Positions 1 to 64,000 of a DNA stretch of 64,000 nucleotides are shown piece by piece (positions within the stretch are counted from its first letter, which is position 1; every line of letters begins with the position of its first letter). The stretch covers positions 16,181,178 to 16,245,177 of the forward strand of contig NC_023758.2 in assembly GCF_000499845.2 (NCBI RefSeq), read 5' to 3'. The position numbers and the translations under genes were made by a program. The notes below the pieces were generated by a model. That model searched no databases and was not told the origin of the DNA. It saw only the letters and a program-made list of their open reading frames with translations. The DNA is from Phaseolus vulgaris (lineage: Eukaryota > Streptophyta > Magnoliopsida > Fabales > Fabaceae).

Positions 1-402
1 GGCACTTTAAGGCGCTTTAATGCTTGGGTAGTTTAAATAGCGCGGAGAATGTTGGAACAGGGTTCGAACTTTTGGCAAATTTACCAGAACTTTCTAGTTG
101 CTTGCTCGTGCTTCAAGGTTACGAACAAGGGACTGGGGAATATTTTTGCCTGAGAGAGAGAACACAGACACACAATACGCAGTTATTTTTACCACCTTCA
201 GATGCCATACGCGGTGCTCAGAGACGGAGGTGATTAGTTTTGGTGTTTCTTGCTGGCTGACTTGAGCGTCGGAGTGCAAACGGCCGCTAGGGCGCCTCTT
301 TGTCCTCTTTTTTGCAGGAATCCACAGGAAATCAGTGGGAAGGAGTCCCTAGCTGACGGTTGAGGTCGCGCACGAAGACGTCCCGGTCAACCGGACGGAA
401 CA
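1..402 (+). mobile_element. Tat family A LTR, 3' portion (cut by window start)
   Basis: This is the downstream part of an LTR whose full form is seen at 11782-13097 and 15021-16247 (TGTACC...GGAACA). It ends with GGTCAACCGGACGGAACA at 402. It holds the TATA-like TTTAAATAGCGC (about 31-42) and the block around CGGCCGCTAGGGCGCC (near 280-296) found in all Tat-type LTRs here. The bases after 402 do not show the Tat primer-binding site, so it is probably a solo LTR or a 3' LTR. The TSD cannot be tested because the left end lies outside the window. Confidence 0.85.
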
Positions 403-497
403 GTTTGGAATTCTGCGCCAGCGCCACGTAGATCGGTAGTGACATGACTCCTTTAGCCTTTTCGCTGGACAAGTCTTCGCTTAAGATTGGGGGCTTG
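403..497 (+). other. 3' internal end and polypurine tract of a family B Tat-like element
   Basis: A short stretch ends in AAGATTGGGGGCTTG (about 483-497), directly followed by an LTR start (TGTACC). It matches the polypurine tract AAGACTGGGGGGCTTG that precedes the family A 3' LTR at 15021. It therefore marks the 3' end of a plus-sense element whose body is lost or lies outside the window. Confidence 0.65.
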
Positions 498-1368
498 TGT
501 ACCGCCCTGGTAGTCGGGAGTAATGACGTGGCGTCGAGCTATTATATAGCGTGTTGGATAGGGTGCCTGGCTGGCCGAAGGGGAGGAAGTCGGGGGGTTC
601 GCGTAGTCGCCAATTATTAAGTTGGCGTGCTCCGATATCCATTATGCCTGAACCGGCGGTCACCAAGTTGAAGATGAAGTCGCCAGATGTGAACCCAGGC
701 GACCAAGTGATTGGAGATCGCCGAAACAAGGACATCGCCGAAGCTGAAGGCAGATAGACACTTCCCAGCTGGTCAGAGGATGAGGTCGGGGGACAGCTTA
801 CTTGAGCATATACGGTGAAACAGGTGGTGCAGATCATGAAGGCGGCGGGTAGACCACAGGGAAGGTGTGTACGAAGGCACCGAACTCGTCTCCAGAAGAA
901 GATCACGCTCCAAGGCAACTATGCACTGAGTATACCATGCATAAGTAACTTAGCCAAAGAAGAGTCAGAAGTAGCGCCCAAGTCAAGATGCTCCAGATGA
1001 TGGCACGTGTACAGCTGGATGCGAGCCACGTTTCCAGATGTGTAACTGCCAGGAGAGGAAAGTGTCCAGGTATATAAGAGTTTCCAACGAACTTCTGAGG
1101 TACGCACGTTCAGATTGTCTTCTTTACGCTTGCGAGTCTTGAGTATACTGAGAGAGAACTGGTCACGGTTCCTTAGAGTTCTTGAGTTTTACTCTTGAGT
1201 AATTGGTGGTTCAGTCGCTGACTTGGGCGTCGGAGCGCAATCGGCCGCAGCGGCGCCGTTTCGTCTTTTGCAGGTTCTTGAGGTGGATTGCGGCGAAGGA
1301 CGGAGGCTGACACGGCGCATACGTCGATCCAAGTTTGACGAGGCAAAGCTCCAGCGTTTTGGTCAACA
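498..1368 (+). mobile_element. Tat-like LTR, family B (871 bp)
   Basis: It starts TGTACCGCCC after a polypurine tract and ends TTTTGGTCAACA. A TATA box (TATATAAGAG) lies at 1071-1080. About 140-200 bp downstream it keeps the block GCGTCGGAGCGCAATCGGCC and the TTTTGCAGG that follows it in family A. The body is otherwise divergent from family A, so it is a sister family sharing the core promoter/R region. Confidence 0.7.
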
Positions 1369-1508
1369 GGCAGGATCAAACTCAAATCTAAAAAGAAAAA
1401 TGCACAAAGGATCAATATCAATTCAGAAAAATATATGACACCAAAGCAAGAAACAATCAAAGCAATAAAAGTACTACTAGAAGTAATGACAATTATGAAT
1501 AACATGAC
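1369..1508 (-). mobile_element. CRM-like leader fragment
   Basis: This reads as the reverse complement of the untranslated leader of the intact CRM-like element, at about 50040-50180, with only scattered differences. It is bounded on both sides by Tat-type LTR ends. It is therefore a scrap of an older CRM-like copy into which the Tat elements inserted. Confidence 0.75.
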
Positions 1509-2727
1509 TGTTCCGTCCGGTTGACCGGGACTTCGTGCGTGGCCTCAACCGTCAGCTAAGGACTCCTTCCCACTGATTGCCTGCGAATTCCTGCAAAAAA
1601 GAGGACAAAGAGGCGCCCTAGCGGCCGTTTGCACTCCGACGCTCAAGTCAGTCAGCAAGAAACACCAAAAAACTGTCCACCCACGTATCTGAGCACCGCG
1701 TATATGGCACTCTGGGGGGGTAAAAGAAACTGTGTATATGTGTGTGTGTTGTCCCCTTTAGGCAAAGATATTTTCTCTAGTCCCTTGTCCGTAGTCTCAA
1801 AGCTCGAGCAAGCCACTAGAGAGTTCTGGTGAATTTGCCAAAAGTTTCAACCCTTTTTCCGACATTCCCAGCGCTATTTAAACTGCCCCAGCATTTAAAG
1901 CGCCTTAAAGCGCTTTTACACTCAACGTAACGCACTCATTAAAGCGCTTAATTACGAAACGTAACGCATTTAAGACGTTGAAATGCTTGGGAGCCATAAT
2001 AGTACCTGAATGCTAAAAAGGGAAACTGTATTGAATATCTTTAATTACCTGGCACCTGATTGAGGGTGTTTCTATTCCGGCATTGCTGTCATACACGTGG
2101 AGGGCCTCACGACGCCTTGACCCATCTGGGGCGTTTCTGCCCATCTGGGGACGTTTCTGCGTGTGGGTCCTCCTGCTTGGAGTGCTACTGCGCTAGGGGT
2201 GGCTTTTTGGGTGCCAACTCATGCCCCCAAGTATCTAGCCACTTACTCTGAGAGCGTATCTGCCTTCCTCTCACACCCTGCACCGGTTATCCTGGGCGTG
2301 ACCTTCCTCTTGGGTCGTATCTGTCCCGAAGGCGTCTCTGGGGCGGCAGGGGTACTTCGCGAGTCAGGCTGCCCTTTACTGGTACTATCACTATGGCCTT
2401 GGAGCCACCTTTTTCTTCTCTTTATCACTTTCCCGAGATATCGGGACCTGAGGCTTTCCCACGACGTCGCTCCCTCATGGTCTTTCCTACCCATGGGTAT
2501 CGGGGAACCACACCGTGATTGCCTTGCTTTTACACTGTTTAATCTGGCGACGCCCTCACCTGGGCGACGCCTTCACCTAGGCGACACCTTCACCTAGGCG
2601 ACGCCTTCGCCTAGGCGACGCCTCCTCTTGGCGTCTCTTCATCTGGGCGACACCTCGAGCTGACTTCGACTTTCCAGTCGTTGACTTTGACCTTGACTTA
2701 GTCAACGCCCTGATACGGGACGGTACA
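1509..2727 (-). mobile_element. Tat family A LTR, inverted (left arm of Tat-1)
   Basis: The plus strand reads TGTTCCGTCCGG...GGGACGGTACA, which is the reverse complement of a full family A LTR. At 2728-2743 it continues into CAAGCCCCCCAGTCTT, the reverse complement of the polypurine tract, so it is a 3' LTR of minus sense. The neighbouring pol (5165-8077) has plus sense, so this LTR does not belong to that pol in a normal element. A 17-bp repeat array (2546-2622) has the same four full units plus a part-unit as the LTR at 15021. Confidence 0.9.
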
Positions 2728-3215
2728 CAAGCCCCCCAGTCTTAAACCGAAGACTTGTCTTCAGCGCAAGACTAAAGCCTTGCCCCCGCCATCCACGTGC
2801 CTTCCTGATGACGTGCCATTCTCTGCTGACTCAGCAAATTTTTGAATTACTGACGCGACATTATCTGAACCACAGGGGTATTCTTAATGACCGATTGGAC
2901 ATTCCCTGCAATGGGGATGATTACGCCTTCTGGGCTACCCTTTATCTCGCGCCACGTGGCCCATCGCGTGGCCCTCCTTTAGAGACCTTTGCGCTTCCCC
3001 TGGGCAATCGACCTTCTGACGCGTGGCCCGATCCTGCGGCCCTTAGTTAGCGCCTCTTGGGTTACGAAATGTAACGTTTAAGTTACCCCAAACCCCGCGC
3101 TCACTCTACTGTTACATTCATTCACTCTGCAATTCCGCACTGTTCATCGCCTTCAAAACCCCTTTCTCTGCAATCGCGATTCTCTCCTTCCTGCGCTCTC
3201 CTACTGCCTCCAAAG

Positions 3216-3618
3216 GTACGGTTTTTCCCTCCTTGATGATTCTCTTTACTGTATGAACTGCCTGGGACTGTCCATATTACCGCATTTCTCTGGATGTTGC
3301 TTGTATGCTTCGTTATTTCCTCTTGTTTCCCTTCGTTCTTTTGCGGGTAGGGCGCTCCTAGGGTTCTTCCATTTTCCCCTTTCCTTCTCTCCAAACCCCT
3401 TTTCTCTGAACCCTTTCTTTCTCTTTTGATCTTCAGCATTGGTTTGATGGCAAAAACCAAGACCCACCGCGCCTCCCCCGCTCCCCAAGTCTCATTATAA
3501 GGGCGAATATGACTGGGCCCCCTACGAACTTCTGGACGAATGTTCCCTCCTGAACTCCGTTGAGGACGTGGAGGCCCACAGGGGGACCCTGCCCTCTATA
3601 ACTTTAATGCTTTCCACA
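3216..3618 (+). pseudogene. ORF A 5' fragment (leader intron plus start of exon 1)
   Basis: This is the copy of ORF A carried in the inverted arm. A leader intron can be read from CAAAG|GTACGG (donor at 3216) to CTTCAG| (acceptor ending 3436), followed by an ATG at 3447. The coding part matches the ORF A exon 1 start at 14300 (MAKTKT... and YDWAP-like residues). It has a one-base insertion near the start that breaks the frame. Homology ends at 3618, so only the first 57 or so codons are represented. It is not functional; it shows the leader intron in a third copy. Confidence 0.75.
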
Positions 3619-4760
3619 GCCCGGGGCCCGACAGGAGGCGAACGCCCCGCCAGAGAAAGGCAAGACCGGCGAGGTACAACTTCGTGGTTGAGTTGAAGGA
3701 TTTGATCGCCGTGCCCAACATAGCCGAGAGGCTGAGGCGACCGGGAAGACCGACAAGGTGTTAGGGCCCCGTAAAGACTCTTGTGCGAATTCCACGAGGC
3801 TTTCGAGCACCAAATTGATAATTGCCTGTCGTTGGGCTACCAGCTAGATGAGCTGGTGAGGACTGGGTTTTTGAAAGATTATGTCGTGGAGTCCACTACG
3901 ACCGCCACCCTGCCGCCGCCGGCGGATGAGCCAGTACACGAGATGCCGGTGCTTGGCGAGGTCCACACCATTGCTGGAGGTTTTTCCGGCGGAGGACCCA
4001 CCGCCTCCCAGCGGAAGAAATACGCGAGGGGGGTGAATTCAATTGAAGAGAGGCTTCGGGGAGTCCTGGGAGTCAGATATTGTGTTCACAAGAAGAGACC
4101 TCCGAGATGTGGTGCCCCATGACAACGATCCCGTTGTCATCTCGGTCGTCACGGCTGGAAGGAAGGTCCACAGAGTGCTTGTTGATCAAGGAAGCTCGGC
4201 AGACGTCATGTTTCTGTCAACCTTTAATAAATTACGGTTGTCCCCCGATTGCTGAGTCCCTATACGGGATGTTTGTATGGGTTCGGGGATAACCAGATAG
4301 AGGTCCGGGGGTACTGGAGTTGAGGACTACGTTCACAGACGGAGAGGCCTCCCGAACAGAGAGCATTCGGTACCTCGTCGTGAACGCTAATTCTGCCTAC
4401 AATATTTTGCTGGGCAGACCGGCGTTAAACCGTCTGAGTGCAATATCCTCCACTCGTCACATGAAGATGAAGCTACCGGACCTCAGTGGCCGGGTGATAG
4501 TCATCAGATCAGACCAAGAGGAGGCGAGGAAATGCTACGAAAACAGCCTGAAGACGAAGAGAAGCGTTTTCATGGTGTACGAACGTCCGCCGAGCGCGGA
4601 CGCAACAATGATCGAGGCGACGCCCGCTATGCAGACGCTCGAAGAGGCCATAGCAGAAAGGGCGATGCCCGAAGCAGATGTGCCAATGGAGGAAGCACAC
4701 GTGGAAGAGGCGGCGCCCGTAGAAGAAGCGGCGCCCGCCGATGATGATAATAGGAGCAAC
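3619..4760 (+). pseudogene. Tat-1 gag C-terminus and aspartic protease remnant
   Basis: This is a decayed part of the Tat-1 polyprotein. Frame 3781-4122 has a Tat gag tail: the 'CEFHEAFEHQIDNC' pseudo-knuckle, then 'HTIAGGFSGGG', a hallmark of Tat gag C-termini. Frame 4043-4255 then shows a retropepsin core with the active-site motif VDQGSSADV. Frame 4320-4760 carries the end of protease ('YNILLGRPALNRL') and an acidic Glu/Ala-rich linker. At least three frame changes are needed to read it through. The N-terminal gag is missing: sequence jumps directly from the inverted ORF A fragment at 3618 into late gag. No protein can be made from it. Confidence 0.8.
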
Positions 4761-5164
4761 CGCGGCCAACATCCTAGAAAGGAAGATTGGCGGCAAAGCT
4801 TTCAAGTTAGGAAGCTCGCTAAGTCCAGAAGAACGGGAAGGGGTGGCGGAAGTGATTTCGCGCCACCTGGATACCTTCGCATGGTCCGCCTCGGACATGC
4901 CGGGCATCGACCCCGATTTCCTGTGCCACCACCTCAGCATGGACGCCACGGTCCGCCCCGTGCGTCAGAGAAGGAGGAAGTTCAATGAGGAGCGACAACA
5001 GGTGGTGAAAGACGAAACGCAGAAGCTGCTGAGTGCTGGCCACATTAGGGAGATTCAGTACCCTGAGTGGCTCGCCAACGTCGTTTTGGTGAAGAAGGCA
5101 AACGGAAAATGGAGAATGTGCGTTGACTTCACGGACTTGAATAAGGCGTGCCCAAAGGATTCCT
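4741..5164 (+). pseudogene. Tat-1 reverse transcriptase N-terminal part, frameshifted from pol
   Basis: The frame 4741-5247 begins 'IIGATAANILERKIGGKAFKLGSSL', runs through the pre-RT linker and the first RT motifs ('KKANGKWRMCVDFTDLNKACPKDSY') and then leaves the correct frame at about 5165. Compared with the Tat-3 copy on the other strand (near 40380), two bases appear to be lost after the codons for KDSY. This separates the RT N-terminus from the remaining pol frame. It is a single lesion in an otherwise well-kept RT. Confidence 0.8.
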
Positions 5165-8077
5165 ATGCTGCCCAGCATCGACGCCCTAGTGGACAGCGCG
5201 TCTGGCAGCAAAGTGTTAAGCTTCCTGGACGCCTTCTCAGGGTATAACCAAATCAAGATGCACCCCAGGGACGAGAGCAAGACTGCTTTCATGACTGAAA
5301 CATGCAGTTATTGCTATAAGGTGATGCCCTTCGGGCTCAAAAATGCGGGCGCCACGTACCAGAGGTTAATGGACAAGGTCCTGGCGCCAATGCTCGGGAG
5401 GAACGTATACGCCTACGTAGACGACATGGTGGTGGCGTCGCAGAACAGGGTGCAGCACATGGCAGACTTGGAGGAATTGTTCAACACAATATCCAAATAC
5501 CGCCTCAAGTTGAACCCCGAGAAGTGTGTTTTTGGGGTAGAGGCCGGTAAATTCTTGGGTTTTCTGCTCACCGAGAGGGGGATAGAGGCGAACCCCGACA
5601 AATGTGCGGCTATTATCGCCATGCGGAGTCCGACATCGGTAAAGGAGGTTCAACAGTTGACAGGGCGGATGGCGGCGCTCTCGAGGTTTGTTTCCGCCGG
5701 AGGAGAAAAGGGGCACCCGTACTTCCAGTGCCTCAAGAGAAACAGTCGCTTTGCATGGACTGAGGAATGCGAAGCGGCTTTCGTTAAACTGAAGGATTAC
5801 CTGGCGACGCCTCCGGTTCTCTGCAAACCGGTAACGGGCGTGCCCCTCCGTTTGTATTTTACTGTAACAGATAGGGCCATCAGTTCTGTGTTGGTACAAG
5901 AGCAGGACCAGAGTCAGAAGCCCATCTACTTTGTAAGCAAAGCCTTACAGGGAGCTGAGACAAGGTACCAGGCACTGGAGAAGGCGGCGCTGGCGGTAGT
6001 GTTCTCGGCTAGGAGGCTCCGTCATTACTTTCACAGTTTCACGGTGGTGGTAATGACCAACCTCCCCATACAGAAGGTGCTGCAGAAGCCCGATGTGGCA
6101 GGAAGAATGGTACGCTGGGCTGTGGAACTGTCAGAATTCGACATACAGTACGAGCCTAGAGGATCCATTAAAGGGCAGGTGTACGCGGATTTTGTAGCAG
6201 AACTTTCGCCCGGAGGTGAGCAAGAAGTGGAAGCGGGTTCACAGTGGCTGCTCTCGGTTGATGGTTCCTCAAACCAGCAAGGGAGTGGTGCGGGAATAGT
6301 GCTGGAAGGACCCGACGGCATACTGATCGAGCAGGCCTTGCGTTTTTCCTTCAAGGCAAGTAACAACCAAGCAGAATACGAAGCCCTGATTGCAGGAATG
6401 CTCTTGGCCAAGGAGATGGGCGCACAGAACCTCCTAGTGAAGAGCGACTCCCAGTTGATTACGGGGCAGGTGTCGGGTGAGTTCCAGGCGAAGGACCCCC
6501 AGATGGCGGCGTATCTAAAATACGTCCAGTTGTTGAAAGGGGCGTTCAACGCTCTTGAGTTAATACACGTCCCGAGGGAGCAGAATGCCAGAGCCGACCT
6601 ACTCGCAAAGCTGGCCAGCTCAGGCAAGGGGGGTAGACAGAGGACAGTGATCCAGGAGACCCTCAAAGCTCCGCGTCGATTCGTGGAGGACAACAGGGTG
6701 GACGTCCTCCAGATTTATGCATCAGGGGGAAGGCCGAGGAGTCATTCCTCATTAACCCAAGATACGCAGAGGGCGCCCCGCATCAATATATACGCGAGTG
6801 CGTCTGAGGAGGAGCAGTTGCAGGTTTGTGTCCTGTCCACGGGAGACACCTTGATGACAACCTATAAACGATACCTGGCGGATGGGGCCCTTCCAGTGGA
6901 CCCTGAAGAGGGTAAGAAAATCAAAAGGAACGCCGTAAGATATACTTTGGTGGATGGGGTGTTGTTCAGGCACGGCTTCACTCACCCTATCCTAACATGC
7001 GTCAGTGGCGATGAGTGCACCAGGATAATGGCGGAGCTACACGAAGGCATCTGCGGAAGCCATGTAGGAGGAAGATCCTTAGCCTCCAAGGTAATACGCG
7101 CAGGTTTCTTCTGGCCAACAGTGAAAGAGGATTGCGCACGGCACGCCCAGCGGTGTAGGCAATGCCAAAAGCCCGCCGACTGGCACAAGGCGCCGCCTGA
7201 AGAGTTGCGGTCCATATACAGCCCGTGGCCTTTCCACACATGGGGTATTGACATCCTGGGCCCTTTCCCACTGACAATCAGGCAGATGAAGTATCTGATC
7301 GTCGCCATCGAATACTTCACTAAGTGGATAGAGGCGGAGCCCGTGGCACAGATCAGGGCGCATAAGGTACAACATTTTGTGTGGAGAAACATCGTGTGTC
7401 GCTTTGGCGTACCTAGGCGCCTGATATCTGACAATGGGACCCAGTTCGCCAGTCAGCAGTTAAGAAATCTGTGCGCTGAAGTGGGAATCAAGCAAGTGTT
7501 CGCGTCGGTTGAACACCCCCAGACCAATGGACAAGTAGAGTCAGCAAACAGAGTTCTGCTGAGGGGGTTAAAAAGAAGGTTAGAGAAGGCCAAAGGGGCG
7601 TGGGCGGAAGAGGTGCCAAGGATTGTATGGGCATACCACACCACGCCCCAATCCTCTACTATGGAGACGCCTTTCAGTCTGGTGTACGGGTCGGACGCGA
7701 TGATTCCAGTAGAAATACACGAAAGCTCACCGCGTTTTCAAAACTTTGTGGTGGAGGAATCTAATGAGGAGAGGCGGGTAAACCTGGATCTGCTAGAAGA
7801 GGCCAGGGAAGAAGCTAGAATAAAAGCTGAAGCGATGAAGAGAAGAGTGGAGCGGCAATATAGCTCTAAAGTAAAGCCACGTCAGTTTCAGGTGGGCGAC
7901 CTGGTGATGAGGAAAGCTCACCCTTACGAGCTGGAGAATAAGCTGTCTCCCAAGTGGACCGGGCCCTTCAGAGTTACTGAGGCTAAGGGCAACGGTTCGT
8001 ACAACCTGAAGACTTTAGATGGAGGCCCTATCCCGCGCAGTTGGAATGCAGCCAACTTAAAATTTTATTTCAGTTGA
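5165..8077 (+). CDS. Tat-1 pol: RT, degenerate RNase H, second RNase H, integrase
   Basis: A 970-residue open frame of a Ty3/gypsy Tat-lineage polyprotein that would copy element RNA to DNA and integrate it. RT has YVDD at 84-87. The connection/RNase H region follows (about 225-330). Its expected last Asp (TDH-type site) is Asn299 (VMTNLP). A second, archaeal-like RNase H, typical of Tat, spans about 361-485 with a full acidic set: D366, E404, D428, D478. Integrase has the zinc site H626, H633, C664, C667 and catalytic D696, D756, E792 (last spacing 35). The frame ends FYFS-stop. The first part of RT lies upstream in another frame, so translation as a functional polyprotein is unlikely. The first ATG is an internal Met, not a natural start. 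Confidence 0.93.
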   Translation: MLPSIDALVDSASGSKVLSFLDAFSGYNQIKMHPRDESKTAFMTETCSYCYKVMPFGLKNAGATYQRLMDKVLAPMLGRNVYAYVDDMVVASQNRVQHMADLEELFNTISKYRLKLNPEKCVFGVEAGKFLGFLLTERGIEANPDKCAAIIAMRSPTSVKEVQQLTGRMAALSRFVSAGGEKGHPYFQCLKRNSRFAWTEECEAAFVKLKDYLATPPVLCKPVTGVPLRLYFTVTDRAISSVLVQEQDQSQKPIYFVSKALQGAETRYQALEKAALAVVFSARRLRHYFHSFTVVVMTNLPIQKVLQKPDVAGRMVRWAVELSEFDIQYEPRGSIKGQVYADFVAELSPGGEQEVEAGSQWLLSVDGSSNQQGSGAGIVLEGPDGILIEQALRFSFKASNNQAEYEALIAGMLLAKEMGAQNLLVKSDSQLITGQVSGEFQAKDPQMAAYLKYVQLLKGAFNALELIHVPREQNARADLLAKLASSGKGGRQRTVIQETLKAPRRFVEDNRVDVLQIYASGGRPRSHSSLTQDTQRAPRINIYASASEEEQLQVCVLSTGDTLMTTYKRYLADGALPVDPEEGKKIKRNAVRYTLVDGVLFRHGFTHPILTCVSGDECTRIMAELHEGICGSHVGGRSLASKVIRAGFFWPTVKEDCARHAQRCRQCQKPADWHKAPPEELRSIYSPWPFHTWGIDILGPFPLTIRQMKYLIVAIEYFTKWIEAEPVAQIRAHKVQHFVWRNIVCRFGVPRRLISDNGTQFASQQLRNLCAEVGIKQVFASVEHPQTNGQVESANRVLLRGLKRRLEKAKGAWAEEVPRIVWAYHTTPQSSTMETPFSLVYGSDAMIPVEIHESSPRFQNFVVEESNEERRVNLDLLEEAREEARIKAEAMKRRVERQYSSKVKPRQFQVGDLVMRKAHPYELENKLSPKWTGPFRVTEAKGNGSYNLKTLDGGPIPRSWNAANLKFYFS

Positions 8078-8476
8078 CCTGTGTAAGCAACATGTAACAA
8101 TTTAGTTGAAGGGGACGCTCTTTTTCCCTTTCGGGGGTTTTTTAACGAGGTCACCCTAATAAATGGAAAAACCAGTTGAGAAAAAGAAGTGCTTTGGTTT
8201 TCAGCCATTATTTTTCCTTGTTAGAAGTAATGTGATGCGCCGCCTAGGGCATGGCGTCGCCAAGGAAGAAGGCGTCGCCTAGGTCTTGGCGTCGCCCAGA
8301 AAGAAGACGTCGCCCAAGGGAAGGCATGCATCATTGGCGGAACGAGACGAAAGGAAGTTGCGCGGTATATGAGGCATATGCAAAGTAAAGTGGCGTTGTA
8401 AAGAATTATGATATTGGAAAATTGTTGTTACAAGCAATGTTCAGTACAAAATGCAAAAACACAAACAGGCCGCTTC
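8078..8476 (+). other. Tat-1 region between pol and ORF B (3' untranslated)
   Basis: Non-coding sequence after the pol stop. It holds a CTTTTTCCCTTTCGGGGGTT stretch also seen, on the other strand, after Tat-2 integrase (about 56885-56935). Near 8238-8325 there are several GGCGTCGCC-type units. It separates the sense pol from the antisense ORF B, whose stop codon is at 8477-8479, so the two genes converge here. Confidence 0.7.
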
Positions 8477-9442
8477 TCAGCGCTCATCAGAGTCATCACT
8501 GGAGGAAGGCGAAGCCTCTTTCCCAGCCCGCAGCGCTCGAGTAAGTCGTGTCCTCTTTTCTCGGCTTATTTTCGAACCTGCACAAAGGGAACAGATGTGT
8601 TAGAGACACAGTGAAGAAAGACAGGCACAGTTAGAAAGTAACGAAGGTCGAAGTTGCCTAAGGCAGTGGTTCTTACTTATGTACTTCTCAAGAGTCCTAG
8701 CGTTGAACTCCAAGCTGATCACCGTAGCGGAGTCAAAACCTCCCGCCTCAGCAAGAATCCGGCAAGCTATTTGATCACTTGGAGCCAGATTCTTGAGGGG
8801 TTTGGCTTTGAGGGCCTTTTCCTCTCTCACCCAGTACAGCGGAAACCCATCGAGGGCGTCGGGAACAAAATCAGTACAGCAGATCTTGAAGAACCGGCCT
8901 TTCCACCCCGTGAACGAGCTTTGGAAGGGTGTGAAGAGAACTCTTCCGGGAACATTGCTGAGAGTTACCCAGAGGTTGTGTCTTTGTCTCTTCACCTCAA
9001 AAAAGTGAAGAAAGAGGTCAACCGAGGGTGCACAACCCAGAAACCCAAAGAGGACATCGAAGGCTTTGACAAAGGCCCAGTTGTTGGGATATAACTGGGC
9101 TGGAGCCACGTTGATCTCCGTCAGCAGTTCCTTCTCGAACCGGGAGAAGGGTAAGCGCACCCCGATGGTCTTGAACACCACCTGGTAAAAGTAAAAGAAA
9201 GGGACCCCGTCGTTCGCTCGTCCTTCTCCACACATTGGCTCCCCCAGAGTGCAAGGGAGCACAGCGATGTCGTCATCGTGCCTCCTCGCGAAGGCCCGAT
9301 GGTCGTAAGAACACAACTCCCCTTTGTGTTCCCGTACGGCCCTGGTGGAGAGCAAGCATGAACACTCATCAAGAAGTTCGCCCGAGGCCCAAGGGTACAA
9401 GTCTTGGGGACGGACCCTGGAGGAAGCATCGTGAGAAGACAT
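8477..9442 (-). CDS. Tat-1 antisense ORF B, two exons, 288 aa (Transposase_28-like)
   Basis: A gene antisense to pol, intact if one intron is removed. Exon 1 is 9442-8677 (ATG at 9442). The donor reads ATAA|GTAAGAAC, the intron is 8676-8578 (99 bp), and the acceptor is TTTGTGCAG|GTTCG. Exon 2 is 8577-8477, ending TGA. Splicing is phase 1, giving about 288 residues. Exon 1 resembles the plant 'putative gypsy-type transposon' domain (Transposase_28, PF04195): 'FEKELLTEINVAPAQLYPN', 'LFLHFFEVK', 'GWKGRFFKI'. Exon 2 gives a short basic then Ser/Asp-rich tail. Function is unknown; the family name does not imply proven transposase activity. It is a paralogue of ORF A. Assignment of the intron rests on the matching site in three other copies. 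Confidence 0.8.
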
Positions 9443-10721
9443 TCTTTAACAAGATCAAGATGGCTGGAAATGCAAGAGTTGAGCGAGGGGAGCAGTTAGA
9501 ACAGCCCTTCGACAAAGAAGAAAGGGTGCAAGAAGAAAGAACGTAAGTAGGTTATGAAGAGTGAGAAAATGGTGAAGATAGTTTCAGAGCTTGAAGAGTT
9601 AAATAAAGCGGTTAGAGCGCCAAACGACGTGAATGGATGCACCGCACGATCGATACACGTGGCAGAAGATGAAAGGATGACTCTGGCACCACTGGTTTAA
9701 ATCAGAAAATGTCCCGTCAACAGAATGTCCAAGGGTACGATCCGCCGTCGAAAATGAGTCAGGGGCATAGCAGGAGTCAGGTCTTGATGAACTGACCAAA
9801 TGTCCCACAAACCATACAAGTAGCGCCACGTGGATCAGGTCAAATGACAGAAGGTCCCATCAGCTATACGAGGAGCGCCACGTGGATGGCACAGACAAAG
9901 CCTTGGGCTCTTTGCTGTTATCAAGTGTTGACCAAGGCAAGAGTTAAGGTCGATGACGAAGTAAAGGTGACGCCCGAGGCGTTGCCAGGAAAGACGTAAA
10001 GGGCGACGACAGACGAGAAGTCGCGGGCGTCGCCAACCCAAATACCGACTGGCGTTACCCCCCCGATACCCCCAGGTAGGAAAGACTGAGGAGGGAGAAG
10101 AAATCAGAGAAAAGCAAAGTTAGTTGCAGGCGTCGCCTCCCCGATACCCACAGGTAGGAAAGACCGTGGAGGGAGACGAGACCGTCAAACGCCAGCGAGT
10201 CACCGGCAAGGTGTTCCCCGATACCTATGGGCAGGAAAGACCATGGAGGGAACAAAAACCCCACAGCACTCAGCGTTTCAGACACCCGGGGACGATACGG
10301 TGCTGCGTTAGCAGGCCTCTCCTTAGGCGTGGGTGCCGAGTGTTAAAGGATCAAAGAAAGAGCTTTTCGGTATCAGAGACGTCCCGTGGACGATACGGCG
10401 CCACTTAGTGAGCCTCTCCATGGGCGTAAGGGTTGGCGAGCGACCTTACCCCATCATACCAAACCGTCCAACGAAGTGTGAGAAACGGGCAGAATACAGA
10501 TAAAATAATTGAACGTATGAAGGGAAAAGATGAGAACGAGATCGCATAGGCGGAATCGTATGTGAAAAAGAAATAATGACAACCATGCGAATGTCCCGAA
10601 TCAGTAACAAGAGTGTGGATAGTTCAAAGAATTACAAGTTTTGGCAGATGAAATTAAAAAGCGAAGGTAAAGAATGAAGAGTTAAGCTTGAAGAGGAAGG
10701 TGGCGGATGAGGGGCAGCAGT
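9443..10721 (-). promoter_or_regulatory. Spacer between ORF A end and ORF B start, with motif repeats
   Basis: No convincing gene. It must hold the ORF B promoter and leader. Three copies of a motif starting CCCCGATACC and continuing into AGGAAAGAC...GGAGGGA begin at 10061, 10139 and 10216 (spacing 78 and 77). The same motif lies in the family A LTR (about 12092-12129 and 15244-15281), in the same element orientation. GGCGTCGCC words are also present near 10026. Between 10440 and 10720 I see nothing recognisable. Confidence 0.6.
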
Positions 10722-11781
10722 TCAGTCGTTCAAATCCATGGGCACGACCTTCTCGTCGACTACGTGGTGTGTGGGGTCGCAGTTTGAAAGGTTGACGCCA
10801 GGATTCTAGCAGGACGCCTGGGACAGGGCCTCTTGGAACCCCTCCTCGAAGGTGCCCGCCATCTCCTGGATAAGGGACTTTTTCTCCTTCTCCAGCTCCT
10901 CAATGGCGGCGTCTCCAGAGGCCACCTGCTTCTACAGAGCCTCTTTCTCCACACGAAGCCGGCTAACCTCGACCTGCAGTTTGTCGTAGTCAACTCGGAG
11001 AAGGTCCATAGCTTTGGCCTGCGTGGCCATTTCCTCCTCCATCCGTTCCACCTTGGCAGTTTGTTCACAGCAACGGTCCTTCAGGTCCTTTTGAGTTTCC
11101 GCGTCTGCTTTGACCAATTCCTGAAGACCCGCTACCTGTACTTGGAGAGCAACTTCACGAGCGTAGAAGTCAGCCTGGAGCTCCAAGGCCTCTGCCAGTT
11201 TCCTCTCAGCTTCTGCCCTGGACTCTTGTGCTTGTTTCAGAGAGGAACAATAAGCCTCGTTCTGGCGTCCCAGGGCCTTCATCTCCTCCTCCAGGGTGGT
11301 TGCTTTCGTTTCCAAGGCCTGGAGAGTTTGAGTTTGCAAGACAGCGTTTCTGGCCTGGGAGCGCCATTCAAGAGCCACCGCCAAGAAGGCCCCCAAATAG
11401 AAAGGCATACCTTCCCTCCTATCAGTACCTTCTGGCATAGTCCCGCCACTGAAACCCCTCATCAGGTGCATGATTGGAGGGGGAATGGCAATGAAGTCAG
11501 GGGCGGCAGCGTCGGGAGCCGGGGAAGCGGCGGTTTCTGGCGGCGGCAGAGGAGGGGAAGATTCGGCACCTTCGCCCCTTTCCTCTTGAAGAATCATAGG
11601 AGGGAGTGAGGTTGCGCTTGGAGGGTTGTCCATGAAGGGGTTCCCTCCCGGCGGCGGCGTCTCTACCAGAAGAGGAACCCGCGCGGATTTTCTCCTCCTG
11701 AAGGGTGCCACGCCCTCTGATTCCTCATCATCTGACAGAATCTCCAAAACCCTTTTTCCTTTGTCGAGAGGGGTTGGAGCT

Positions 11782-13097
11782 TGTACCGTCCCGTATCAGG
11801 GCGTTGACTAAGTCAAGGTCAAAGTCAACGACTGGAAGGTCAAAGTCAGCTCAAGGTGTCGCCCAGGTGTAGGGACGCCAAGAGGAAGCGTCGCCAAGGC
11901 ACGACAAGGCGTCGCTAAGGCACGGCGTCGCCTAGGTGGAGGCGTCGCCTAGGTGGAGGCGTCGCCTAGGTGAAGGCGTCGCCTCAGTGAAGGCGTCGTC
12001 CAGGTGAAGGCGTCGCCTAGGTGAAGGCGTCGCCCAGGTGAGGGCGTCGCCAGATCGAACAGTGTAAAAGCGAGGCAATCACGGTGTGGTTCCCCGATAC
12101 CCATGGGTAGGAAAGACCATGGAGGGAGCGACGCCGTGTGAAAGCCTCAGGTCCCGATATCTCGGGAAAGTGATAAAGAGAAGGAAAAGGTGGCTTCAAG
12201 GCCATAGTGATAGTACCAGTGAAGGGCAGCCTGACTCGCGAAGTACCCCTGCCGCCCCAGAGACGCCTTCGGGACAGATACGACCCAAGAGGAAGGTCAC
12301 GCCCAAGATAACCGGGTGCAGGGTGTGAGAGGAAGGCAGATACGCTCTCAGAGTAAGTGGCTAGATACTTGGGGGCATGAGATGGCACCCAAAAAGCCAC
12401 CCCTAGCGCAGTAGCACTCCCAAGCAGGAGGACCCACACGTAGAAACGTCCCCAGATGGGCAGAAACGCCCCCAGATGGGGTCAAGGCGTCGTGAGGCCC
12501 TCCACGTGTATGACAGCAATGCCGGAATAGAAACACCCTCTAGTCAGGTGCCAGGTAATTAAAGATATTCAATACAGTTTCCCTTTTTGGCATTCAGGTA
12601 CTATTATGGCTCCCAAGCGTTTCAACGTCTTAAATGCGCTACGTTTCATAATTAAGCGCTTTAATGAGCGCGTTACGTTTGAGTTTAAAAGCGCTTTAAG
12701 GCGCTTTAAATGCTGGGGGCAGTTTAAATAGCGCTGAGAATGTCGGAAAAAGGGTTGGAACCTTTGGCAAATTTACGAGAAACTCTCTGGTTGCTTGCCC
12801 GTGCTTTAGGATTACGTACAAGTGACTGGAGAATATTTTTGCCTGAAGGGGACAACACACACACATATACACAGTTCTTTTACCACCCTTCAGAGTGCCA
12901 CACGCGGTGCTCAGATACGTGGGTGGACAGTTTTTGGTGTTTCTTGCTGGCTGACTTGAGCGTCGGAGTGCAAACGGCCGCTAGGGCGCCTCTTTGTCCT
13001 CTGTTTTGCAGGAAATTTGCAGGCATTCAGTGGGAAGGAATCCTTAGCTGACGATTGAGGCCACGCACGAAGACGTCCCGGTCAACCGGACGGAACA
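11782..13097 (+). mobile_element. Solo LTR, Tat family A (1316 bp), TSD GAGCT
   Basis: It runs from TGTACCGTCC to GACGGAACA, flanked by GAGCT at 11777-11781 and again at 13098-13102. There is no internal region. The perfect 5-bp duplication inside ORF A exon 2 proves insertion into an already existing Tat-1 copy. It was later reduced to a single LTR, presumably by LTR-LTR recombination. It is longer than the other family A LTRs, partly because it has more 17-bp units. Confidence 0.96.
11924..12051 (+). repeat. 17-bp minisatellite in LTR U3
   Basis: Seven full units of the type GGCGTCGCCTAGGTGAA plus a 9-bp part-unit, in exact 17-bp register. The LTR at 15021 has four full units at 15126-15202, and the inverted LTR has the same four at 2546-2622. 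Copy number therefore differs between family members and is rich in CpG and CNG sites. Confidence 0.9.
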
Positions 13098-14300
13098 GAG
13101 CTGGTGATGAGGCCGCAGCTAGGGGAACGGCGGCGATAGGCGGAGGAGAACTGGGAGTCGGGAGCACTTTGGAGCCAGGTGGAGACGCCGGAGATGGGCT
13201 AGAACAAGCTTCAGCGGTGACGGGAGGTGGCGGTGACGGAGCCGGTGGGAGAGCCGGATTGGCAGCAGGGCTGGAGGAGGCGCCTGCCTTGGCGGCACGA
13301 GCCTCCTTCAGTGCTTTCGCCAACATTATTCTTTTGGAAGTGCCCATCACCGATCCTACATCAAGACAGGCCAAACAACAAGGATTAGCACTGGAGCGGT
13401 TATGTGGATTCACAATACAGGAAGAGATGCGAAATGCAAGTAACATTGTGCAGTGAAAAACGGTAATGCAGATAACCATAGCAACTAATGCATCATAAAT
13501 CGCCAAGAACAGATACCGAAGTATGTAGAAAGCCCATGGGCATTGAATTCGTTCGCGATGAGCTTGGCGGTATCAAAGACTATTCCCAATCCCGCCAAGG
13601 CTTTGCATATATCCCGGTCAGGCGGGGCAAGTTCGTCCAGAGCCAAGGGCTTCATAGTTATGGGCTTGTCTGTCCAGTACAGGGGAAAGCCCTCTAGAAT
13701 AGTAGGATCGCGCTTGGTCGCGCGTACCTTGAAAAATTTCCCCTTCCAGCCTTTGAACGAATTCTGGAAGAGCGTCAGGATGATGCGCCCGGCGATGCCA
13801 GAAAAGCTCATCCAGAGACTTTTCCCTTGTTTCTTTACCTCGAAGAAGTGAAGAAAAACGTCCACAGAGGAGGGAACTCCTAGGTAGCCGCAGAGAATTT
13901 GGAACCCCCTCACGAAAGCCCAACTGTTGGGATGGAGTTGGGTGGGAGCAGTGTTTATCTCTGTCAATAGCTCTTTTTCGAAGGGAGTTAGGGGCAGACG
14001 CAGGCCCACCCTTTTTAACACCATCTGGTAGAGGAAGAAGAAAGCGCATCCCCCAGTATCCAGTGAGTCCGCGCAAACGGGTATCCCAGGTCGCACTCGG
14101 CTTACCAGGACTTGGGAGTCATGACTCTTGTGGAAAGCATTGAAGTTATAGAGGGCAGGGTCCCCCCTGTGGGCCTCCACGTCCTCAACGGAGTTCAGGA
14201 GGGAACATTCGTCCAGAAGTTCGTCGGGGGCCCAGTCATATTCGCCCTTATAATGAGACTTGGGGAGCGGGGGAGGCGCGGTGGTCTTGGTTTTTGCCAT

Positions 14301-15004
14301 CAACACCAATGCTGAAGATCAAAAGAGAAAGAAAGGGTTCAGAGAAAAGGGGTTTGGAGAGAAGAAAAGGGGAAAATGGAAGAACCCTAGGAGCGCCCTA
14401 CCCGCAAAAGAACGAAGGGAAACAAGAGGAATAACGAAGCATACAAGCAACATCCAGAGAAATGCGGTAATATGGACAGTCCCAGGCAGTTCATACAGTA
14501 AAGAGAATCATCAAGGAGGGAAAAACCATACCTTTGGAGGCAGTAGGAGAGCGCAGGAAGGAGAGAATCGCGATTGCAGAGAAAGGGGTTTTGAAGGCGA
14601 TGAACAGTGCGAAATTGCAGAGTGAATGAATGTAACAGTAAAGTGAGCGCGGGGTTTGGGGTAACTTAAACGTTACATTTCGTAACCCAAGAGGCGCTAA
14701 CTAAGGGCCGCAGGATCGGGCCACGCGTCAGAAGGTCGATTGCCCAGGGGAAGCGCAAAGGTCTCTAAAGGAGGGCCACGCGATGGGCCACGTGGCGTGC
14801 GATAAAGGGTAGCCCAAAAGGCGTAATCATCCCCATTGCAGGGAATGTCCAATCGGTCATTAAGAATACCCCTGTGGTTCAGATAATGTCGCGTCAGTAA
14901 TTCGAAAATTTGCTAAGTCAGCAGAGAATGACACGTCATCAGGAAGGCACGTGGATGGCGGGGGCAAGGCTTTAGTCTTTGCGCTGAAGACAAGTCTTCG
15001 GCTT
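14301..15004 (-). promoter_or_regulatory. ORF A leader, leader intron and presumed antisense promoter
   Basis: Between the polypurine tract and the ORF A ATG. A leader intron is readable at 14531-14312 (220 bp): CAAAG|GTATGG to CTTCAG|CATTGG. Matching introns are at 3216-3436 and 43839-44074. Upstream, towards 15004, the sequence is well conserved with the left arm. It contains no clear TATA box but has an AACGTTACATTTCGTAAC near-palindrome (about 14668-14688). The promoter position is an inference. Confidence 0.6.
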
Positions 15005-15020
15005 AAGACTGGGGGGCTTG
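15005..15020 (+). other. Polypurine tract of Tat-1
   Basis: AAGACTGGGGGGCTTG immediately precedes the LTR start at 15021. This position is where plus-strand DNA synthesis is primed. It shows that ORF A and ORF B lie upstream of the 3' LTR and antisense to the element. The same tract precedes the LTR of Tat-2 (43344-43359) and, inverted, that of the left arm (2728-2743). Confidence 0.8.
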
Positions 15021-16247
15021 TGTACCGTCCCGTATCAGGGCGTTGACTAAGTCAAGGTCAAAGTCAACGACTGGAAAGTCAAAGTCAGCTCGAGGTGTCG
15101 CCCAGATGTAGAGACGCCAAGAGGAGGCGTCGCCTAGGCAAAGGCGTCGCCTAGGTGAAGGCGTCGCCTAGGTGAAGGCGTCGCCCAGGTGAGGGCGTCG
15201 CCAGATTAAACAGTGTAAAAGCAAGGCAATCACGGTGTGGTTCCCCGATACCCATGGGTAGGAAAGACCATGGAGGGAGCGACGTCGTGGGAAAGCCTCA
15301 GGTCCCGATATCTCGGGAAAATGATAAAGAGAAGAAAAAGGTGGCTCCAAGGCCATAGTGATAGTACCAGTAAAGGGCAGCCTGACTCGCGAAATACCCC
15401 TGCCGCCCCAGAGACGCCTTCGGGACAGATACGACCCAAGAGGAAGGTCACGCCCAGGATAACCGGGTGCAGGGTGTGAGAGGAAGGCAGATACGCTCTC
15501 AGAGTAAGTGGCTAGATACTTGGGGGCATGAGTTGGCACCCAAAAAGCCACCCCTAGCACAGTAGCACTCCCAAGCAGGAGGACCCACACGCAGAAACGT
15601 CCCCAGATGGGCAGAAACGCCCCCAGATGGGGTCAAGGCGTCGTGAGGCCCTCCACGTGTATGACAGCAATGCCGGAATAGAAACACCCTCAAGTCAGGT
15701 GCCAGGTAATTAAAGATATTCAATACAGTTTCCCTTTTTAGCATTCAGGTACTATTATGGCTCCCAAGCGTTTCAACGTCTTAAATGCGTTACGTTTCGT
15801 AATTAAGCGCTTTAATGAGTACGTTACGTTTGAGTGTAAAAGCGCTTTAAGGCGCTTTAAATGCTGGGGCAGTTTAAATAGCGCTGGGAATGTCGGAAAA
15901 AGGGTTGGAACCTTGGGCAAATTGACGAGAAACTCTTTGGTTGCTTGCCCGTGCTTTAAGGTTACGTACAAGTGACCGGAGAAGATTTTTGCCTAAAGGA
16001 GACAGCACACACACATATACACAGTTTCTTTTACCACCCCCAGAGTGCCATACGCGGTGCTCAGATACGTGGGTGGACAGTTTTTTGGTGTTTCTTGCTG
16101 GCTGACTTGAGCGTCGGAGTGCAAACGGCCGCTAGGGCGCCTCTTTGTCCTCTTTTTTGCAGGAATTCGCAGGCAATCAGTGGGAAGGAGTCCTTAGCTG
16201 ACGGTTGAGGCCACGCACGAAGACGTCCCGGTCAACCGGACGGAACA
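15021..16247 (+). mobile_element. Tat-1 3' LTR, family A (1227 bp)
   Basis: It runs TGTACCGTCC to GACGGAACA. In order it holds a 17-bp array (15126-15202), the TACCCATGGGTA palindrome (about 15249-15260), a cluster of AAGCGCTT and CGTTACG palindromic words just upstream of the TATA-like TTTAAATAGCGC (about 15874-15886), then the conserved block CGGCCGCTAGGGCGCC and TTTTTTGCAGG. The right flank (TTATG) does not match the left flank of the inverted arm (ATGAC), so the pair of outer ends carries no TSD. Confidence 0.93.
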
Positions 16248-17084
16248 TTATGTATGATTGTTGAAGTGTATTCATCATTAATTGAGTAAACTTGTAAGAA
16301 CAATCTTAAAAAATTATTAAAGTACTTAACGAACTACACAACTTACAATAATTTAATTCAAACTATGTACAATTAAACTTACACAAGGAATGGTTTGACC
16401 TCATTGCAATTGATGAGAACATGAACATGGGCAAAATGACGTTCTTCATTACTCAACTAATAGTCTTTGCTATAACCACTTAGGCGTCCATATTTATTAT
16501 AAACTGACAATGTGTATTGGACTTCCTCATTTGAATCTGTTAGAGGATCATTTCTCAAACTTGTGTTTGATAACAAGTTGACATGTTTGAAATAATGAGA
16601 GCAGAAATGTGTTATCTCTCAGTGTAGGTAGAATGCATATATTGATCCTTCTACTTGTGCCAAATTACCCACTGATCTCTTTGCATCTCCCATCATCCTA
16701 AAGCAAAGCATTAATTGTTATGTTTTGCGCACCTTATTAAACATTGAAATAATTAAGAAAATGCTTAACTTTCAAAGGGATACCTTCATCCGTACTAAAC
16801 AGGACCACAAAGTATTGCCTTCATAGGAAGATGAATGACAAGGTGTTCCATTGAATCAATGAAAGCTGGTGAAAATATTCTTTCTAACTTACATAGGATG
16901 ATTGGTATGTTTTCTTCCATTTTGACAAGATTATTCATCCTAAATGTATTAGAACATAAGTCTTTAAACAATGGACTTAAGTCAATAAGGGAACTCCACA
17001 CAAATTTTGGCAATAACCAAAAACATATTGGAAGTAAACATTCCATGAAAACGTGACAGTCATGACTTTTCATGTCATGCATAT
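16248..17084 (-). pseudogene. CACTA (En/Spm) TNP2-type transposase, C-terminal part
   Basis: On the minus strand, about 17079 to 16795 encodes 'HDMKSHDCHVFM', 'LFKDLCSNTFRMNNLVKMEENIPIILC' in pieces and 'FIDSMEHLVIHLP'. These are typical of the TNP2/DUF4218 region of plant CACTA transposases. Further down, broken frames show the later 'NEERHFAHVHVLINCNEV' block (about 16460-16380). The upstream part of the same gene is at 20764-21167. An inserted LTR (17085-20758) with TSD CATAT separates them, and the frame is continuous across the duplicated bases. Stops and frameshifts further downstream mark it as a relic. I saw no CACTA ends belonging to it. Confidence 0.82.
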
Positions 17085-17875
17085 TGTTGGACATCTCAAG
17101 GATCCCAACCACAATGTTTGATGAAGCAATAATTGAAGCCATGAGTGAAGACCTGTTGTCTTATATGTCTAGGTAACTTAGGTTTTATTTTGGTTGTCTT
17201 GATTTATCTTTTACCTTAAGGAATGATGAAGGGTCAAAGAACAAAATGGTTTTTCAAGTGGTTAAACTGTTTTTAAATTGGTTATAAAGGTTTTCAACTG
17301 GTTTTAATTTTGTTTTTTGGAAAGTTATAGTTTTTCAATATGTTATCTTTCAAATCAATTGATTGAAAATACTGAAATGTTTTTATATTTTTCTGTAATG
17401 TGTTTTATATACTAAAAACCATAATTTGATATGTAAGATGATAAATGTTTTCAGTTTTAGTACATTCTTTTTGAGAAAAAATAGTTTTAATACAAACTAC
17501 TGGTTTTAAGTAAATCAACATATTGTTTTGAATTTTAACTGGTTGAATTTTACCAACAGTACCCTTGTTGGTTTTAAAACTGTTTATGTTTTATCTTCTA
17601 TAAAAGGGTGAGTTTGTTTTTTGCAAAAGGTTACATACAAAACTTACACAAAATACACTTTTACAATCTGTGAGAATTCTAGTGTGATTTGTGTTTGGAA
17701 GAATGAGTATTTGATTGATCTTTGAGAGTTTTTTGTGCTTGATTTTCATCATATAGCTAGAGGTCAAAGATTCTTCAAAGTTCTGCTATTTGGGAGATTC
17801 TATTTCATTTCTTGGTTCACAATTAAGGTGATTTTGTTCCCTTTCATCACTGTTTTGTAATTATATGTTTGTAAG

Positions 17876-18934
17876 TGTTAGAATTGTAGGCCTTAAACAA
17901 GAGGGGGGGAATTGTTTCTAAAAGATTTTCGCAAACTTTGAAGGTATAGAGAAAGCCAAATAAGGATTAAAGAGAAAGGAATCAAGTTAGCCAAGAAACA
18001 AATATGTTTTATTATGTTTCCAGAAATTCAACCAGTTGTTTATGCGATTCAACCGGTTGTTTTTATCAGCAGTTAATAAAAACAAGCCAGAACATATTTA
18101 AATAAGATTAAGGATAGAAAGAATCACACAACAGATTTATACTGGTTCACTCTTATACCAAGAGCTACATCTAGTCCCTAGAAACCACTAGGACTAAGCA
18201 ATCAACAACCTTGATTACAAACCACACACCAAAGAGGTGATCTTGAACCCTTCAAGAACATACACCTCATTTGGCAAACCACACACTACAAATCACAGAA
18301 CACCCTCTGGATCTGCACACAACACGTTTACAGAATTACAGTATTCAAGAGAGAGAAATAATTGATCACACCTGATACGGATTGAATTCAAAAGTTACAA
18401 AACAACTATTCCACTCTTAGAAAAGTCAATCCAAAGCTTGAAGTAAATCTTGGAGAAAATTGATTTGAAAGATATTAATCTGATAACTTTTTACCAGAAG
18501 TGTAAAACTAACTATTTAAACTCCAAAAGGCAGTTAAAAACATTTAATGAATGAGCCAAATCAGTTTTGAATCAATTAAAACAGATTTACAAAACTTAAC
18601 AAATTATGTTAAGGATTTAAGAAAAAAACAATCGGTTGAAATGTCAAAACAACTGATTGAATTGGTTTGATAGCAAAATCAACCAATTTTAAGCTAAAAC
18701 CTGTTTAAAAAACACTAAGTGTAAAATAACCAATTGAAACGATAAAACAACTGGTTGTTTTTCCACTTTTTTGTAAAAAACTATTTTTCAAAAGGATTTG
18801 ATTTAATCCAACTTTGGATCCTAACTAAGAGTGGATTTACAAATTCAAACTACCCATAACCCACACACACGAGCAGCAACCAGGCCTTCAAGCAATCCAC
18901 ACAGATTTGGAGACATCAAAGCTATTGTTCAACA
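17876..18934 (+). mobile_element. Solo LTR, copia-like 'TGTTAGAATTG' family, TSD GTAAG
   Basis: TGTTAGAATTG to TTGTTCAACA, 1059 bp, flanked by GTAAG at 17871-17875 and 18935-18939. It contains a poly-G run (AAGAGGGGGGGAATTG) and several CAACCGGTTG-type palindromes. A second copy lies inverted at 22803-23937 and a third begins at 63681. Confidence 0.93.
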
Positions 18935-18983
18935 GTAAGGGCCAAGATAGGGTTTCTTGGTGGGAATTACAACTGTGACTAGG

Positions 18984-19953
18984 TGATGTGAGTTGATTTT
19001 AGGATTGCACATTTTATGGTGCCACTTTGTTTATGAGTTTTTTTGTTTTAAGCAGAATATGGTGAGAAACCCAAACAAGATTCCCACTGAACACGAACTT
19101 AACCAAGTGGTTAAGTAAGTGCGAAAGATCACTTCTCGATGGAAAAGAGAAAAACACAATATAAGGTCATGATGATGACGAGCTGAAAAAATTTAAGAGC
19201 ATAAATGAAAAGACAAACAATATAGAAACCAAAATGGGGAAAAGAAGAACACATGATCATGAAAAGGAAGGGAAATGGCGCATGGTGAAGAAAAGAAAAG
19301 ATGAAGAGATAAGAGAAAGCTTATGGATGGTGAGAGTGTGGTCACACCACTTAAAGGGGAAGGAGACTCCAAGATGAGTGGTGAAGAGCTGCCACTTGAG
19401 GTGTTGTGCACTTAAGATAAGACCCAAAGATAGTAGAAAACTCAGTTCACTAAACACTCTGGCGAAGTTTCTTTACTTTCAAAATTCAATGTGTCATTTA
19501 CAAGAGAGAAGACACTCTATTTATAGATATGAGTGTCTTGGGGAGGAAAAGAGGAAGGGTAGGGGTGTAAATGACTATAAACTCATAAAAACTAGGTCAA
19601 ATGTGAGAACATGGGGGAATCTTCTAGAATCTAGGTCAAAGGTGAGGATATGGGTGAGTTTCTAGAAGTTAGGTTAAGGTGAGCTTTGGCACAAGCCCAA
19701 TTTATTAAGTACACCTTCTTCTAGCTTATTTTTCTAATTGAAGCTCAAAGTGAGCCCAATTTATTTACTTAACTTGTCTTGTAAAAAGACTAGAAGGAAG
19801 AACAACTGATATTCTAGTTCATGTTTGGTTCTTCTTCTGCTGAGACTATTTTTATGCCTGGTGGGGTCCAATCTTGTATGCTGAGATGATTGACCTAGTT
19901 GTGAAGTGTCTATTGTGTCCTTGGTCATCTGCTTGTCGAGTTGGGTTGTATCA
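18984..19953 (-). mobile_element. Solo LTR of the CRM-3 family (970 bp), imperfect TSD
   Basis: On the minus strand it runs TGATACAACCC to CTCACATCA. It matches the split 5' LTR of CRM-3 (21168-24478) in its ends and middle. The flanks are CTAGG (18979-18983) and CAAGG (19954-19958), a 4/5 match consistent with an aged TSD. Confidence 0.8.
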
Positions 19954-20763
19954 CAAGGTGTTGCAGTGTGTGATTTGGTTCTTGTAGTGTTTAAGAACTT
20001 TTTTTATTCTTTGTAAAAGAATTTTGTTCATCTAGTGAATTTCACCAAGGTGTGAGGTGAGACTAGATGTAGCTATGTTATGAGTGTACCAATATAAAAT
20101 CTTGGTGTCTTGTATGCTTTCTTTATCATTGCATTTTAATTTTTTTTGCATAATTTCCTGTACTAGTTTGATTAATCGACTCTTTCTGAAAATAAGTAAG
20201 TTGTTTTTATTCTCTGCAGATCTGTTTGTTTGTCACAATGAACCAAAGTTGTATACTAAGAAATAATGTGTGGTACATGGTGAATTGATTATGTTTGTAT
20301 GCAGTCATATTCATTACAATGTATACAAGTTAATTTGAATCAAATAGTTTCTTTAAAACATTAATTGATTTCTTTGTATTCTTCCTTTTCTTGAAGTTTT
20401 GTAATAATTTTGTTATGTTTATGTTAACAGTTAAACAATATGTTTTTTTTTCAAATATAATCTGTTGAAATTAATTCAGAAATTTATTTCTTAATACAGA
20501 TTTAAATCTTTTCAAACTGTGATTTTGATTTTCAGAATTGTGATCTAAGATGTGTGTGTTAAGAAATTAAATCAATTGTTTTTTTTATAAAAACAAATTC
20601 ATTTTTCTTAATCAATTTACTTCTAAAAAATTAATTTGTGCTTTTGAAAAACAATTAGTTAAAACTACATTTGTTTTGTTTTAAACTAGTTATTGTGAAA
20701 ATCTAAAAAGTGTTCAATTCACACTCCCCTCTTGAACTTAGCCTCCATTAATTCAACACATAT

Positions 20764-21167
20764 TTCCCTTGTCTTGGTTTGTACACCTTGCAATGTTAGA
20801 GACATAACCATCTAGCATATTCAACTCGTTGGTCCATTTATAAATTGACTTAGCATCTTTCTTTGAGAGTGTGTAGTTGGCCTTTGGCTTTGCTAAGTTT
20901 CCATTTTGTAATTGAACCAACTCCAAGTCTCCACGACCACACAGTTCAACAACGACCATTCTGGCCTTTTGATTATTATCCTTCGTTTTACCCTTAACCT
21001 CCATTATAGTGTTGAACACATTAATTATCAAAAACATTTTTTCTATACGCATAATATTAAGGTTATTGCCTTGACAAATTGTCTCCCAATATGGCAGTCC
21101 CAAAATATTGCCCTTTTGTTCTAATTATGATATTGTCCATACCCAAACAAAGTTTCAAATGACCATC
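20764..21167 (-). pseudogene. CACTA TNP2-type transposase, upstream part
   Basis: Minus-strand frame 21103 to 20764 carries 'GLPYWE', 'VKGKTKDN' and 'YTLSKKDAKSIYKWTNELN', then 'DGYVSNIARCTNQDKGNM'. In TNP2 proteins this directly precedes the KSHDCHVFM motif, which is found at 17070 after the inserted LTR. Sequence upstream of 21103 is frameshifted, and the gene is cut at 21167 by the CRM-3 5' LTR. Non-functional. Confidence 0.8.
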
Positions 21168-21210
21168 TGATACAAACGAAGACAACAAGAAGATGACCAA
21201 GGATGCACAC

Positions 21211-22419
21211 TGATCCTGCCGGCAACTTGAACGTACGTGGGTGAATCGCTTTGTAACACTTTCTGCCCTGTCTTCGCGACTGCGTCTCCTGAAGAATCAC
21301 CTTCTGAACTCTCTCTCTCTGATGGCTTCAAAATGTGACCTGCAAAATACACAGACGGCGCCTCTAGCGGCCGTTTGCACTCCGACGATCAAGTTAGTTC
21401 AACAGAACCACCAGAAACTAGAAACTAGTAAGAATGTGTGTGTGTAGAACTTGCACTCTGTTTTTTTTTCTATTCCCCCCTCTCACTCTCACTCTGATTC
21501 TGCCTTTTATCTCTCTTTCCCTGCTTCTGGGCATAACAGAATTCTGTTATGCTTTTCTGGCATGTGTCAGAACCCTGTCATGCTTTTCAGAGAAAGCGTA
21601 CCTTCAGAATCAGCAATGGGGAGCGTGAGAGTCTGCGCATGTCTGCGCTTGGCTGCGCCTGTCTGTACCTTTAGCGGTACGGAGTGCTCTTTTGTCTGGA
21701 CCGCACCCCTCTCAGATGGTGACACGTGGAGGCCTGCAACTCACATCTAACCACACACGTGTCACTTACTGGAAGGGCTCTAGCGCCTCTCTTTGTCTGC
21801 CTAAGCTACGCCCTTGCGGAGTAACTTAGGATGCTTCTTTTATCTGGGTAAATTGCACACTCTTAGGAGTGGACGTCGGGTGTGGCTGGTCTAGGCGCAC
21901 TCACCGAACGTTACTCTCTGTGTAGGCGACTTACCCTTCAGGATGACACGCACGTAATGGGTTGAGGGAATCACCAATCACCGACTGGCCTACTAGTTCC
22001 CTCAGGCCACTCTCGTGCACGATTCCTTGAGGTGTGTTCATGCGAGGTCCACGCGTAACGCTCTCGCTGGGAGCCTCAGTCCCAGTTTAACTGCGTGTAA
22101 CACGAGACCCCGATGACAATACACCTGATGACTGATCAGTGTTTATTCGCTTATCGCGCTCTGCCTCCAGGCGCGAGTCTAGGAACTGATCTGCTGGTGG
22201 TCACTTGGCTACTGACCACCGATCACCATTCTGGGTGATCTATCCCCCGACCTCTCTGCCGCCTGATCTGTCGGTGGTAACTTGGTTACTGACCACCGAT
22301 CACCTCTCTTGGCGATCGTCCCCCTACCTCTCTGCCACCTGGTCCACGTGTCACCCTGCGAGTGGTCCACGTGGTTCTCTGATGCTGATGCCATCGACTA
22401 CCGATGACCGATCGGATCA
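21211..22419 (-). mobile_element. Solo LTR, Tat-like family C (1209 bp), TSD CACAC
   Basis: The plus strand reads TGATCCTGCCGG to GATCGGATCA, with CACAC at 21206-21210 and 22420-22424. It holds the Tat core block in reverse (GGCGCCTCTAGCGGCCGTTT, about 21357-21376, then GCACTCCGACGATCAAG). It is otherwise divergent from families A and B, including its ends. It contains runs of direct repeats such as GACCACCGATCACC near 22213 and 22290. Confidence 0.88.
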
Positions 22420-22802
22420 CACACTATGAAAGATCATCTCAACATTCAAGTGAAGACCTCACTAGAAGGAGAAATGGACAAAGACCAGAGCATCTCAAGT
22501 TCTTCCTTTTAGTCTTCTTATAAGATACAAATATGTTGTAAATAAATTGGGCTCACTTTAGGGGTCCAAATAGCAAAGAGAAGCTAGAATAAGGTGCCTT
22601 TAGCATAATTGGGGGTGTGGGTAGCATTTTAGCTTGTTCCTAGCCCTTTTGGAAGACATTTTGACCTAGTTTCTAGAAGGACAAGCCGAGGATGCGGGTT
22701 TGACTTAGTCAAACCCTAAGGCTCCCCATTTTTTCCTTTTTCCCATCTTACCCCTTTAGCTTGTTCTCCAATGCTTCTTCACCTATAAATAGGAGACCTA
22801 CC

Positions 22803-23937
22803 TGTTGAACAAGATGCTTTAATGTCTCCAAATCCAAGAGAAAAGCTTGAAGACCTTGCTGCTAGGTGTGTGTGTGTGTTGTCTAGTTGTTTGAAACTTG
22901 TTAATTCACTCCTTAAGATGATCCAAGTTCATTTGAATCTTTAACCTTTTGAAAATATGAGTTTTCTAAAATGCTGTTGAAATTTCAACAGGTTGTTTTT
23001 TGAAACAATAGGTTGTTTTACCTTAGTAGTTTCAACAACTTAGTAGTTTCAATAGGTTGAAATTTCGAAACAACAGGTTGTTTTACCTTAGCAGGTTTTG
23101 AAAAGCTTGACTTTGCTGTCCAATCAATTCAACCGATTATTTCGACAAAACAATCGATTGTTTTTCTAGAAACCTTAACAAAATTATGTTAAGTGGTTTT
23201 AATATGCTTTAAATGATCCTTACTACCTTGGCTCCTTTATTAAATGCTTTTGACCACTTGGTTGATCTATATAAAGGTGGTTTTACGCTCCTAATCTCGG
23301 AGTAAGAAAAAGAGCTTATCAAAAACCGTTTTTCCAAGATTTGAAAGAGCTTTGGATCATTCTTAAGTGTGTGGAATAGGATTGGGTTGTAATTCAGAAC
23401 TTTAAGCTTTGTAATACCCAGGTGTATTCTATTCCCTTCTTCCTTGATTACTGTATTTCTGTATTTGTGGTGCCAATGAGTGTTGTGTGTTCTTGAGGGG
23501 TTCAAGATCAACACTCTTGGTGTGGTTTGCCAAAGGTAGTGTGTTTCTTGAGGGGTTCAAGGTCACTACTTTGGTGTGTGGTGTTTGTAATCTGGTTTTG
23601 ATTGCATAGTGGAATACCCAGTGGTTTCTGGGGACTGGATGTAGCTCTTGGTGTAAGAGTGAACCAATATAAATCGCTTGTGTGCTTATCTCTTACCCTT
23701 AACTCTTTAATTTCTGTTTTTAAGTTGTTTTTAATTCTGCTGATAAAAACAACCGATTGAATCGAAGAAACAACCGGTTGTTTTTCTGATATCATCTTAA
23801 AACAATTTTGGTTCTTTGTTTCATTGATTTCTTTCTCTGTAATTCAGCATTGAATTTCATTATACCTTCAAAGTTTGCGAAAATCTTTTATAAACAATTC
23901 ACCCCCCCCCCTTTGTTTAAGGCCATATATTCTAACA
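22803..23937 (-). mobile_element. Solo LTR, copia-like 'TGTTAGAAT' family, inverted, TSD CTACC
   Basis: The plus strand reads TGTTGAACAAG to ATTCTAACA. It is flanked by CTACC at 22798-22802 and 23938-23942. It is the inverted counterpart of 17876-18934, including the poly-C run near 23902 and several ACAACCGGTTGTTT-like palindromes. Confidence 0.93.
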
Positions 23938-24480
23938 CTACCTAGTGTATTTTTCAAGTTGAAATTATTAGAAGAAGAGTTACTTTGAACAAATTGTGTG
24001 AGGTGTTAGTGAGGTTTGAATTCCTCTTAGCATTTAGGTCTTATCTTGTGAGTATTGAGAGCTCTCAAGTGGCGGCTATCATCACTTATCTTGGAGGCCA
24101 ATCACGCTCCAAGTGGCGTGTTCCACTTCTCAAATTCATCACATAAGTTTTCTCCTTCCTTCATCTATTCTTCCATTGTCATTCCATTTTTACTCTTTAT
24201 ATCATGTTCTTGTTTGGTTTTCCTTGTTTCCATTCGGCAATTCTATTTGGTTTCTTGTCCTTGTTCTTTAATTCCGCACCTTCTAACATCATGTTCACCA
24301 TATAATTGTCTTTTCCTTTTGCTCTTGTGAAGTGAACCTTCACACTTACTTAACCACTTGGTTAAGTTCGTGTCCAGTGGGGATCTTCTTAGAGTTCTCA
24401 CCATATTCTTGCTTAAAATCTCAATCTAAGTAAAATATCACACCATAAAATGAACAATCCTAAAATCAACTGACATCATG

Positions 24481-24498
24481 TGGTTATCAGAGCTTAGG
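24481..24498 (+). other. CRM-3 primer-binding site
   Basis: TGGTTATCAGAGCTTAGG lies two bases after the LTR end. It resembles the initiator-Met tRNA site TGGTATCAGAGC with one extra T, so reverse transcription probably used that tRNA. The following leader (to 25451) is AT-rich and non-coding. Confidence 0.7.
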
Positions 24499-25451
24499 TT
24501 CTTGAGTTTATTTTGCTTTGAGTTTATTGGCACTTTACATTCTTTTCATTCAAGCACCTTTAATTTCTTGTCTTTAAATTCAAGTACCTTTAATTCTTTT
24601 CTTTAAATTCAAGTACCTTTAAATTCTTATCTTTACATTCTTGCAATTTAAATTTTCAGCCCTTTATTTTCTTGCAATTTTCATTCGGCCATTTTATTTT
24701 CCATAGCTTTGTTTCGCTTTTGGATTGTTATTTTTTGTGTCTTATTTTGTTCTTGCCTTTTGCTTTGATTCATATGTTCATTAGTGTTCTAGGAGTCCTT
24801 ACTTTTATTCTATTTACTTTGCTTTTAATTTTGAAAGTTTGAGAAGTAATTAGAAATTTGTTTTAGTAGAAGTAGATTTAAAGTTCCAAACAAAAGATTT
24901 TCAAGTGTTCAATTATATTGAATCCCAATTTTTTTTTGAAAATTGGAGTTATTAGAAATTATGCATGATTAAAACTATGGACATTTCATTTCCATAATTA
25001 AAAAAAAAGTGAAAACGCAAATTGATTTCAACCATTGTGGAATTTTTTATCCTTTTGCTTTAGCAATTTCTAAAGAAAAAGTTTCATTGTTAAAAGTTTA
25101 GTAAGTATCTTTGAGTCCTTTTGTGTGCCTTTTTTCTTGATTGTCTTTCTTCAAGTTTTGTCATAATCTCTTTTTTCAAATTGGTTTAGCTTTTCTTGCT
25201 TAAGCTTTTCTTGTCTGTCTTTTATTTCTTTTCCTTAAGTTTTGTGGTGGTTTCCTCTAAGATCAAGTGTTGAAGGCTTTGACCTTTTTCATTTGAGAGT
25301 ATTTCAAACTCAAGAAAGACCTTTGTTAGTGGAAGAATTTCTTTGAAGTGCTTTGAGTGTTCTCTTCTTGAATTTCACCAAAAGTGACGAAAACGTGAGG
25401 AGTGTTTAAATTGTTTTCACTAATTGTTTATATTCCTTTGTGCAAAAAATT

Positions 25452-27410
25452 ATGGGTCATTTGTCTTTAAGTGAACCTTCAAAACCGCAATCATATCACA
25501 AAGCCCACCTTTTGAGAGAACTTGTGGAGGTCAAGAAGCGACTTGTCCACAAAGACGAGAAAATAAGCCAACTAGTGTAAAGATTGCAAAGACTATAAAA
25601 AGCTCAAGCGAGGCAAATTCAAGAAAGGAGATTGGAGCCGCCAAGAGCACCTAGACCATCCATGCACTATGGGAGTCAAGAACATGATGGGCTAGTGCAC
25701 ACTTTTGCAAAACGGCACCATCAACACCACCACCAACCACAACATTCTTTTGATTTTGTAAAGTTACCTAGTTTTAGTGGGTCCAATGACCCTACTTTGT
25801 ATTTAGAATGTGAAGCTAAAGTTGAACATCTCTTTAATGTGTATAAGGTCACTGAGGACCAAAAGCTTAGGTTAGCTTCCCTAGTTTTTTTAGATTATGC
25901 CAACCAATGGTGGGAACAAACTGTAATGGACATTAGGCTAAACAAGAGACCAATCGTGGTCTCTTGGAATGATTTGAAAGCATGTATGCGCGCGTGGTTT
26001 GTTCCTCCTCATAGGAAGGAACACTTGTTGAAGCTCCAACGGCTTCATCAAGGACCTAGGACGGTAAAGGAATATTTTGAGGATTTAGAAACAACTTTGA
26101 CTAAAATTAATATGCCTAATAGTGATGAGTCAAAGATAACTATGTTTGTGAGTGGTTTGAGGCAAGAAATTCGAGATGTTGTAGAAGTTATGAGTACTTT
26201 TCTTTAAAGAAGTTGTGATGGAAACCAAGTAGAGGATGCTCAAGCCCATGAAGCCCAAGCCCAACAAGGGGCTCAAGCCCAACGAATCACTAGGAGCATG
26301 GCAAGAGCTTTGGGACAAGAGTATCTGAAGATGGCTCTTCTTATTTCTATTATAGAGTAGGGGTGCGGATGTAATAAATAGGTGTGAAATTAGTAAGGGA
26401 TGCTAGGGGGAGTGTAGATATGAGTTAGGAGGTGCCAAACTAGGAAGGAAAGTCACACTTCCTTCATGCACTAGTTCGCGCCGAATTTGAGTGTCATTTA
26501 GGGGCACATTTGCATTTGATTAGCTTAGCATTTCAGCACCTTATAGGCTATAAATAAAGGTGCTGCCCTTGTACAAATCAGATTTGGAAATTAGAAGTAG
26601 AGAAACTATACTCAAGTTTAGAGAGAAATTGTGAGTCTTGTTGTCTTCTTCTTCCTTTGCCTTATCTTGTGTGCCAATGGTGAGCTTCAAGTGGCAGCAA
26701 CCTTTCACTTATCTTGGAACAAGGCTCCAAGTGGCGTGAATGAAATTCCAAGTCTCAAATCCAACAAGTTTCACTCCATAAGTGTTCATTCTTTCATCTC
26801 TTGCAAATTCATTCGGTAGTTTCCAATGTTTAGTGTTCTTCATTCTTTTTCACCGATTAAATTTGTGTTTCCTAGCTTAGCTTTCAAATTCTGTTCGGTA
26901 CAGTAGTTATTCCTTTCAATTTCTGTTCGGTTTTCATTTGTTGTTCTTCAATTCTTGTTGCTTGATTCCATTTGACAATATATGGACTTCCATATGAGCT
27001 TTGGTCGGTGCAAAGTCTTGGTGAGTTCTTGAATTAGAACATTGATCCAATTCTAAGTAAAGTGCCAATTCATGACCAACTCAAGTTGCTCCTAAGAATG
27101 TCAAAGAATCATGTATTCTTGTTATTGCATTCACATCAAGTTGGTTCACCTAGCCATCAAGGTGGAATCACAAATTTTGAAGAAAACAACTTTAAAAAAA
27201 AACTCACAGTGATGGCTTCTACAAATCTTGTACAAAAACTTCTCCTTCCCATTCTTCAAAAGAAATCACTACACACCAAAAAGTTTATAAAGACCACATT
27301 TTCACCTCTACCACTAAGTCACCAACCAAAACCTCCAATATGAAATGTTTTAAATGTTTAGGTTTTGGGCACATTACTGCCAATTGTCCAACTAAAATGT
27401 TGAATTTACA
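25452..27410 (+). pseudogene. CRM-3 gag, nonsense-mutated and split by a solo LTR
   Basis: Gag of a CRM-like Ty3/gypsy element. From the ATG at 25452 the frame has one TAA (25578-25580), then runs 25632-26204 with the gag core ('FVKLPSFSGSNDP', 'YANQWWEQ', 'CMRAWFVPP'). It loses frame near 26190. A solo LTR (26216-27138) with TSD AGTTG cuts the gene. After it the sequence continues with 'LVHLAIKVES' and a zinc knuckle CFKCLGFGHITANC (about 27342-27385). Homology to CRM-1 gag then stops at about 27410, where tandem repeats of another element begin. Protease and pol are missing. Confidence 0.85.
26216..27138 (+). mobile_element. Solo LTR, CRM-like family (923 bp), TSD AGTTG
   Basis: TGATGGAAACC to GCATTCACATCA, with AGTTG at 26211-26215 and 27139-27143. 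A TATA box (GGCTATAAATAAAGG) lies near 26547. It sits inside CRM-3 gag; gag homology resumes directly after the second AGTTG. Confidence 0.94.
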
Positions 27411-27413
27411 CGC

Positions 27414-28850
27414 AGGGCGCCTACTCGGATCATCTTACCGAGATAAGTCGTCTTACCTGGAAAAAGAGAATCAACTTACACGTAGGGCGCCTACTTAGAT
27501 CATCTTACCGAGGAAGGTCGTCTTACCTAACAACAAATAACCAATTTACACACAGGGGTGCTGATATGAGTTGGATAGACACTTAACAAGAAACAACACT
27601 TTAAGGAGGCTTAAGGTCATCTCAATGGAGGATAATGCCATCCAAGAGAGAAGCCAAACTCATTGAACAATGAGTGCCATATCCTTTTCACAAACACTTG
27701 ACGGAATTGAAAGGAAAGCAAGAACAAAACAAGAACACAAATAGAAGCACAATTGAAATGTGTAAACTGAAAAACTGGACAAAATTGAATCAAGAAATGA
27801 ATCTACCGATTGAAATCATCAAAGGAAGAAGATAAACCGAATAGAAACTTAAAACAACACCTAGAACAAGAATAAACGGTAGAAATTGAAGAACAAGCTA
27901 AACTACCGATTGGAAATGAAAATGGAGATGAAAGAAGATGAAACTTAAGTGATTGAAGACCGCTGGAATGGAATTTGGAGTTGCTCACGCCATTTGGTGA
28001 TGGAGTTCCAAGATGAGTGAAGGAAGCCGCCACTTGAAGCTCTCCAAAAGCTCACAAGATGAGACTAAGCAAGGAGATCCAAATCTCACACAAATCTCTC
28101 TCCAAATGAGTAGAGTTTCTCTATATCAATTATCCAATTCTGAATTTACAAAGGCAAGCACCTTATTTATAGCCTAAGAGGTGCTGAAATGAGAAGCTAA
28201 TCAAATTCAAATTCCCCCCTAAATGACACTAAAATGGTGCCAACTAGAGCATGAGGAAGGTGTGACTTCCTTTCTAGTTTTGGCACCTCCTATATTACAC
28301 CAACACCCTCCCACTAAGTCACATGGACAATGTGACTCTCTCTAATACATTTACACCTATTTATTTAATATGCACACCTCCTACAACTATACAAAAGTAA
28401 TTCAAATGATGCTCTTTTATTTAATGCTTGGCCTTGCCCCTCATGGTTTTGAACTTGGGCTTTCTTGGGCTTGGCCTTCTTGGGCTTGGGCTTTGGGCTT
28501 GGGCCTCATCTTTTGCAAAGACTAATAAGAAGAACTTTAAATGCTTTGGCCCTTGTCCATTTCTTCTATTGATAACATCTTTTCGATTCTCATCAGGTGC
28601 CTACTCGGATCATCTTACCGAGACAGGTCGTCTTACCTGACAATAGAAAGTCAACTTACACACAGGCGCCTACTTGGATCATCTTATCGAGACAGGTCAT
28701 CTTACCTGACAACAGATAATCAACTTATACGCAGGGCGCCTACTCGGATCATTTTACCGAGGAAGGTTGTCTTACTTGACAACTGATAACCAATTTTCAC
28801 ACAGGGCACCTATTCAAATCATCTTACTAAGATAGGTCGTCTCACCGTGC
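27414..28850 (-). repeat. 70-bp tandem repeat array in a Tat-type 3' tail
   Basis: About six units of 69-70 bp begin GGGCGCCTACTCGGATCATC and contain GTCGTCTTACCTGAC. Two lie at 27414-27556, then an inserted LTR (27562-28595), then four at 28596-28850. The array lies downstream, in minus sense, of a Tat-type integrase remnant (29760-29870), so it is the 3' untranslated region of that element. Such regions are a known source of plant satellites. Confidence 0.85.
27562..28595 (-). mobile_element. Solo LTR, CRM-like family (1034 bp), TSD GGTGC
   Basis: The plus strand reads TGATATGAGTTG to ATTCTCATCA, flanked by GGTGC at 27557-27561 and 28596-28600. The minus strand has a TATA box (GGCTATAAATAAGG, about 28160-28175). 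It interrupts the 70-bp array exactly within a unit. Confidence 0.94.
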
Positions 28851-28851
28851 C

Positions 28852-29195
28852 TTAAGCCAAACAATCTTAGTTATGGCCGATTAAACTTAGAGCGCCTAAA
28901 CTCAAAATCTTACTGAGAAAAGGTTGTTTTACCTGACTTAAGCTAAACAATCTTAGTTATGGAGGATTAAAATTCAAAGTGCCTGAACTCATAATCTTAC
29001 CGAGAAAAGGTCGTGTTACCTAACTTAAGCCAAACAATCTTAGTTATGGCCAATTAAACTTCAGAGCACCTAAACTCAGAATCTTATCAAGAAAAGGTCG
29101 TCTTACCTGACTTAAGCAAACAATCTTAGTTATGGCAAATTAAACTTCAGAGCGCCTGAACTCAAAATCTTATCGAGAAAAGGTCGTCTTACCAT
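28852..29195 (-). repeat. 86/87-bp tandem repeat, four copies
   Basis: Units start TTAAGCCAAACAATCTTAGT at 28852, 28938, 29025 and 29112. They end in the same GGTCGTCTTACCTGAC word as the 70-bp array, so the two arrays share ancestry. A looser pair of about 110 bp (CACAAGGCGCCTGCTCGG near 29528 and CACAAGGCGCCTACACTCGG near 29625) follows. Confidence 0.85.
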
Positions 29196-29759
29196 GTTCC
29201 ATCTCGCGTACCTGTATTGTATGAATGTATGCATAAATGCTTTGGCAACTATATCGACCTTACCCTGAACGTTGCATGGCTAACATAATATGAACTTACT
29301 AACTTGGATGAAATGAAGCGCGTAAAGTAATAAAATTGGCTCTTAACAAATAGGCTAACCTTTTGATGATCGACACACTTCTAGTCGGTCAAGTAGCCTA
29401 TCACTTCAACTTAATCAGGATAATCTAAGCTCGGACTTGGTCGAACGATGAGATTTGACTACACTTGCCCCTGAGTCGGGTTGTCCTACTGTGTGATCAC
29501 TGCATCTATTCTATGTTAACTCCCCTCACAAGGCGCCTGCTCGGATAGCTACATCTACCCCGACCTAGGTCTTCTTACCATGTGCTAGTTCGGCTGACCA
29601 AACCTATTTTAAGTCAATTCATCTCACAAGGCGCCTACACTCGGGTAACTATGTCTGCTCCGAGTTAGGTCATCTTACCATGTGCTCTATCGGATTATTT
29701 CACCCCTGTAAATTTCCCAGAAACAAATTTATTACTTGGTGATCTCATTAAAAAACCAT
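29196..29759 (-). other. Rest of the Tat-type 3' tail
   Basis: Non-coding. It contains the looser pair of repeats near 29528 and 29625 and a conserved GTGATCTCATTAAAAAACC stretch (about 29738-29757). That stretch matches the sequence just after integrase in Tat-2 (near 56895). No gene seen. Confidence 0.6.
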
Positions 29760-29900
29760 TGAGGCTTGCTACCTTCCACGTTCCTAGGATGACTCCGCCG
29801 TCCTGAATTTCCAGCCGATAAGCTCCGTCGCCCAACACTTTTATGATCCTGTATAGTATAAAAGTTTGGTGTTGTAATGCCTTTTACAATCGAGCTATGG
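29760..29900 (-). pseudogene. C-terminal end of a distant Tat-type integrase
   Basis: In minus-strand frames about 29870 to 29765 I can read 'VLGDGAYRLEIQDGG' and 'RNVEGSKPQW'-like or 'WKVASL' residues. These correspond to 'GNGSYNLKTLDGGPIP' and 'WNAANLKF' at the end of Tat-1 pol. The match needs a frame change and is short, so it is a remnant. It fixes the identity and orientation of the repeat-rich tail at 27414-29759. Confidence 0.6.
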
Positions 29901-30656
29901 TAGGACATAATCCTTTGTCATTCTCGAAAAATCAGTTATGAAAAATTTGTCAAAATGTTTGATCCTTGTTGCATACATCTCCTTTTTTCTTTTGCCATAG
30001 AGTTAAAATTGAAATATACACTTGAATAATAATGTTTACTAGAACAATGATTGTAGACTGTGAACTAGTACACCAGGTAAGTTCCTAGGAAATAGAGGTG
30101 GGTCACTAATGGATGTGCTTAAATACCAAGTTTTTCCTCGCCAGAACTTTCCTAGACATGTACTCTTACACTACTACGCTGCTCTATATCCAGTAACATG
30201 AATAATTTCTCTCGTGTGAGAGATCATGATAATGCCGATGATAACAATATCACAACAGATTTAAATGATAATTAATCATTCACTTCATCTTCAAAATAAC
30301 ATGATAACAAATTTACATATATTTGTTATTTTCATAATAATACGATAACATATTTAAACAATAATAATTATATCTTTCATCTTCAGACTAATATCACAAC
30401 AGACTTAAAAGATAATAATCATTTATGTTATCTTTAGAATAACATGATAACAAATTTACATATATTTATTGTTTTCATAATAATATTATAATAGATTTAA
30501 ACAATAACAATGATATCTCTAATCTTCAGAATAATATTACAACAGATATAATACCTCTTTATCTTTAATCTTCAGAATAATATATCTCATGAGACTAGGA
30601 GAGGATTGTGTGTGTAATCTTGACTCTTGCCTTTTCTTTTATCTTAAAGGTTATTT
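29901..30656. other. AT-rich intergenic stretch with a 144-bp direct repeat
   Basis: No gene recognised. From 30251 a unit starting CACAACAGATTTAAA recurs at 30395 (period 144), with a third partial copy near 30538. Units carry TTCAGAATAATAT and AACATGATAACAAATTTAC words. Confidence 0.6.
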
Positions 30657-31118
30657 TTGGTTGCGTCTGTTCCCGCTCTTTATTTTCTTGATGTTTGTGT
30701 TCTTCGTTCATCTTCATTTCATAACCGTATCAGTATCCCATACCTAAACACCTATGTCGGGCGCACTATCCGCTACCTAGACCTTATCACCAGGGCTAAT
30801 GACACCATTAAGTTGAACTTGGAGGAAAACAAGATTGTTGAGTTCATCAAATTTGATGTTGGGAATGTAGTCATGGTGACAGGCGTAAGGAATAGAGGGC
30901 GTGTTGGAGTGATCAAGAGCAGAGAGAAGAACAAGGGATGTTTTGAGACTATCCATGTTCAAGATGCCACTGGGCACGAATTTGCAACTCGTTTGGGCAA
31001 TGTGTTTACCATCGGCAAGGGAACAAGGGTATCTCTTCCCAAGGGTAAAGGTATCGAGCTTTCCATCATCGAGGAAGCTAGGAAGAAGATTTCCGCCCAA
31101 CAAGCTACTGCTACTTAA
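30657..31118 (+). pseudogene. RPS4: Ribosomal protein S4 (eS4) 3' fragment, probably a retropseudogene
   Basis: A 153-codon frame. From about residue 28 ('[13 protein letters not shown]') it matches the C-terminal 60% of the cytosolic 40S ribosomal protein eS4, including '[13 protein letters not shown]', the KOW-like '[14 protein letters not shown]', '[20 protein letters not shown]' and '[13 protein letters not shown]'. The N-terminal half, including the S4 RNA-binding domain, is absent. The first 27 codons are unrelated. An in-frame loss is visible at [13 protein letters not shown], where the family has two or three more residues, and substitutions such as YLDLI for YPDPLI occur at conserved sites. 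There is no intron in this part. A functional ribosomal protein is unlikely; a retrocopied fragment is the simplest reading. Confidence 0.85.
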
Positions 31119-32227
31119 ATCATCATTAGGATATGAATAGACTTTTGAGTGCTTAGTTTTTATGCGATGGTTTTTGCTTCTAATTTATTTTCTGGAGATT
31201 TTATCTGTTGAATTTTCTCTCTTCAATTCACTAAAGAACTTTTTATTGCTGCTGCTATATAGTCATGAAGGAATCTTCCAAAAAAATAAAATAAAATATT
31301 ATAAATAAATTTTTTTAAAATAAATTAAAAAATAAATATATTTATAAATATGACAAAAACAAAATTAAAAACAAGTCATACTTATACGTCAGCCAGCCGA
31401 CACATATAAAATATAATAATTTTTTTTTATCCTCAGCCAAGCCGATGCATAGTTTAGAAAAACCCTACACTGATGCATTAGTCAAACCGACGATAGATTT
31501 TCTAGAATAATTAACTTATTTCTTCTTGTGTTGGACCAATTGACACCATCTTTTTTTCACTTTCACTTTCTCTTAGTGTCTACCATGAGTCGAATTGTCA
31601 CACACAACCTTCTTTTTTTGTCTGTCCACGCAATTCACGTACTTCTCTTACGTAGTTAATCCTTCATTTTCTTGTAGTGAAAGTTTTACAAGCTACCATT
31701 GGCTTGCATAAGGACAATCAAAACTGGTTAACATTTTACATTTTATTGATCTCGCTAGATGTTTCAAGGGCACAACTGTTTTGCTGAACCAACTGTTACA
31801 TGCTTTGGTTTGTGTTAGGAATGCAACTGGTCTACACATGCAGTGTAGTTGTGTAGGTTTTTTGTAAATATTATGTAATATGTCCTCTGTAGTTTTTCTT
31901 TTCACTGTTGGGATGGTGACCTTTTTGTGTAGTTTTGGAGATTTTCTTTTTGGCTTTCACTCTAAATTTAGGAGGATGTCCCGATCTCTTAGAGGTTTGA
32001 ACTGGTTCATCGTCTCCACTTAATGATTTCTCCTTATCCACTTTTTTAGCCCATAAATTGGAGAACAAATTTTCTAAGAAATATTAGTTGAGGTAGATTC
32101 AATTATATCCCCTATATCTCCTGTCAGAATGGACAAACATGAATCTTGAGCTTCTTGTTTATCACCTGAAAGAGATCCAAAACAATATTGCAAGGTCAAA
32201 TGTTAAGAAACAAATAGCGAAGTAATT
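31119..32227. other. Intergenic; CACTA-type end near 31679
   Basis: After the RPS4 fragment the sequence is AT-rich. At 31670-31679 the plus strand reads TCTTGTAGTG, the reverse of CACTACAAGA, the usual start of legume CACTA elements. Repeated GTCAGCCAGCCGACA / TCAGCCAAGCCGATG words at 31388-31450 could be its subterminal repeats. I could not find the opposite end. A small minus-strand frame at 31871-32068 is Lys-rich and unidentified. Confidence 0.45.
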
Positions 32228-33048
32228 TGTTCCTGTCGGTTGACTGAGAAGATCTTCGTGCGTAGCTTTGATTCGCGAACAAGGACTCCTTCGACTCCAA
32301 CTCAGATCTTCACCCTACTCTGCCGTGAGTACCTAAAAAGGAGTGAGCAAAGGGCGCCCTCGCGGCCGTTTGTACTCCGACGATCAAGTCAGCAAGCAAG
32401 AAACACCAAACACCTCCGTCTCGGAGCACCGTAACTGAATGCTCTGAAGGTGTGTAACTGAATCGTAACTAACTCTCTCTCTCTCTCCAACCACTCGTGC
32501 ATACAATGAGTAAGCGAGCAAATGATCAGAAAGTGTGTAAACTTTGTGAAAATGTACCTTACTAAGCTTTTAGAAAAGCTTATATACCTTGGGTTTCAGT
32601 GCTTACTGCCACGTGTCCTTCTGACGTAACCGCAATTCCACGTGGAAGGCCTTACAGCGCTGTAATCCAACTTAGGGAGATTCCAGCGTGTAAGTCTTCC
32701 TTCCTCGAAGTGCATCTAGCGCGAGGGGTGACTACCTGGGTGCCAACTCATGCGCCCCAACTTCTAGTCACTCGCCCTGAGAGTGTATCTGCCTTCCTCT
32801 CGTACCATGCACATGGTTCACCCCTGGGCGTGGCCCTCTCCTGGGTCGTATCTGTCCCAGGGGTTCTCCGGAGGTGGCGTGAGTACTTCACGAGTCGGGC
32901 TACCCCCTACTGGTACTGGGACTATGGCCTTGAAGCCACCTTTCTCTTCTATTTATTACTGTTCTGATGTACCGGGGCCCGAGGCCTCCTCGCCCGTACC
33001 GTGACCTCTTACTGTGCCGCCCCCTTCACGGTTTTCCCTACCCGTGGG
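32228..33048 (-). mobile_element. Tat-like LTR, family D, truncated
   Basis: The plus strand starts TGTTCCTGTCGGTTGAC and carries the reverse Tat core block (GGCGCCCTCGCGGCCGTTTG, about 32346-32365). It continues through LTR sequence similar to family A as far as CCCTACCCGTGGGTA at 33048, then changes abruptly to an (ATT)-rich array. The U3 end with 17-bp units and the terminal GGTACA are missing. Confidence 0.8.
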
Positions 33049-33965
33049 TATTAATACTATTCATATATCTAATTTCATTAATATTATTATTAATCATTAT
33101 AATAATGTTATTAATATTATTAAATTATTAATATTATTAAATATTAATAAATATTATTAATATGATTAAATATGATTAAATATGATTAATATTATTAATA
33201 TTATTAATATTATTAAATATTATTAATATTATTAAATATTGTTAATATTATTAAATATTACTAATATTATTAAATATTTTTAATATTATTACTATTATTA
33301 AATATTATTAATTTTATTGAATATTATTAATATTATTAATTTTATTAAATATTATTAATATTATTAAATATTATTAATTTTATTAAATATTATTAATATT
33401 ATTAAATATTATTAATTTTATTAAATATTATTAATTTTATTAAATATTATTAATATTACTAAATATTATTAATATTATTAAATATTATTAATATCATTAA
33501 ATATTATTAATATCATTAAATATTATTAATATAACAAATATTATTAATTATTATAATATAATTAAATATTATAATATTACTAAATATGATAATATTACTA
33601 AATATTGTAATATTACTAAAGATTGTAATATTACTAAATATTGTAATATTACTAAATATTGTAATATTACTAAATATTGTAATATTACTAAATATTGTAA
33701 TATTACTAAATATTATTAATATTATTAAACAATATTATTATTATTAATATTATTAAACAATATTATTATTAATAATATTATTAAACAATATTAATATTAT
33801 TAATATTATCAAATATTATTAATATTATCAAATATTATTAATATTATCAAATATTATTAATATTATCAAATATTATTAATATTATCAAATATTGTAATAC
33901 TATTAATGTTATTAAATTTTATTAATGTTATTAAATATTAATATTATCAAATATTATTATGTTAA
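33049..33965. repeat. (ATT/AAT)-rich degenerate microsatellite, about 0.9 kb
   Basis: Almost pure A/T in ATTATTAAT-type words, with an internal stretch near 33570-33720 where TTGTAATATTACTAAATA repeats. The words are self-complementary, so strong hairpins are expected. No coding potential. Confidence 0.95.
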
Positions 33966-34232
33966 TATTATTAAATTAGATATTTGTGTGAAATAGTTGG
34001 TAGATAATAGAGATCCGTGGGTAATAGTTCGTAGGTAATAGAGATCAATAGGTAATAATTAGTAGGTAATAAGATTCATAGTTAATAGTTGGTAAGTAAT
34101 GCTGAATTTACCCACGAATTCAGATTTGTAGGTAATATCTATACGTAATATTTGTAGGTAATGCTGAATTTGTCTACAAATTCAGATTCGTGGATAAAAA
34201 TCCATATATAATACTATTTTTTCTTTGTAGTG
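33966..34232 (-). mobile_element. CACTA-type terminal region
   Basis: The plus strand ends TTTTTTCTTTGTAGTG at 34232, the reverse of CACTACAAAGAAAAAA. The preceding 260 bases contain repeated GTAGGTAAT words and two ATGCTGAATTTA/TGTC...AATTCAGAT palindromic units (34102-34128, 34162-34188), like the subterminal repeats of CACTA elements. The other end was not found, so it may be truncated by the AT array. Confidence 0.5.
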
Positions 34233-35318
34233 TGAACAAATATCAAATTTCCTTCTTTAATACAAGGAGAATGCAACTTTGAAAGGGATATTATAAGCAT
34301 GGCTCAATCCGTGTGTAAAAGTTATTTTTTGTGCTTAAGCCGCATAAGAAAGATGACTTGTCTCACGAAAAACAATTCTTGAGACATCCTCAAATCATTT
34401 TAAAAGTTGTACCCTTCCTTCCAAAGGAAGCCAAAACAACAATAAAAATCGACTTGAAATTCAGCGCCCTAGACACATAAACGCCTTGGAATCATCTTTG
34501 CTTATTACACCTTCCACGCACCCAAAACCCACCAACTATAATAAGTTTTCAAATCTATTAAGATAATTGACAAACTAGCCTAGTGAAAATGTTTCATGAT
34601 TTATAGCCGTGATATATATATATATATATATATAAAGAAAAAACTAAATTGTTATTTGATCTTATAATTACCAGTAACTGGATAGTTGTCACTTGAATCC
34701 CAGAAATTCAGTAGCCTAAACGGATTGTCATTTCCCAAATAAACAATTTTCAGTGCATTCCCAAACGAAGGTTTCCGTCAGAAAGCTACACACCTATTAA
34801 ATATTTCCATTGTTTATAACGCCACAAGCTAGAGCTTCCAAATCCGTACCAAATGCTGGCCTTGAATTATTCATTAAAATGCTCATCACTTTTTCAGGAC
34901 CAACGAAAGGAAATATTACTACTAGTACGTTTCAGAGGATTCGATCTATTTACTAATAATTGGATTTTCCACTGGAGATATACAAACTTTTCATTTTCAT
35001 ACAAGAGTTTTTTAGTAATCGAGTAGATAGATATACATATATATATATATATATACATATATATACATATATATACATACATATATATACATATATGTAT
35101 ATCAGCAATTAATGTCTTTGGATATAGAAATATTGGTCCGCTTTTATGCCATTGGAAAGTTTGTAATAAAGCATTAACCAACATTCTTTCTAGTTGAGGG
35201 TGTTGTCATCCTTGAAGAAACACAAGCTCACTCATTTTCCCTGTTCGTAAGATCTCAATATATAATCACAACTTGTGGTCCACGAGTAAATTTGCTCCTA
35301 CTCAAGCCAAGATGTTTA
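34233..35318. other. Intergenic region downstream of the MYB gene
   Basis: AT-rich, with a (TA)n run at about 34612-34634 and a longer TATATA/CATATA array at 35030-35100. No gene seen. It includes the 3' flank of the MYB gene, whose stop codon is at 35319. Confidence 0.6.
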
Positions 35319-36413
35319 TTATTGAAACAGAAGAAGCGTTGAAGGAGAATCACAAGGCAGTTTCCTGGACGAATAAGATTGGCGAAAAGGTTTTAGGTTG
35401 TTTTCAGAAATAGTGTGTGATTCTGAAGGGATAGAGATCGAGAGATCAAGGTTTAAATCCGGAAGGGCATATGATGACTGAGCCTCGCCACTTACATCAT
35501 CTGAGACCTCACCACAATGGTAAACATGATGATGTGATTTACATGGCTCGTTCTTATCAGCGTCTTTCGTTCCAAAGGGTTCTGAACTATCATCAGACAT
35601 GGGTGGATTCTGAAGGGAAGGGACTTTATGGTCTAATCGATGATTATTTGGATCAATGCCTTTGCTAATTAGCTTTCTTCTTATATGAGAATTCCAATAG
35701 TTCTTCACTTCGTTATCTGTACGACCAGGCAATCTCCCGGCTATAAGTGACCACCTGTTTCAGTCAATATTAACCAATTAATTATTATTTTTTACTTTAT
35801 AAGTCCAAGTTATACAAGCAAGCGATCAATTATGTGAGAAAACCTTTTTAGAAATATACGTTGGAAAAACTTGGCTTTAATTTCCATTTATATTATTCAA
35901 TGACGACAATGTTGCTCAGAACACATATATACGGTATGATAAAAAAACATTTCATTACTATACACTCACAAACACATATACTTAGGTCAAAAGCACAATT
36001 TAAAAAAGTTGTGTTCATGGTATGTTGAGAATTAAATTCGCACCGGTTGCCAAGTAGCGCATGAAGCTTGATAATGAGATCTTCTTCATCCTCAGCAAAG
36101 TTGCCTCTTTTAAGGTCTGGCCTTAGATAGTTTATCCATCTCAGCCTGCAACTTTTACCACACCGAAGTAAACCTAATCATCATCAAACAAAGTGCATGA
36201 GGTGAAATATGTTATTATATACACACTATTCTTATATTTATTATGATTTTGTTACACTTTTGATGTATTAGTTTATTTCATACCTGCAGCCTGAGGAAGT
36301 GTACGCCAACAAACCTCGCCGTGTTTGTTGATATAATCTATGAGTTTCTGGTCTTCTTGTTTGGACCAAGCTCCTTTGTTCAAGTCTTTGATATCAGAAC
36401 TAGGCTTCCTCAT
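35319..36413 (-). CDS. R2R3-MYB transcription factor, subgroup 4 repressor type, 3 exons, 231 aa
   Basis: Nuclear DNA-binding protein. Exon 1 is 36413-36284, exon 2 is 36173-36044, exon 3 is 35754-35319. Both introns have GT-AG ends at the two standard R2R3-MYB positions. R2 covers about residues 11-60 ([36 protein letters not shown]). R3 covers about 64-112 ([31 protein letters not shown]). The R3 bHLH-interaction signature [DE]Lx2[RK]x3Lx6Lx3R is complete. The C-terminus has the EAR repression motif LNLDLSI. This combination and the MRKP start resemble FaMYB1/MtMYB2-like repressors of anthocyanin and proanthocyanidin genes; that target is inferred. Odd residues: SSDIKD where family members usually have Cys-Cys, and Val in GEVCW. 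All frames are open, so it is likely a functional gene amid repeats. Confidence 0.93.
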
Positions 36414-36607
36414 TGTTTCTACGTTTACTCGGGTTTCCTTCTAACCTCTAAGAGAAAACCCCAGCTACAAACGGAAGAACCGAGGTGGGATAACGATATA
36501 TAATAGGCAAAGGCAGAGAAAGATAAAGAGAAAGAGAAAAAAGAGAGAGAGAGATATGCATATGCAAGATAGAGGAGAAGAGTGGAAGGGGTGAGGAGAT
36601 GAAAGGT

Positions 36608-36641
36608 GGGAATATATACTATTAGTTGGTTGGTTGGTTGG
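36608..36641 (-). promoter_or_regulatory. MYB gene promoter: TATA box with AC-element cluster
   Basis: Reading on the minus strand, CCAACCAACCAACCAAC (36641-36625) lies directly upstream of AGTATATATT (36620-36611), about 200 bp before the ATG. Overlapping ACCAACC units match the AC elements bound by R2R3-MYB factors in phenylpropanoid promoters. This suggests MYB control or self-control. Confidence 0.55.
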
Positions 36642-37719
36642 AATTAAGGAGGTGTATGCAGTTGACTTGGACCGGTGGTTTTGCTCATACATGACTGCGT
36701 GGTTCATGCGTGATTCGCAACACACCTTCAGACATAGAGAGAGCAATGGCAGCACTATTTGGGAAAAGGAGAGAATCAATTGGTAGTGTTCTTTATCCAT
36801 TCTTCCCAAATTTAGAGGATATGACATACGGTTGGTCTTAATGTGATTGCCGGTGAAGTTGATTTATTGCATCTAACTTACTGTCAGATATTTGGTCCAC
36901 AGCCACTAGATTAGGGCTCAGTTCGGAGAAGAGATGGTGGAGTAAATATTATACAGTTGCTATAGTACAAACTTGGTTTTAGAGTCAATAATTGAATCAC
37001 TTTCAAGACATTATAGTAAGTGTGAGAGAGAAAGAATTTTCAATGTAACAATGCCTAATATCACTTACAAGCTATATTTGTAGGAATATATTTTGAAAAT
37101 TTGTTTATTCTTTTTCTTAGATGATTTAAATCATATATATTAGGTATATGTTAAATCAATGGCCTTTTTAGCATATAGATAAAGAAAGGAAAAGTCAATG
37201 TTTTGTCATTTACGTGTTTTAAATTAAAAATTGTAGAAGCAGGTGGTACAATAAAAGTTGTGTGAAAGTAATATGGAAAAGGTACAAGAGTAGAAAGGAT
37301 AAAGGGGTAAGTTGGCGGTGTGTGTCACACCTTACAGTGTTGACTGTTAGATTTCTCTTGCTCATTTGTTGTTCTGCTTTGACGAAACCGGATTAAAAGG
37401 TGGGTGTGGATGTTCGATGGCACAAGCTAGGTTTTCTCTTCTTTTATGCTTCTATGCCAAAAATCGATTACTACTCCTTCTCAACAAGTTTAGTGGGTGA
37501 TATTTCCTAACAGACACATTTATAGCTCATCATGTGTGTGGCAAATGCTTCACATTTTTTCCTTTTCGCTGTTAAAGTGCTTACATCACCATCTAACCCT
37601 AGCACTTTACTATATCCATCCCTTTCTCTATACCAAAACACTTATTAATTTATAAGTTAATTCCTGTAAGTAATAACTTAAGAATGATAATGGCATGTTA
37701 TAGAAAAGGTTTTTATCAC
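36642..37719. other. Upstream flank of the MYB gene
   Basis: About 1 kb with no recognisable gene. It is AT-rich and shows no LTR boundary that I can place. It probably includes distal promoter sequence of the MYB gene. Confidence 0.5.
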
Positions 37720-38035
37720 TTAATTTGTTCGAGGCTGTACATTTTTTTCATAAGGGTGTTGTGGATGATGAGGTGCGGAAATAAAATCATATAATGGAAA
37801 GAAACAAGATGGAAGAACCCAAGGACATAAAAGGAATGGAAATGACACAAATAAGAAAGGAAAAAAACAAAGAGATGAAGAAAGCTTATGAAAAATGGAG
37901 CGAAGAATCACGTTAGTTGGAATGGTGAGGAGCCGCCACCTGAGGTACACTACACTCAAGATAAGATCCAAGAACTTTAGAAAATAAAGCTCACTAATAA
38001 CTCAGAGTTTCATCGGAAAGCCAAATCACAAAGAA
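37720..38035 (-). mobile_element. CRM-like LTR fragment
   Basis: It contains GGAGCCGCCACCTGAGG and CACTCAAGATAAGATCC, which correspond to the GCCGCCACTTGAAG...AAGATAAG words of the CRM-like LTRs here (for example about 41090 and 19385). Boundaries are not visible. It ends at an AT array. Confidence 0.5.
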
Positions 38036-38317
38036 GCTTTAATAAATATTATTAATATAATTTATATTATTAATATTATTCATAATATATATAACTATTA
38101 TTAATATAAATTATATTATTAATATTATTCATAATATATATAACTATTATTAATATCATTTATATTATTAATATTATTCATAATATAAATATTATAAATA
38201 TTATTAATATAATTTATATTGCTAATATTATTATACTATTAATATTATTAAATATAGTTAATATTATTAAATATAGTAAATATTATTAAATATAGTTAAT
38301 ATTATTAAATATAGTAA
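38036..38317. repeat. ATT-rich tandem array
   Basis: Degenerate ATTATTAATAT sequence with a longer unit of about 60 bp (…TTCATAATATATATAACTATT…) repeated three times. It ends directly at a Tat LTR start. Confidence 0.85.
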
Positions 38318-38675
38318 TGTACCGTCCCGTATCCGGGCGTTAACTAAGTCAAGGTCAAAGTCAACGCCTGGAGAGTCAAAGTCAACGCAGGGCATCGCCT
38401 AGGTGGAGAGACGCCAAGTGCCAGCATCGCCAAGAGGAAGCATCGCCAAGGCAAGGCGTCGCCTAGGTGAAGGCGTCGCCCAACCAGGGCGTCGCCAGAT
38501 CAAACAGTACTAAAGCAAGGCAATCACAGTGTGGTTCCCCGATACCCATGGGTAGGAAAGACCATGGAGGGAGCGGCGCCGTGGGAAGGCCTCAGATCCC
38601 GATAACCCGGGGCAGCGATAAAGAGAAGGAAAAGGTGGCTTCAAGGCCATAGTGATAGCACTAGTGTAGGGCCGT
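38318..38675 (+). mobile_element. Tat family A LTR, first 360 bp
   Basis: It starts TGTACCGTCC and includes GTCGCC-type units and the CCCCGATACCCATGGGTAGG motif. It stops after GTGATAGCACTAGTGTAG, where the sequence switches to the antisense-gene spacer of a minus-sense element. LTR and spacer are in opposite element orientation, so this is a rearranged joint. Confidence 0.8.
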
Positions 38676-38950
38676 ATCGTCCCCGGGTGTCTAAAACGTC
38701 GAGTGCTCTGGGGGGGTCGTTCCCTCTATGGTCTTTCCTTCCCATAGGTATCGGGGAACACCCTGCCAGCGATTCGCTGGTGTTTGGCGGTCTTATCTCC
38801 CTCCCAGTCTTTCCTACCCGTGGGTATCGGGGAGGTGACGCCAGCAACTAACTCTGCCCCCTTCAATTTCGTCTCCCTCCACAGTCTTTCCTACCTGTGG
38901 GTATCGGGGAGGCGACCCTGTTGATATTTGGGTTGGCGACGCCCGCGACG
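38676..38950 (-). mobile_element. Tat-3 spacer fragment (between ORF B and ORF A)
   Basis: Three copies of the TCTTTCCTACC...GGTATCGGGGA motif (near 38737, 38807 and 38883) identify it as the ORF A-ORF B spacer, as at 10061-10254. It joins pol directly at about 38950-38960, so ORF B and the 3' part of pol are deleted. Confidence 0.7.
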
Positions 38951-40640
38951 TCTCACGCTGGACATGTATCAGCTCAAGAGCGTTAAATGCTCCCTTCAAC
39001 AACTGGACGTATTTCAGGTACGCCGCCATCTGTGGGTCCTTCGCCTGGAACTCACCCGACACCTGCCCCGTAATTAGCTGGGAGTCGCTTTTCACCAGGA
39101 GGTTTTGCGCGCCCATCTCCTTGGCCAGGAGCATTCCGGCTATTAAGGCTTCATACTCCGCCTGATTGTTACTCGCCTTGAAGGCGAAACGCAGGGCCTG
39201 CTCAATCAGTATGTCGTCGGGTCCCTCCAAGACTATTCCCGCTCCGCTCCCTTGTTGGTTGGAAGAACCATCAACCGAGAGCAGCCACTGCGAGCCCACT
39301 TCCACCTCTTGCTCACCTCCGGGCGAAAGTTCCGCTATAAAATCTGCGTACACCTGCCCTTTGATGAATCCTCTGGGCTCATACTGGATGTCGAATTCTG
39401 ACAGTTCCACCGCCCAGCGCACCATTCTTCCCGCCACATCAGGCTTCTGCAGCACCTTCTGTATAGGGAAGTTTGTCATCACCACCACCGTAAAGCTGTG
39501 GAAGTAATGACGGAGCCTCCTGGCCGAGAACACTACCGCTAGCGCCGCCTTCTCCAGCGCTTGGTATCTCGTCTCAGCTCCTTGTAATGCCTTGCTTACA
39601 AAATAGATGGGCTTCTGACTCTGGTCCTGCTCCTGGACCAACACAGAACTGATAGCCCGCTCCGTTACGGTAAAATACAAACGGAGGGGCACGCCCGTTA
39701 TCGGTTTGCAGAGGACCGGTGGCGTTGCTAGGTACTCCTTTAGCTTAATGAAAGCCGCTTCACACTCATCAGTCCATGCAAAGCGACTGTTTCTCTTGAG
39801 GCACTGGAAATATGGATGCCCCTTCTCTCCCCCGGCGGAAACGAACCTTGAGAGCGCCGCCATCCGCCCTGTCAGCTGTTGCACCTCTTTTATCGACGTC
39901 GGGCTTCGCATGGCGATAATCGCCGCGCATTTGTCGGGGTTCGCCTCTATCCCCCTTTCTGTGAGCATAAAACCCAAGAACTTACCGGCCTCTACCCCGA
40001 AAACACACTTTTCAGGGTTTAACTTGAGGCGGTACTTGGATATTGTGACGAACAACTCCTCCAGATCCGTCATATGCTGCGCCCTATCCTGCGACGCCAC
40101 CACCATGTCGTCGACATAGGCGTACACATTCCTCCCGAGCATGGGCGCCAGGACCTTGTCCATTAACCTCTGGTACGTGGCGCCCGCGTTTTTCAGCCCG
40201 AAGGGCATCACCTTATAGCAGTAACTGCAAGTCTCAGTCATGAATGCAGTTTTGTTCTCATCTCTGGGGTGCATCTTGATCTGGTTATACCCTGAGAAGG
40301 CGTCCAGGAAACTCAGCACCTTGCTGCCGGACGCACTGTCTACCAAGGCGTCGATGCTGGGCAGCGGGTACGAGTCCTTCAGGCATGCCTTATTCAGGTC
40401 CGTGAAGTCCACGCACATCCTCCACTTTCCATTCGCCTTTTTCACCAAGACGACTTTGGCCAGCCACTCAGGGTATTGAATCTCCCTGATGTGGCCAGCG
40501 TTCAACAACTTCTGCGTTTCGTCCTTCACCACCTGCTGTCGCTCCTCATTGAACTTTCTCCTTCTCTGGCGCACGGGGCGGACCGTGGCGTCCATGCTGA
40601 GGTGGTGACACAGGAAATTGGGATCGATGCCGGGCATATC
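38951..40640 (-). pseudogene. Tat-3 pol fragment: RT, degenerate RNase H and part of the second RNase H
   Basis: A long open minus-strand frame (40637 to about 38965) starting 'MPGIDPNFLCHHL' inside the RT N-terminal region and running through 'WRMCVDFTDLNKACLKDSYPLPSID', YVDDMVV, the first RNase H (again TN instead of TD, VMTNFP) and the second RNase H (SVDGSSNQQ, NNQAEYEAL, KSDSQL). It breaks after 'ALELIHVQRE' and reads into spacer. The CRM-2 LTR cuts its 5' side at 40640. Unlike Tat-1, the RT frame is unbroken at KDSYPLPSID. No protease or integrase remains. Confidence 0.88.
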
Positions 40641-41620
40641 TGATGTGAATGTAACTACAAGAATACATGATTCTTTGACATTCTTAGGAGCAACTTGAGC
40701 TGGTCATAAATGGCACCTTACTTTAGAATTGGATCAATGTTCTAATTCAAGAACTCACCAAGACTTAGCACCAACCAAGACTCATATGGAAGTCCATATA
40801 TTGTCAAATGGAATCAAAACACAAGAAATGAAGAACAAGAATTGAAAGCTGGAAAGAATTGAAAAAATACACTACTGCACCGAACAGAAACTAGAAGCAA
40901 AGCTGGAAAACAGAAATTCAAACGGTAGAAATGAAAAGAAACAACAAACAAAGCTAATCTACCGAATGGAATTGAAAGAACATGAAGGAAGAACACTTAT
41001 AGAAGGATGTTGCTGGATTTTGAGAATTGGAAGAACACTTCATGCCACTTGGTTCCTTGATCCAAGATAAGTGATGGAGTGCCGCCACTTGAAGCTCACC
41101 ATTGCTCACAAGATAAGGCAAAGGAAGAAGAAGACTCAAGACTCACAATTTCTCTCCAAATTTGAGTATAGTCTCTCTACTATAAAATTCCAATCTCCAT
41201 TGTGAAGGACCTAAGCCCTCCTTTTATAGGAGTAAGGGCTGGTCATTTACATAGCTTATTCCCTAAGCTACCCAAAAAAACTCCTAAGATCACACCCCCC
41301 TTACTAAGCTCACTCCCCAAGCTTCTAGAATTTGCTAAACTAAAGCCTAAAGATGCTTTTACAAAAGAGGTGTCTCATGTTTCCCTCTAAGCACCTTTCT
41401 AAACATTATTCTATATTATTTACAATTTAAAAGAAATATAAAGAGAGATATTTAATATGAAGCCTATTATTTGAGAGTTTGTAGACTTCTTTATCTTTAG
41501 GCTTGATCTTCTCTTTGATTTCTTTTAATTTGTGAGAAGACTAGAAGGAAGAACTTCAAATGTGTAGGTGAAAATCCTCTTCCTTCATTAATAAAATCCT
41601 CTCCTAGTGGATATCCATCA
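40641..41620 (-). mobile_element. CRM-2 3' LTR (980 bp)
   Basis: On the minus strand it runs TGATGGATATCC to CATTCACATCA, preceded by the polypurine-like CAACTCGGGGAGTA, as in CRM-1. It lies directly against Tat-3 pol at 40640, showing that CRM-2 inserted into Tat-3. The minus strand has a TATA-like CTATAAAAGG (about 41218-41227). Confidence 0.88.
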
Positions 41621-42644
41621 TACTCCCCGAGTTGGAGAGAATTCGTCCACGAATTCAGTACTCCTGCATAAAACAAAGTCAGTTTGCTATTATATAAGAG
41701 AAGACAAGAAGAAATGGGCAAACATGACTTATCACTTTGAAATGTTGGGAGTTCAGAAAAAGATGGTCTATACACAGACCATGTTGGAAAAGATTGTTTA
41801 GGAATGATATTATTTGATAAAATAGGAGATATGAAAAAATCATCCTTAACATTCTTCATCCAATATGGTGTATAAGTAGGAACCTTGGGTAATGAACAAG
41901 ACAAAGAAGAAGGATACCTTGTAGGCGTAGCACGAGTCAACAAAATTGAATTAGTTGAGAAGGTATTATGACTCGGTTTATCATGTACTTCATTTGTTTT
42001 TTCATTTTCTCTTTAGGTTTCTTTGGGATTGGTCCTATATGCAGGGCTATTTGGTAAAGAAACCCTGGGCATGAAGTCTATCTGGTGTTCAATCCCTCTT
42101 AGAGGTGGTAAGCCTTTAGGAGGATCTTGAAACATATCTTCATATTCTTTTACCAAATTGTCCAAACATGTGGGACTATCCTTAGCCGACTCACATTCAA
42201 TAGTACTAGGAATAGCTAAAAAAATAGGCTTGTGAGTAACTATTACCTTTTTTACTTGTTGTGTGGACATGAGAAGGCTTCTCTTGGAATTTTTTATATC
42301 ATTTTCTTTCTCTCTCTTTTCTCTCATTTTAACTTGGTCCTCATGAACTTCCTTTGGAGAGAGAGACTTAAGAATGACTTTGTGCCCATGGAAGTTAAAA
42401 GACATTTTGTTGGTAAAGCCATCATGAAAACTTTTCTATCAAATTGCCATGGCCTACCTAAAAGAATATGTGTGGCTTCCATTGGGACAACATCACACAA
42501 GACCTCATCTTTATATTTACCAATAGAAAATGTAATGAGGACTTGCTTGTTAACAACAATCTCACCTACCTCACTTAACCATTATAATTTGTAGGGCTTG
42601 GCATGAGAGATGGTAGGTAATCCAAGTTTGTCTACCACTCTTGT
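41621..42644 (-). pseudogene. CRM-2 internal remnant (protease-RT linker and integrase-side end)
   Basis: The minus-strand frame 42405-42013 matches the CRM-1 polyprotein between protease and RT ('FHGHKVILKSLSPKEVHEDQ', '[14 protein letters not shown]', 'AYRTNP'). The upstream part to 42644 matches the protease region through VVDKLGL-type residues. Towards 41621 the sequence jumps to non-coding 3' sequence before the polypurine tract, so RT, RNase H and integrase are deleted. At 42644 it breaks into the Tat-2 LTR. Confidence 0.8.
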
Positions 42645-43343
42645 GCTTTTAAGGCGTTTAAACCGATCGAGGCATTTAAAGTACCTTAAACGCTCGAAAC
42701 GTAAACTTTAACTTAAATAACTTTAATTACCTTGTACCTGACACATTGATGTTTCTGTTTTGACTTGGCTGCTATTACACGTGGAGGGCCTCACAGCACC
42801 GTGACCCCACTTGGGGGTATTTCCTCGTGTGAGTCCTCCTACCTGGGAGTGCATCTGCGCAAGGGGTGACTTTTTGGGTGCCAACTCATGGCTCCAAGCC
42901 TCTAGTCACTCGCTTTGAGAGCGTATCTACCTTCCTCTCGTACCCCGCACCTGGCTAGCCCTGGGCGTGACCCTTCTCACGAGTCGTAACTATCCCAAGG
43001 GCTTCTTAGGGACGACATGGGCACTTCACGAGTCAGATTGCTCTCCATTGGCACTATTACTATGGCCTTGAAGCCACCTTTCTCTTCTCTTTAATGCTAC
43101 CCCGGGTTATCGGGGTTTCAGGCCTTCCCACGGCGTCACCCCCTCCATGGTCTTTCCTACCCATGGGTATCGGGGAGAACCTTTGCGATTGCCTTGCTTT
43201 TGTGACATTTTACCTTGGCGACGCCCTACCTTGGCGATGCTTGCACTTGGCGTCGCCTCAACTAGGCGACGCCTTATGTTGACTTTGACCTCGACATTGA
43301 CTTTGACCTTGACTTTGTCAACGCCCGGATACGGGACGGTACA
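42645..43343 (-). mobile_element. Tat-2 3' LTR, truncated (699 bp)
   Basis: It matches the Tat-2 5' LTR (58629-59756) from the TTTTAAG...GTTTAAACCG region to its TGTACC terminus (plus strand GGGACGGTACA at 43333-43343). The downstream half of the LTR is missing where CRM-2 sequence begins. The plus-strand CAAGCCCCCCAGTCTT (43344-43359) is the polypurine tract in reverse. Confidence 0.9.
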
Positions 43344-44089
43344 CAAGCCCCCCAGTCTTAAGCTGATGACTTGTCTTCAGCGAAAAGACTAAGGCCTCGC
43401 CCACGCCATCCACGTGGCACCCTGGTGACGTGTCATTCTTGCTGACGTGACACTCCTCAAACTATTGACGTGACATTCTCTGAACCATTGGGGTGTTCTT
43501 AATGGCTGATTGGACATCTTCTGAAATGGGGAAGGCAACACCTTTTGGGGCCATGCTTAATCGCGCGCCATGTGGTTCATCACGTGGTCAGCCTCAAGAG
43601 TCTCTTGCGCTCCCATTGAGCGCCTAATCCTTTGACACGCGGCTCAATCGCACGGTCCCAAATTAGCGCCTCTTGGGTTGCAAATGTAACGTTTAAGACT
43701 TCGAAATCCCGCGCCCCAAACACTGTTCTATTCACTCTTTCGCATTATGCTCTACTGTTCATCTCTCTTTCTCTGAAATTCTAGGGATCGCTGCTCCCTC
43801 TGCGCTTCCTCAACAACCACCGACCCATACGTTCAAAGGTATGATTTTTCTACCTCCATGACTCTTCTTCTTCATTGCGTTGCATTGCTGTGTATGAACT
43901 GCCTGGGACTGTTTATGTTTCTGCATTTCTGCATTCTTTTCGCTCCTTCGTCCTTCTCCGCTCTCTTCTCCCCCTTTTTGGGTTTCTTCGCGTGGGTGGC
44001 ATTTTCTAGGGTTTCTCTTCCCTTTTTGCCTTGGCATCGCTTGTTAAAACCCTTTTCCTTTCTTCTTTCTTCAGCTATTTATCCGCATC
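43344..44089 (+). promoter_or_regulatory. Tat-2 polypurine tract (reverse) and ORF A leader with intron
   Basis: Equivalent to 14301-15020. The leader intron is 43839-44074 (236 bp): TTCAAAG|GTATGA to TTTCTTCAG|CTATTT. The exon boundaries match the other two copies although the intron bodies differ. The ORF A ATG follows at 44090. The antisense promoter presumably lies between 43360 and 43800; no TATA box is obvious. Confidence 0.62.
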
Positions 44090-46379
44090 ATGGTGCGCTC
44101 GAAACCGAGGTCCAGTTCTCCCCCCAAGACCAACTACAAGGCCTTCTATAAATGGGCCTCTGACGATCTTTTAAGCGAATGCACCACCTTGACAACCTTC
44201 GAGGATGTGGAGAACCATCGGGGTGACCCTCATTTATACAACTTCAACGCCTTCTGCCCACATCTGTGTCTGCCCCGGCACACCGGGAGAACCTATTTTT
44301 GTGGATGACAGACCCAGGGGTAGGGCCCCCTTTTTCTTCATGTACCAAACTGTATTCAAACGCGTTGGTGTACGCCTTCCATTTACACCCTTCGAGAGGG
44401 AACTCCTCACAGAGATCAATACGGCCCCCGCCCAGCTACATCCTAATAGCTAGGCCTTTGTTCGGGCCTTTCAAATTCTATGTGGGTATCTAGGCGTTCT
44501 TCCTTCTGTGGACGTCTTTCTACATTTCTTCGAGGTGAAGAAGCAAGGGAAAAGCTTCTGGGTGAGCTTTTCCGGGATCGCTGGCAGGATCATCCTCTCC
44601 CTCTTCCAGAACTCGTACAAAGGCTGGAAAGGAAAATTCTTCAGGGTGTGCTGCGCCAAATAGGACCCCACAGCCTTGGATGACTTCCCCCTATACTGGA
44701 CAGAGCATCCCAAGCTGCTCAAGCCTAAGGCCCTGGATGAACTGTCTTCCGCTGATCGAGGGGTATGTGAGGCCTGGGGATTGTTTTTGACACGCTGAAG
44801 CTCATAGCATGTGAGTACAACGCGCACACGTTGTCCACCTATTTTGGTAGGGAGGCTTATTCCTTGTTGCCTTTTGTCCTTCCTTTCTTATCTCTCATTG
44901 CTGAGTGTTCATTTGTACTCTTTTTATTTCATTTACCTGCATGCCTTGTGGATCTGTATAACTGCATTGGCGGTGGGATTGGCATTCTGTGCTTTGTGTG
45001 TAACTGACGCCTTGTTCTTGGTCTGGCGTGGCCTTAACCTCTGTTCTTTGGTTTGTCTGAATGCAGGATCAGTGATGGATTCATCCAAGAGGATGGTCTT
45101 GGCGAGAGCACTGAAGGCTGCTCGCACCTCCAAGGCTGGCGCCTCCACCATCCCCACTGCTGACCCAAACCTCCCATTATCCTTGCCCTCACCAACACCA
45201 ACCACCACCGAAACTCCACTAGGCCCATCTTCACCACCCCCACGTAGCCCCCAAACACTTCAAACACCCAATTCACCTCCGCCCATCGCCGCAGTCCCAC
45301 TGGCTGTGGCCTCATCACCTGCTCCAGCCCCCCTTGGCAAAGGAAAAAGGGTGTTGGAAATCCTCTCCGATGACGAAGACTCTGACGGTGGGGTAGTCTT
45401 CAAGAGGAGAAAGGCTGCTAGGGTTCCCATCCTACCAGCAGCATCACCCCAAGGAGGGGATTCCTTCATGGACAATCCCCCTAGCGCCACCTTTCCCCAA
45501 CCCGCGATAGTCCAAGAGGAAAAAGGCGAAGGGGCCGAGTCTGCTCCATCTCCACCACCAGCAAAGGCTTCTGCTGTTCCTGCCTCTGTTTCTGCGGCCC
45601 CCGATCTCATTGCCATTCCTCCTCCCATCATGCATCTGATGAGAGGCTTCAACGGAGGATTGATGTCAGAAGGCTCTAACAGGAAAGAAGGAATGCCCTT
45701 CTACTTGGGAGCCTTCTTGGCCGTGGCCCTCGATTGGCGCGCCCAAGCTAGAAATGCCGCTTCAAACACACAAGCCCTCCAGGCCCTGAAAGAAAAAGTG
45801 GCCGCTCTGGAGGAGGAGAAGGAAGCTCTGGGACGCCAAAATGAGGCCTATCAAGCCTCTCTGAAGTTGGCCCAAGAGGCCAAAGAGGAGACTGACAGGC
45901 AACTGGGCGAAGCAATGGAATTTCAGGCTGACTTCTACGTCCGGGAAGTATCTCTCCAGGTTCAAATAACGGACCTCCAAGACATGGCTGAGGCCTCCGA
46001 AGAGCTTCAGAAGGACTTGGAGGATCAGTGCTATGGGCAGGCCGAAAGAATAGAGTGGATGGAGGAGGAGATGGCTACCCAGGCCAAGACGTTAGGCCTT
46101 CTCCAGGTTGACCACGACAAGCTGCAAACTGAGGTCAACAGGCTCCGAGTAGAGAAGGAGGCTCTGGAGAAGCAGGTGGCCTCCGGGGACTCTACCATCG
46201 AGGAGTTGGAGAAGGCCAAGAAGGCACTCATCGATGACATGGCCGGTACCTTCGAGGAGGGATTCAAGGAGGCTTTGGCCCAGGTCGCCTACGAGAACCC
46301 GGGGATCAATGTTTCTAATTGCGATCCCACCCACCATGTCGTCGACAGTCGTGTTGTGCCCCTCGAATTGGATGACTGA
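44090..46379 (+). pseudogene. Tat-2 antisense ORF A (Transposase_28-like plus coiled coil)
   Basis: Exon 1 spans 44090-44846 and carries 'KWASDDLLSECTTL', 'FERELLTEINTAPAQLHPN', 'DVFLHFFEVKKQGKSFW' and 'GWKGKFF' but needs frame changes (near 44255 and later) and has in-frame stops, so it is decayed. The donor is ATTTTG|GTAGGG, the intron is 44847-45066 (220 bp), and the acceptor is GAATGCAG|GATCAG. Exon 2 (45067-46379) is fully open: about 437 residues with a SSKRMVLARALKAAR start, a Pro/Ser/Thr-rich stretch, an acidic patch EILSDDEDSD, a basic KRRKAAR possibly a nuclear signal, 'PPPIMHLMRGF', and a coiled coil of roughly 170 residues. Donor, acceptor and phase equal those of Tat-1. The role of the protein is unknown. 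Confidence 0.8.
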
Positions 46380-47957
46380 AACGCCAACTTTCAGCCGCCA
46401 CCTTTACTTTTTGTGCTTTATATTCGTTCTTGCCGATCTTTGATAAACTTATAAATCTTTTGAACCATTTGCCCTCGTATAACGCTTGCATACTTCTGAG
46501 GCGTTGAGTGCTGTTTGGCAGATATTTTCACCTTCGTTCTTCACTTTTGTATGCTTCAATTGCTTTACCTGTACCTTTACCTGTTTCTTTCGCTGTGTTG
46601 GGTGATCCCGCCTCACTTCTAACGTGCACCTCAAACCTGTTCAGCCTTCGTATCTATGAGGCCTTCGCCTCGTGAAGGTGTTGGCCACTCCGCCCTTGCT
46701 GCAAACGCAAAAGTTGAGACCTACTCTGGGTCCTAAACACTTGGGACAAGGTCGCGCCTTAGTGCCCACGCCCATGGAGAGGCCTGTCTAACAGCACCGT
46801 ATCGTCCATGGAGTGTCTCAAACACCAAGGCGATCTGTCCCTTGATTCTGGGTGCTTGGCACCCACGCCTAAGGAGAGGCCTACCACAGCAGTGTCGTAT
46901 CGTCCTCAGGGTGTCTAGAAACGCCAAGCACTGGGAAGGCTCGAAGCCCCCCATGGGGTCGCTCCCTCCATGGTCTTCCTCTCCCATGGGTATCGGGGAG
47001 CACCCCTGCCGGTGGCTCACTTAGCTTCTAGCGATCTCGTCTCCCTCCACAGTCTTTCCTACCTGCAGGTATCGGGGAGGCGACGCCGTTACTTCTGGAG
47101 ACCTCGTCTCCCTCCACAGTCTTTCCTTCCTATGGGTATCGGGGAGGCGACGCCGTTACTTCTGGAGATCTCGTCTCCCTCCATAGTCTTTCCTTCCTGT
47201 GGGTATCGGGGAGGCGGCGCCGTTACTTCTGGAGACCTCATCTCCCTCCACAGTCTTTCCTTCCTGTGGGTATCGGGGAGGCGACGTCGTTACTTCTGGA
47301 GATCTCGTCTCCCTCCACAGTCTTTCCTTCCTGTGGGTATCGGGGAGGCGACGCTGTCGATGCCTCATATTGGCGACGCCTCCAGCGTTTTACACTGGCG
47401 ACGCCTCCAGCGTTTTACACTGGCGACGCCTTCAGCGTCTTGGCGATGCCTGGTGCGATCAACCTGTTGACTTGACCTTAGCTTCGACTCTGGTCGGCGC
47501 CTGGGCGTAGCAGAGAGCTTAAGGTCTCGCCTGCGCCATCCACGTGGCATTTCCCGTATGGCTGATGGGATGTGCCGTCACTTGACTTGACCCTGACATT
47601 TTCTGAGCTTCTGCCAAGATGCTCCCATTCTCGACGGCGCATCGTACCCTTGGGCATTCTGTCGACGCGACATTTTCTGAGTGTTAACCAGTGACGCCAG
47701 GATCATCCTCCCATCCTCTGACACGTGGCTCGATCGCACGGTGGTCCCATTTGCGTCACTTGGCGCTCCAACTACAATATTTAGATCTTCGAAATCTTGT
47801 ACTTGCGTACATCATCTCTGTGTTTTCGCGCCCTCCTTGCACCACTTACACAATGAGTTCCTTCTGCGTTCTTTCTAGTTGGCGTTTTTTCCCCCGCACT
47901 CCTAACGCGTTATTCTCCTTCGATCTCCCAGCTCCTTTGTTGATACTTTGCGCCAAC
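46380..47957 (+). promoter_or_regulatory. Tat-2 spacer between ORF A and ORF B
   Basis: Non-coding. It holds the same CTCCCTCCA...GGTATCGGGGA motif as the LTR, once near 46964-46999 and then in a regular array (47036-47365). GGCGACGCC words follow near 47385-47440. The last 200 bases before the ORF B ATG presumably include its promoter. Similar spacers lie at 9443-10721 and 38676-38950. Confidence 0.65.
47036..47365 (+). repeat. 67-bp tandem repeat, five copies
   Basis: CTCCCTCCAC/T occurs at 47041, 47108, 47175, 47242 and 47309, an exact 67-bp period. Each unit holds CAGTCTTTCC, a GTGGGTATCGGGGAGGCG core and GTTACTTCTGGAGA. The Tat-1 spacer has three looser copies at 77-78 bp spacing, so the array was amplified after the elements diverged. 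Confidence 0.93.
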
Positions 47958-48709
47958 ATGTCTTCCCATGCTCCTCCCCCTAGGGTTAACCCCAAGGACC
48001 TTTATGCATGGGCCTCGTGCGAGATCCTCGACGAATGCTCCAACTTACTCTCCATCAGGGCCATAAGGGAACACAAGGGGGATCTGTGCTCCTACGATCA
48101 TCGTGCCTTCGCAAAGAGGATGATGACGATATCACCGTGCTTCCTTGCACCTTAGGGGAGCCGGTGTGCGGAGACGAACGGGCCAACGATGGGGTCCCCT
48201 TCTTCTACTTCTACCAGGTGGTCTTCAAGAGCATCGGCGTGCGCCTGCCCTTCTCCAGGTTTGAGAGGGAACTACTGACAGAGATTAACGTTGCTCCAGC
48301 CCAGTTGTACCCTAACAGTTGGGCTTTCGTCAAAGCCTTCGGTGTACTCTTTGGCTTTCTGGGATGCGCACCCTCGGTTGACATCTTTCTTCACTTCTTC
48401 GAGGTGAAGAGGCAAAGGAACAACCTCTGGGTGACCCTCAGCAACGTTTGACCCTGGCGCCTTGATTAGCTTGGAGTACAATGCCGAAGCCTTGGAGAAG
48501 TATATATGTACGAGATATTATCTTAGAAGTTCCTGCCTTTCATCTTTACTAGGTCTTTACATGTCATGTTTCGTGGTGTCTTCACCATGCTTGCTTCCTT
48601 CGGTACAGGTTCGAAGATAAATCGGCAACAGAGGTCACAACTTACCCAGGCGCTGAGGGCTGAGAACAGAGCTTCGTCCTCCTCCCATCCAGACTCCGGA
48701 GGCCACTGA
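47958..48709 (+). pseudogene. Tat-2 antisense ORF B (Transposase_28-like), two exons, decayed
   Basis: Exon 1 starts with ATG at 47958 ('MSSHAPPPRVNPKDLYAWAS'). It loses frame at about 48118 and continues in another frame with 'FERELLTEINVAPAQLYPN' and 'DIFLHFFEVKRQ'. It then has a deletion of roughly 230 bases after 'LWVTLSNV' relative to Tat-1, resuming at 'ALISLEYNAEALEKY'. The donor is TATATAT|GTACGA (48508), the intron is 48508-48608 (101 bp), and the acceptor is CGGTACAG|GTTCG. Exon 2, 48609-48709, is open and ends TGA, with the same basic then Ser-rich tail as Tat-1 ORF B. Non-functional, but the intron site is conserved. Confidence 0.8.
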
Positions 48710-48745
48710 AAAGTGGTATGTTTGCACCTTTCGTATGAGCATAGG

Positions 48746-49732
48746 TGATGGAGATCAAGCCCAAAAGAACATGGAGGCCACTCATCAAGCTCAAGAAGAG
48801 GTGGAGGCACAAATGGAGGGCGCCCATGGAGGTCAAAGTCCACCTCAAAGGATTACAAGAAGCATGTTCAAAACCTTGGGAGCTAGAGGACATTTATTTT
48901 CTCTTTTTGTAGTGTCTTTAGTTGAAGGTGCTTAGAGGGAAACCTTAGAAACCTCTTTTGTTATAGCATCTTTTAGGTTTTAAATAGGACCTTTAGGGGG
49001 GTGTATTAGTAGATAGGTGTAGGAGTAGAATAGGGGGTGCCAAAGTGAAGGAAGGGATCACACCTTCCTTGCTTAGGCAATTAGCGCCGGTTCTAGTGGC
49101 TTTTGGAGGGAATTTTAAATTGTTTAGCTTTCATTTTTTCAGCACCTTAGGCTATAAATAGAGGTGCGTTCCTTGTAAATTTCAGATTTGAATTCATCTA
49201 AAGAAACTATACTCAAAATTGGAGTGAGCATTTGGAGAGCTTTTGAGCTTCTACTCTAGTCTTATCTTGAAGGACCATGGTTTCCTCAAGTGGCGGCTTC
49301 CACACTCATCTAGGAGCATCCATACTTCTAGTGGCGTGATCATCCAACCATTCTTCCATCTTCATGAGCATTCTCTTCTCCTTCCTTTATTCTTCTTCAA
49401 TTTGTTCATGTTGTCTTGTGTTTTGAGTTGTTGTTGTTTCGGTTCTTCTAATTTTCCAGCACCTATAGTTTGTTTGTTTCTTAATTCTGTTCGGTAGTTT
49501 TGATTTTAATTCAATTCTGTTCGGTTTCTTCTTTTTAACTTTCCTTTGTTGATTCAATTTGACAATATTTGGTTCATCCAAATGAGTTTGAGAATTGGTA
49601 CTTGTTATTGGTGAGTTCTTGATTTTAGAACCATGATCCAACTTCTAAGAAAGTGCCTCTATATTTTCCAGCTCAAGGTGATTCCTCAAAGTGTCAAGAA
49701 TCTTGTTCTATGTGGCTATTGGAATCACATCA
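48746..49732 (+). mobile_element. CRM-1 5' LTR
   Basis: 987 bp. A TATA box GGCTATAAATAGAGG lies at about 49150-49164, followed by the presumed transcription start some 30 bases on. It includes the GGCGGCTTCCACACTCATCT stretch shared in form by all CRM-like LTRs here. Confidence 0.95.
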
Positions 49733-49734
49733 TG

Positions 49735-49753
49735 TGGTATCATGAGTCTTAGG
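49735..49753 (+). other. CRM-1 primer-binding site
   Basis: TGGTATCATGAGTCTTAGG lies two bases after the 5' LTR. Its first eight bases match the initiator-Met tRNA site; the inserted bases in the middle make it imperfect. The same form occurs at 61974. Confidence 0.7.
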
Positions 49754-51079
49754 TTCTTCTTGTTTAATTGTTGAGTTGTGTGCACTTTAATTTCAAGAGC
49801 TCTTTAATTTTTCTTGCAATTTAAGTTTCTGTTTTAGAATTTTATTTGAGTATTCTTGCTGTTTTTTTTCTTTTGCTCCAAGTGTTTGTGGAAAGGTTTA
49901 TGGCACTCATAATTCTTATGAGTATGGTTGCTCTTTTGGAATGGCATTATCCTTCCTAGAGTATACCTTAAGCTTCCTTTCACTTGTTACAATTTGTGTT
50001 GTGTCTTTTAATTTTTGAATCATGTCAAGTTTTGTCTTAGTCATGTTATTCCATATATGTCATTACTTCTAGTAGTACTTTTATTGTTTTGATTGTTTCT
50101 TGCTTTGGTGTCATATTATATTCTGAATTGATGTTGATCCTTTGTGCATTTTCTTTTTAGAATTGAGTTCATACTTGTATTCTAGACCTATACAAGTTCC
50201 ACTACATCATTTTCTATTATGTCTTTGCTAGTTCATCATTCTGTTTTTTATTCCTATTAGGATTCCTCTGTTTCTGAAAAGAGTGCTTACTGTTTTTCCT
50301 TATTGCAACTGATTTACGTACTGTAAAATTCTGAAATTCTGGATTTGAGATATTCAAAGTGTTAGAAAAGAATAGAAAAAAGAATCATTCAAAAATATGA
50401 AGTACACAAAAAATGATAAATAAAATAAAAAAAGTGTACATTCCTGCCGAAAAAAATACGGTAATCTGGCAGTGATTTTAAAAAAATTTATTTCTCTCAA
50501 TTGGCTTACTGTTTTTAATTGATTCCAGTGCCATTTTTGAGTTAACATCTTGAAGTTTCTGTGGTAAAAATTTCATAATCCAGTTCGCTCTACAACGTTC
50601 CAGTTAAATCAGTGAATATCAAGCACAGTTTGCATAAATTTTTTTTTTTCCAGTAGCTAAAATTTTTTGTTTTCTTCATCTACTCTAGTGCTTTTCCTTA
50701 GGTATTCTTTTGTGTGCCTACTTTTCTCATTGAGTTCTTTATTTTCTTGATTGTCTTTCATTCTTATTCTTTGAGTTTGTCTTACATATAGTATTCCTTT
50801 TGCAATTACCTTTCCTTGCTTATACCTTTTCTTGTTTGTCTTTATTGTTTCTTTGGTTTTGTGGTGGTTTGCTCTTAAGATTGGTGTGCTTGCTTTGACA
50901 TATTTCATTTGAGGATTCCAAGGCCTCAAGATCAGATTGGTGCAAGAACATTATTTCTTTGAGAGTGATATCTTTTTCAGCCTTAAATTCACTTCGGCAG
51001 TTTCAATTGCAAAGCTCACTGTTTTTGCTAATTTTTAACTTGTTTGCTGTTTTGTGTGTTTGCTGTTTTTTAATTACAA
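49754..51079 (+). other. CRM-1 untranslated leader
   Basis: About 1.3 kb of AT-rich sequence with no open frame of note. It presumably holds packaging signals. Part of it (about 50040-50180) recurs inverted at 1369-1508. Confidence 0.7.
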
Positions 51080-54000
51080 ATGGCTGGATCTTCAAGTGAT
51101 GCATCCTACAAGCAGAATTCTCCTTCCAAAGCTTCCATTCTTGGTGAATTACATGAAGCTCAAAGAACAATTAGAAGGTTGGAGGAAAAAATGCAAAAGA
51201 TGGAGGTCCAACAAGCTAGACCATCTCCTTCTATCCATGATGGACATCATTCTCATAGACCTTCTTCAAGAGCCTCTTCAAATGATGTTGGCCGTGAAGA
51301 TGAGCATAGGAGAAGGAGACCTCCACCCCAAGTCCATGGACAAAGACATCATCACCAAGGGGAAAGAATTCACTACGGCAATGGCTTCTACCATGATGCA
51401 AAGTCCAAGCTTCCTTCGGTCAAACTACCTTGTTTTAATGGTTCTAGTGATCCAAATGTGTATTTAGATTGGGAGGCTAAGTGTGAACAAATTTTTGAGA
51501 TCCATGAGATCCAAGATGAGCATAAGCTCAAGCTAGCCACCCTAGAGTTTAGTGATTATGCCATGAAATGGTGGCATGGGATTGTAAAGGACATTATCTA
51601 TCACAAGGGTCCTCCCGTGGACTCTTGGAACTCTTTAAAGGATCATATGCGCGCTAGGTTTGTGCCCCCACATTTTAGGAAAGACCTCATGTTGAGACTC
51701 CAACGGTTTCAACAAGGCACGCTAAATGTGGATGAATATTATAAGGAGCTTGAGACGCTTGTGCTTAAAATTGAATTAGAAGAAAGTGAAGAAGCCATGG
51801 TTGCTAGGTTTGTGAGTGGTCTTAGGAAGGATATCCAAGACATTGTTGAGTTACAAGAGTATTCATCATTGGGCTCTTTAGTTCATCTTGCAATGAAGGT
51901 GGAAGCCCAACTTGCTAAGAAAAACTCTTTTAAAAATGCTTCCAATAATGGATACTACTCCAAGTCTTGGAGAAACAAAACTTCTTTTTCAAAACATCCT
52001 TCCAAAGATTCTTCTTTCAAACCCAAGGAATCTAAGCCATCAACATCTAGACCTAAGTCTCCCATTAGAACATCTAACACTAAATGCTTTAAATGTATGG
52101 GTTATGGTCATATTGCTGCAAATTGTCCTTCAAAACGAAGTATGTACATGCATGAGGGCATTGTAGTTAGTGAGCATGATTCGGATTCTTCAAAGCATTC
52201 ATTGCATTCTCATGCATCTAGTGAGGAAGAGAGTGAATGTCCACTTGAAGGGGACTTGTTAGTTGTGAGAAGACTTCTTGGACAAGTTTCACAACCTTTT
52301 GATGAAAGTCAAAGGGAAAATATTTTCCATACAAGATGTCTTATTCAAAACAACATTTGTTCCTTGATAGTGGATGGGGGTAGTTGTGCAAATGTGGCTA
52401 GTACAAGAGTAGTAGATAAGCTTGGATTGCCTACTATCTCTCATACAAAGCCCTACAAATTACAATGGCTTAGTGAAGTAGGAGAAATAATTGTTAATAA
52501 ACAAGTCCTCATCCATTTCTCCATTGGAAAATACAAAGATGAGGTATTATGTGATGTTGTGCCCATGGAAGCCACTCATGTTCTTTTGGGAAGGCCTTGG
52601 CAATTTGATAGAAAAGTTTTACATGATGGCTTTACCAACAAATTATCTTTTGAATTCCATGGTCACAAGGTTACTTTAAAATCTCTCTCTCCAAGGGAAG
52701 TCCATGAGGACCAAGTTATCATGAAGAAAAAGAGGGAGAGTGAAAAAGATAAAAAAGATAAAAAAGATAAGAGTTCTAAGCCTACACTCCTTGTGTCTAG
52801 GCGTGACATTGAAAGGGAAATAGTGGCTCATCATCCTCTTTTTTTAGCCATCCCTAGAACTCTTAGCATAGAAACACTTGTTGATAGTCCTCATTGCTTG
52901 GAAAATTTGGTAGAAGAGTTCAAAGATGTGTTTCAAGATCCTCCAAATGGACTTCCACCTTTGAGAGGGATTGAGCACCAAATTGATTTGATACCGGGCT
53001 CTTCTTTACCAAATCGTCCCGCATATAGGACCAATCCAAGTGAAACCAAGGAAATTCGCCAACAAGTTGAGGCTTTGATTGAAAAAGGGTGGGTGCAAGA
53101 TAGCATGAGTCCTTGTGCTATGCCTATCATCTTAGTGCCAAAAAAGGATGGCACATGGCGAATGTGTTCGGATTGTAGGGCCATAAATAACATAACCATT
53201 AAGTATAGGCATCCCATACCTAGACTAGATGATTTGTTGGATGAATTACATGGTTCAAAAATCTTTTCAAAGATTGATCTTAAAAGCGGCTACAATCAAA
53301 TCCGTATCAAACCGGGTGATGAATGGAAGACGGCTTTTAAGACCAACTTTGGTTTATATGAGTGGTTAGTTATGCCTTTTGGTTTAACTAATGCACCAAG
53401 TACCTTCATGCGCCTCATGCATCATGTTCTTAGACCTTTCATTGGTAAGTTTGTTGTGGTTTACTTTGATGACATTCTCATTTATAGCTTATCTTTGAAT
53501 GACCATAGGTTGCATGTTAGGCAAGTTTTGGAAACCCTTAGGAAGGAACATTTGTATGCTAACCTTGCTAAATGTATGTTTGCTCTTGATCATATAGAAT
53601 TCCTAGGGTTTGTTGTGAGTTGTAAAGGGGTCCATGTGGACAAAACCAAGGTGGTGGCCATTCAAAATTGGCCTACACCGAAATCTTTGAATGATGTCCG
53701 AAGTTTTCATGGGCTTGCTTCTTTCTATAGAAGATTTGTCCCAAACTTTGGTACCATTGCCGCACCACTCAATGACATAGTGAAAAAGGATGTGGTCTTT
53801 CATTGGGGAGAAGCACAACAAAATGCTTTTGATACTTTGAAAGAAAAATTGACTAATGCTCCCATCTTGGCCCTTCCTAATTTCACTAAGACATTTGAGA
53901 TTGAGTGTGATGCTTCAAGCATAGGTATTGGGGCTGTTCTCCTCCAAGAGGGCCACCCCATAGCCTATTTTAGTGAGAAATTGAAGGGAAGTCATCTCAA

Positions 54001-55717
54001 CTATTCCACCTATGATAAAGAATTATATGCACTTGTTAGGGCTTTGTTTACTTGGCAACACTATCTTTTTCCCAAAGAGTTTGTGATACATAGTGATCAT
54101 GAATCTCTTAAATATTTGAAAAGCCAAAACAAACTTAACAAGAGGCATGCTAAGTGGGTGGAATTCATTGAGCAATTTCCTTATGTGATCAAACACAAGC
54201 AAGGTAAAATAAATATTGTGGCGGATGCTCTTTCTAGAAGATACACCTTGCTAAATCTTTTAACCTCTCAATATCTTGGTTTTGATCACATTAAGGAACT
54301 TTATCATGATGACCTTGATTTTTCTCTCCTCTATCAAGAGTGTCTTAAGGGAGGACACAAAGACTTTTTTATTCAAGATGGCTTTCTTTTTAAAGGAAAA
54401 CGTCTTTGTGTTCCCCAATGCTCTATTAGATTATCTCTTGTTAGAGAAGCTCATGAGGGGGGCTTAATGGGATATTTTGGGGTTGCTAAAACTTTGGATG
54501 TGTTGCATGAACATTTCTTTTGGCCTCATATGCATAAACATGTTCATAGTTTGTGTGATAAATGCATAGCTTGCCGCAAAGCTAAATCTAAAATGCATCC
54601 CCATGGTCTTTATACTCCTCTTCCTATCCCTTCAATGCCTTGGGTAGATATATCTATGGATTTCATCTTAGGCTTACCCAAGACATCAAAGGGAAAGGAC
54701 TCCATTTTTGTGGTAGTGGATCGTTTTTCAAAGATGGCTCACTTTATTCCTTGCCACAAAGTGGATGATGCATGCCACATTGCAAACCTCTTCTTCCAAG
54801 AAGTGGTTCGCTTGCATGGGATTCCTAGGTCTATAGTGTCCGATAGAGATCCTAAGTTCTTGAGTCACTTTTGGAAGACCTTGTGGGGCAAGCTTGGAAC
54901 TAAGCTTTTATTTTCTACCACTTGCCACCCACAAACCGATGGTCAAACCGAGGTGGTGAATAGAACTTTGGGACAACTATTGAGATGCTTTATTTCGGGG
55001 AATCCTAGAGTGTGGGAGAATTTACTACCCCATGTTGAGTTTGCATATAACCGAGTAGTAAATTCTACCACCTCCCATTCTCCTTTTGAGGTGGTCTATG
55101 GGTTTAATCCCCTAACACCTCTTGATCTTCTTCCTATTCCCCTTCTTGACGATGTCTTGTGCAAAGATGGGGATGAAAAGGCTTCTTTTGTGAAAGCTTT
55201 GCATAAAGACATCAAGAAGAGAATTGAGAAGAAGGTTGGCAAGTATGCTGAACTTGCCAATAAGAGGAGAAAAGCATTGTTGTTTGATGAGGGCGATTGG
55301 GTTTGGCTTCACTTGAGGAAGGATCGTTTTCCTACTCAAAGGAAGTCCAAACTAATGCCTCGAGGGGATGGACCTTTCCAAGTCCTCAAGAGGATTAATG
55401 ACAATGCTTATGAGTTAGATATGCCTGATACATTCTTAGGAAGTCATACTTTTAATGTCAGCGATCTAACTCCTTTTTCTGTAGGTCTCCAGAATTCGTG
55501 GTCGAATTCTCTCCAACTCGGGGAGTATGATGGAGATCAAGCCCAAGAGAACATGGAGGCCACTCATCAAGCTCAAGAAGAGGTGGAGGCACAAATGGAG
55601 GACGCCCATGGAGGTCAAAGTCCACCTCAAAGGATTACAAGAAGCATGTTCAAAACCTTGGGAGCTAGAGGACATTTATTTTCTCTTTTTGTAGTGTCTT
55701 TAGTTGAAGGTGCTTAG
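51080..55717 (+). CDS. CRM-1 gag-pol polyprotein, 1545 aa, intact
   Basis: Single frame from the ATG at 51080. Gag: coiled coil near 20-45, core near 110-270 ('[20 protein letters not shown]', '[10 protein letters not shown]'). Zinc knuckle C336, C339, H344, C349. Protease active site D432 in VDGGSC. RT: '[20 protein letters not shown]' and YFDD at 795-798. RNase H D944 (ECDASS) with SDHES intact. Integrase catalytic D1194, D1255, E1291 (last spacing 35), then a GPF module ([11 protein letters not shown]) and no classical chromodomain. The last 63 codons lie in the 3' LTR and include [11 protein letters not shown], which recalls the C-terminal motif of CRM proteins. No stops or frameshifts; all key residues present, so it is potentially active. 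Confidence 0.95.
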
Positions 55718-56514
55718 AGGGAAACCTTAGAAACCTCTTTTGTTATAGCATCTTTTAGGTTTTAAATAGGACCTTTAGGGGGGTGTATTAGTAGATAGGT
55801 GTAGGAGTAGAATAGGGGGTGCCAAAGTGAAGGAAGGGATCACACCTTCCTTGCTTAGGCAATTAGCGCCGGTTCTAGTGGCTTTTGGAGGGAATTTTAA
55901 ATTGTTTAGCTTTCATTTTTTCAGCACCTTAGGCTATAAATAGAGGTGCCTTCCTTGTAAATTTCAGATTTGAATTCATCTAAAGAAACTATACTCAAAA
56001 TTGGAGTGAGCATTTGGAGAGCTTTTGAGCTTCTACTCTAGTCTTATCTTGAAGGACCATGGTTTCCTCAAGTGGCGGCTTCCACACTCATCTAGGAGCA
56101 TCCATACTTCTAGTGGCGTGATCATCCAACCATTCTTCCATCTTCATGAGCATTCTCTTCTCCTTCCTTTCTTCTTCTTCAATTTGTTCATGTTGTCTTG
56201 TGTTTTGAGTTGTTGTTGTTTCGGTTCTTCTAATTTTCCAGCACCTATAGTTTGTTTGTTTCTTAATTCTGTTTGGTAGTTTTGATTTTAATTCAATTCT
56301 GTTCGGTTTCTTCTTTTTAACTTTCCTTTGTTGATTCAATTTGACAATATTTGGTTCATCCAAATGAGTTTGAGAATTGGTACTTGTTATTGGTGAGTTC
56401 TTGATTTTAGAACCATGATCCAACTTCTAAGAAAGTGCCTCTATATTTTCCAGCTCAAGGTGATTCCTCAAAGTGTCAAGAATCTTGTTCTATGTGGCTA
56501 TTGGAATCACATCA
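55528..56514 (+). mobile_element. CRM-1 3' LTR
   Basis: 987 bp, the same length as the 5' LTR. By eye it differs at five positions (for example GAGGTGCCTTCC against GAGGTGCGTTCC). Its first 190 bases encode the end of the polyprotein, so those bases are under protein constraint as well as promoter constraint. Confidence 0.95.
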
Positions 56515-56519
56515 ATAGG

Positions 56520-56980
56520 GCATGTACCTGTTCGCCTCATTTGTCTCATTTACCTTTATCTCAAACTATACTTGTAATCTTAACTCTCTGGTGCCATGTT
56601 TTGACGCTGTTCCTTTATTTTTGCGCACTCTCGTCTGCATTCGCTTCTTCTAACATACTGTGCGCGTTTCCTCCGTTATGTTTCTTGGCGACGCCCCTCC
56701 CTTGGCGGTGCGTACGCTTGGCGACACGTATGTTTGGCGATGCCGCCTTCTTGGCGACGCATATGTTCGGCGACACCTGTCGCCACTTCGAGTCTTTGTC
56801 TTTTATCTCTTTACCCCTTGGTCTTGCACTTCGAGTGGGAAGAAGATAAAAACTGAGGCAAGGTTTTTCTTGAACTTCTTTTTCTTTTATTTGGGTGACC
56901 TCATTAAAAAACCCCCGAGAGGGAAAAAGAGTGTCCCCTACGATAAGATTGTTACATGGCTGCTGCTTACTTACATAATT
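56520..56980 (-). other. Tat-2 region after integrase (3' untranslated)
   Basis: Minus sense. It contains the CTTTTTCCCTCTCGGGGG stretch shared with Tat-1 after 8100 and several GTCGCC words (56690-56785: GGCGACGCC, GGCGACACG, GGCGATGCC). CRM-1 inserted next to it. Before that insertion it ran directly into ORF B. Confidence 0.75.
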
Positions 56981-58109
56981 TCAACTAAAATAAAACTTCA
57001 AATTGGCCGCATTCCAGCTACGTGGAATGGGACCCCCTTCCAAAGTCTCTAAGTTGTACGAACCATTCCCCTTGCCCTCAGTAATTCTGAAGGGCCCGGT
57101 CCACTTGGGAGAAAATTTATTTTCTAACTCATATGGGTGAGCCTTCCTCATAACTAAGTCGCCAACCTGAAACTGTCGTGGCTTCACCTTAGAGCTATAT
57201 TGTCGCTCTACTCTTCTCTTCACTGCCACGACCCTTATTCTCGCTTGTTCCCTGGCTTCGTCCAGGAGGTCCAGGTTCACCCGCCTTTCTTCAGCCACGA
57301 AATTCTGGTAACGTGGCGAGCTTTTGCGAATCTCAACCGGGATCATCGCATCCGACCCATATACTAAGCTGAAAGGCGTCTCCATGGTGGAAGATTGGGG
57401 CGTGGTGTGGTATGCCCATACAATCCTTGGCACTTCCTTCGCCCACGCTCCTTTAGCTTTTTCTAGCCTTCTCTTTAGTCCTCTCAGCAAAACTCTATTT
57501 GCTGACTCCACTTGCCCGTTAGTCTGGGGGTGTTCAACTGATGCGAACACTTGCTTGATGCCTACCTCTGCGTACAGGTTTCTTAACTGTTGGCTGGTGA
57601 ACTGGGTTCCATTGTCGGATACCAGCCTAGGCACGCCAAAGCGACACACAATGTTCTTCCAAACAAAGTGTTGCACCTTGTGCGCAGTAATCTAGGCCAC
57701 GGGCTCCGCCTCTATCCACTTGGTGAAGTATTCAATGGCGACGATCAAATACTTCATCTGCCTTATCGCCAATGGGAATGGACCTAGGATGTCAATCCCC
57801 CACGTATCGAAAGGCCATGGGCTGTATATGGATCTCAGCTCTTCTGGCGGCGCCTTGTGCCAATCAGCGTATTTCTGACACTGCTTGCAACGCTGGGCAT
57901 GGCGCACGCAATCCTCTTTTACTGTTGGCCAGTAGAAACCTGCGCGTACCACTTTCGAAGCTAAAGACCTTCCCCCTACGTGACTCCCACAAATGCCTTC
58001 GTGTAGCTCTGCCATTATTCTGGTTCACTCGTCGCCGCTTACGCATGTTAGTATAGGGTGGGTGAACCCGTGTCTGAACAATACTCCATCCACTAGAGTG
58101 TATCTTGTG
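56981..58109 (-). pseudogene. Tat-2 integrase with nonsense codons
   Basis: Minus strand. From 'TRYTLVDGVLFRHGF' at the deletion joint the frame meets a TGA at about 58023 where Tat-1 has Cys, continues from 58015 with the zinc site ('ELHEGICGSH', 'RCKQC') and 'WGIDILGPFP', meets TAG after 'EAEPVA' (57692), then continues 57676-56981 with 'LVSDNGTQF', 'HPQTNGQVES' and the end FYFS-stop. One residue is missing before SDNG. The catalytic Asp, Asp and Glu are all still visible, so decay is recent, but two stops prevent one product. Confidence 0.87.
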
Positions 58110-58474
58110 GCATTGGAACCGCCTACCAACACCATCTGCGTGTGGAATGCAGTGAGATGCGCCTCAGGATCCTCCATCGCAGTGAAGATCACCTTGGGCC
58201 CCGCGAACGTGTTGGGGATTACCGTATCCAGGATCTCCTGCGAGAAGGGTGTGGAAAACTCCCTTGGTGGGGTGAGACGCTCGGTCTCATCTTGTTCACG
58301 TTGCCCTTGGTTATTGCTCAAACCCCAGCGCAACTCTTCATTTACACGATGGAGCTCTTCGTTTCTCGCACGCGAGTCTGCGAGATCCGCCTGCATGCGT
58401 TCTTGTTCCACCCTCGATTCCGCCATCTCATCCTGCAGCCCCCGCATCATTTCCATGACCTGCTGCATGGACAT
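58110..58474 (-). pseudogene. Tat-2 gag N-terminal fragment fused to integrase by deletion
   Basis: ATG at 58474. About 122 codons: an amphipathic coiled coil (about 3-50, 'MQQVMEMMRGLQDEMAE') and the start of the gag core ('PFSQEILDTVIP', 'DPEAHLTAFHTQM'). At about 58109 it passes in frame into sequence that in Tat-1 lies between the second RNase H and integrase (residue about 591 of that frame). Most of gag, protease, RT and both RNase H domains are gone. It supplies the gag start that Tat-1 lacks. Confidence 0.85.
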
Positions 58475-58628
58475 TTCCTCACTCGCCGCGCGTGCGAAAC
58501 CTTATCTAGTGGTGGCCCTCATTCTTCACTGTTTCCTCGAACTTCGCTAACGTTATGGTAGCTCCGATAGATCTTCGTTGCTTGTGATGGGACTGATGTT
58601 TTAAATCGGCCCCACGGTGGGCGCCAAA
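58475..58628 (-). other. Tat-2 leader and primer-binding site
   Basis: Directly after the LTR end, the minus strand reads TTTGGCGCCCACCGTGGGGC (58628-58609), the form of primer-binding site usual in Tat-type elements. It fixes the sense of the LTR: TGTACC is the 5' end and GGAACA the 3' end. The leader to the gag ATG is only about 150 bases. Confidence 0.8.
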
Positions 58629-59756
58629 TGTTCCGGCTGGTTGACCTGGGACGTCTTCGCGCGCGACCTTGCACGTCAGCTAGGGACACCTTCCCTCTGG
58701 CTACCTATGGATTCCTGCGAAGAAGGTCAAAAAGGGCGCCCTAGCGGCCGTTTGCACTCCGACGCTCAAGTCAGCTAGCGAGAAACACCAAAAAAACTCT
58801 GCACCTCCGTATCGGAGCACCGTGAATGGCACTCTGAAGGTGGTAATGAAACTGTGTATTGTGTATATTTTCTCGTTCTGGCAAACAACTTCTCTAGTCC
58901 CTAGTGCGTAGCCTCACGACTCGAGCAAGCAACTAGAGTGTATTCTGGGAAAATTTGCCAAAAGTTCGAACCCCGTTTCCAACATTCAAGGTTCTATTTA
59001 AACTACTTTAGCATTTAAATCGTCTTAAAGCGCATTTAAAGTCATGAAACGTTCGGCGCTTTTAAGACGTTTAAACCGCTCGAGGCATTTAAAGTACCTT
59101 AAACGCTCGAAACGTAAACTATAACTTAAATAACTTTAATTACCTTGTACCTTACACATTGATGTTTTTGTTTTGACTTGGCTGCTATTACACGTGGAGG
59201 GCCTCACAGCACCGTGACCCCACTTGGGGGTATTTCCTCGTGTGAGTCCTCCTACCTGGGAGTGCATCTGCGCAAGGGGTGACTTTTTGGGTGCCAACTC
59301 ATGGCTCCAAGCCTCTAGTCACTCGCTTTGAGAGCGTATCTACCTTCCTCTCGTACCCCGCACCTGGCTACCCCTGGGCGTGACCCTTCTCACGAGTCGT
59401 AACTATCCCAAGGGCTTCTTTGGGACGACATGGGCACTTCACAAGTCAGATTGCTCTCCACTGGCGCTATTACTATGGCCTTGAAGCCACCTTTCTCTTC
59501 TCTTTAATGCTACCCCGGGTTATCGGGGTTTGAGGCATTCCCACGGCGTCACCCCCTCCATGGTCTTTCCTACCCATGGGTATCGGGGAGCAACGTTGCG
59601 ATTGCCTTGCTTTTGTGACATTTTACCTTGGCGATGCCCTACCTTGGCGATGCTTGCACTTGGCGTCGCCTCAACTAGGCGACGCCTTATGTTGACTTTG
59701 ACCTCGACATTGACTTTGACCTTGACTTTGTCAACGCCCGGATACGGGACGGTACA
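58629..59756 (-). mobile_element. Tat-2 5' LTR, family A variant (1128 bp)
   Basis: The plus strand reads TGTTCCGGCTGG to GGGACGGTACA. Compared with Tat-1 LTRs it has far fewer 17-bp units (only scattered GGCGACGCC words at 59640-59690), and a slightly different terminus (CAGCCGGAACA). The palindrome TACCCATGGGTA is present (about 59571-59582). It shares 59050-59756 nearly unchanged with the truncated LTR at 42645-43343. Confidence 0.93.
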
Positions 59757-60154
59757 AAACCGTATAATTGCAGGGATAATAGCCCAATTTGCAATCAAAC
59801 CACATACATACTAGACAATTATTGATACATAATTGACGTGATTTTGGATTGTATACTATTCTAGGATCTCAATTCACGAGTAAGGATAAATGAACATTAA
59901 GGACAAAGATTTGGTTGCAATCGAGGCCAAGACTGAGAGGGTGTGGACATGGCTCATCATATTTTGGCTAACCATCATGTGAAGCTGAGATTAAGTCAAT
60001 GTAATGTAAGGTTCTGTTTGTATGGTTATATAATTTGTTTCTTGGTAGTGTACTCTATGGTCTTTTTTTGTAATGTCCATTGAGGTAGATATGCCTTGAA
60101 CCTTTTGTATACGGGTTTGAGCATCCCTCAAACGTTCCAATTTATTCATTTTAT
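59757..60154. other. AT-rich intergenic sequence
   Basis: No gene or boundary recognised. It is the flank of the Tat-2 5' LTR; a TSD cannot be tested because the other end of Tat-2 is truncated. Confidence 0.5.
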
Positions 60155-60460
60155 CACTACTGCAAAAATGCTTCTATACAAACAATTTTTAAAGCCTTTA
60201 GGCAACGATTTTAGAACTGTAGTGTATGTTCATGTCGTGTACAGTTTTGAATTATAGACCACAACTAAACAATCATAGTCTATAAGAACCATTGCCTATA
60301 CCTTTTTTGGGTCTTTTATGTTTAACTTTATAGAGCTAACACAGACTACGATTATATCTAAAATCGTAGTCTATGATCCATTATAGATAGTGGTTTTGTC
60401 CACAACTTCACATACTACGGTTTTGGTTATAATCCTAGTTTATAATGTGTTTTTTTAATT
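60155..60460 (+). mobile_element. CACTA-type left end
   Basis: It begins CACTACTGCAAAAATGC at 60155. It is followed by inverted and direct repeats of the type ACTACGATT...AATCGTAGTCTATG (60300-60450), as expected of subterminal repeats bound by CACTA proteins. No matching right end seen. Confidence 0.55.
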
Positions 60461-61300
60461 CAGTTTGTTTAATGCGTTTCCTCATCTTAGTTAACCTGTT
60501 CATTTTAAAAGCCCAACCAAACAACCAAATTAAACAATCATATATATATATATATATTGATAAATCATTACATCCACCAAAATATATTCATATCCACTAT
60601 TATCTATTTGGATAATTTCTTATACATTAGAAACATGTAATATAACATAACACTTAAGAAGATATAATTTTATTCATCTTGTATCCTAGAGTGTTATACA
60701 ACCTAGTGAAATATATGGCACAAGCATTCCTCACATAGCCCAATGAGGCCCAATTTATTGGTTCAACATCCACAAAATACTGCAATACAAAATAAGTTGA
60801 AATTAGTTTTTAAAGTACACATAATTTATTATAAACAATAATTTAAATATCATTACCTGCTCCAAAACTTTGTTAATGCCAAGTCTTATAATGGTAGTCA
60901 TCCATTGCATAATATAGTAGCCACATTCATACACTCCCATTTGTTTATTACACTACAATTCAATTTTGACAAACAATGAATAAAGGAAGACATTAAATTA
61001 ATTAATGAAAATTACAAACCATTAGGATTAACCATGTAAGCTTATATAACACTTTGAACTATGTCGACCTCTTAGTATGTTATATCCATGGTATGAGCTA
61101 ATAAAAACAACTTGTTAGGAGACGTTTAAGTATTTTACACAAGTAAGTTGATAATGTAATTACTCGTCCACTATTTTCTTAAAGCATAAACTTTCCAAAA
61201 TAGAATAATATTTTTCGGGGGTCGAACACCCTTGAACTCAATACCAACACGTATCATAAAATACATCAAATCCAAAATAAATTAATCAATTATAATTTAC
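60461..61300. other. AT-rich intergenic sequence
   Basis: No gene seen. A short (TA)n run lies at about 60541-60557. It ends at the start of an LTR at 61301. Confidence 0.5.
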
Positions 61301-61971
61301 TGATGGAAGAAGGCCAAGCTCAGGATAGGTCAATGACAAGGAAGATTCAAGAAGACTGAGACTCTGCTACTGATGGCAGAGACACCCTTTTATACATGTT
61401 CAAAAATGCCATAACCTAGTGTAGAATTTCTAGAGTAGAATTTAATTTTTCCTAAAACTAGAATAGGAATTTTACTTGTAATTTTTGTTAAATTGAATTA
61501 GAGTTGAATTTAGGCAACTAAAAACCAATCTAGGTTAAATTAGGGTTTCTAGAAGACTCATAATTAACCTAGGCCGATCATTTAGACCTAAAAGAGTCAC
61601 ATGAAGCACACCTAATTTAAATTTAATTTGTTTTAATTTTCCCTCTTTTCATTGTACAATGGTTGGACCTCATCACTATATATTGAGGTGTTTGGCTCTC
61701 ATTTTTCTAAGATCAATTTTATGAGTGTAATGCTGCCAAGTTGCTAGCACTTGCACTCTCTTGTCTAAACCTCTCTAGGTTAGACACCTTTGGTCTTCTC
61801 CTTCACCTCTCCAAGTGATATGGTCCAACCAATCACTCTCCCCTCCTCATGCACTTTCAAGGAATCCATAGCTCCATTGGATCCATCCCTATTCCATTCC
61901 CTCCATCAAGCTTTTGCCAATTCTCTAAAAAATCCAAGGAAACAATTCGGTAATGAAGGCACACACCATCA
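61301..61971 (+). mobile_element. LTR (671 bp) with primer-binding site, superfamily uncertain
   Basis: It starts TGATGGAAGAAGG and ends CACACCATCA, then TGGTATCATGAGCC at 61974-61987 (initiator-Met-type primer site, same form as in CRM-1). A TATA box (ACTATATATTGAGG) lies near 61673. It is clearly a 5' LTR. The ends resemble the CRM-like LTRs here but the body does not. Confidence 0.8.
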
Positions 61972-63165
61972 TTTGGTATCATGAGCCATGGTTATTTAAG
62001 AGATAAGTACCTTCTCTTGTTTTAATCTTTTGTGTTGTTTTTAAGTTTTTTTTTGTTCATCATAATTATGAATTTTCTTCCTATTTCAATTTCAATTTCA
62101 GTTTATGTTGCTGGTTTTAAAATTCTGTTCGATTTAAATTGTTCAATTATTCTTGAACATTCCATTTTACATTTTATAGGTTTCCATTGAGTGAAATGTT
62201 CTGTTTTTGGTTTTATTTGAGTCTTATTGACATTTCAATCGGTGCAGTTCAGTTTGGTTGAGTCATTTTAATTTTTGAATCAATTCAAATAATGTCTAAG
62301 TCATGTTCATTCAATTTGTTATCAATTCTATGTAGTAATTTTCATTGTTAATTTAGGTTGTTTGATTTAATTTGAGTACAATTTCTATTCTGAGTTTGAA
62401 ATTTGGTGCATTTTAATTTTTCCATATTCAAGTTCATACTTGTTTTTTATTTCCATACAAGTTCAAATTCCATCTTATTCCATTATGTTTTCTAAGTTTT
62501 GAATTCTATTTTTAATTCCACTGTAGGATTCCTTTGTTTTACAGTTTTTGTGTTGGTTGAAAACGTTTCTTACAATTAGTTGAGCTGGTAAAAAATTGTG
62601 AAATTATGATTTTAAGTAAATTGATGTGTTAAGAAAAAGTGAAAAAAAGAATTACATCAAAATTCAAAATGAAAAACGGACACAGTGTTAAAAAATCTAA
62701 CTTTGGGAAATTTGAATTGGCAGCGAATTTGAAAACATTATTGCATTTATTTGGCGCACTATTTTTGTGAAATTACAGTGCCCATGTTGAGCTTAAACAT
62801 TAAAGATTTTGTGATTAAACTTTCAAATTCAAATTTGAAGTAATATGTCCAACATAAATTCGGCAAGTTGAGAAAATTTAAAAAAAAAAAAAAAGTTGTA
62901 GTGCAATTTTTATTTATTCATCTATTCAAGTTCCATTCTTTAGGATTCAGTTTGTGTGCTACCTTTTCTTGTGAGCCTTAATTTTTTTGCTTGTTAATTT
63001 CTTGAATACTCTTTTAAGTAATGTCAATTACCAACTCCATTTGCAGTAGTCCTTATTTTTAAATTTGAGTTTTGTTGCTTTCAAATTGTCTGACCTATCT
63101 TGGTTGAAGTGACCTAATTTGCTTTGGTGAGCTGTGGAGCTGAATTTTTTTGGTGCAAGCTACAT
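61972..63165 (+). other. Untranslated leader of the element starting at 61301
   Basis: About 1.2 kb, AT-rich, without open frames. Its texture and length resemble the CRM-1 leader (49754-51079). A poly-A run lies at about 62879-62896. Confidence 0.55.
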
Positions 63166-63680
63166 CACTAAAGAGGTAAAAACATAATACCTTAGATTTG
63201 AATTACCAGTTTTGGAAGGTAAGAATGAAGATCTTTGTAGAATCAATTTATAAAAGAATTTGGGATGCATATCAAAATGGTTCTTTTGTTCCTATGCTTG
63301 AAAATGATAAAGTGATTTATGAAAAGCCTTGGTCCCAATGGAATGAGCATGAAAGCAAAAAGTATTACAAAGAATATTATTACATCTGCCTTAAATTCTG
63401 ATGAGTTTTCCAGGGTATCACAATGTGCCTCCATAAAGGAAATGTGGGATACTCTTGAATTTACCCATGAAGGAAAAATTGACGTGAGGAGAGCAAAGAA
63501 GCATTCTCTTATTCAAGAATATGAGATGTTTAGAATGCAGAAAGGGGAGACAATTGCTGAAGTATAAAAGAGGTTTACTCATATTATCAACAACCTCATG
63601 AGTCTTGGAAAAATGTTTGATAAAGAGGAACTCAACATCAAGATCCTCAAGTGCCTAGACAGAACTTGGCAGCCCAAGGT
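63166..63680 (+). pseudogene. Ty1/copia gag remnant (UBN2-type)
   Basis: Broken frames encode the copia gag core: 'LNYQFWKVRMKIFVESI', 'NIITSALNSDEFSRVSQC', 'KEMWDTLEFTHEG', 'RAKKHSLIQEYEMFRMQKG', 'RFTHIINNLMSLGK' and 'ELNIKILKCLDRTWQPKV'. It needs a frame change near 63390 and has a TAA at about 63565. It is cut at 63681 by another LTR. Whether it belongs to the LTR at 61301 or is an independent fragment is unclear. Confidence 0.82.
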
Positions 63681-63805
63681 TGTTATAATTGATGGCTTAA
63701 AACAAGAGAGGGGGGGGGGGGGTGAATTGTTTGTCAAAGATTTTCACAAAACTTGATTAAGAATGAACCTTTCTCAAACAATCACAGATAAACAATTAAG
63801 GAAAG
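63681..63805 (+). mobile_element. Copia-like 'TGTTAGAATTG' family LTR, first part
   Basis: It starts TGTTATAATTGATGGC with the family's poly-G run (AAGAGAGGGGGG, about 63703-63722) and GTGAATTGTTTG. It is a third copy of the LTR at 17876 and is interrupted by a Tat LTR at 63806. The rest lies beyond the window. Confidence 0.85.
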
Positions 63806-64000
63806 TGTTCCGTCCGGCTGACCGGGACGTCTTCGTGCGCGACCTCAACCGTCAGCTAGGGACTCCTTCCCACTGGTTGCCTGTGGATCCCTGCAAAAAA
63901 GAGGACAAAGAGGCGCCCTAGCGGCCGTGTGCACTCCGACGCTCAAGTCAGCCAGCAAGAAACACCAAAAACTGTCCACCTACGTGTTTGAGCACCGCGT
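63806..64000 (-). mobile_element. Tat family A LTR, reverse, cut by window end
   Basis: The plus strand starts TGTTCCGTCCGGCTGACC and carries the conserved GGCGCCCTAGCGGCCGTGTG block near 63912. It inserted in the copia-like LTR that itself lies in a copia gag, so three layers are visible here. Confidence 0.9.

What the first reader, a model, noticed from the sequence alone, without database searches (positions are those of the whole stretch)
8477..14300. Pair of intron-bearing genes antisense to gag-pol in a Tat retrotransposon
Seen: pol is on the plus strand, but ORF B and ORF A between pol and the 3' LTR are on the minus strand. Each has a GT-AG intron after exon 1 in phase 1 (8578-8676 and 13356-13516). 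The Tat-2 copies show introns at the same points (48508-48608 and 44847-45066). Known: a sense intron would be lost when spliced RNA is reverse transcribed, while an antisense intron is not recognised in genomic RNA. Inference: the genes have long been expressed as spliced antisense messages from their own promoter, and the element keeps them for a reason. Extra antisense ORFs are known in some Tat elements; paired genes with conserved introns may be undescribed.
Basis: partly seen in the sequence, partly recalled or inferred. Interest (0 to 1): 0.88.

Follow-up and report, generated by a model that had tools for sequence, protein, structure and literature searches.

The report
Spliced antisense gene pair in retrotransposon
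A family of jumping genes in a bean-like genome carries, on the strand opposite its replication genes, two related protein genes that keep the same splice sites in copy after copy and are under selection; antisense genes of this kind were known, but their introns, pairing and exon swapping seem undescribed.

Summary
Observation confirmed. Downstream of pol (+5165-8077) lie two related minus-strand genes, ORF B and ORF A, both with the Transposase_28 (TRP28) domain and each with a phase-1 GT-AG intron at the homologous codon; copy 2 has the same introns. Antisense TRP28 ORFs are a known hallmark of Retand elements (Vicient 2025) and were seen in common bean (Gao 2014). Added here: (1) a leader intron in ORF A; (2) in 40 copies fetched from the window's own genome (not a random sample) the ORF B intron keeps GT 40/40 and AG 40/40, with ORF A exon 1 beside it in 36/40; (3) dN/dS 0.125-0.167 for the main coding parts, with introns varying about as much as third codon positions; (4) 80 of 81 homologues that reach the junction carry a residue that a phase-1 GT donor imposes; (5) the A/B duplication is old; (6) two divergent ORF A exon-1 cassettes are exchanged, breakpoints at or near introns. 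Best reading: functional spliced accessory genes, probably nuclear regulators working like the spliced antisense genes of HTLV. No RNA data were within reach: splicing and expression are inferred. ORF B exon 2 alone is weakly supported. New variant of a known kind.

The parts
5165..8077 (+). pol ORF: RT, RNase H, second RNase H-like domain (RVT_3), integrase
   Evidence: Pfam matches in order
8677..9442 (-). ORF B exon 1, Transposase_28 (TRP28) domain
   Evidence: PF04195 E 2e-9; 138 scored places in own genome, a lower bound
8578..8676 (-). ORF B intron, GT-AG, phase 1, 99 nt
   Evidence: GT 40/40 and AG 40/40 in fetched copies
8477..8577 (-). ORF B exon 2: short basic and serine/acidic tail
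   Evidence: Frame and stop kept in 36/40 copies; dN/dS 0.595, bootstrap 0.196-1.568, so weak
9443..10000 (-). ORF B upstream region (putative promoter): three CACGTG, TATTTAA near -163
   Evidence: at least two CACGTG in 39/40 copies; no start site mapped
13517..14300 (-). ORF A exon 1, TRP28 domain
   Evidence: PF04195 E 5.5e-12; dN/dS 0.125 in 17 rows
13356..13516 (-). ORF A internal intron, GT-AG, phase 1, 161 nt
   Evidence: GT 16/16 and AG 16/16 in mapped type I copies; 15/15 type II copies
13098..13355 (-). ORF A exon 2, first part (Pro-rich linker), up to the solo LTR
   Evidence: dN/dS 0.508
11783..13097 (.). Solo LTR inserted in ORF A exon 2, 5-bp direct repeats at its edges
10932..11782 (-). 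ORF A exon 2, later part: acidic/KRRK motif and coiled-coil-like region; in this copy it ends at a stop not seen at that codon in 33 other rows
   Evidence: dN/dS 0.167 in 34 rows
14312..14531 (-).
   Evidence: GT 16/16 and CAG 16/16 in mapped type I copies
14532..15020 (-). ORF A upstream region (putative promoter) with two CACGTG, next to the polypurine tract
   Evidence: at least two CACGTG in 28/34 copies; no start site mapped
15021..16247 (+). 3' LTR of copy 1, TGTACC...GGAACA
44091..46380 (+). Copy 2 ORF A: exon 1 broken, intron 44847-45066, exon 2 45067-46380; leader intron about 43839-44074
47959..48710 (+). Copy 2 ORF B: exon 1 broken, intron 48508-48608, exon 2 48609-48710

Best explanation
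A Retand-type Ty3/gypsy element carries, between pol and the 3' LTR, a duplicated pair of accessory genes on the opposite strand. Each has its own upstream region and one homologous phase-1 intron; ORF A has a leader intron too. ORF A makes TRP28 domain, Pro-rich linker, acidic and KRRK motif, coiled coil; ORF B makes TRP28 plus a short basic tail. Shown on DNA: exons, conserved splice sites, selection on protein, old duplication, exchange of exon cassettes. Inferred: that antisense RNAs are made and spliced; that the introns last because the sense genomic RNA, the one reverse-transcribed, does not present them as introns; that the proteins act in the nucleus on the element's transcription or silencing, A as effector and B as short partner or antagonist.
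For: GT 40/40 and AG 40/40 for ORF B, spliced tail kept in 36/40. ORF A: GT, AG and leader ends 16/16 in mapped type I, donor and acceptor 15/15 in type II. dN/dS 0.125 and 0.167 in ORF A parts, which were not in the sampling query. Residue class of a phase-1 GT donor in 80 of 81 homologues. Separate old clades for A and B, which share the intron. pol opposite to ORF B in 8/8 loci. TRP28 and coiled coil in one chain in P0155 and in peanut P0229. In print: antisense TRP28 ORFs, own promoter and nuclear protein of maize gene23, spliced antisense regulators of HTLV.
Against: No RNA evidence. 13 of 81 homologues have the intron open in frame. Several NCBI-sourced bean proteins begin at the ATG in exon 2. 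ORF B exon 2 has dN/dS 0.595 with an interval that includes 1. Introns vary somewhat less than synonymous sites. Copies were ranked by similarity to ORF B exon 1 plus 25 intron codons. The function step rests on analogy.
Confidence: 0.7

Rival explanations
1. Separate antisense ORFs without splicing: the TRP28 ORF ends in the putative intron and the coiled-coil ORF of A starts at the ATG a few codons into exon 2.
For: NCBI-sourced bean proteins such as P0122 and P0127 start at that ATG; 59 of 81 homologue ORFs stop or run off in the intron.
Against: Would not explain kept GT and AG, the residue class at the junction (80/81), an intron at the same codon in both genes, or ORF B exon 2, which has no such ATG. 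P0224 joins the two sides.
Confidence: 0.15
2. Introns are optional: both a spliced and a retained, read-through protein are made, as in copies with open introns.
For: 13 of 81 homologues are open in frame, including P0155, one ORF of 733 residues.
Against: In the 40 fetched copies, and in the window, the unspliced ORF B frame stops after 25 codons or slightly fewer; open share near that expected from composition; the open introns diverge faster than the exons, 68.5% against 90.4%. Four of the 13 came from searches that favour long ORFs.
Confidence: 0.1
3. The antisense transcripts act as RNA (double-stranded RNA, small RNAs) and the proteins do not matter.
For: Suggested in print as a possible additional role (PMC7264820).
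Against: Constraint at the amino acid level, dN/dS 0.125-0.167, is not expected from an RNA-only role.
Confidence: 0.07
4. Relics: the genes are coding but selection comes only from hitch-hiking with related active elements, with no current role.
For: Window ORF A and both copy 2 genes are broken; four of 40 copies lack a recognised ORF A exon 1.
Against: Low dN/dS in close copies; the whole spliced ORF B frame is open in 34 of 40 copies (sample biased to intact exon 1).
Confidence: 0.08

Closest known systems
Antisense TRP28 ORFs of Retand elements (Vicient 2025, PMC11963269; main text seen in parts 1-3 of 5)
   Same: Same position between pol and 3' LTR, same strand, same domain PF04195, TRP28 in all but two of 63 clusters; some clusters also have antisense Smc-like ORFs.
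   Different: ORFs were called without splicing; the text has no 'intron' and no statement on paired TRP28 genes that I saw. My inference: some TRP28 and Smc ORFs are exons of one gene.
ORF2 of 15 Ty3-gypsy families of common bean, such as pvRetro13 (Gao 2014, PMC4093653; passages)
   Same: Antisense gene before the 3' LTR, probably the same host species, coiled-coil (SMC) similarity.
   Different: One extra ORF per family is described, no pair; 'intron' does not occur in the text. Gene finders that allow introns were used, so some models may be spliced.
gene23 of maize Grande (Gomez-Orte 2013, not held; known to me through PMC7264820)
   Same: Antisense accessory gene in the 3' internal region, own promoter, nuclear protein.
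   Different: Introns not mentioned in what I saw; homology not tested here.
Spliced antisense genes of HTLV (HBZ, APH; PMC10186651, passages)
   Same: Antisense, spliced, largely nuclear proteins that repress the sense promoter: the working model.
   Different: No homology claimed; promoter lies in the 3' LTR there; one gene, not a pair.

Membership tests
Retand lineage (Tat clade, Ty3/gypsy) | Second (archaeal-type) RNase H between RNase H and integrase | tested here: met
   RVT_3 at 365-484 between RT_RNaseH (227-325) and integrase (617-785); criterion from PMC6317226 passages, which Ogre shares
[quoted passage not shown]
   PF04195 in both ORFs; pol end 8077 to 3' LTR 15021, including a 1.3 kb solo LTR
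Retand lineage (Tat clade, Ty3/gypsy) | No chromodomain in pol | tested here: met
   No chromodomain among matches of the pol ORF at E up to 1
Retand lineage (Tat clade, Ty3/gypsy) | Primer binding site of bean Retand I: tRNA-Lys | tested here: inconclusive
   Copy 2 has TGGCGCCCACCGTGGGGC just inside its 5' LTR; pairing with tRNA-Lys is from recall; criterion from PMC13392006
Retand lineage (Tat clade, Ty3/gypsy) | RT groups with Retand in a tree | not tested
   No named reference RT set was used
Spliced antisense accessory gene of HTLV kind (way of working, not homology) | Gene antisense to pol near the 3' LTR, with conserved splice sites | tested here: met
   splicing itself not seen
Spliced antisense accessory gene of HTLV kind (way of working, not homology) | Promoter inside the 3' LTR | tested here: inconclusive
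   Promoter-like motifs lie between LTR edge and leader, but no start site was mapped
Spliced antisense accessory gene of HTLV kind (way of working, not homology) | Nuclear protein that represses the sense promoter | not testable with these tools
   Only motif hints

The most novel reading that the evidence does not exclude
The two antisense genes are a two-protein control system whose introns matter. Being antisense, the introns survive each cycle of reverse transcription, and they serve as joints at which whole protein modules (TRP28 exon, coiled-coil exon) are exchanged between elements. Full-length A and short B act as effector and modulator on the element's expression or on host silencing, and that conflict drives the cassette turnover: exon shuffling inside a retrotransposon.
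Probability: 0.22. Interest if true: 0.8.

Novelty: new variant of a known kind. Interest (0 to 1): 0.6.

Why it matters
Antisense TRP28 genes sit in nearly all the recently active Retand clusters of one survey, and Retand is reported to make up about 5-9% of common bean genomes (PMC13392006, passages), yet their job is unknown. If they are spliced, plain ORF surveys cut one gene in two, and the protein to test is TRP28 plus coiled coil. An intron at the homologous site in both genes shows how old the pair is and gives a simple RNA test. Exchange of exon cassettes suggests that these proteins evolve under pressure, as viral regulators do.

Tried and rejected
Idea that ORF A is a sense gene behind a 5' LTR of an inverted element: rejected, since the polypurine tract and LTR ends make 15021-16247 a 3' LTR in + and the look-alike at 1508-3618 is an inverted fragment.

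Idea that the introns are coding: see rivals.

Solved-structure search with the exon 1 alignment: 6 weak matches, best E 0.14, coiled-coil, ribosomal and other unrelated proteins. Viral contig scans with the TRP28 alignment (34 pattern stretches, none a relative) and with pol (none) found nothing. Search for precisely intron-less copies in the genome: sent nine times as a pattern, never answered. Place of gene models P0224 and P0183: not completed. Structure prediction of exon 1: sent 23 times, queue always full. Among the proteins held when one search ran, a text pattern found no B-type protein with a precise exon join; that is not a genome-wide test.

Literature: eight counted searches in open-access papers. 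No listed paper described introns in antisense Retand genes, but I opened only a few. Gomez-Orte 2013 is not held; Kejnovsky 2006 and Steinbauerova 2011 I did not look up.
Full report
What is there. pol lies on + at 5165-8077 with reverse transcriptase, RNase H, a second RNase H-like domain and integrase. Past it come two minus-strand genes, ORF B (9442-8477) and ORF A (14300 to about 10932), then a polypurine tract and the 3' LTR 15021-16247. Both first exons match Transposase_28 (PF04195) above the curated cut-off. A further intron was missed: the leader of ORF A reads AAAG|GTATGG...TTCAG at 14531-14312, and copy 2 matches. The remote homologues P0099 and P0046 have N-terminal extensions ending in Q just before the start region, and P0099 has the letters expected of the donor; this is my reading of protein letters.

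State of the copies. ORF B in the window is open. ORF A in the window is cut by a solo LTR (11783-13097) and ends at a stop not seen at that codon in 33 other rows. Both genes of copy 2 are broken in exon 1. 1508-3618 is an inverted 97% copy of 16247-14129.

Copies in the own genome. The window lies in a genome of 537.7 Mb in 467 contigs. Seven of its contig lengths equal those given for NCBI-sourced Phaseolus vulgaris proteins, so the host is very probably common bean (inference). ORF B exon 1 has 138 scored places, a lower bound, as only 138 of 12531 candidates were scored. I fetched 40 of them, mostly high-ranking. The query held 25 codons of the intron, so the sample favours intact exon 1 and the first part of the intron; the acceptor, exon 2 and ORF A were not in the query. 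In ORF B, GT is kept in 40 of 40 and AG in 40 of 40; the spliced tail keeps frame and stop in 36 of 40 (L019, L040, L044 shifted, L043 stopped); two others (L012, L027) have a stop in exon 1, so the whole spliced frame is open in 34 of 40. An ORF A exon 1 hit of more than 500 bases, in the same orientation, was found in 36 of 40, not in L012, L014, L022 and L040; only hits in that orientation were kept. In 30 of the 34 with a leader donor the distance to ORF B is 3685-3885 bases. Of 21 type I copies, 16 could be mapped over the whole stretch: GT 16/16, AG 16/16, leader intron GT 16/16 and CAG 16/16; L010, L018, L027, L044 and L046 were dropped as partial. All 15 type II copies show GT and AG; exon 1 is open in 12 of 15. 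The integrase end is on the strand opposite to ORF B in 8 of 8 loci, the window included; the other seven are copies that are also among the 40.

Selection. Mean pairwise differences in ORF B: exon 1 codon positions 1, 2, 3 0.0215, 0.0132, 0.0580; intron 0.0650; exon 2 0.0130, 0.0356, 0.0274. dN/dS: ORF A exon 1 0.125 (17 rows), ORF A exon 2 first part 0.508 (17 rows), later part 0.167 (34 rows), ORF B exon 1 0.141 (41 rows), ORF B exon 2 0.595 (39 rows). Bootstrap over codons: 0.076-0.192, 0.268-0.989, not run for the later part, 0.089-0.218, 0.196-1.568. The ORF B exon 1 figure is biased low by ranking on its protein. Introns are not faster than synonymous sites: A intron 0.0523 and leader 0.0775 against pS 0.0843 in exon 1, B intron 0.0650 against pS 0.0898. 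Between copies 1 and 2: dN/dS 0.069 for ORF B exon 1, 0.146 for ORF A exon 2, 0.48 for ORF B exon 2 (29 codons), not computable for ORF A exon 1 (dS saturated), 0.025 for integrase.

Homologues elsewhere. A search with spliced ORF B found 208 proteins, 120 listed. Of 124 rows (those 120 plus P0155, P0211, P0227, P0228), 81 reach the junction by my rule and 43 were dropped. In 80 of 81 the next residue is S, C or G, as a codon NGT requires; the next best position within ten residues has 49 of 79. After the junction 59 stop or run off, 9 pass the acceptor out of frame, 13 enter exon 2 in frame; four of the 13 came from searches favouring long ORFs. Composition predicts 24-33% open for introns of B length and 8-10% for the two A introns; 22 of 81 are open. 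In seven in-frame B copies the intron part is 68.5% identical, exon 1 90.4%, exon 2 76.3% (21 pairs; P0035 and P0049 left out). In a tree of 68 exon 1 proteins window ORF A sits in a clade of 16 (99/100) and ORF B in a clade of 43 (100/99), so the duplication is old. P0035 sits on the B side but has a long A-like exon 2, so short B tails look derived (inference). Equal contig length and source suggest that P0099 (A-type) and P0114 (B-type) share one contig of 4590 bases (not verified).

Gene models. Three NCBI-sourced bean proteins seem to join other sequence at the exon 2 acceptor: P0180, P0183 and the more distant P0224, which keeps an exon 1 end. Others, such as P0122, begin at the ATG in exon 2. 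Peanut P0229 has TRP28 and a coiled-coil-like region in one chain. What evidence supports these models I could not see.

Promoters and motifs. The upstream regions of A and B are clearly homologous only in copy 2 (z 19.6; other A-B pairings z 2.0, 3.7 and 3.3). The four regions have 2, 2, 3 and 2 CACGTG, shuffled means 0.04-0.26. At least two are present in 39 of 40 for B and 28 of 34 for A; as the copies are close relatives this is largely descent. TATA-like boxes were found for B but not for A. A motif like DKGKRVLEILSDDEDSDG..FKRRKAARVP is matched in 48 of 107 exon 2 proteins, many too short to hold it; calling it a SUMO-interaction motif plus nuclear signal is from recall.

Exon exchange. 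ORF A exon 1 comes in two forms about 67-68% identical in protein. In L034 against L037 the LTR and upstream part is 0.88-0.98 identical, the leader intron through exon 1 to the internal intron 0.55-0.76, and the rest 0.89-1.00. Finer profiles of three such pairs put the left change near the leader intron, with a gradual fall that begins upstream of its donor, and the right change in the last part of the internal intron. In L033 against L042 exon 1 is nearly identical and exon 2 is 0.80-0.87, with the change inside the intron; in two more pairs the change is at the end of the intron or the start of exon 2. The six pairs were picked to show this; no formal recombination test was run.

How it likely works. 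Shown: coding, constraint, splice sites, old pair, module exchange. From established knowledge: an antisense intron is not recognised in the sense genomic RNA and so is not lost in reverse transcription. By analogy: HTLV antisense genes are spliced and their products repress the sense promoter (passages); maize gene23 is antisense, nuclear and has its own promoter. I put spliced coding genes at about 0.85 and the nuclear regulator step at about 0.4.

Known or new. Vicient 2025 finds antisense TRP28 ORFs in all but two of 63 clusters and its text has no 'intron'. Gao 2014 reports an antisense ORF2 in 15 bean families (passages). The 2020 review asks for attention to antisense and spliced transcripts. 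The gene kind is known; the introns, leader intron, pair with a shared intron and exon exchange were not in what I could search and read.

Noticed in passing
L034/L037, L031/L021, L038/L016; L033/L042, L035/L020, L036/L034: ORF A exon 1 and exon 2 are exchanged separately between copies, with breakpoints at or near the introns.
   Followed up: partly
1508-3618 against 16247-14129: A 97% inverted copy of the 3' LTR, leader and start of ORF A sits at the left of copy 1, joined to gag-pol: a fragment of another copy or a rearrangement.
   Followed up: partly
48746-56514: A Ty3-type element with LTRs 99.5% identical over 987 bp and one long gag-pol ORF (1545 aa) sits between ORF B and the pol remnant of copy 2: a recent nested insertion.
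   Followed up: no
38318-40643: An RT fragment joined to the spacer that lies upstream of ORF B and then to LTR sequence: an internally deleted relative.
   Followed up: no
10051-10430, 46962-47357 and the LTRs: Repeats with a shared 'CTTTCCTACC...GGGTATCGGGG' theme occur in the spacer upstream of ORF B (a 67-bp array in copy 2) and in the LTR; the pair may have arisen by duplication of the element's 3' end (inference).
   Followed up: no
33049-33995 and 38037-38321: Two related repeat arrays with many direct and inverted self-matches.
   Followed up: no
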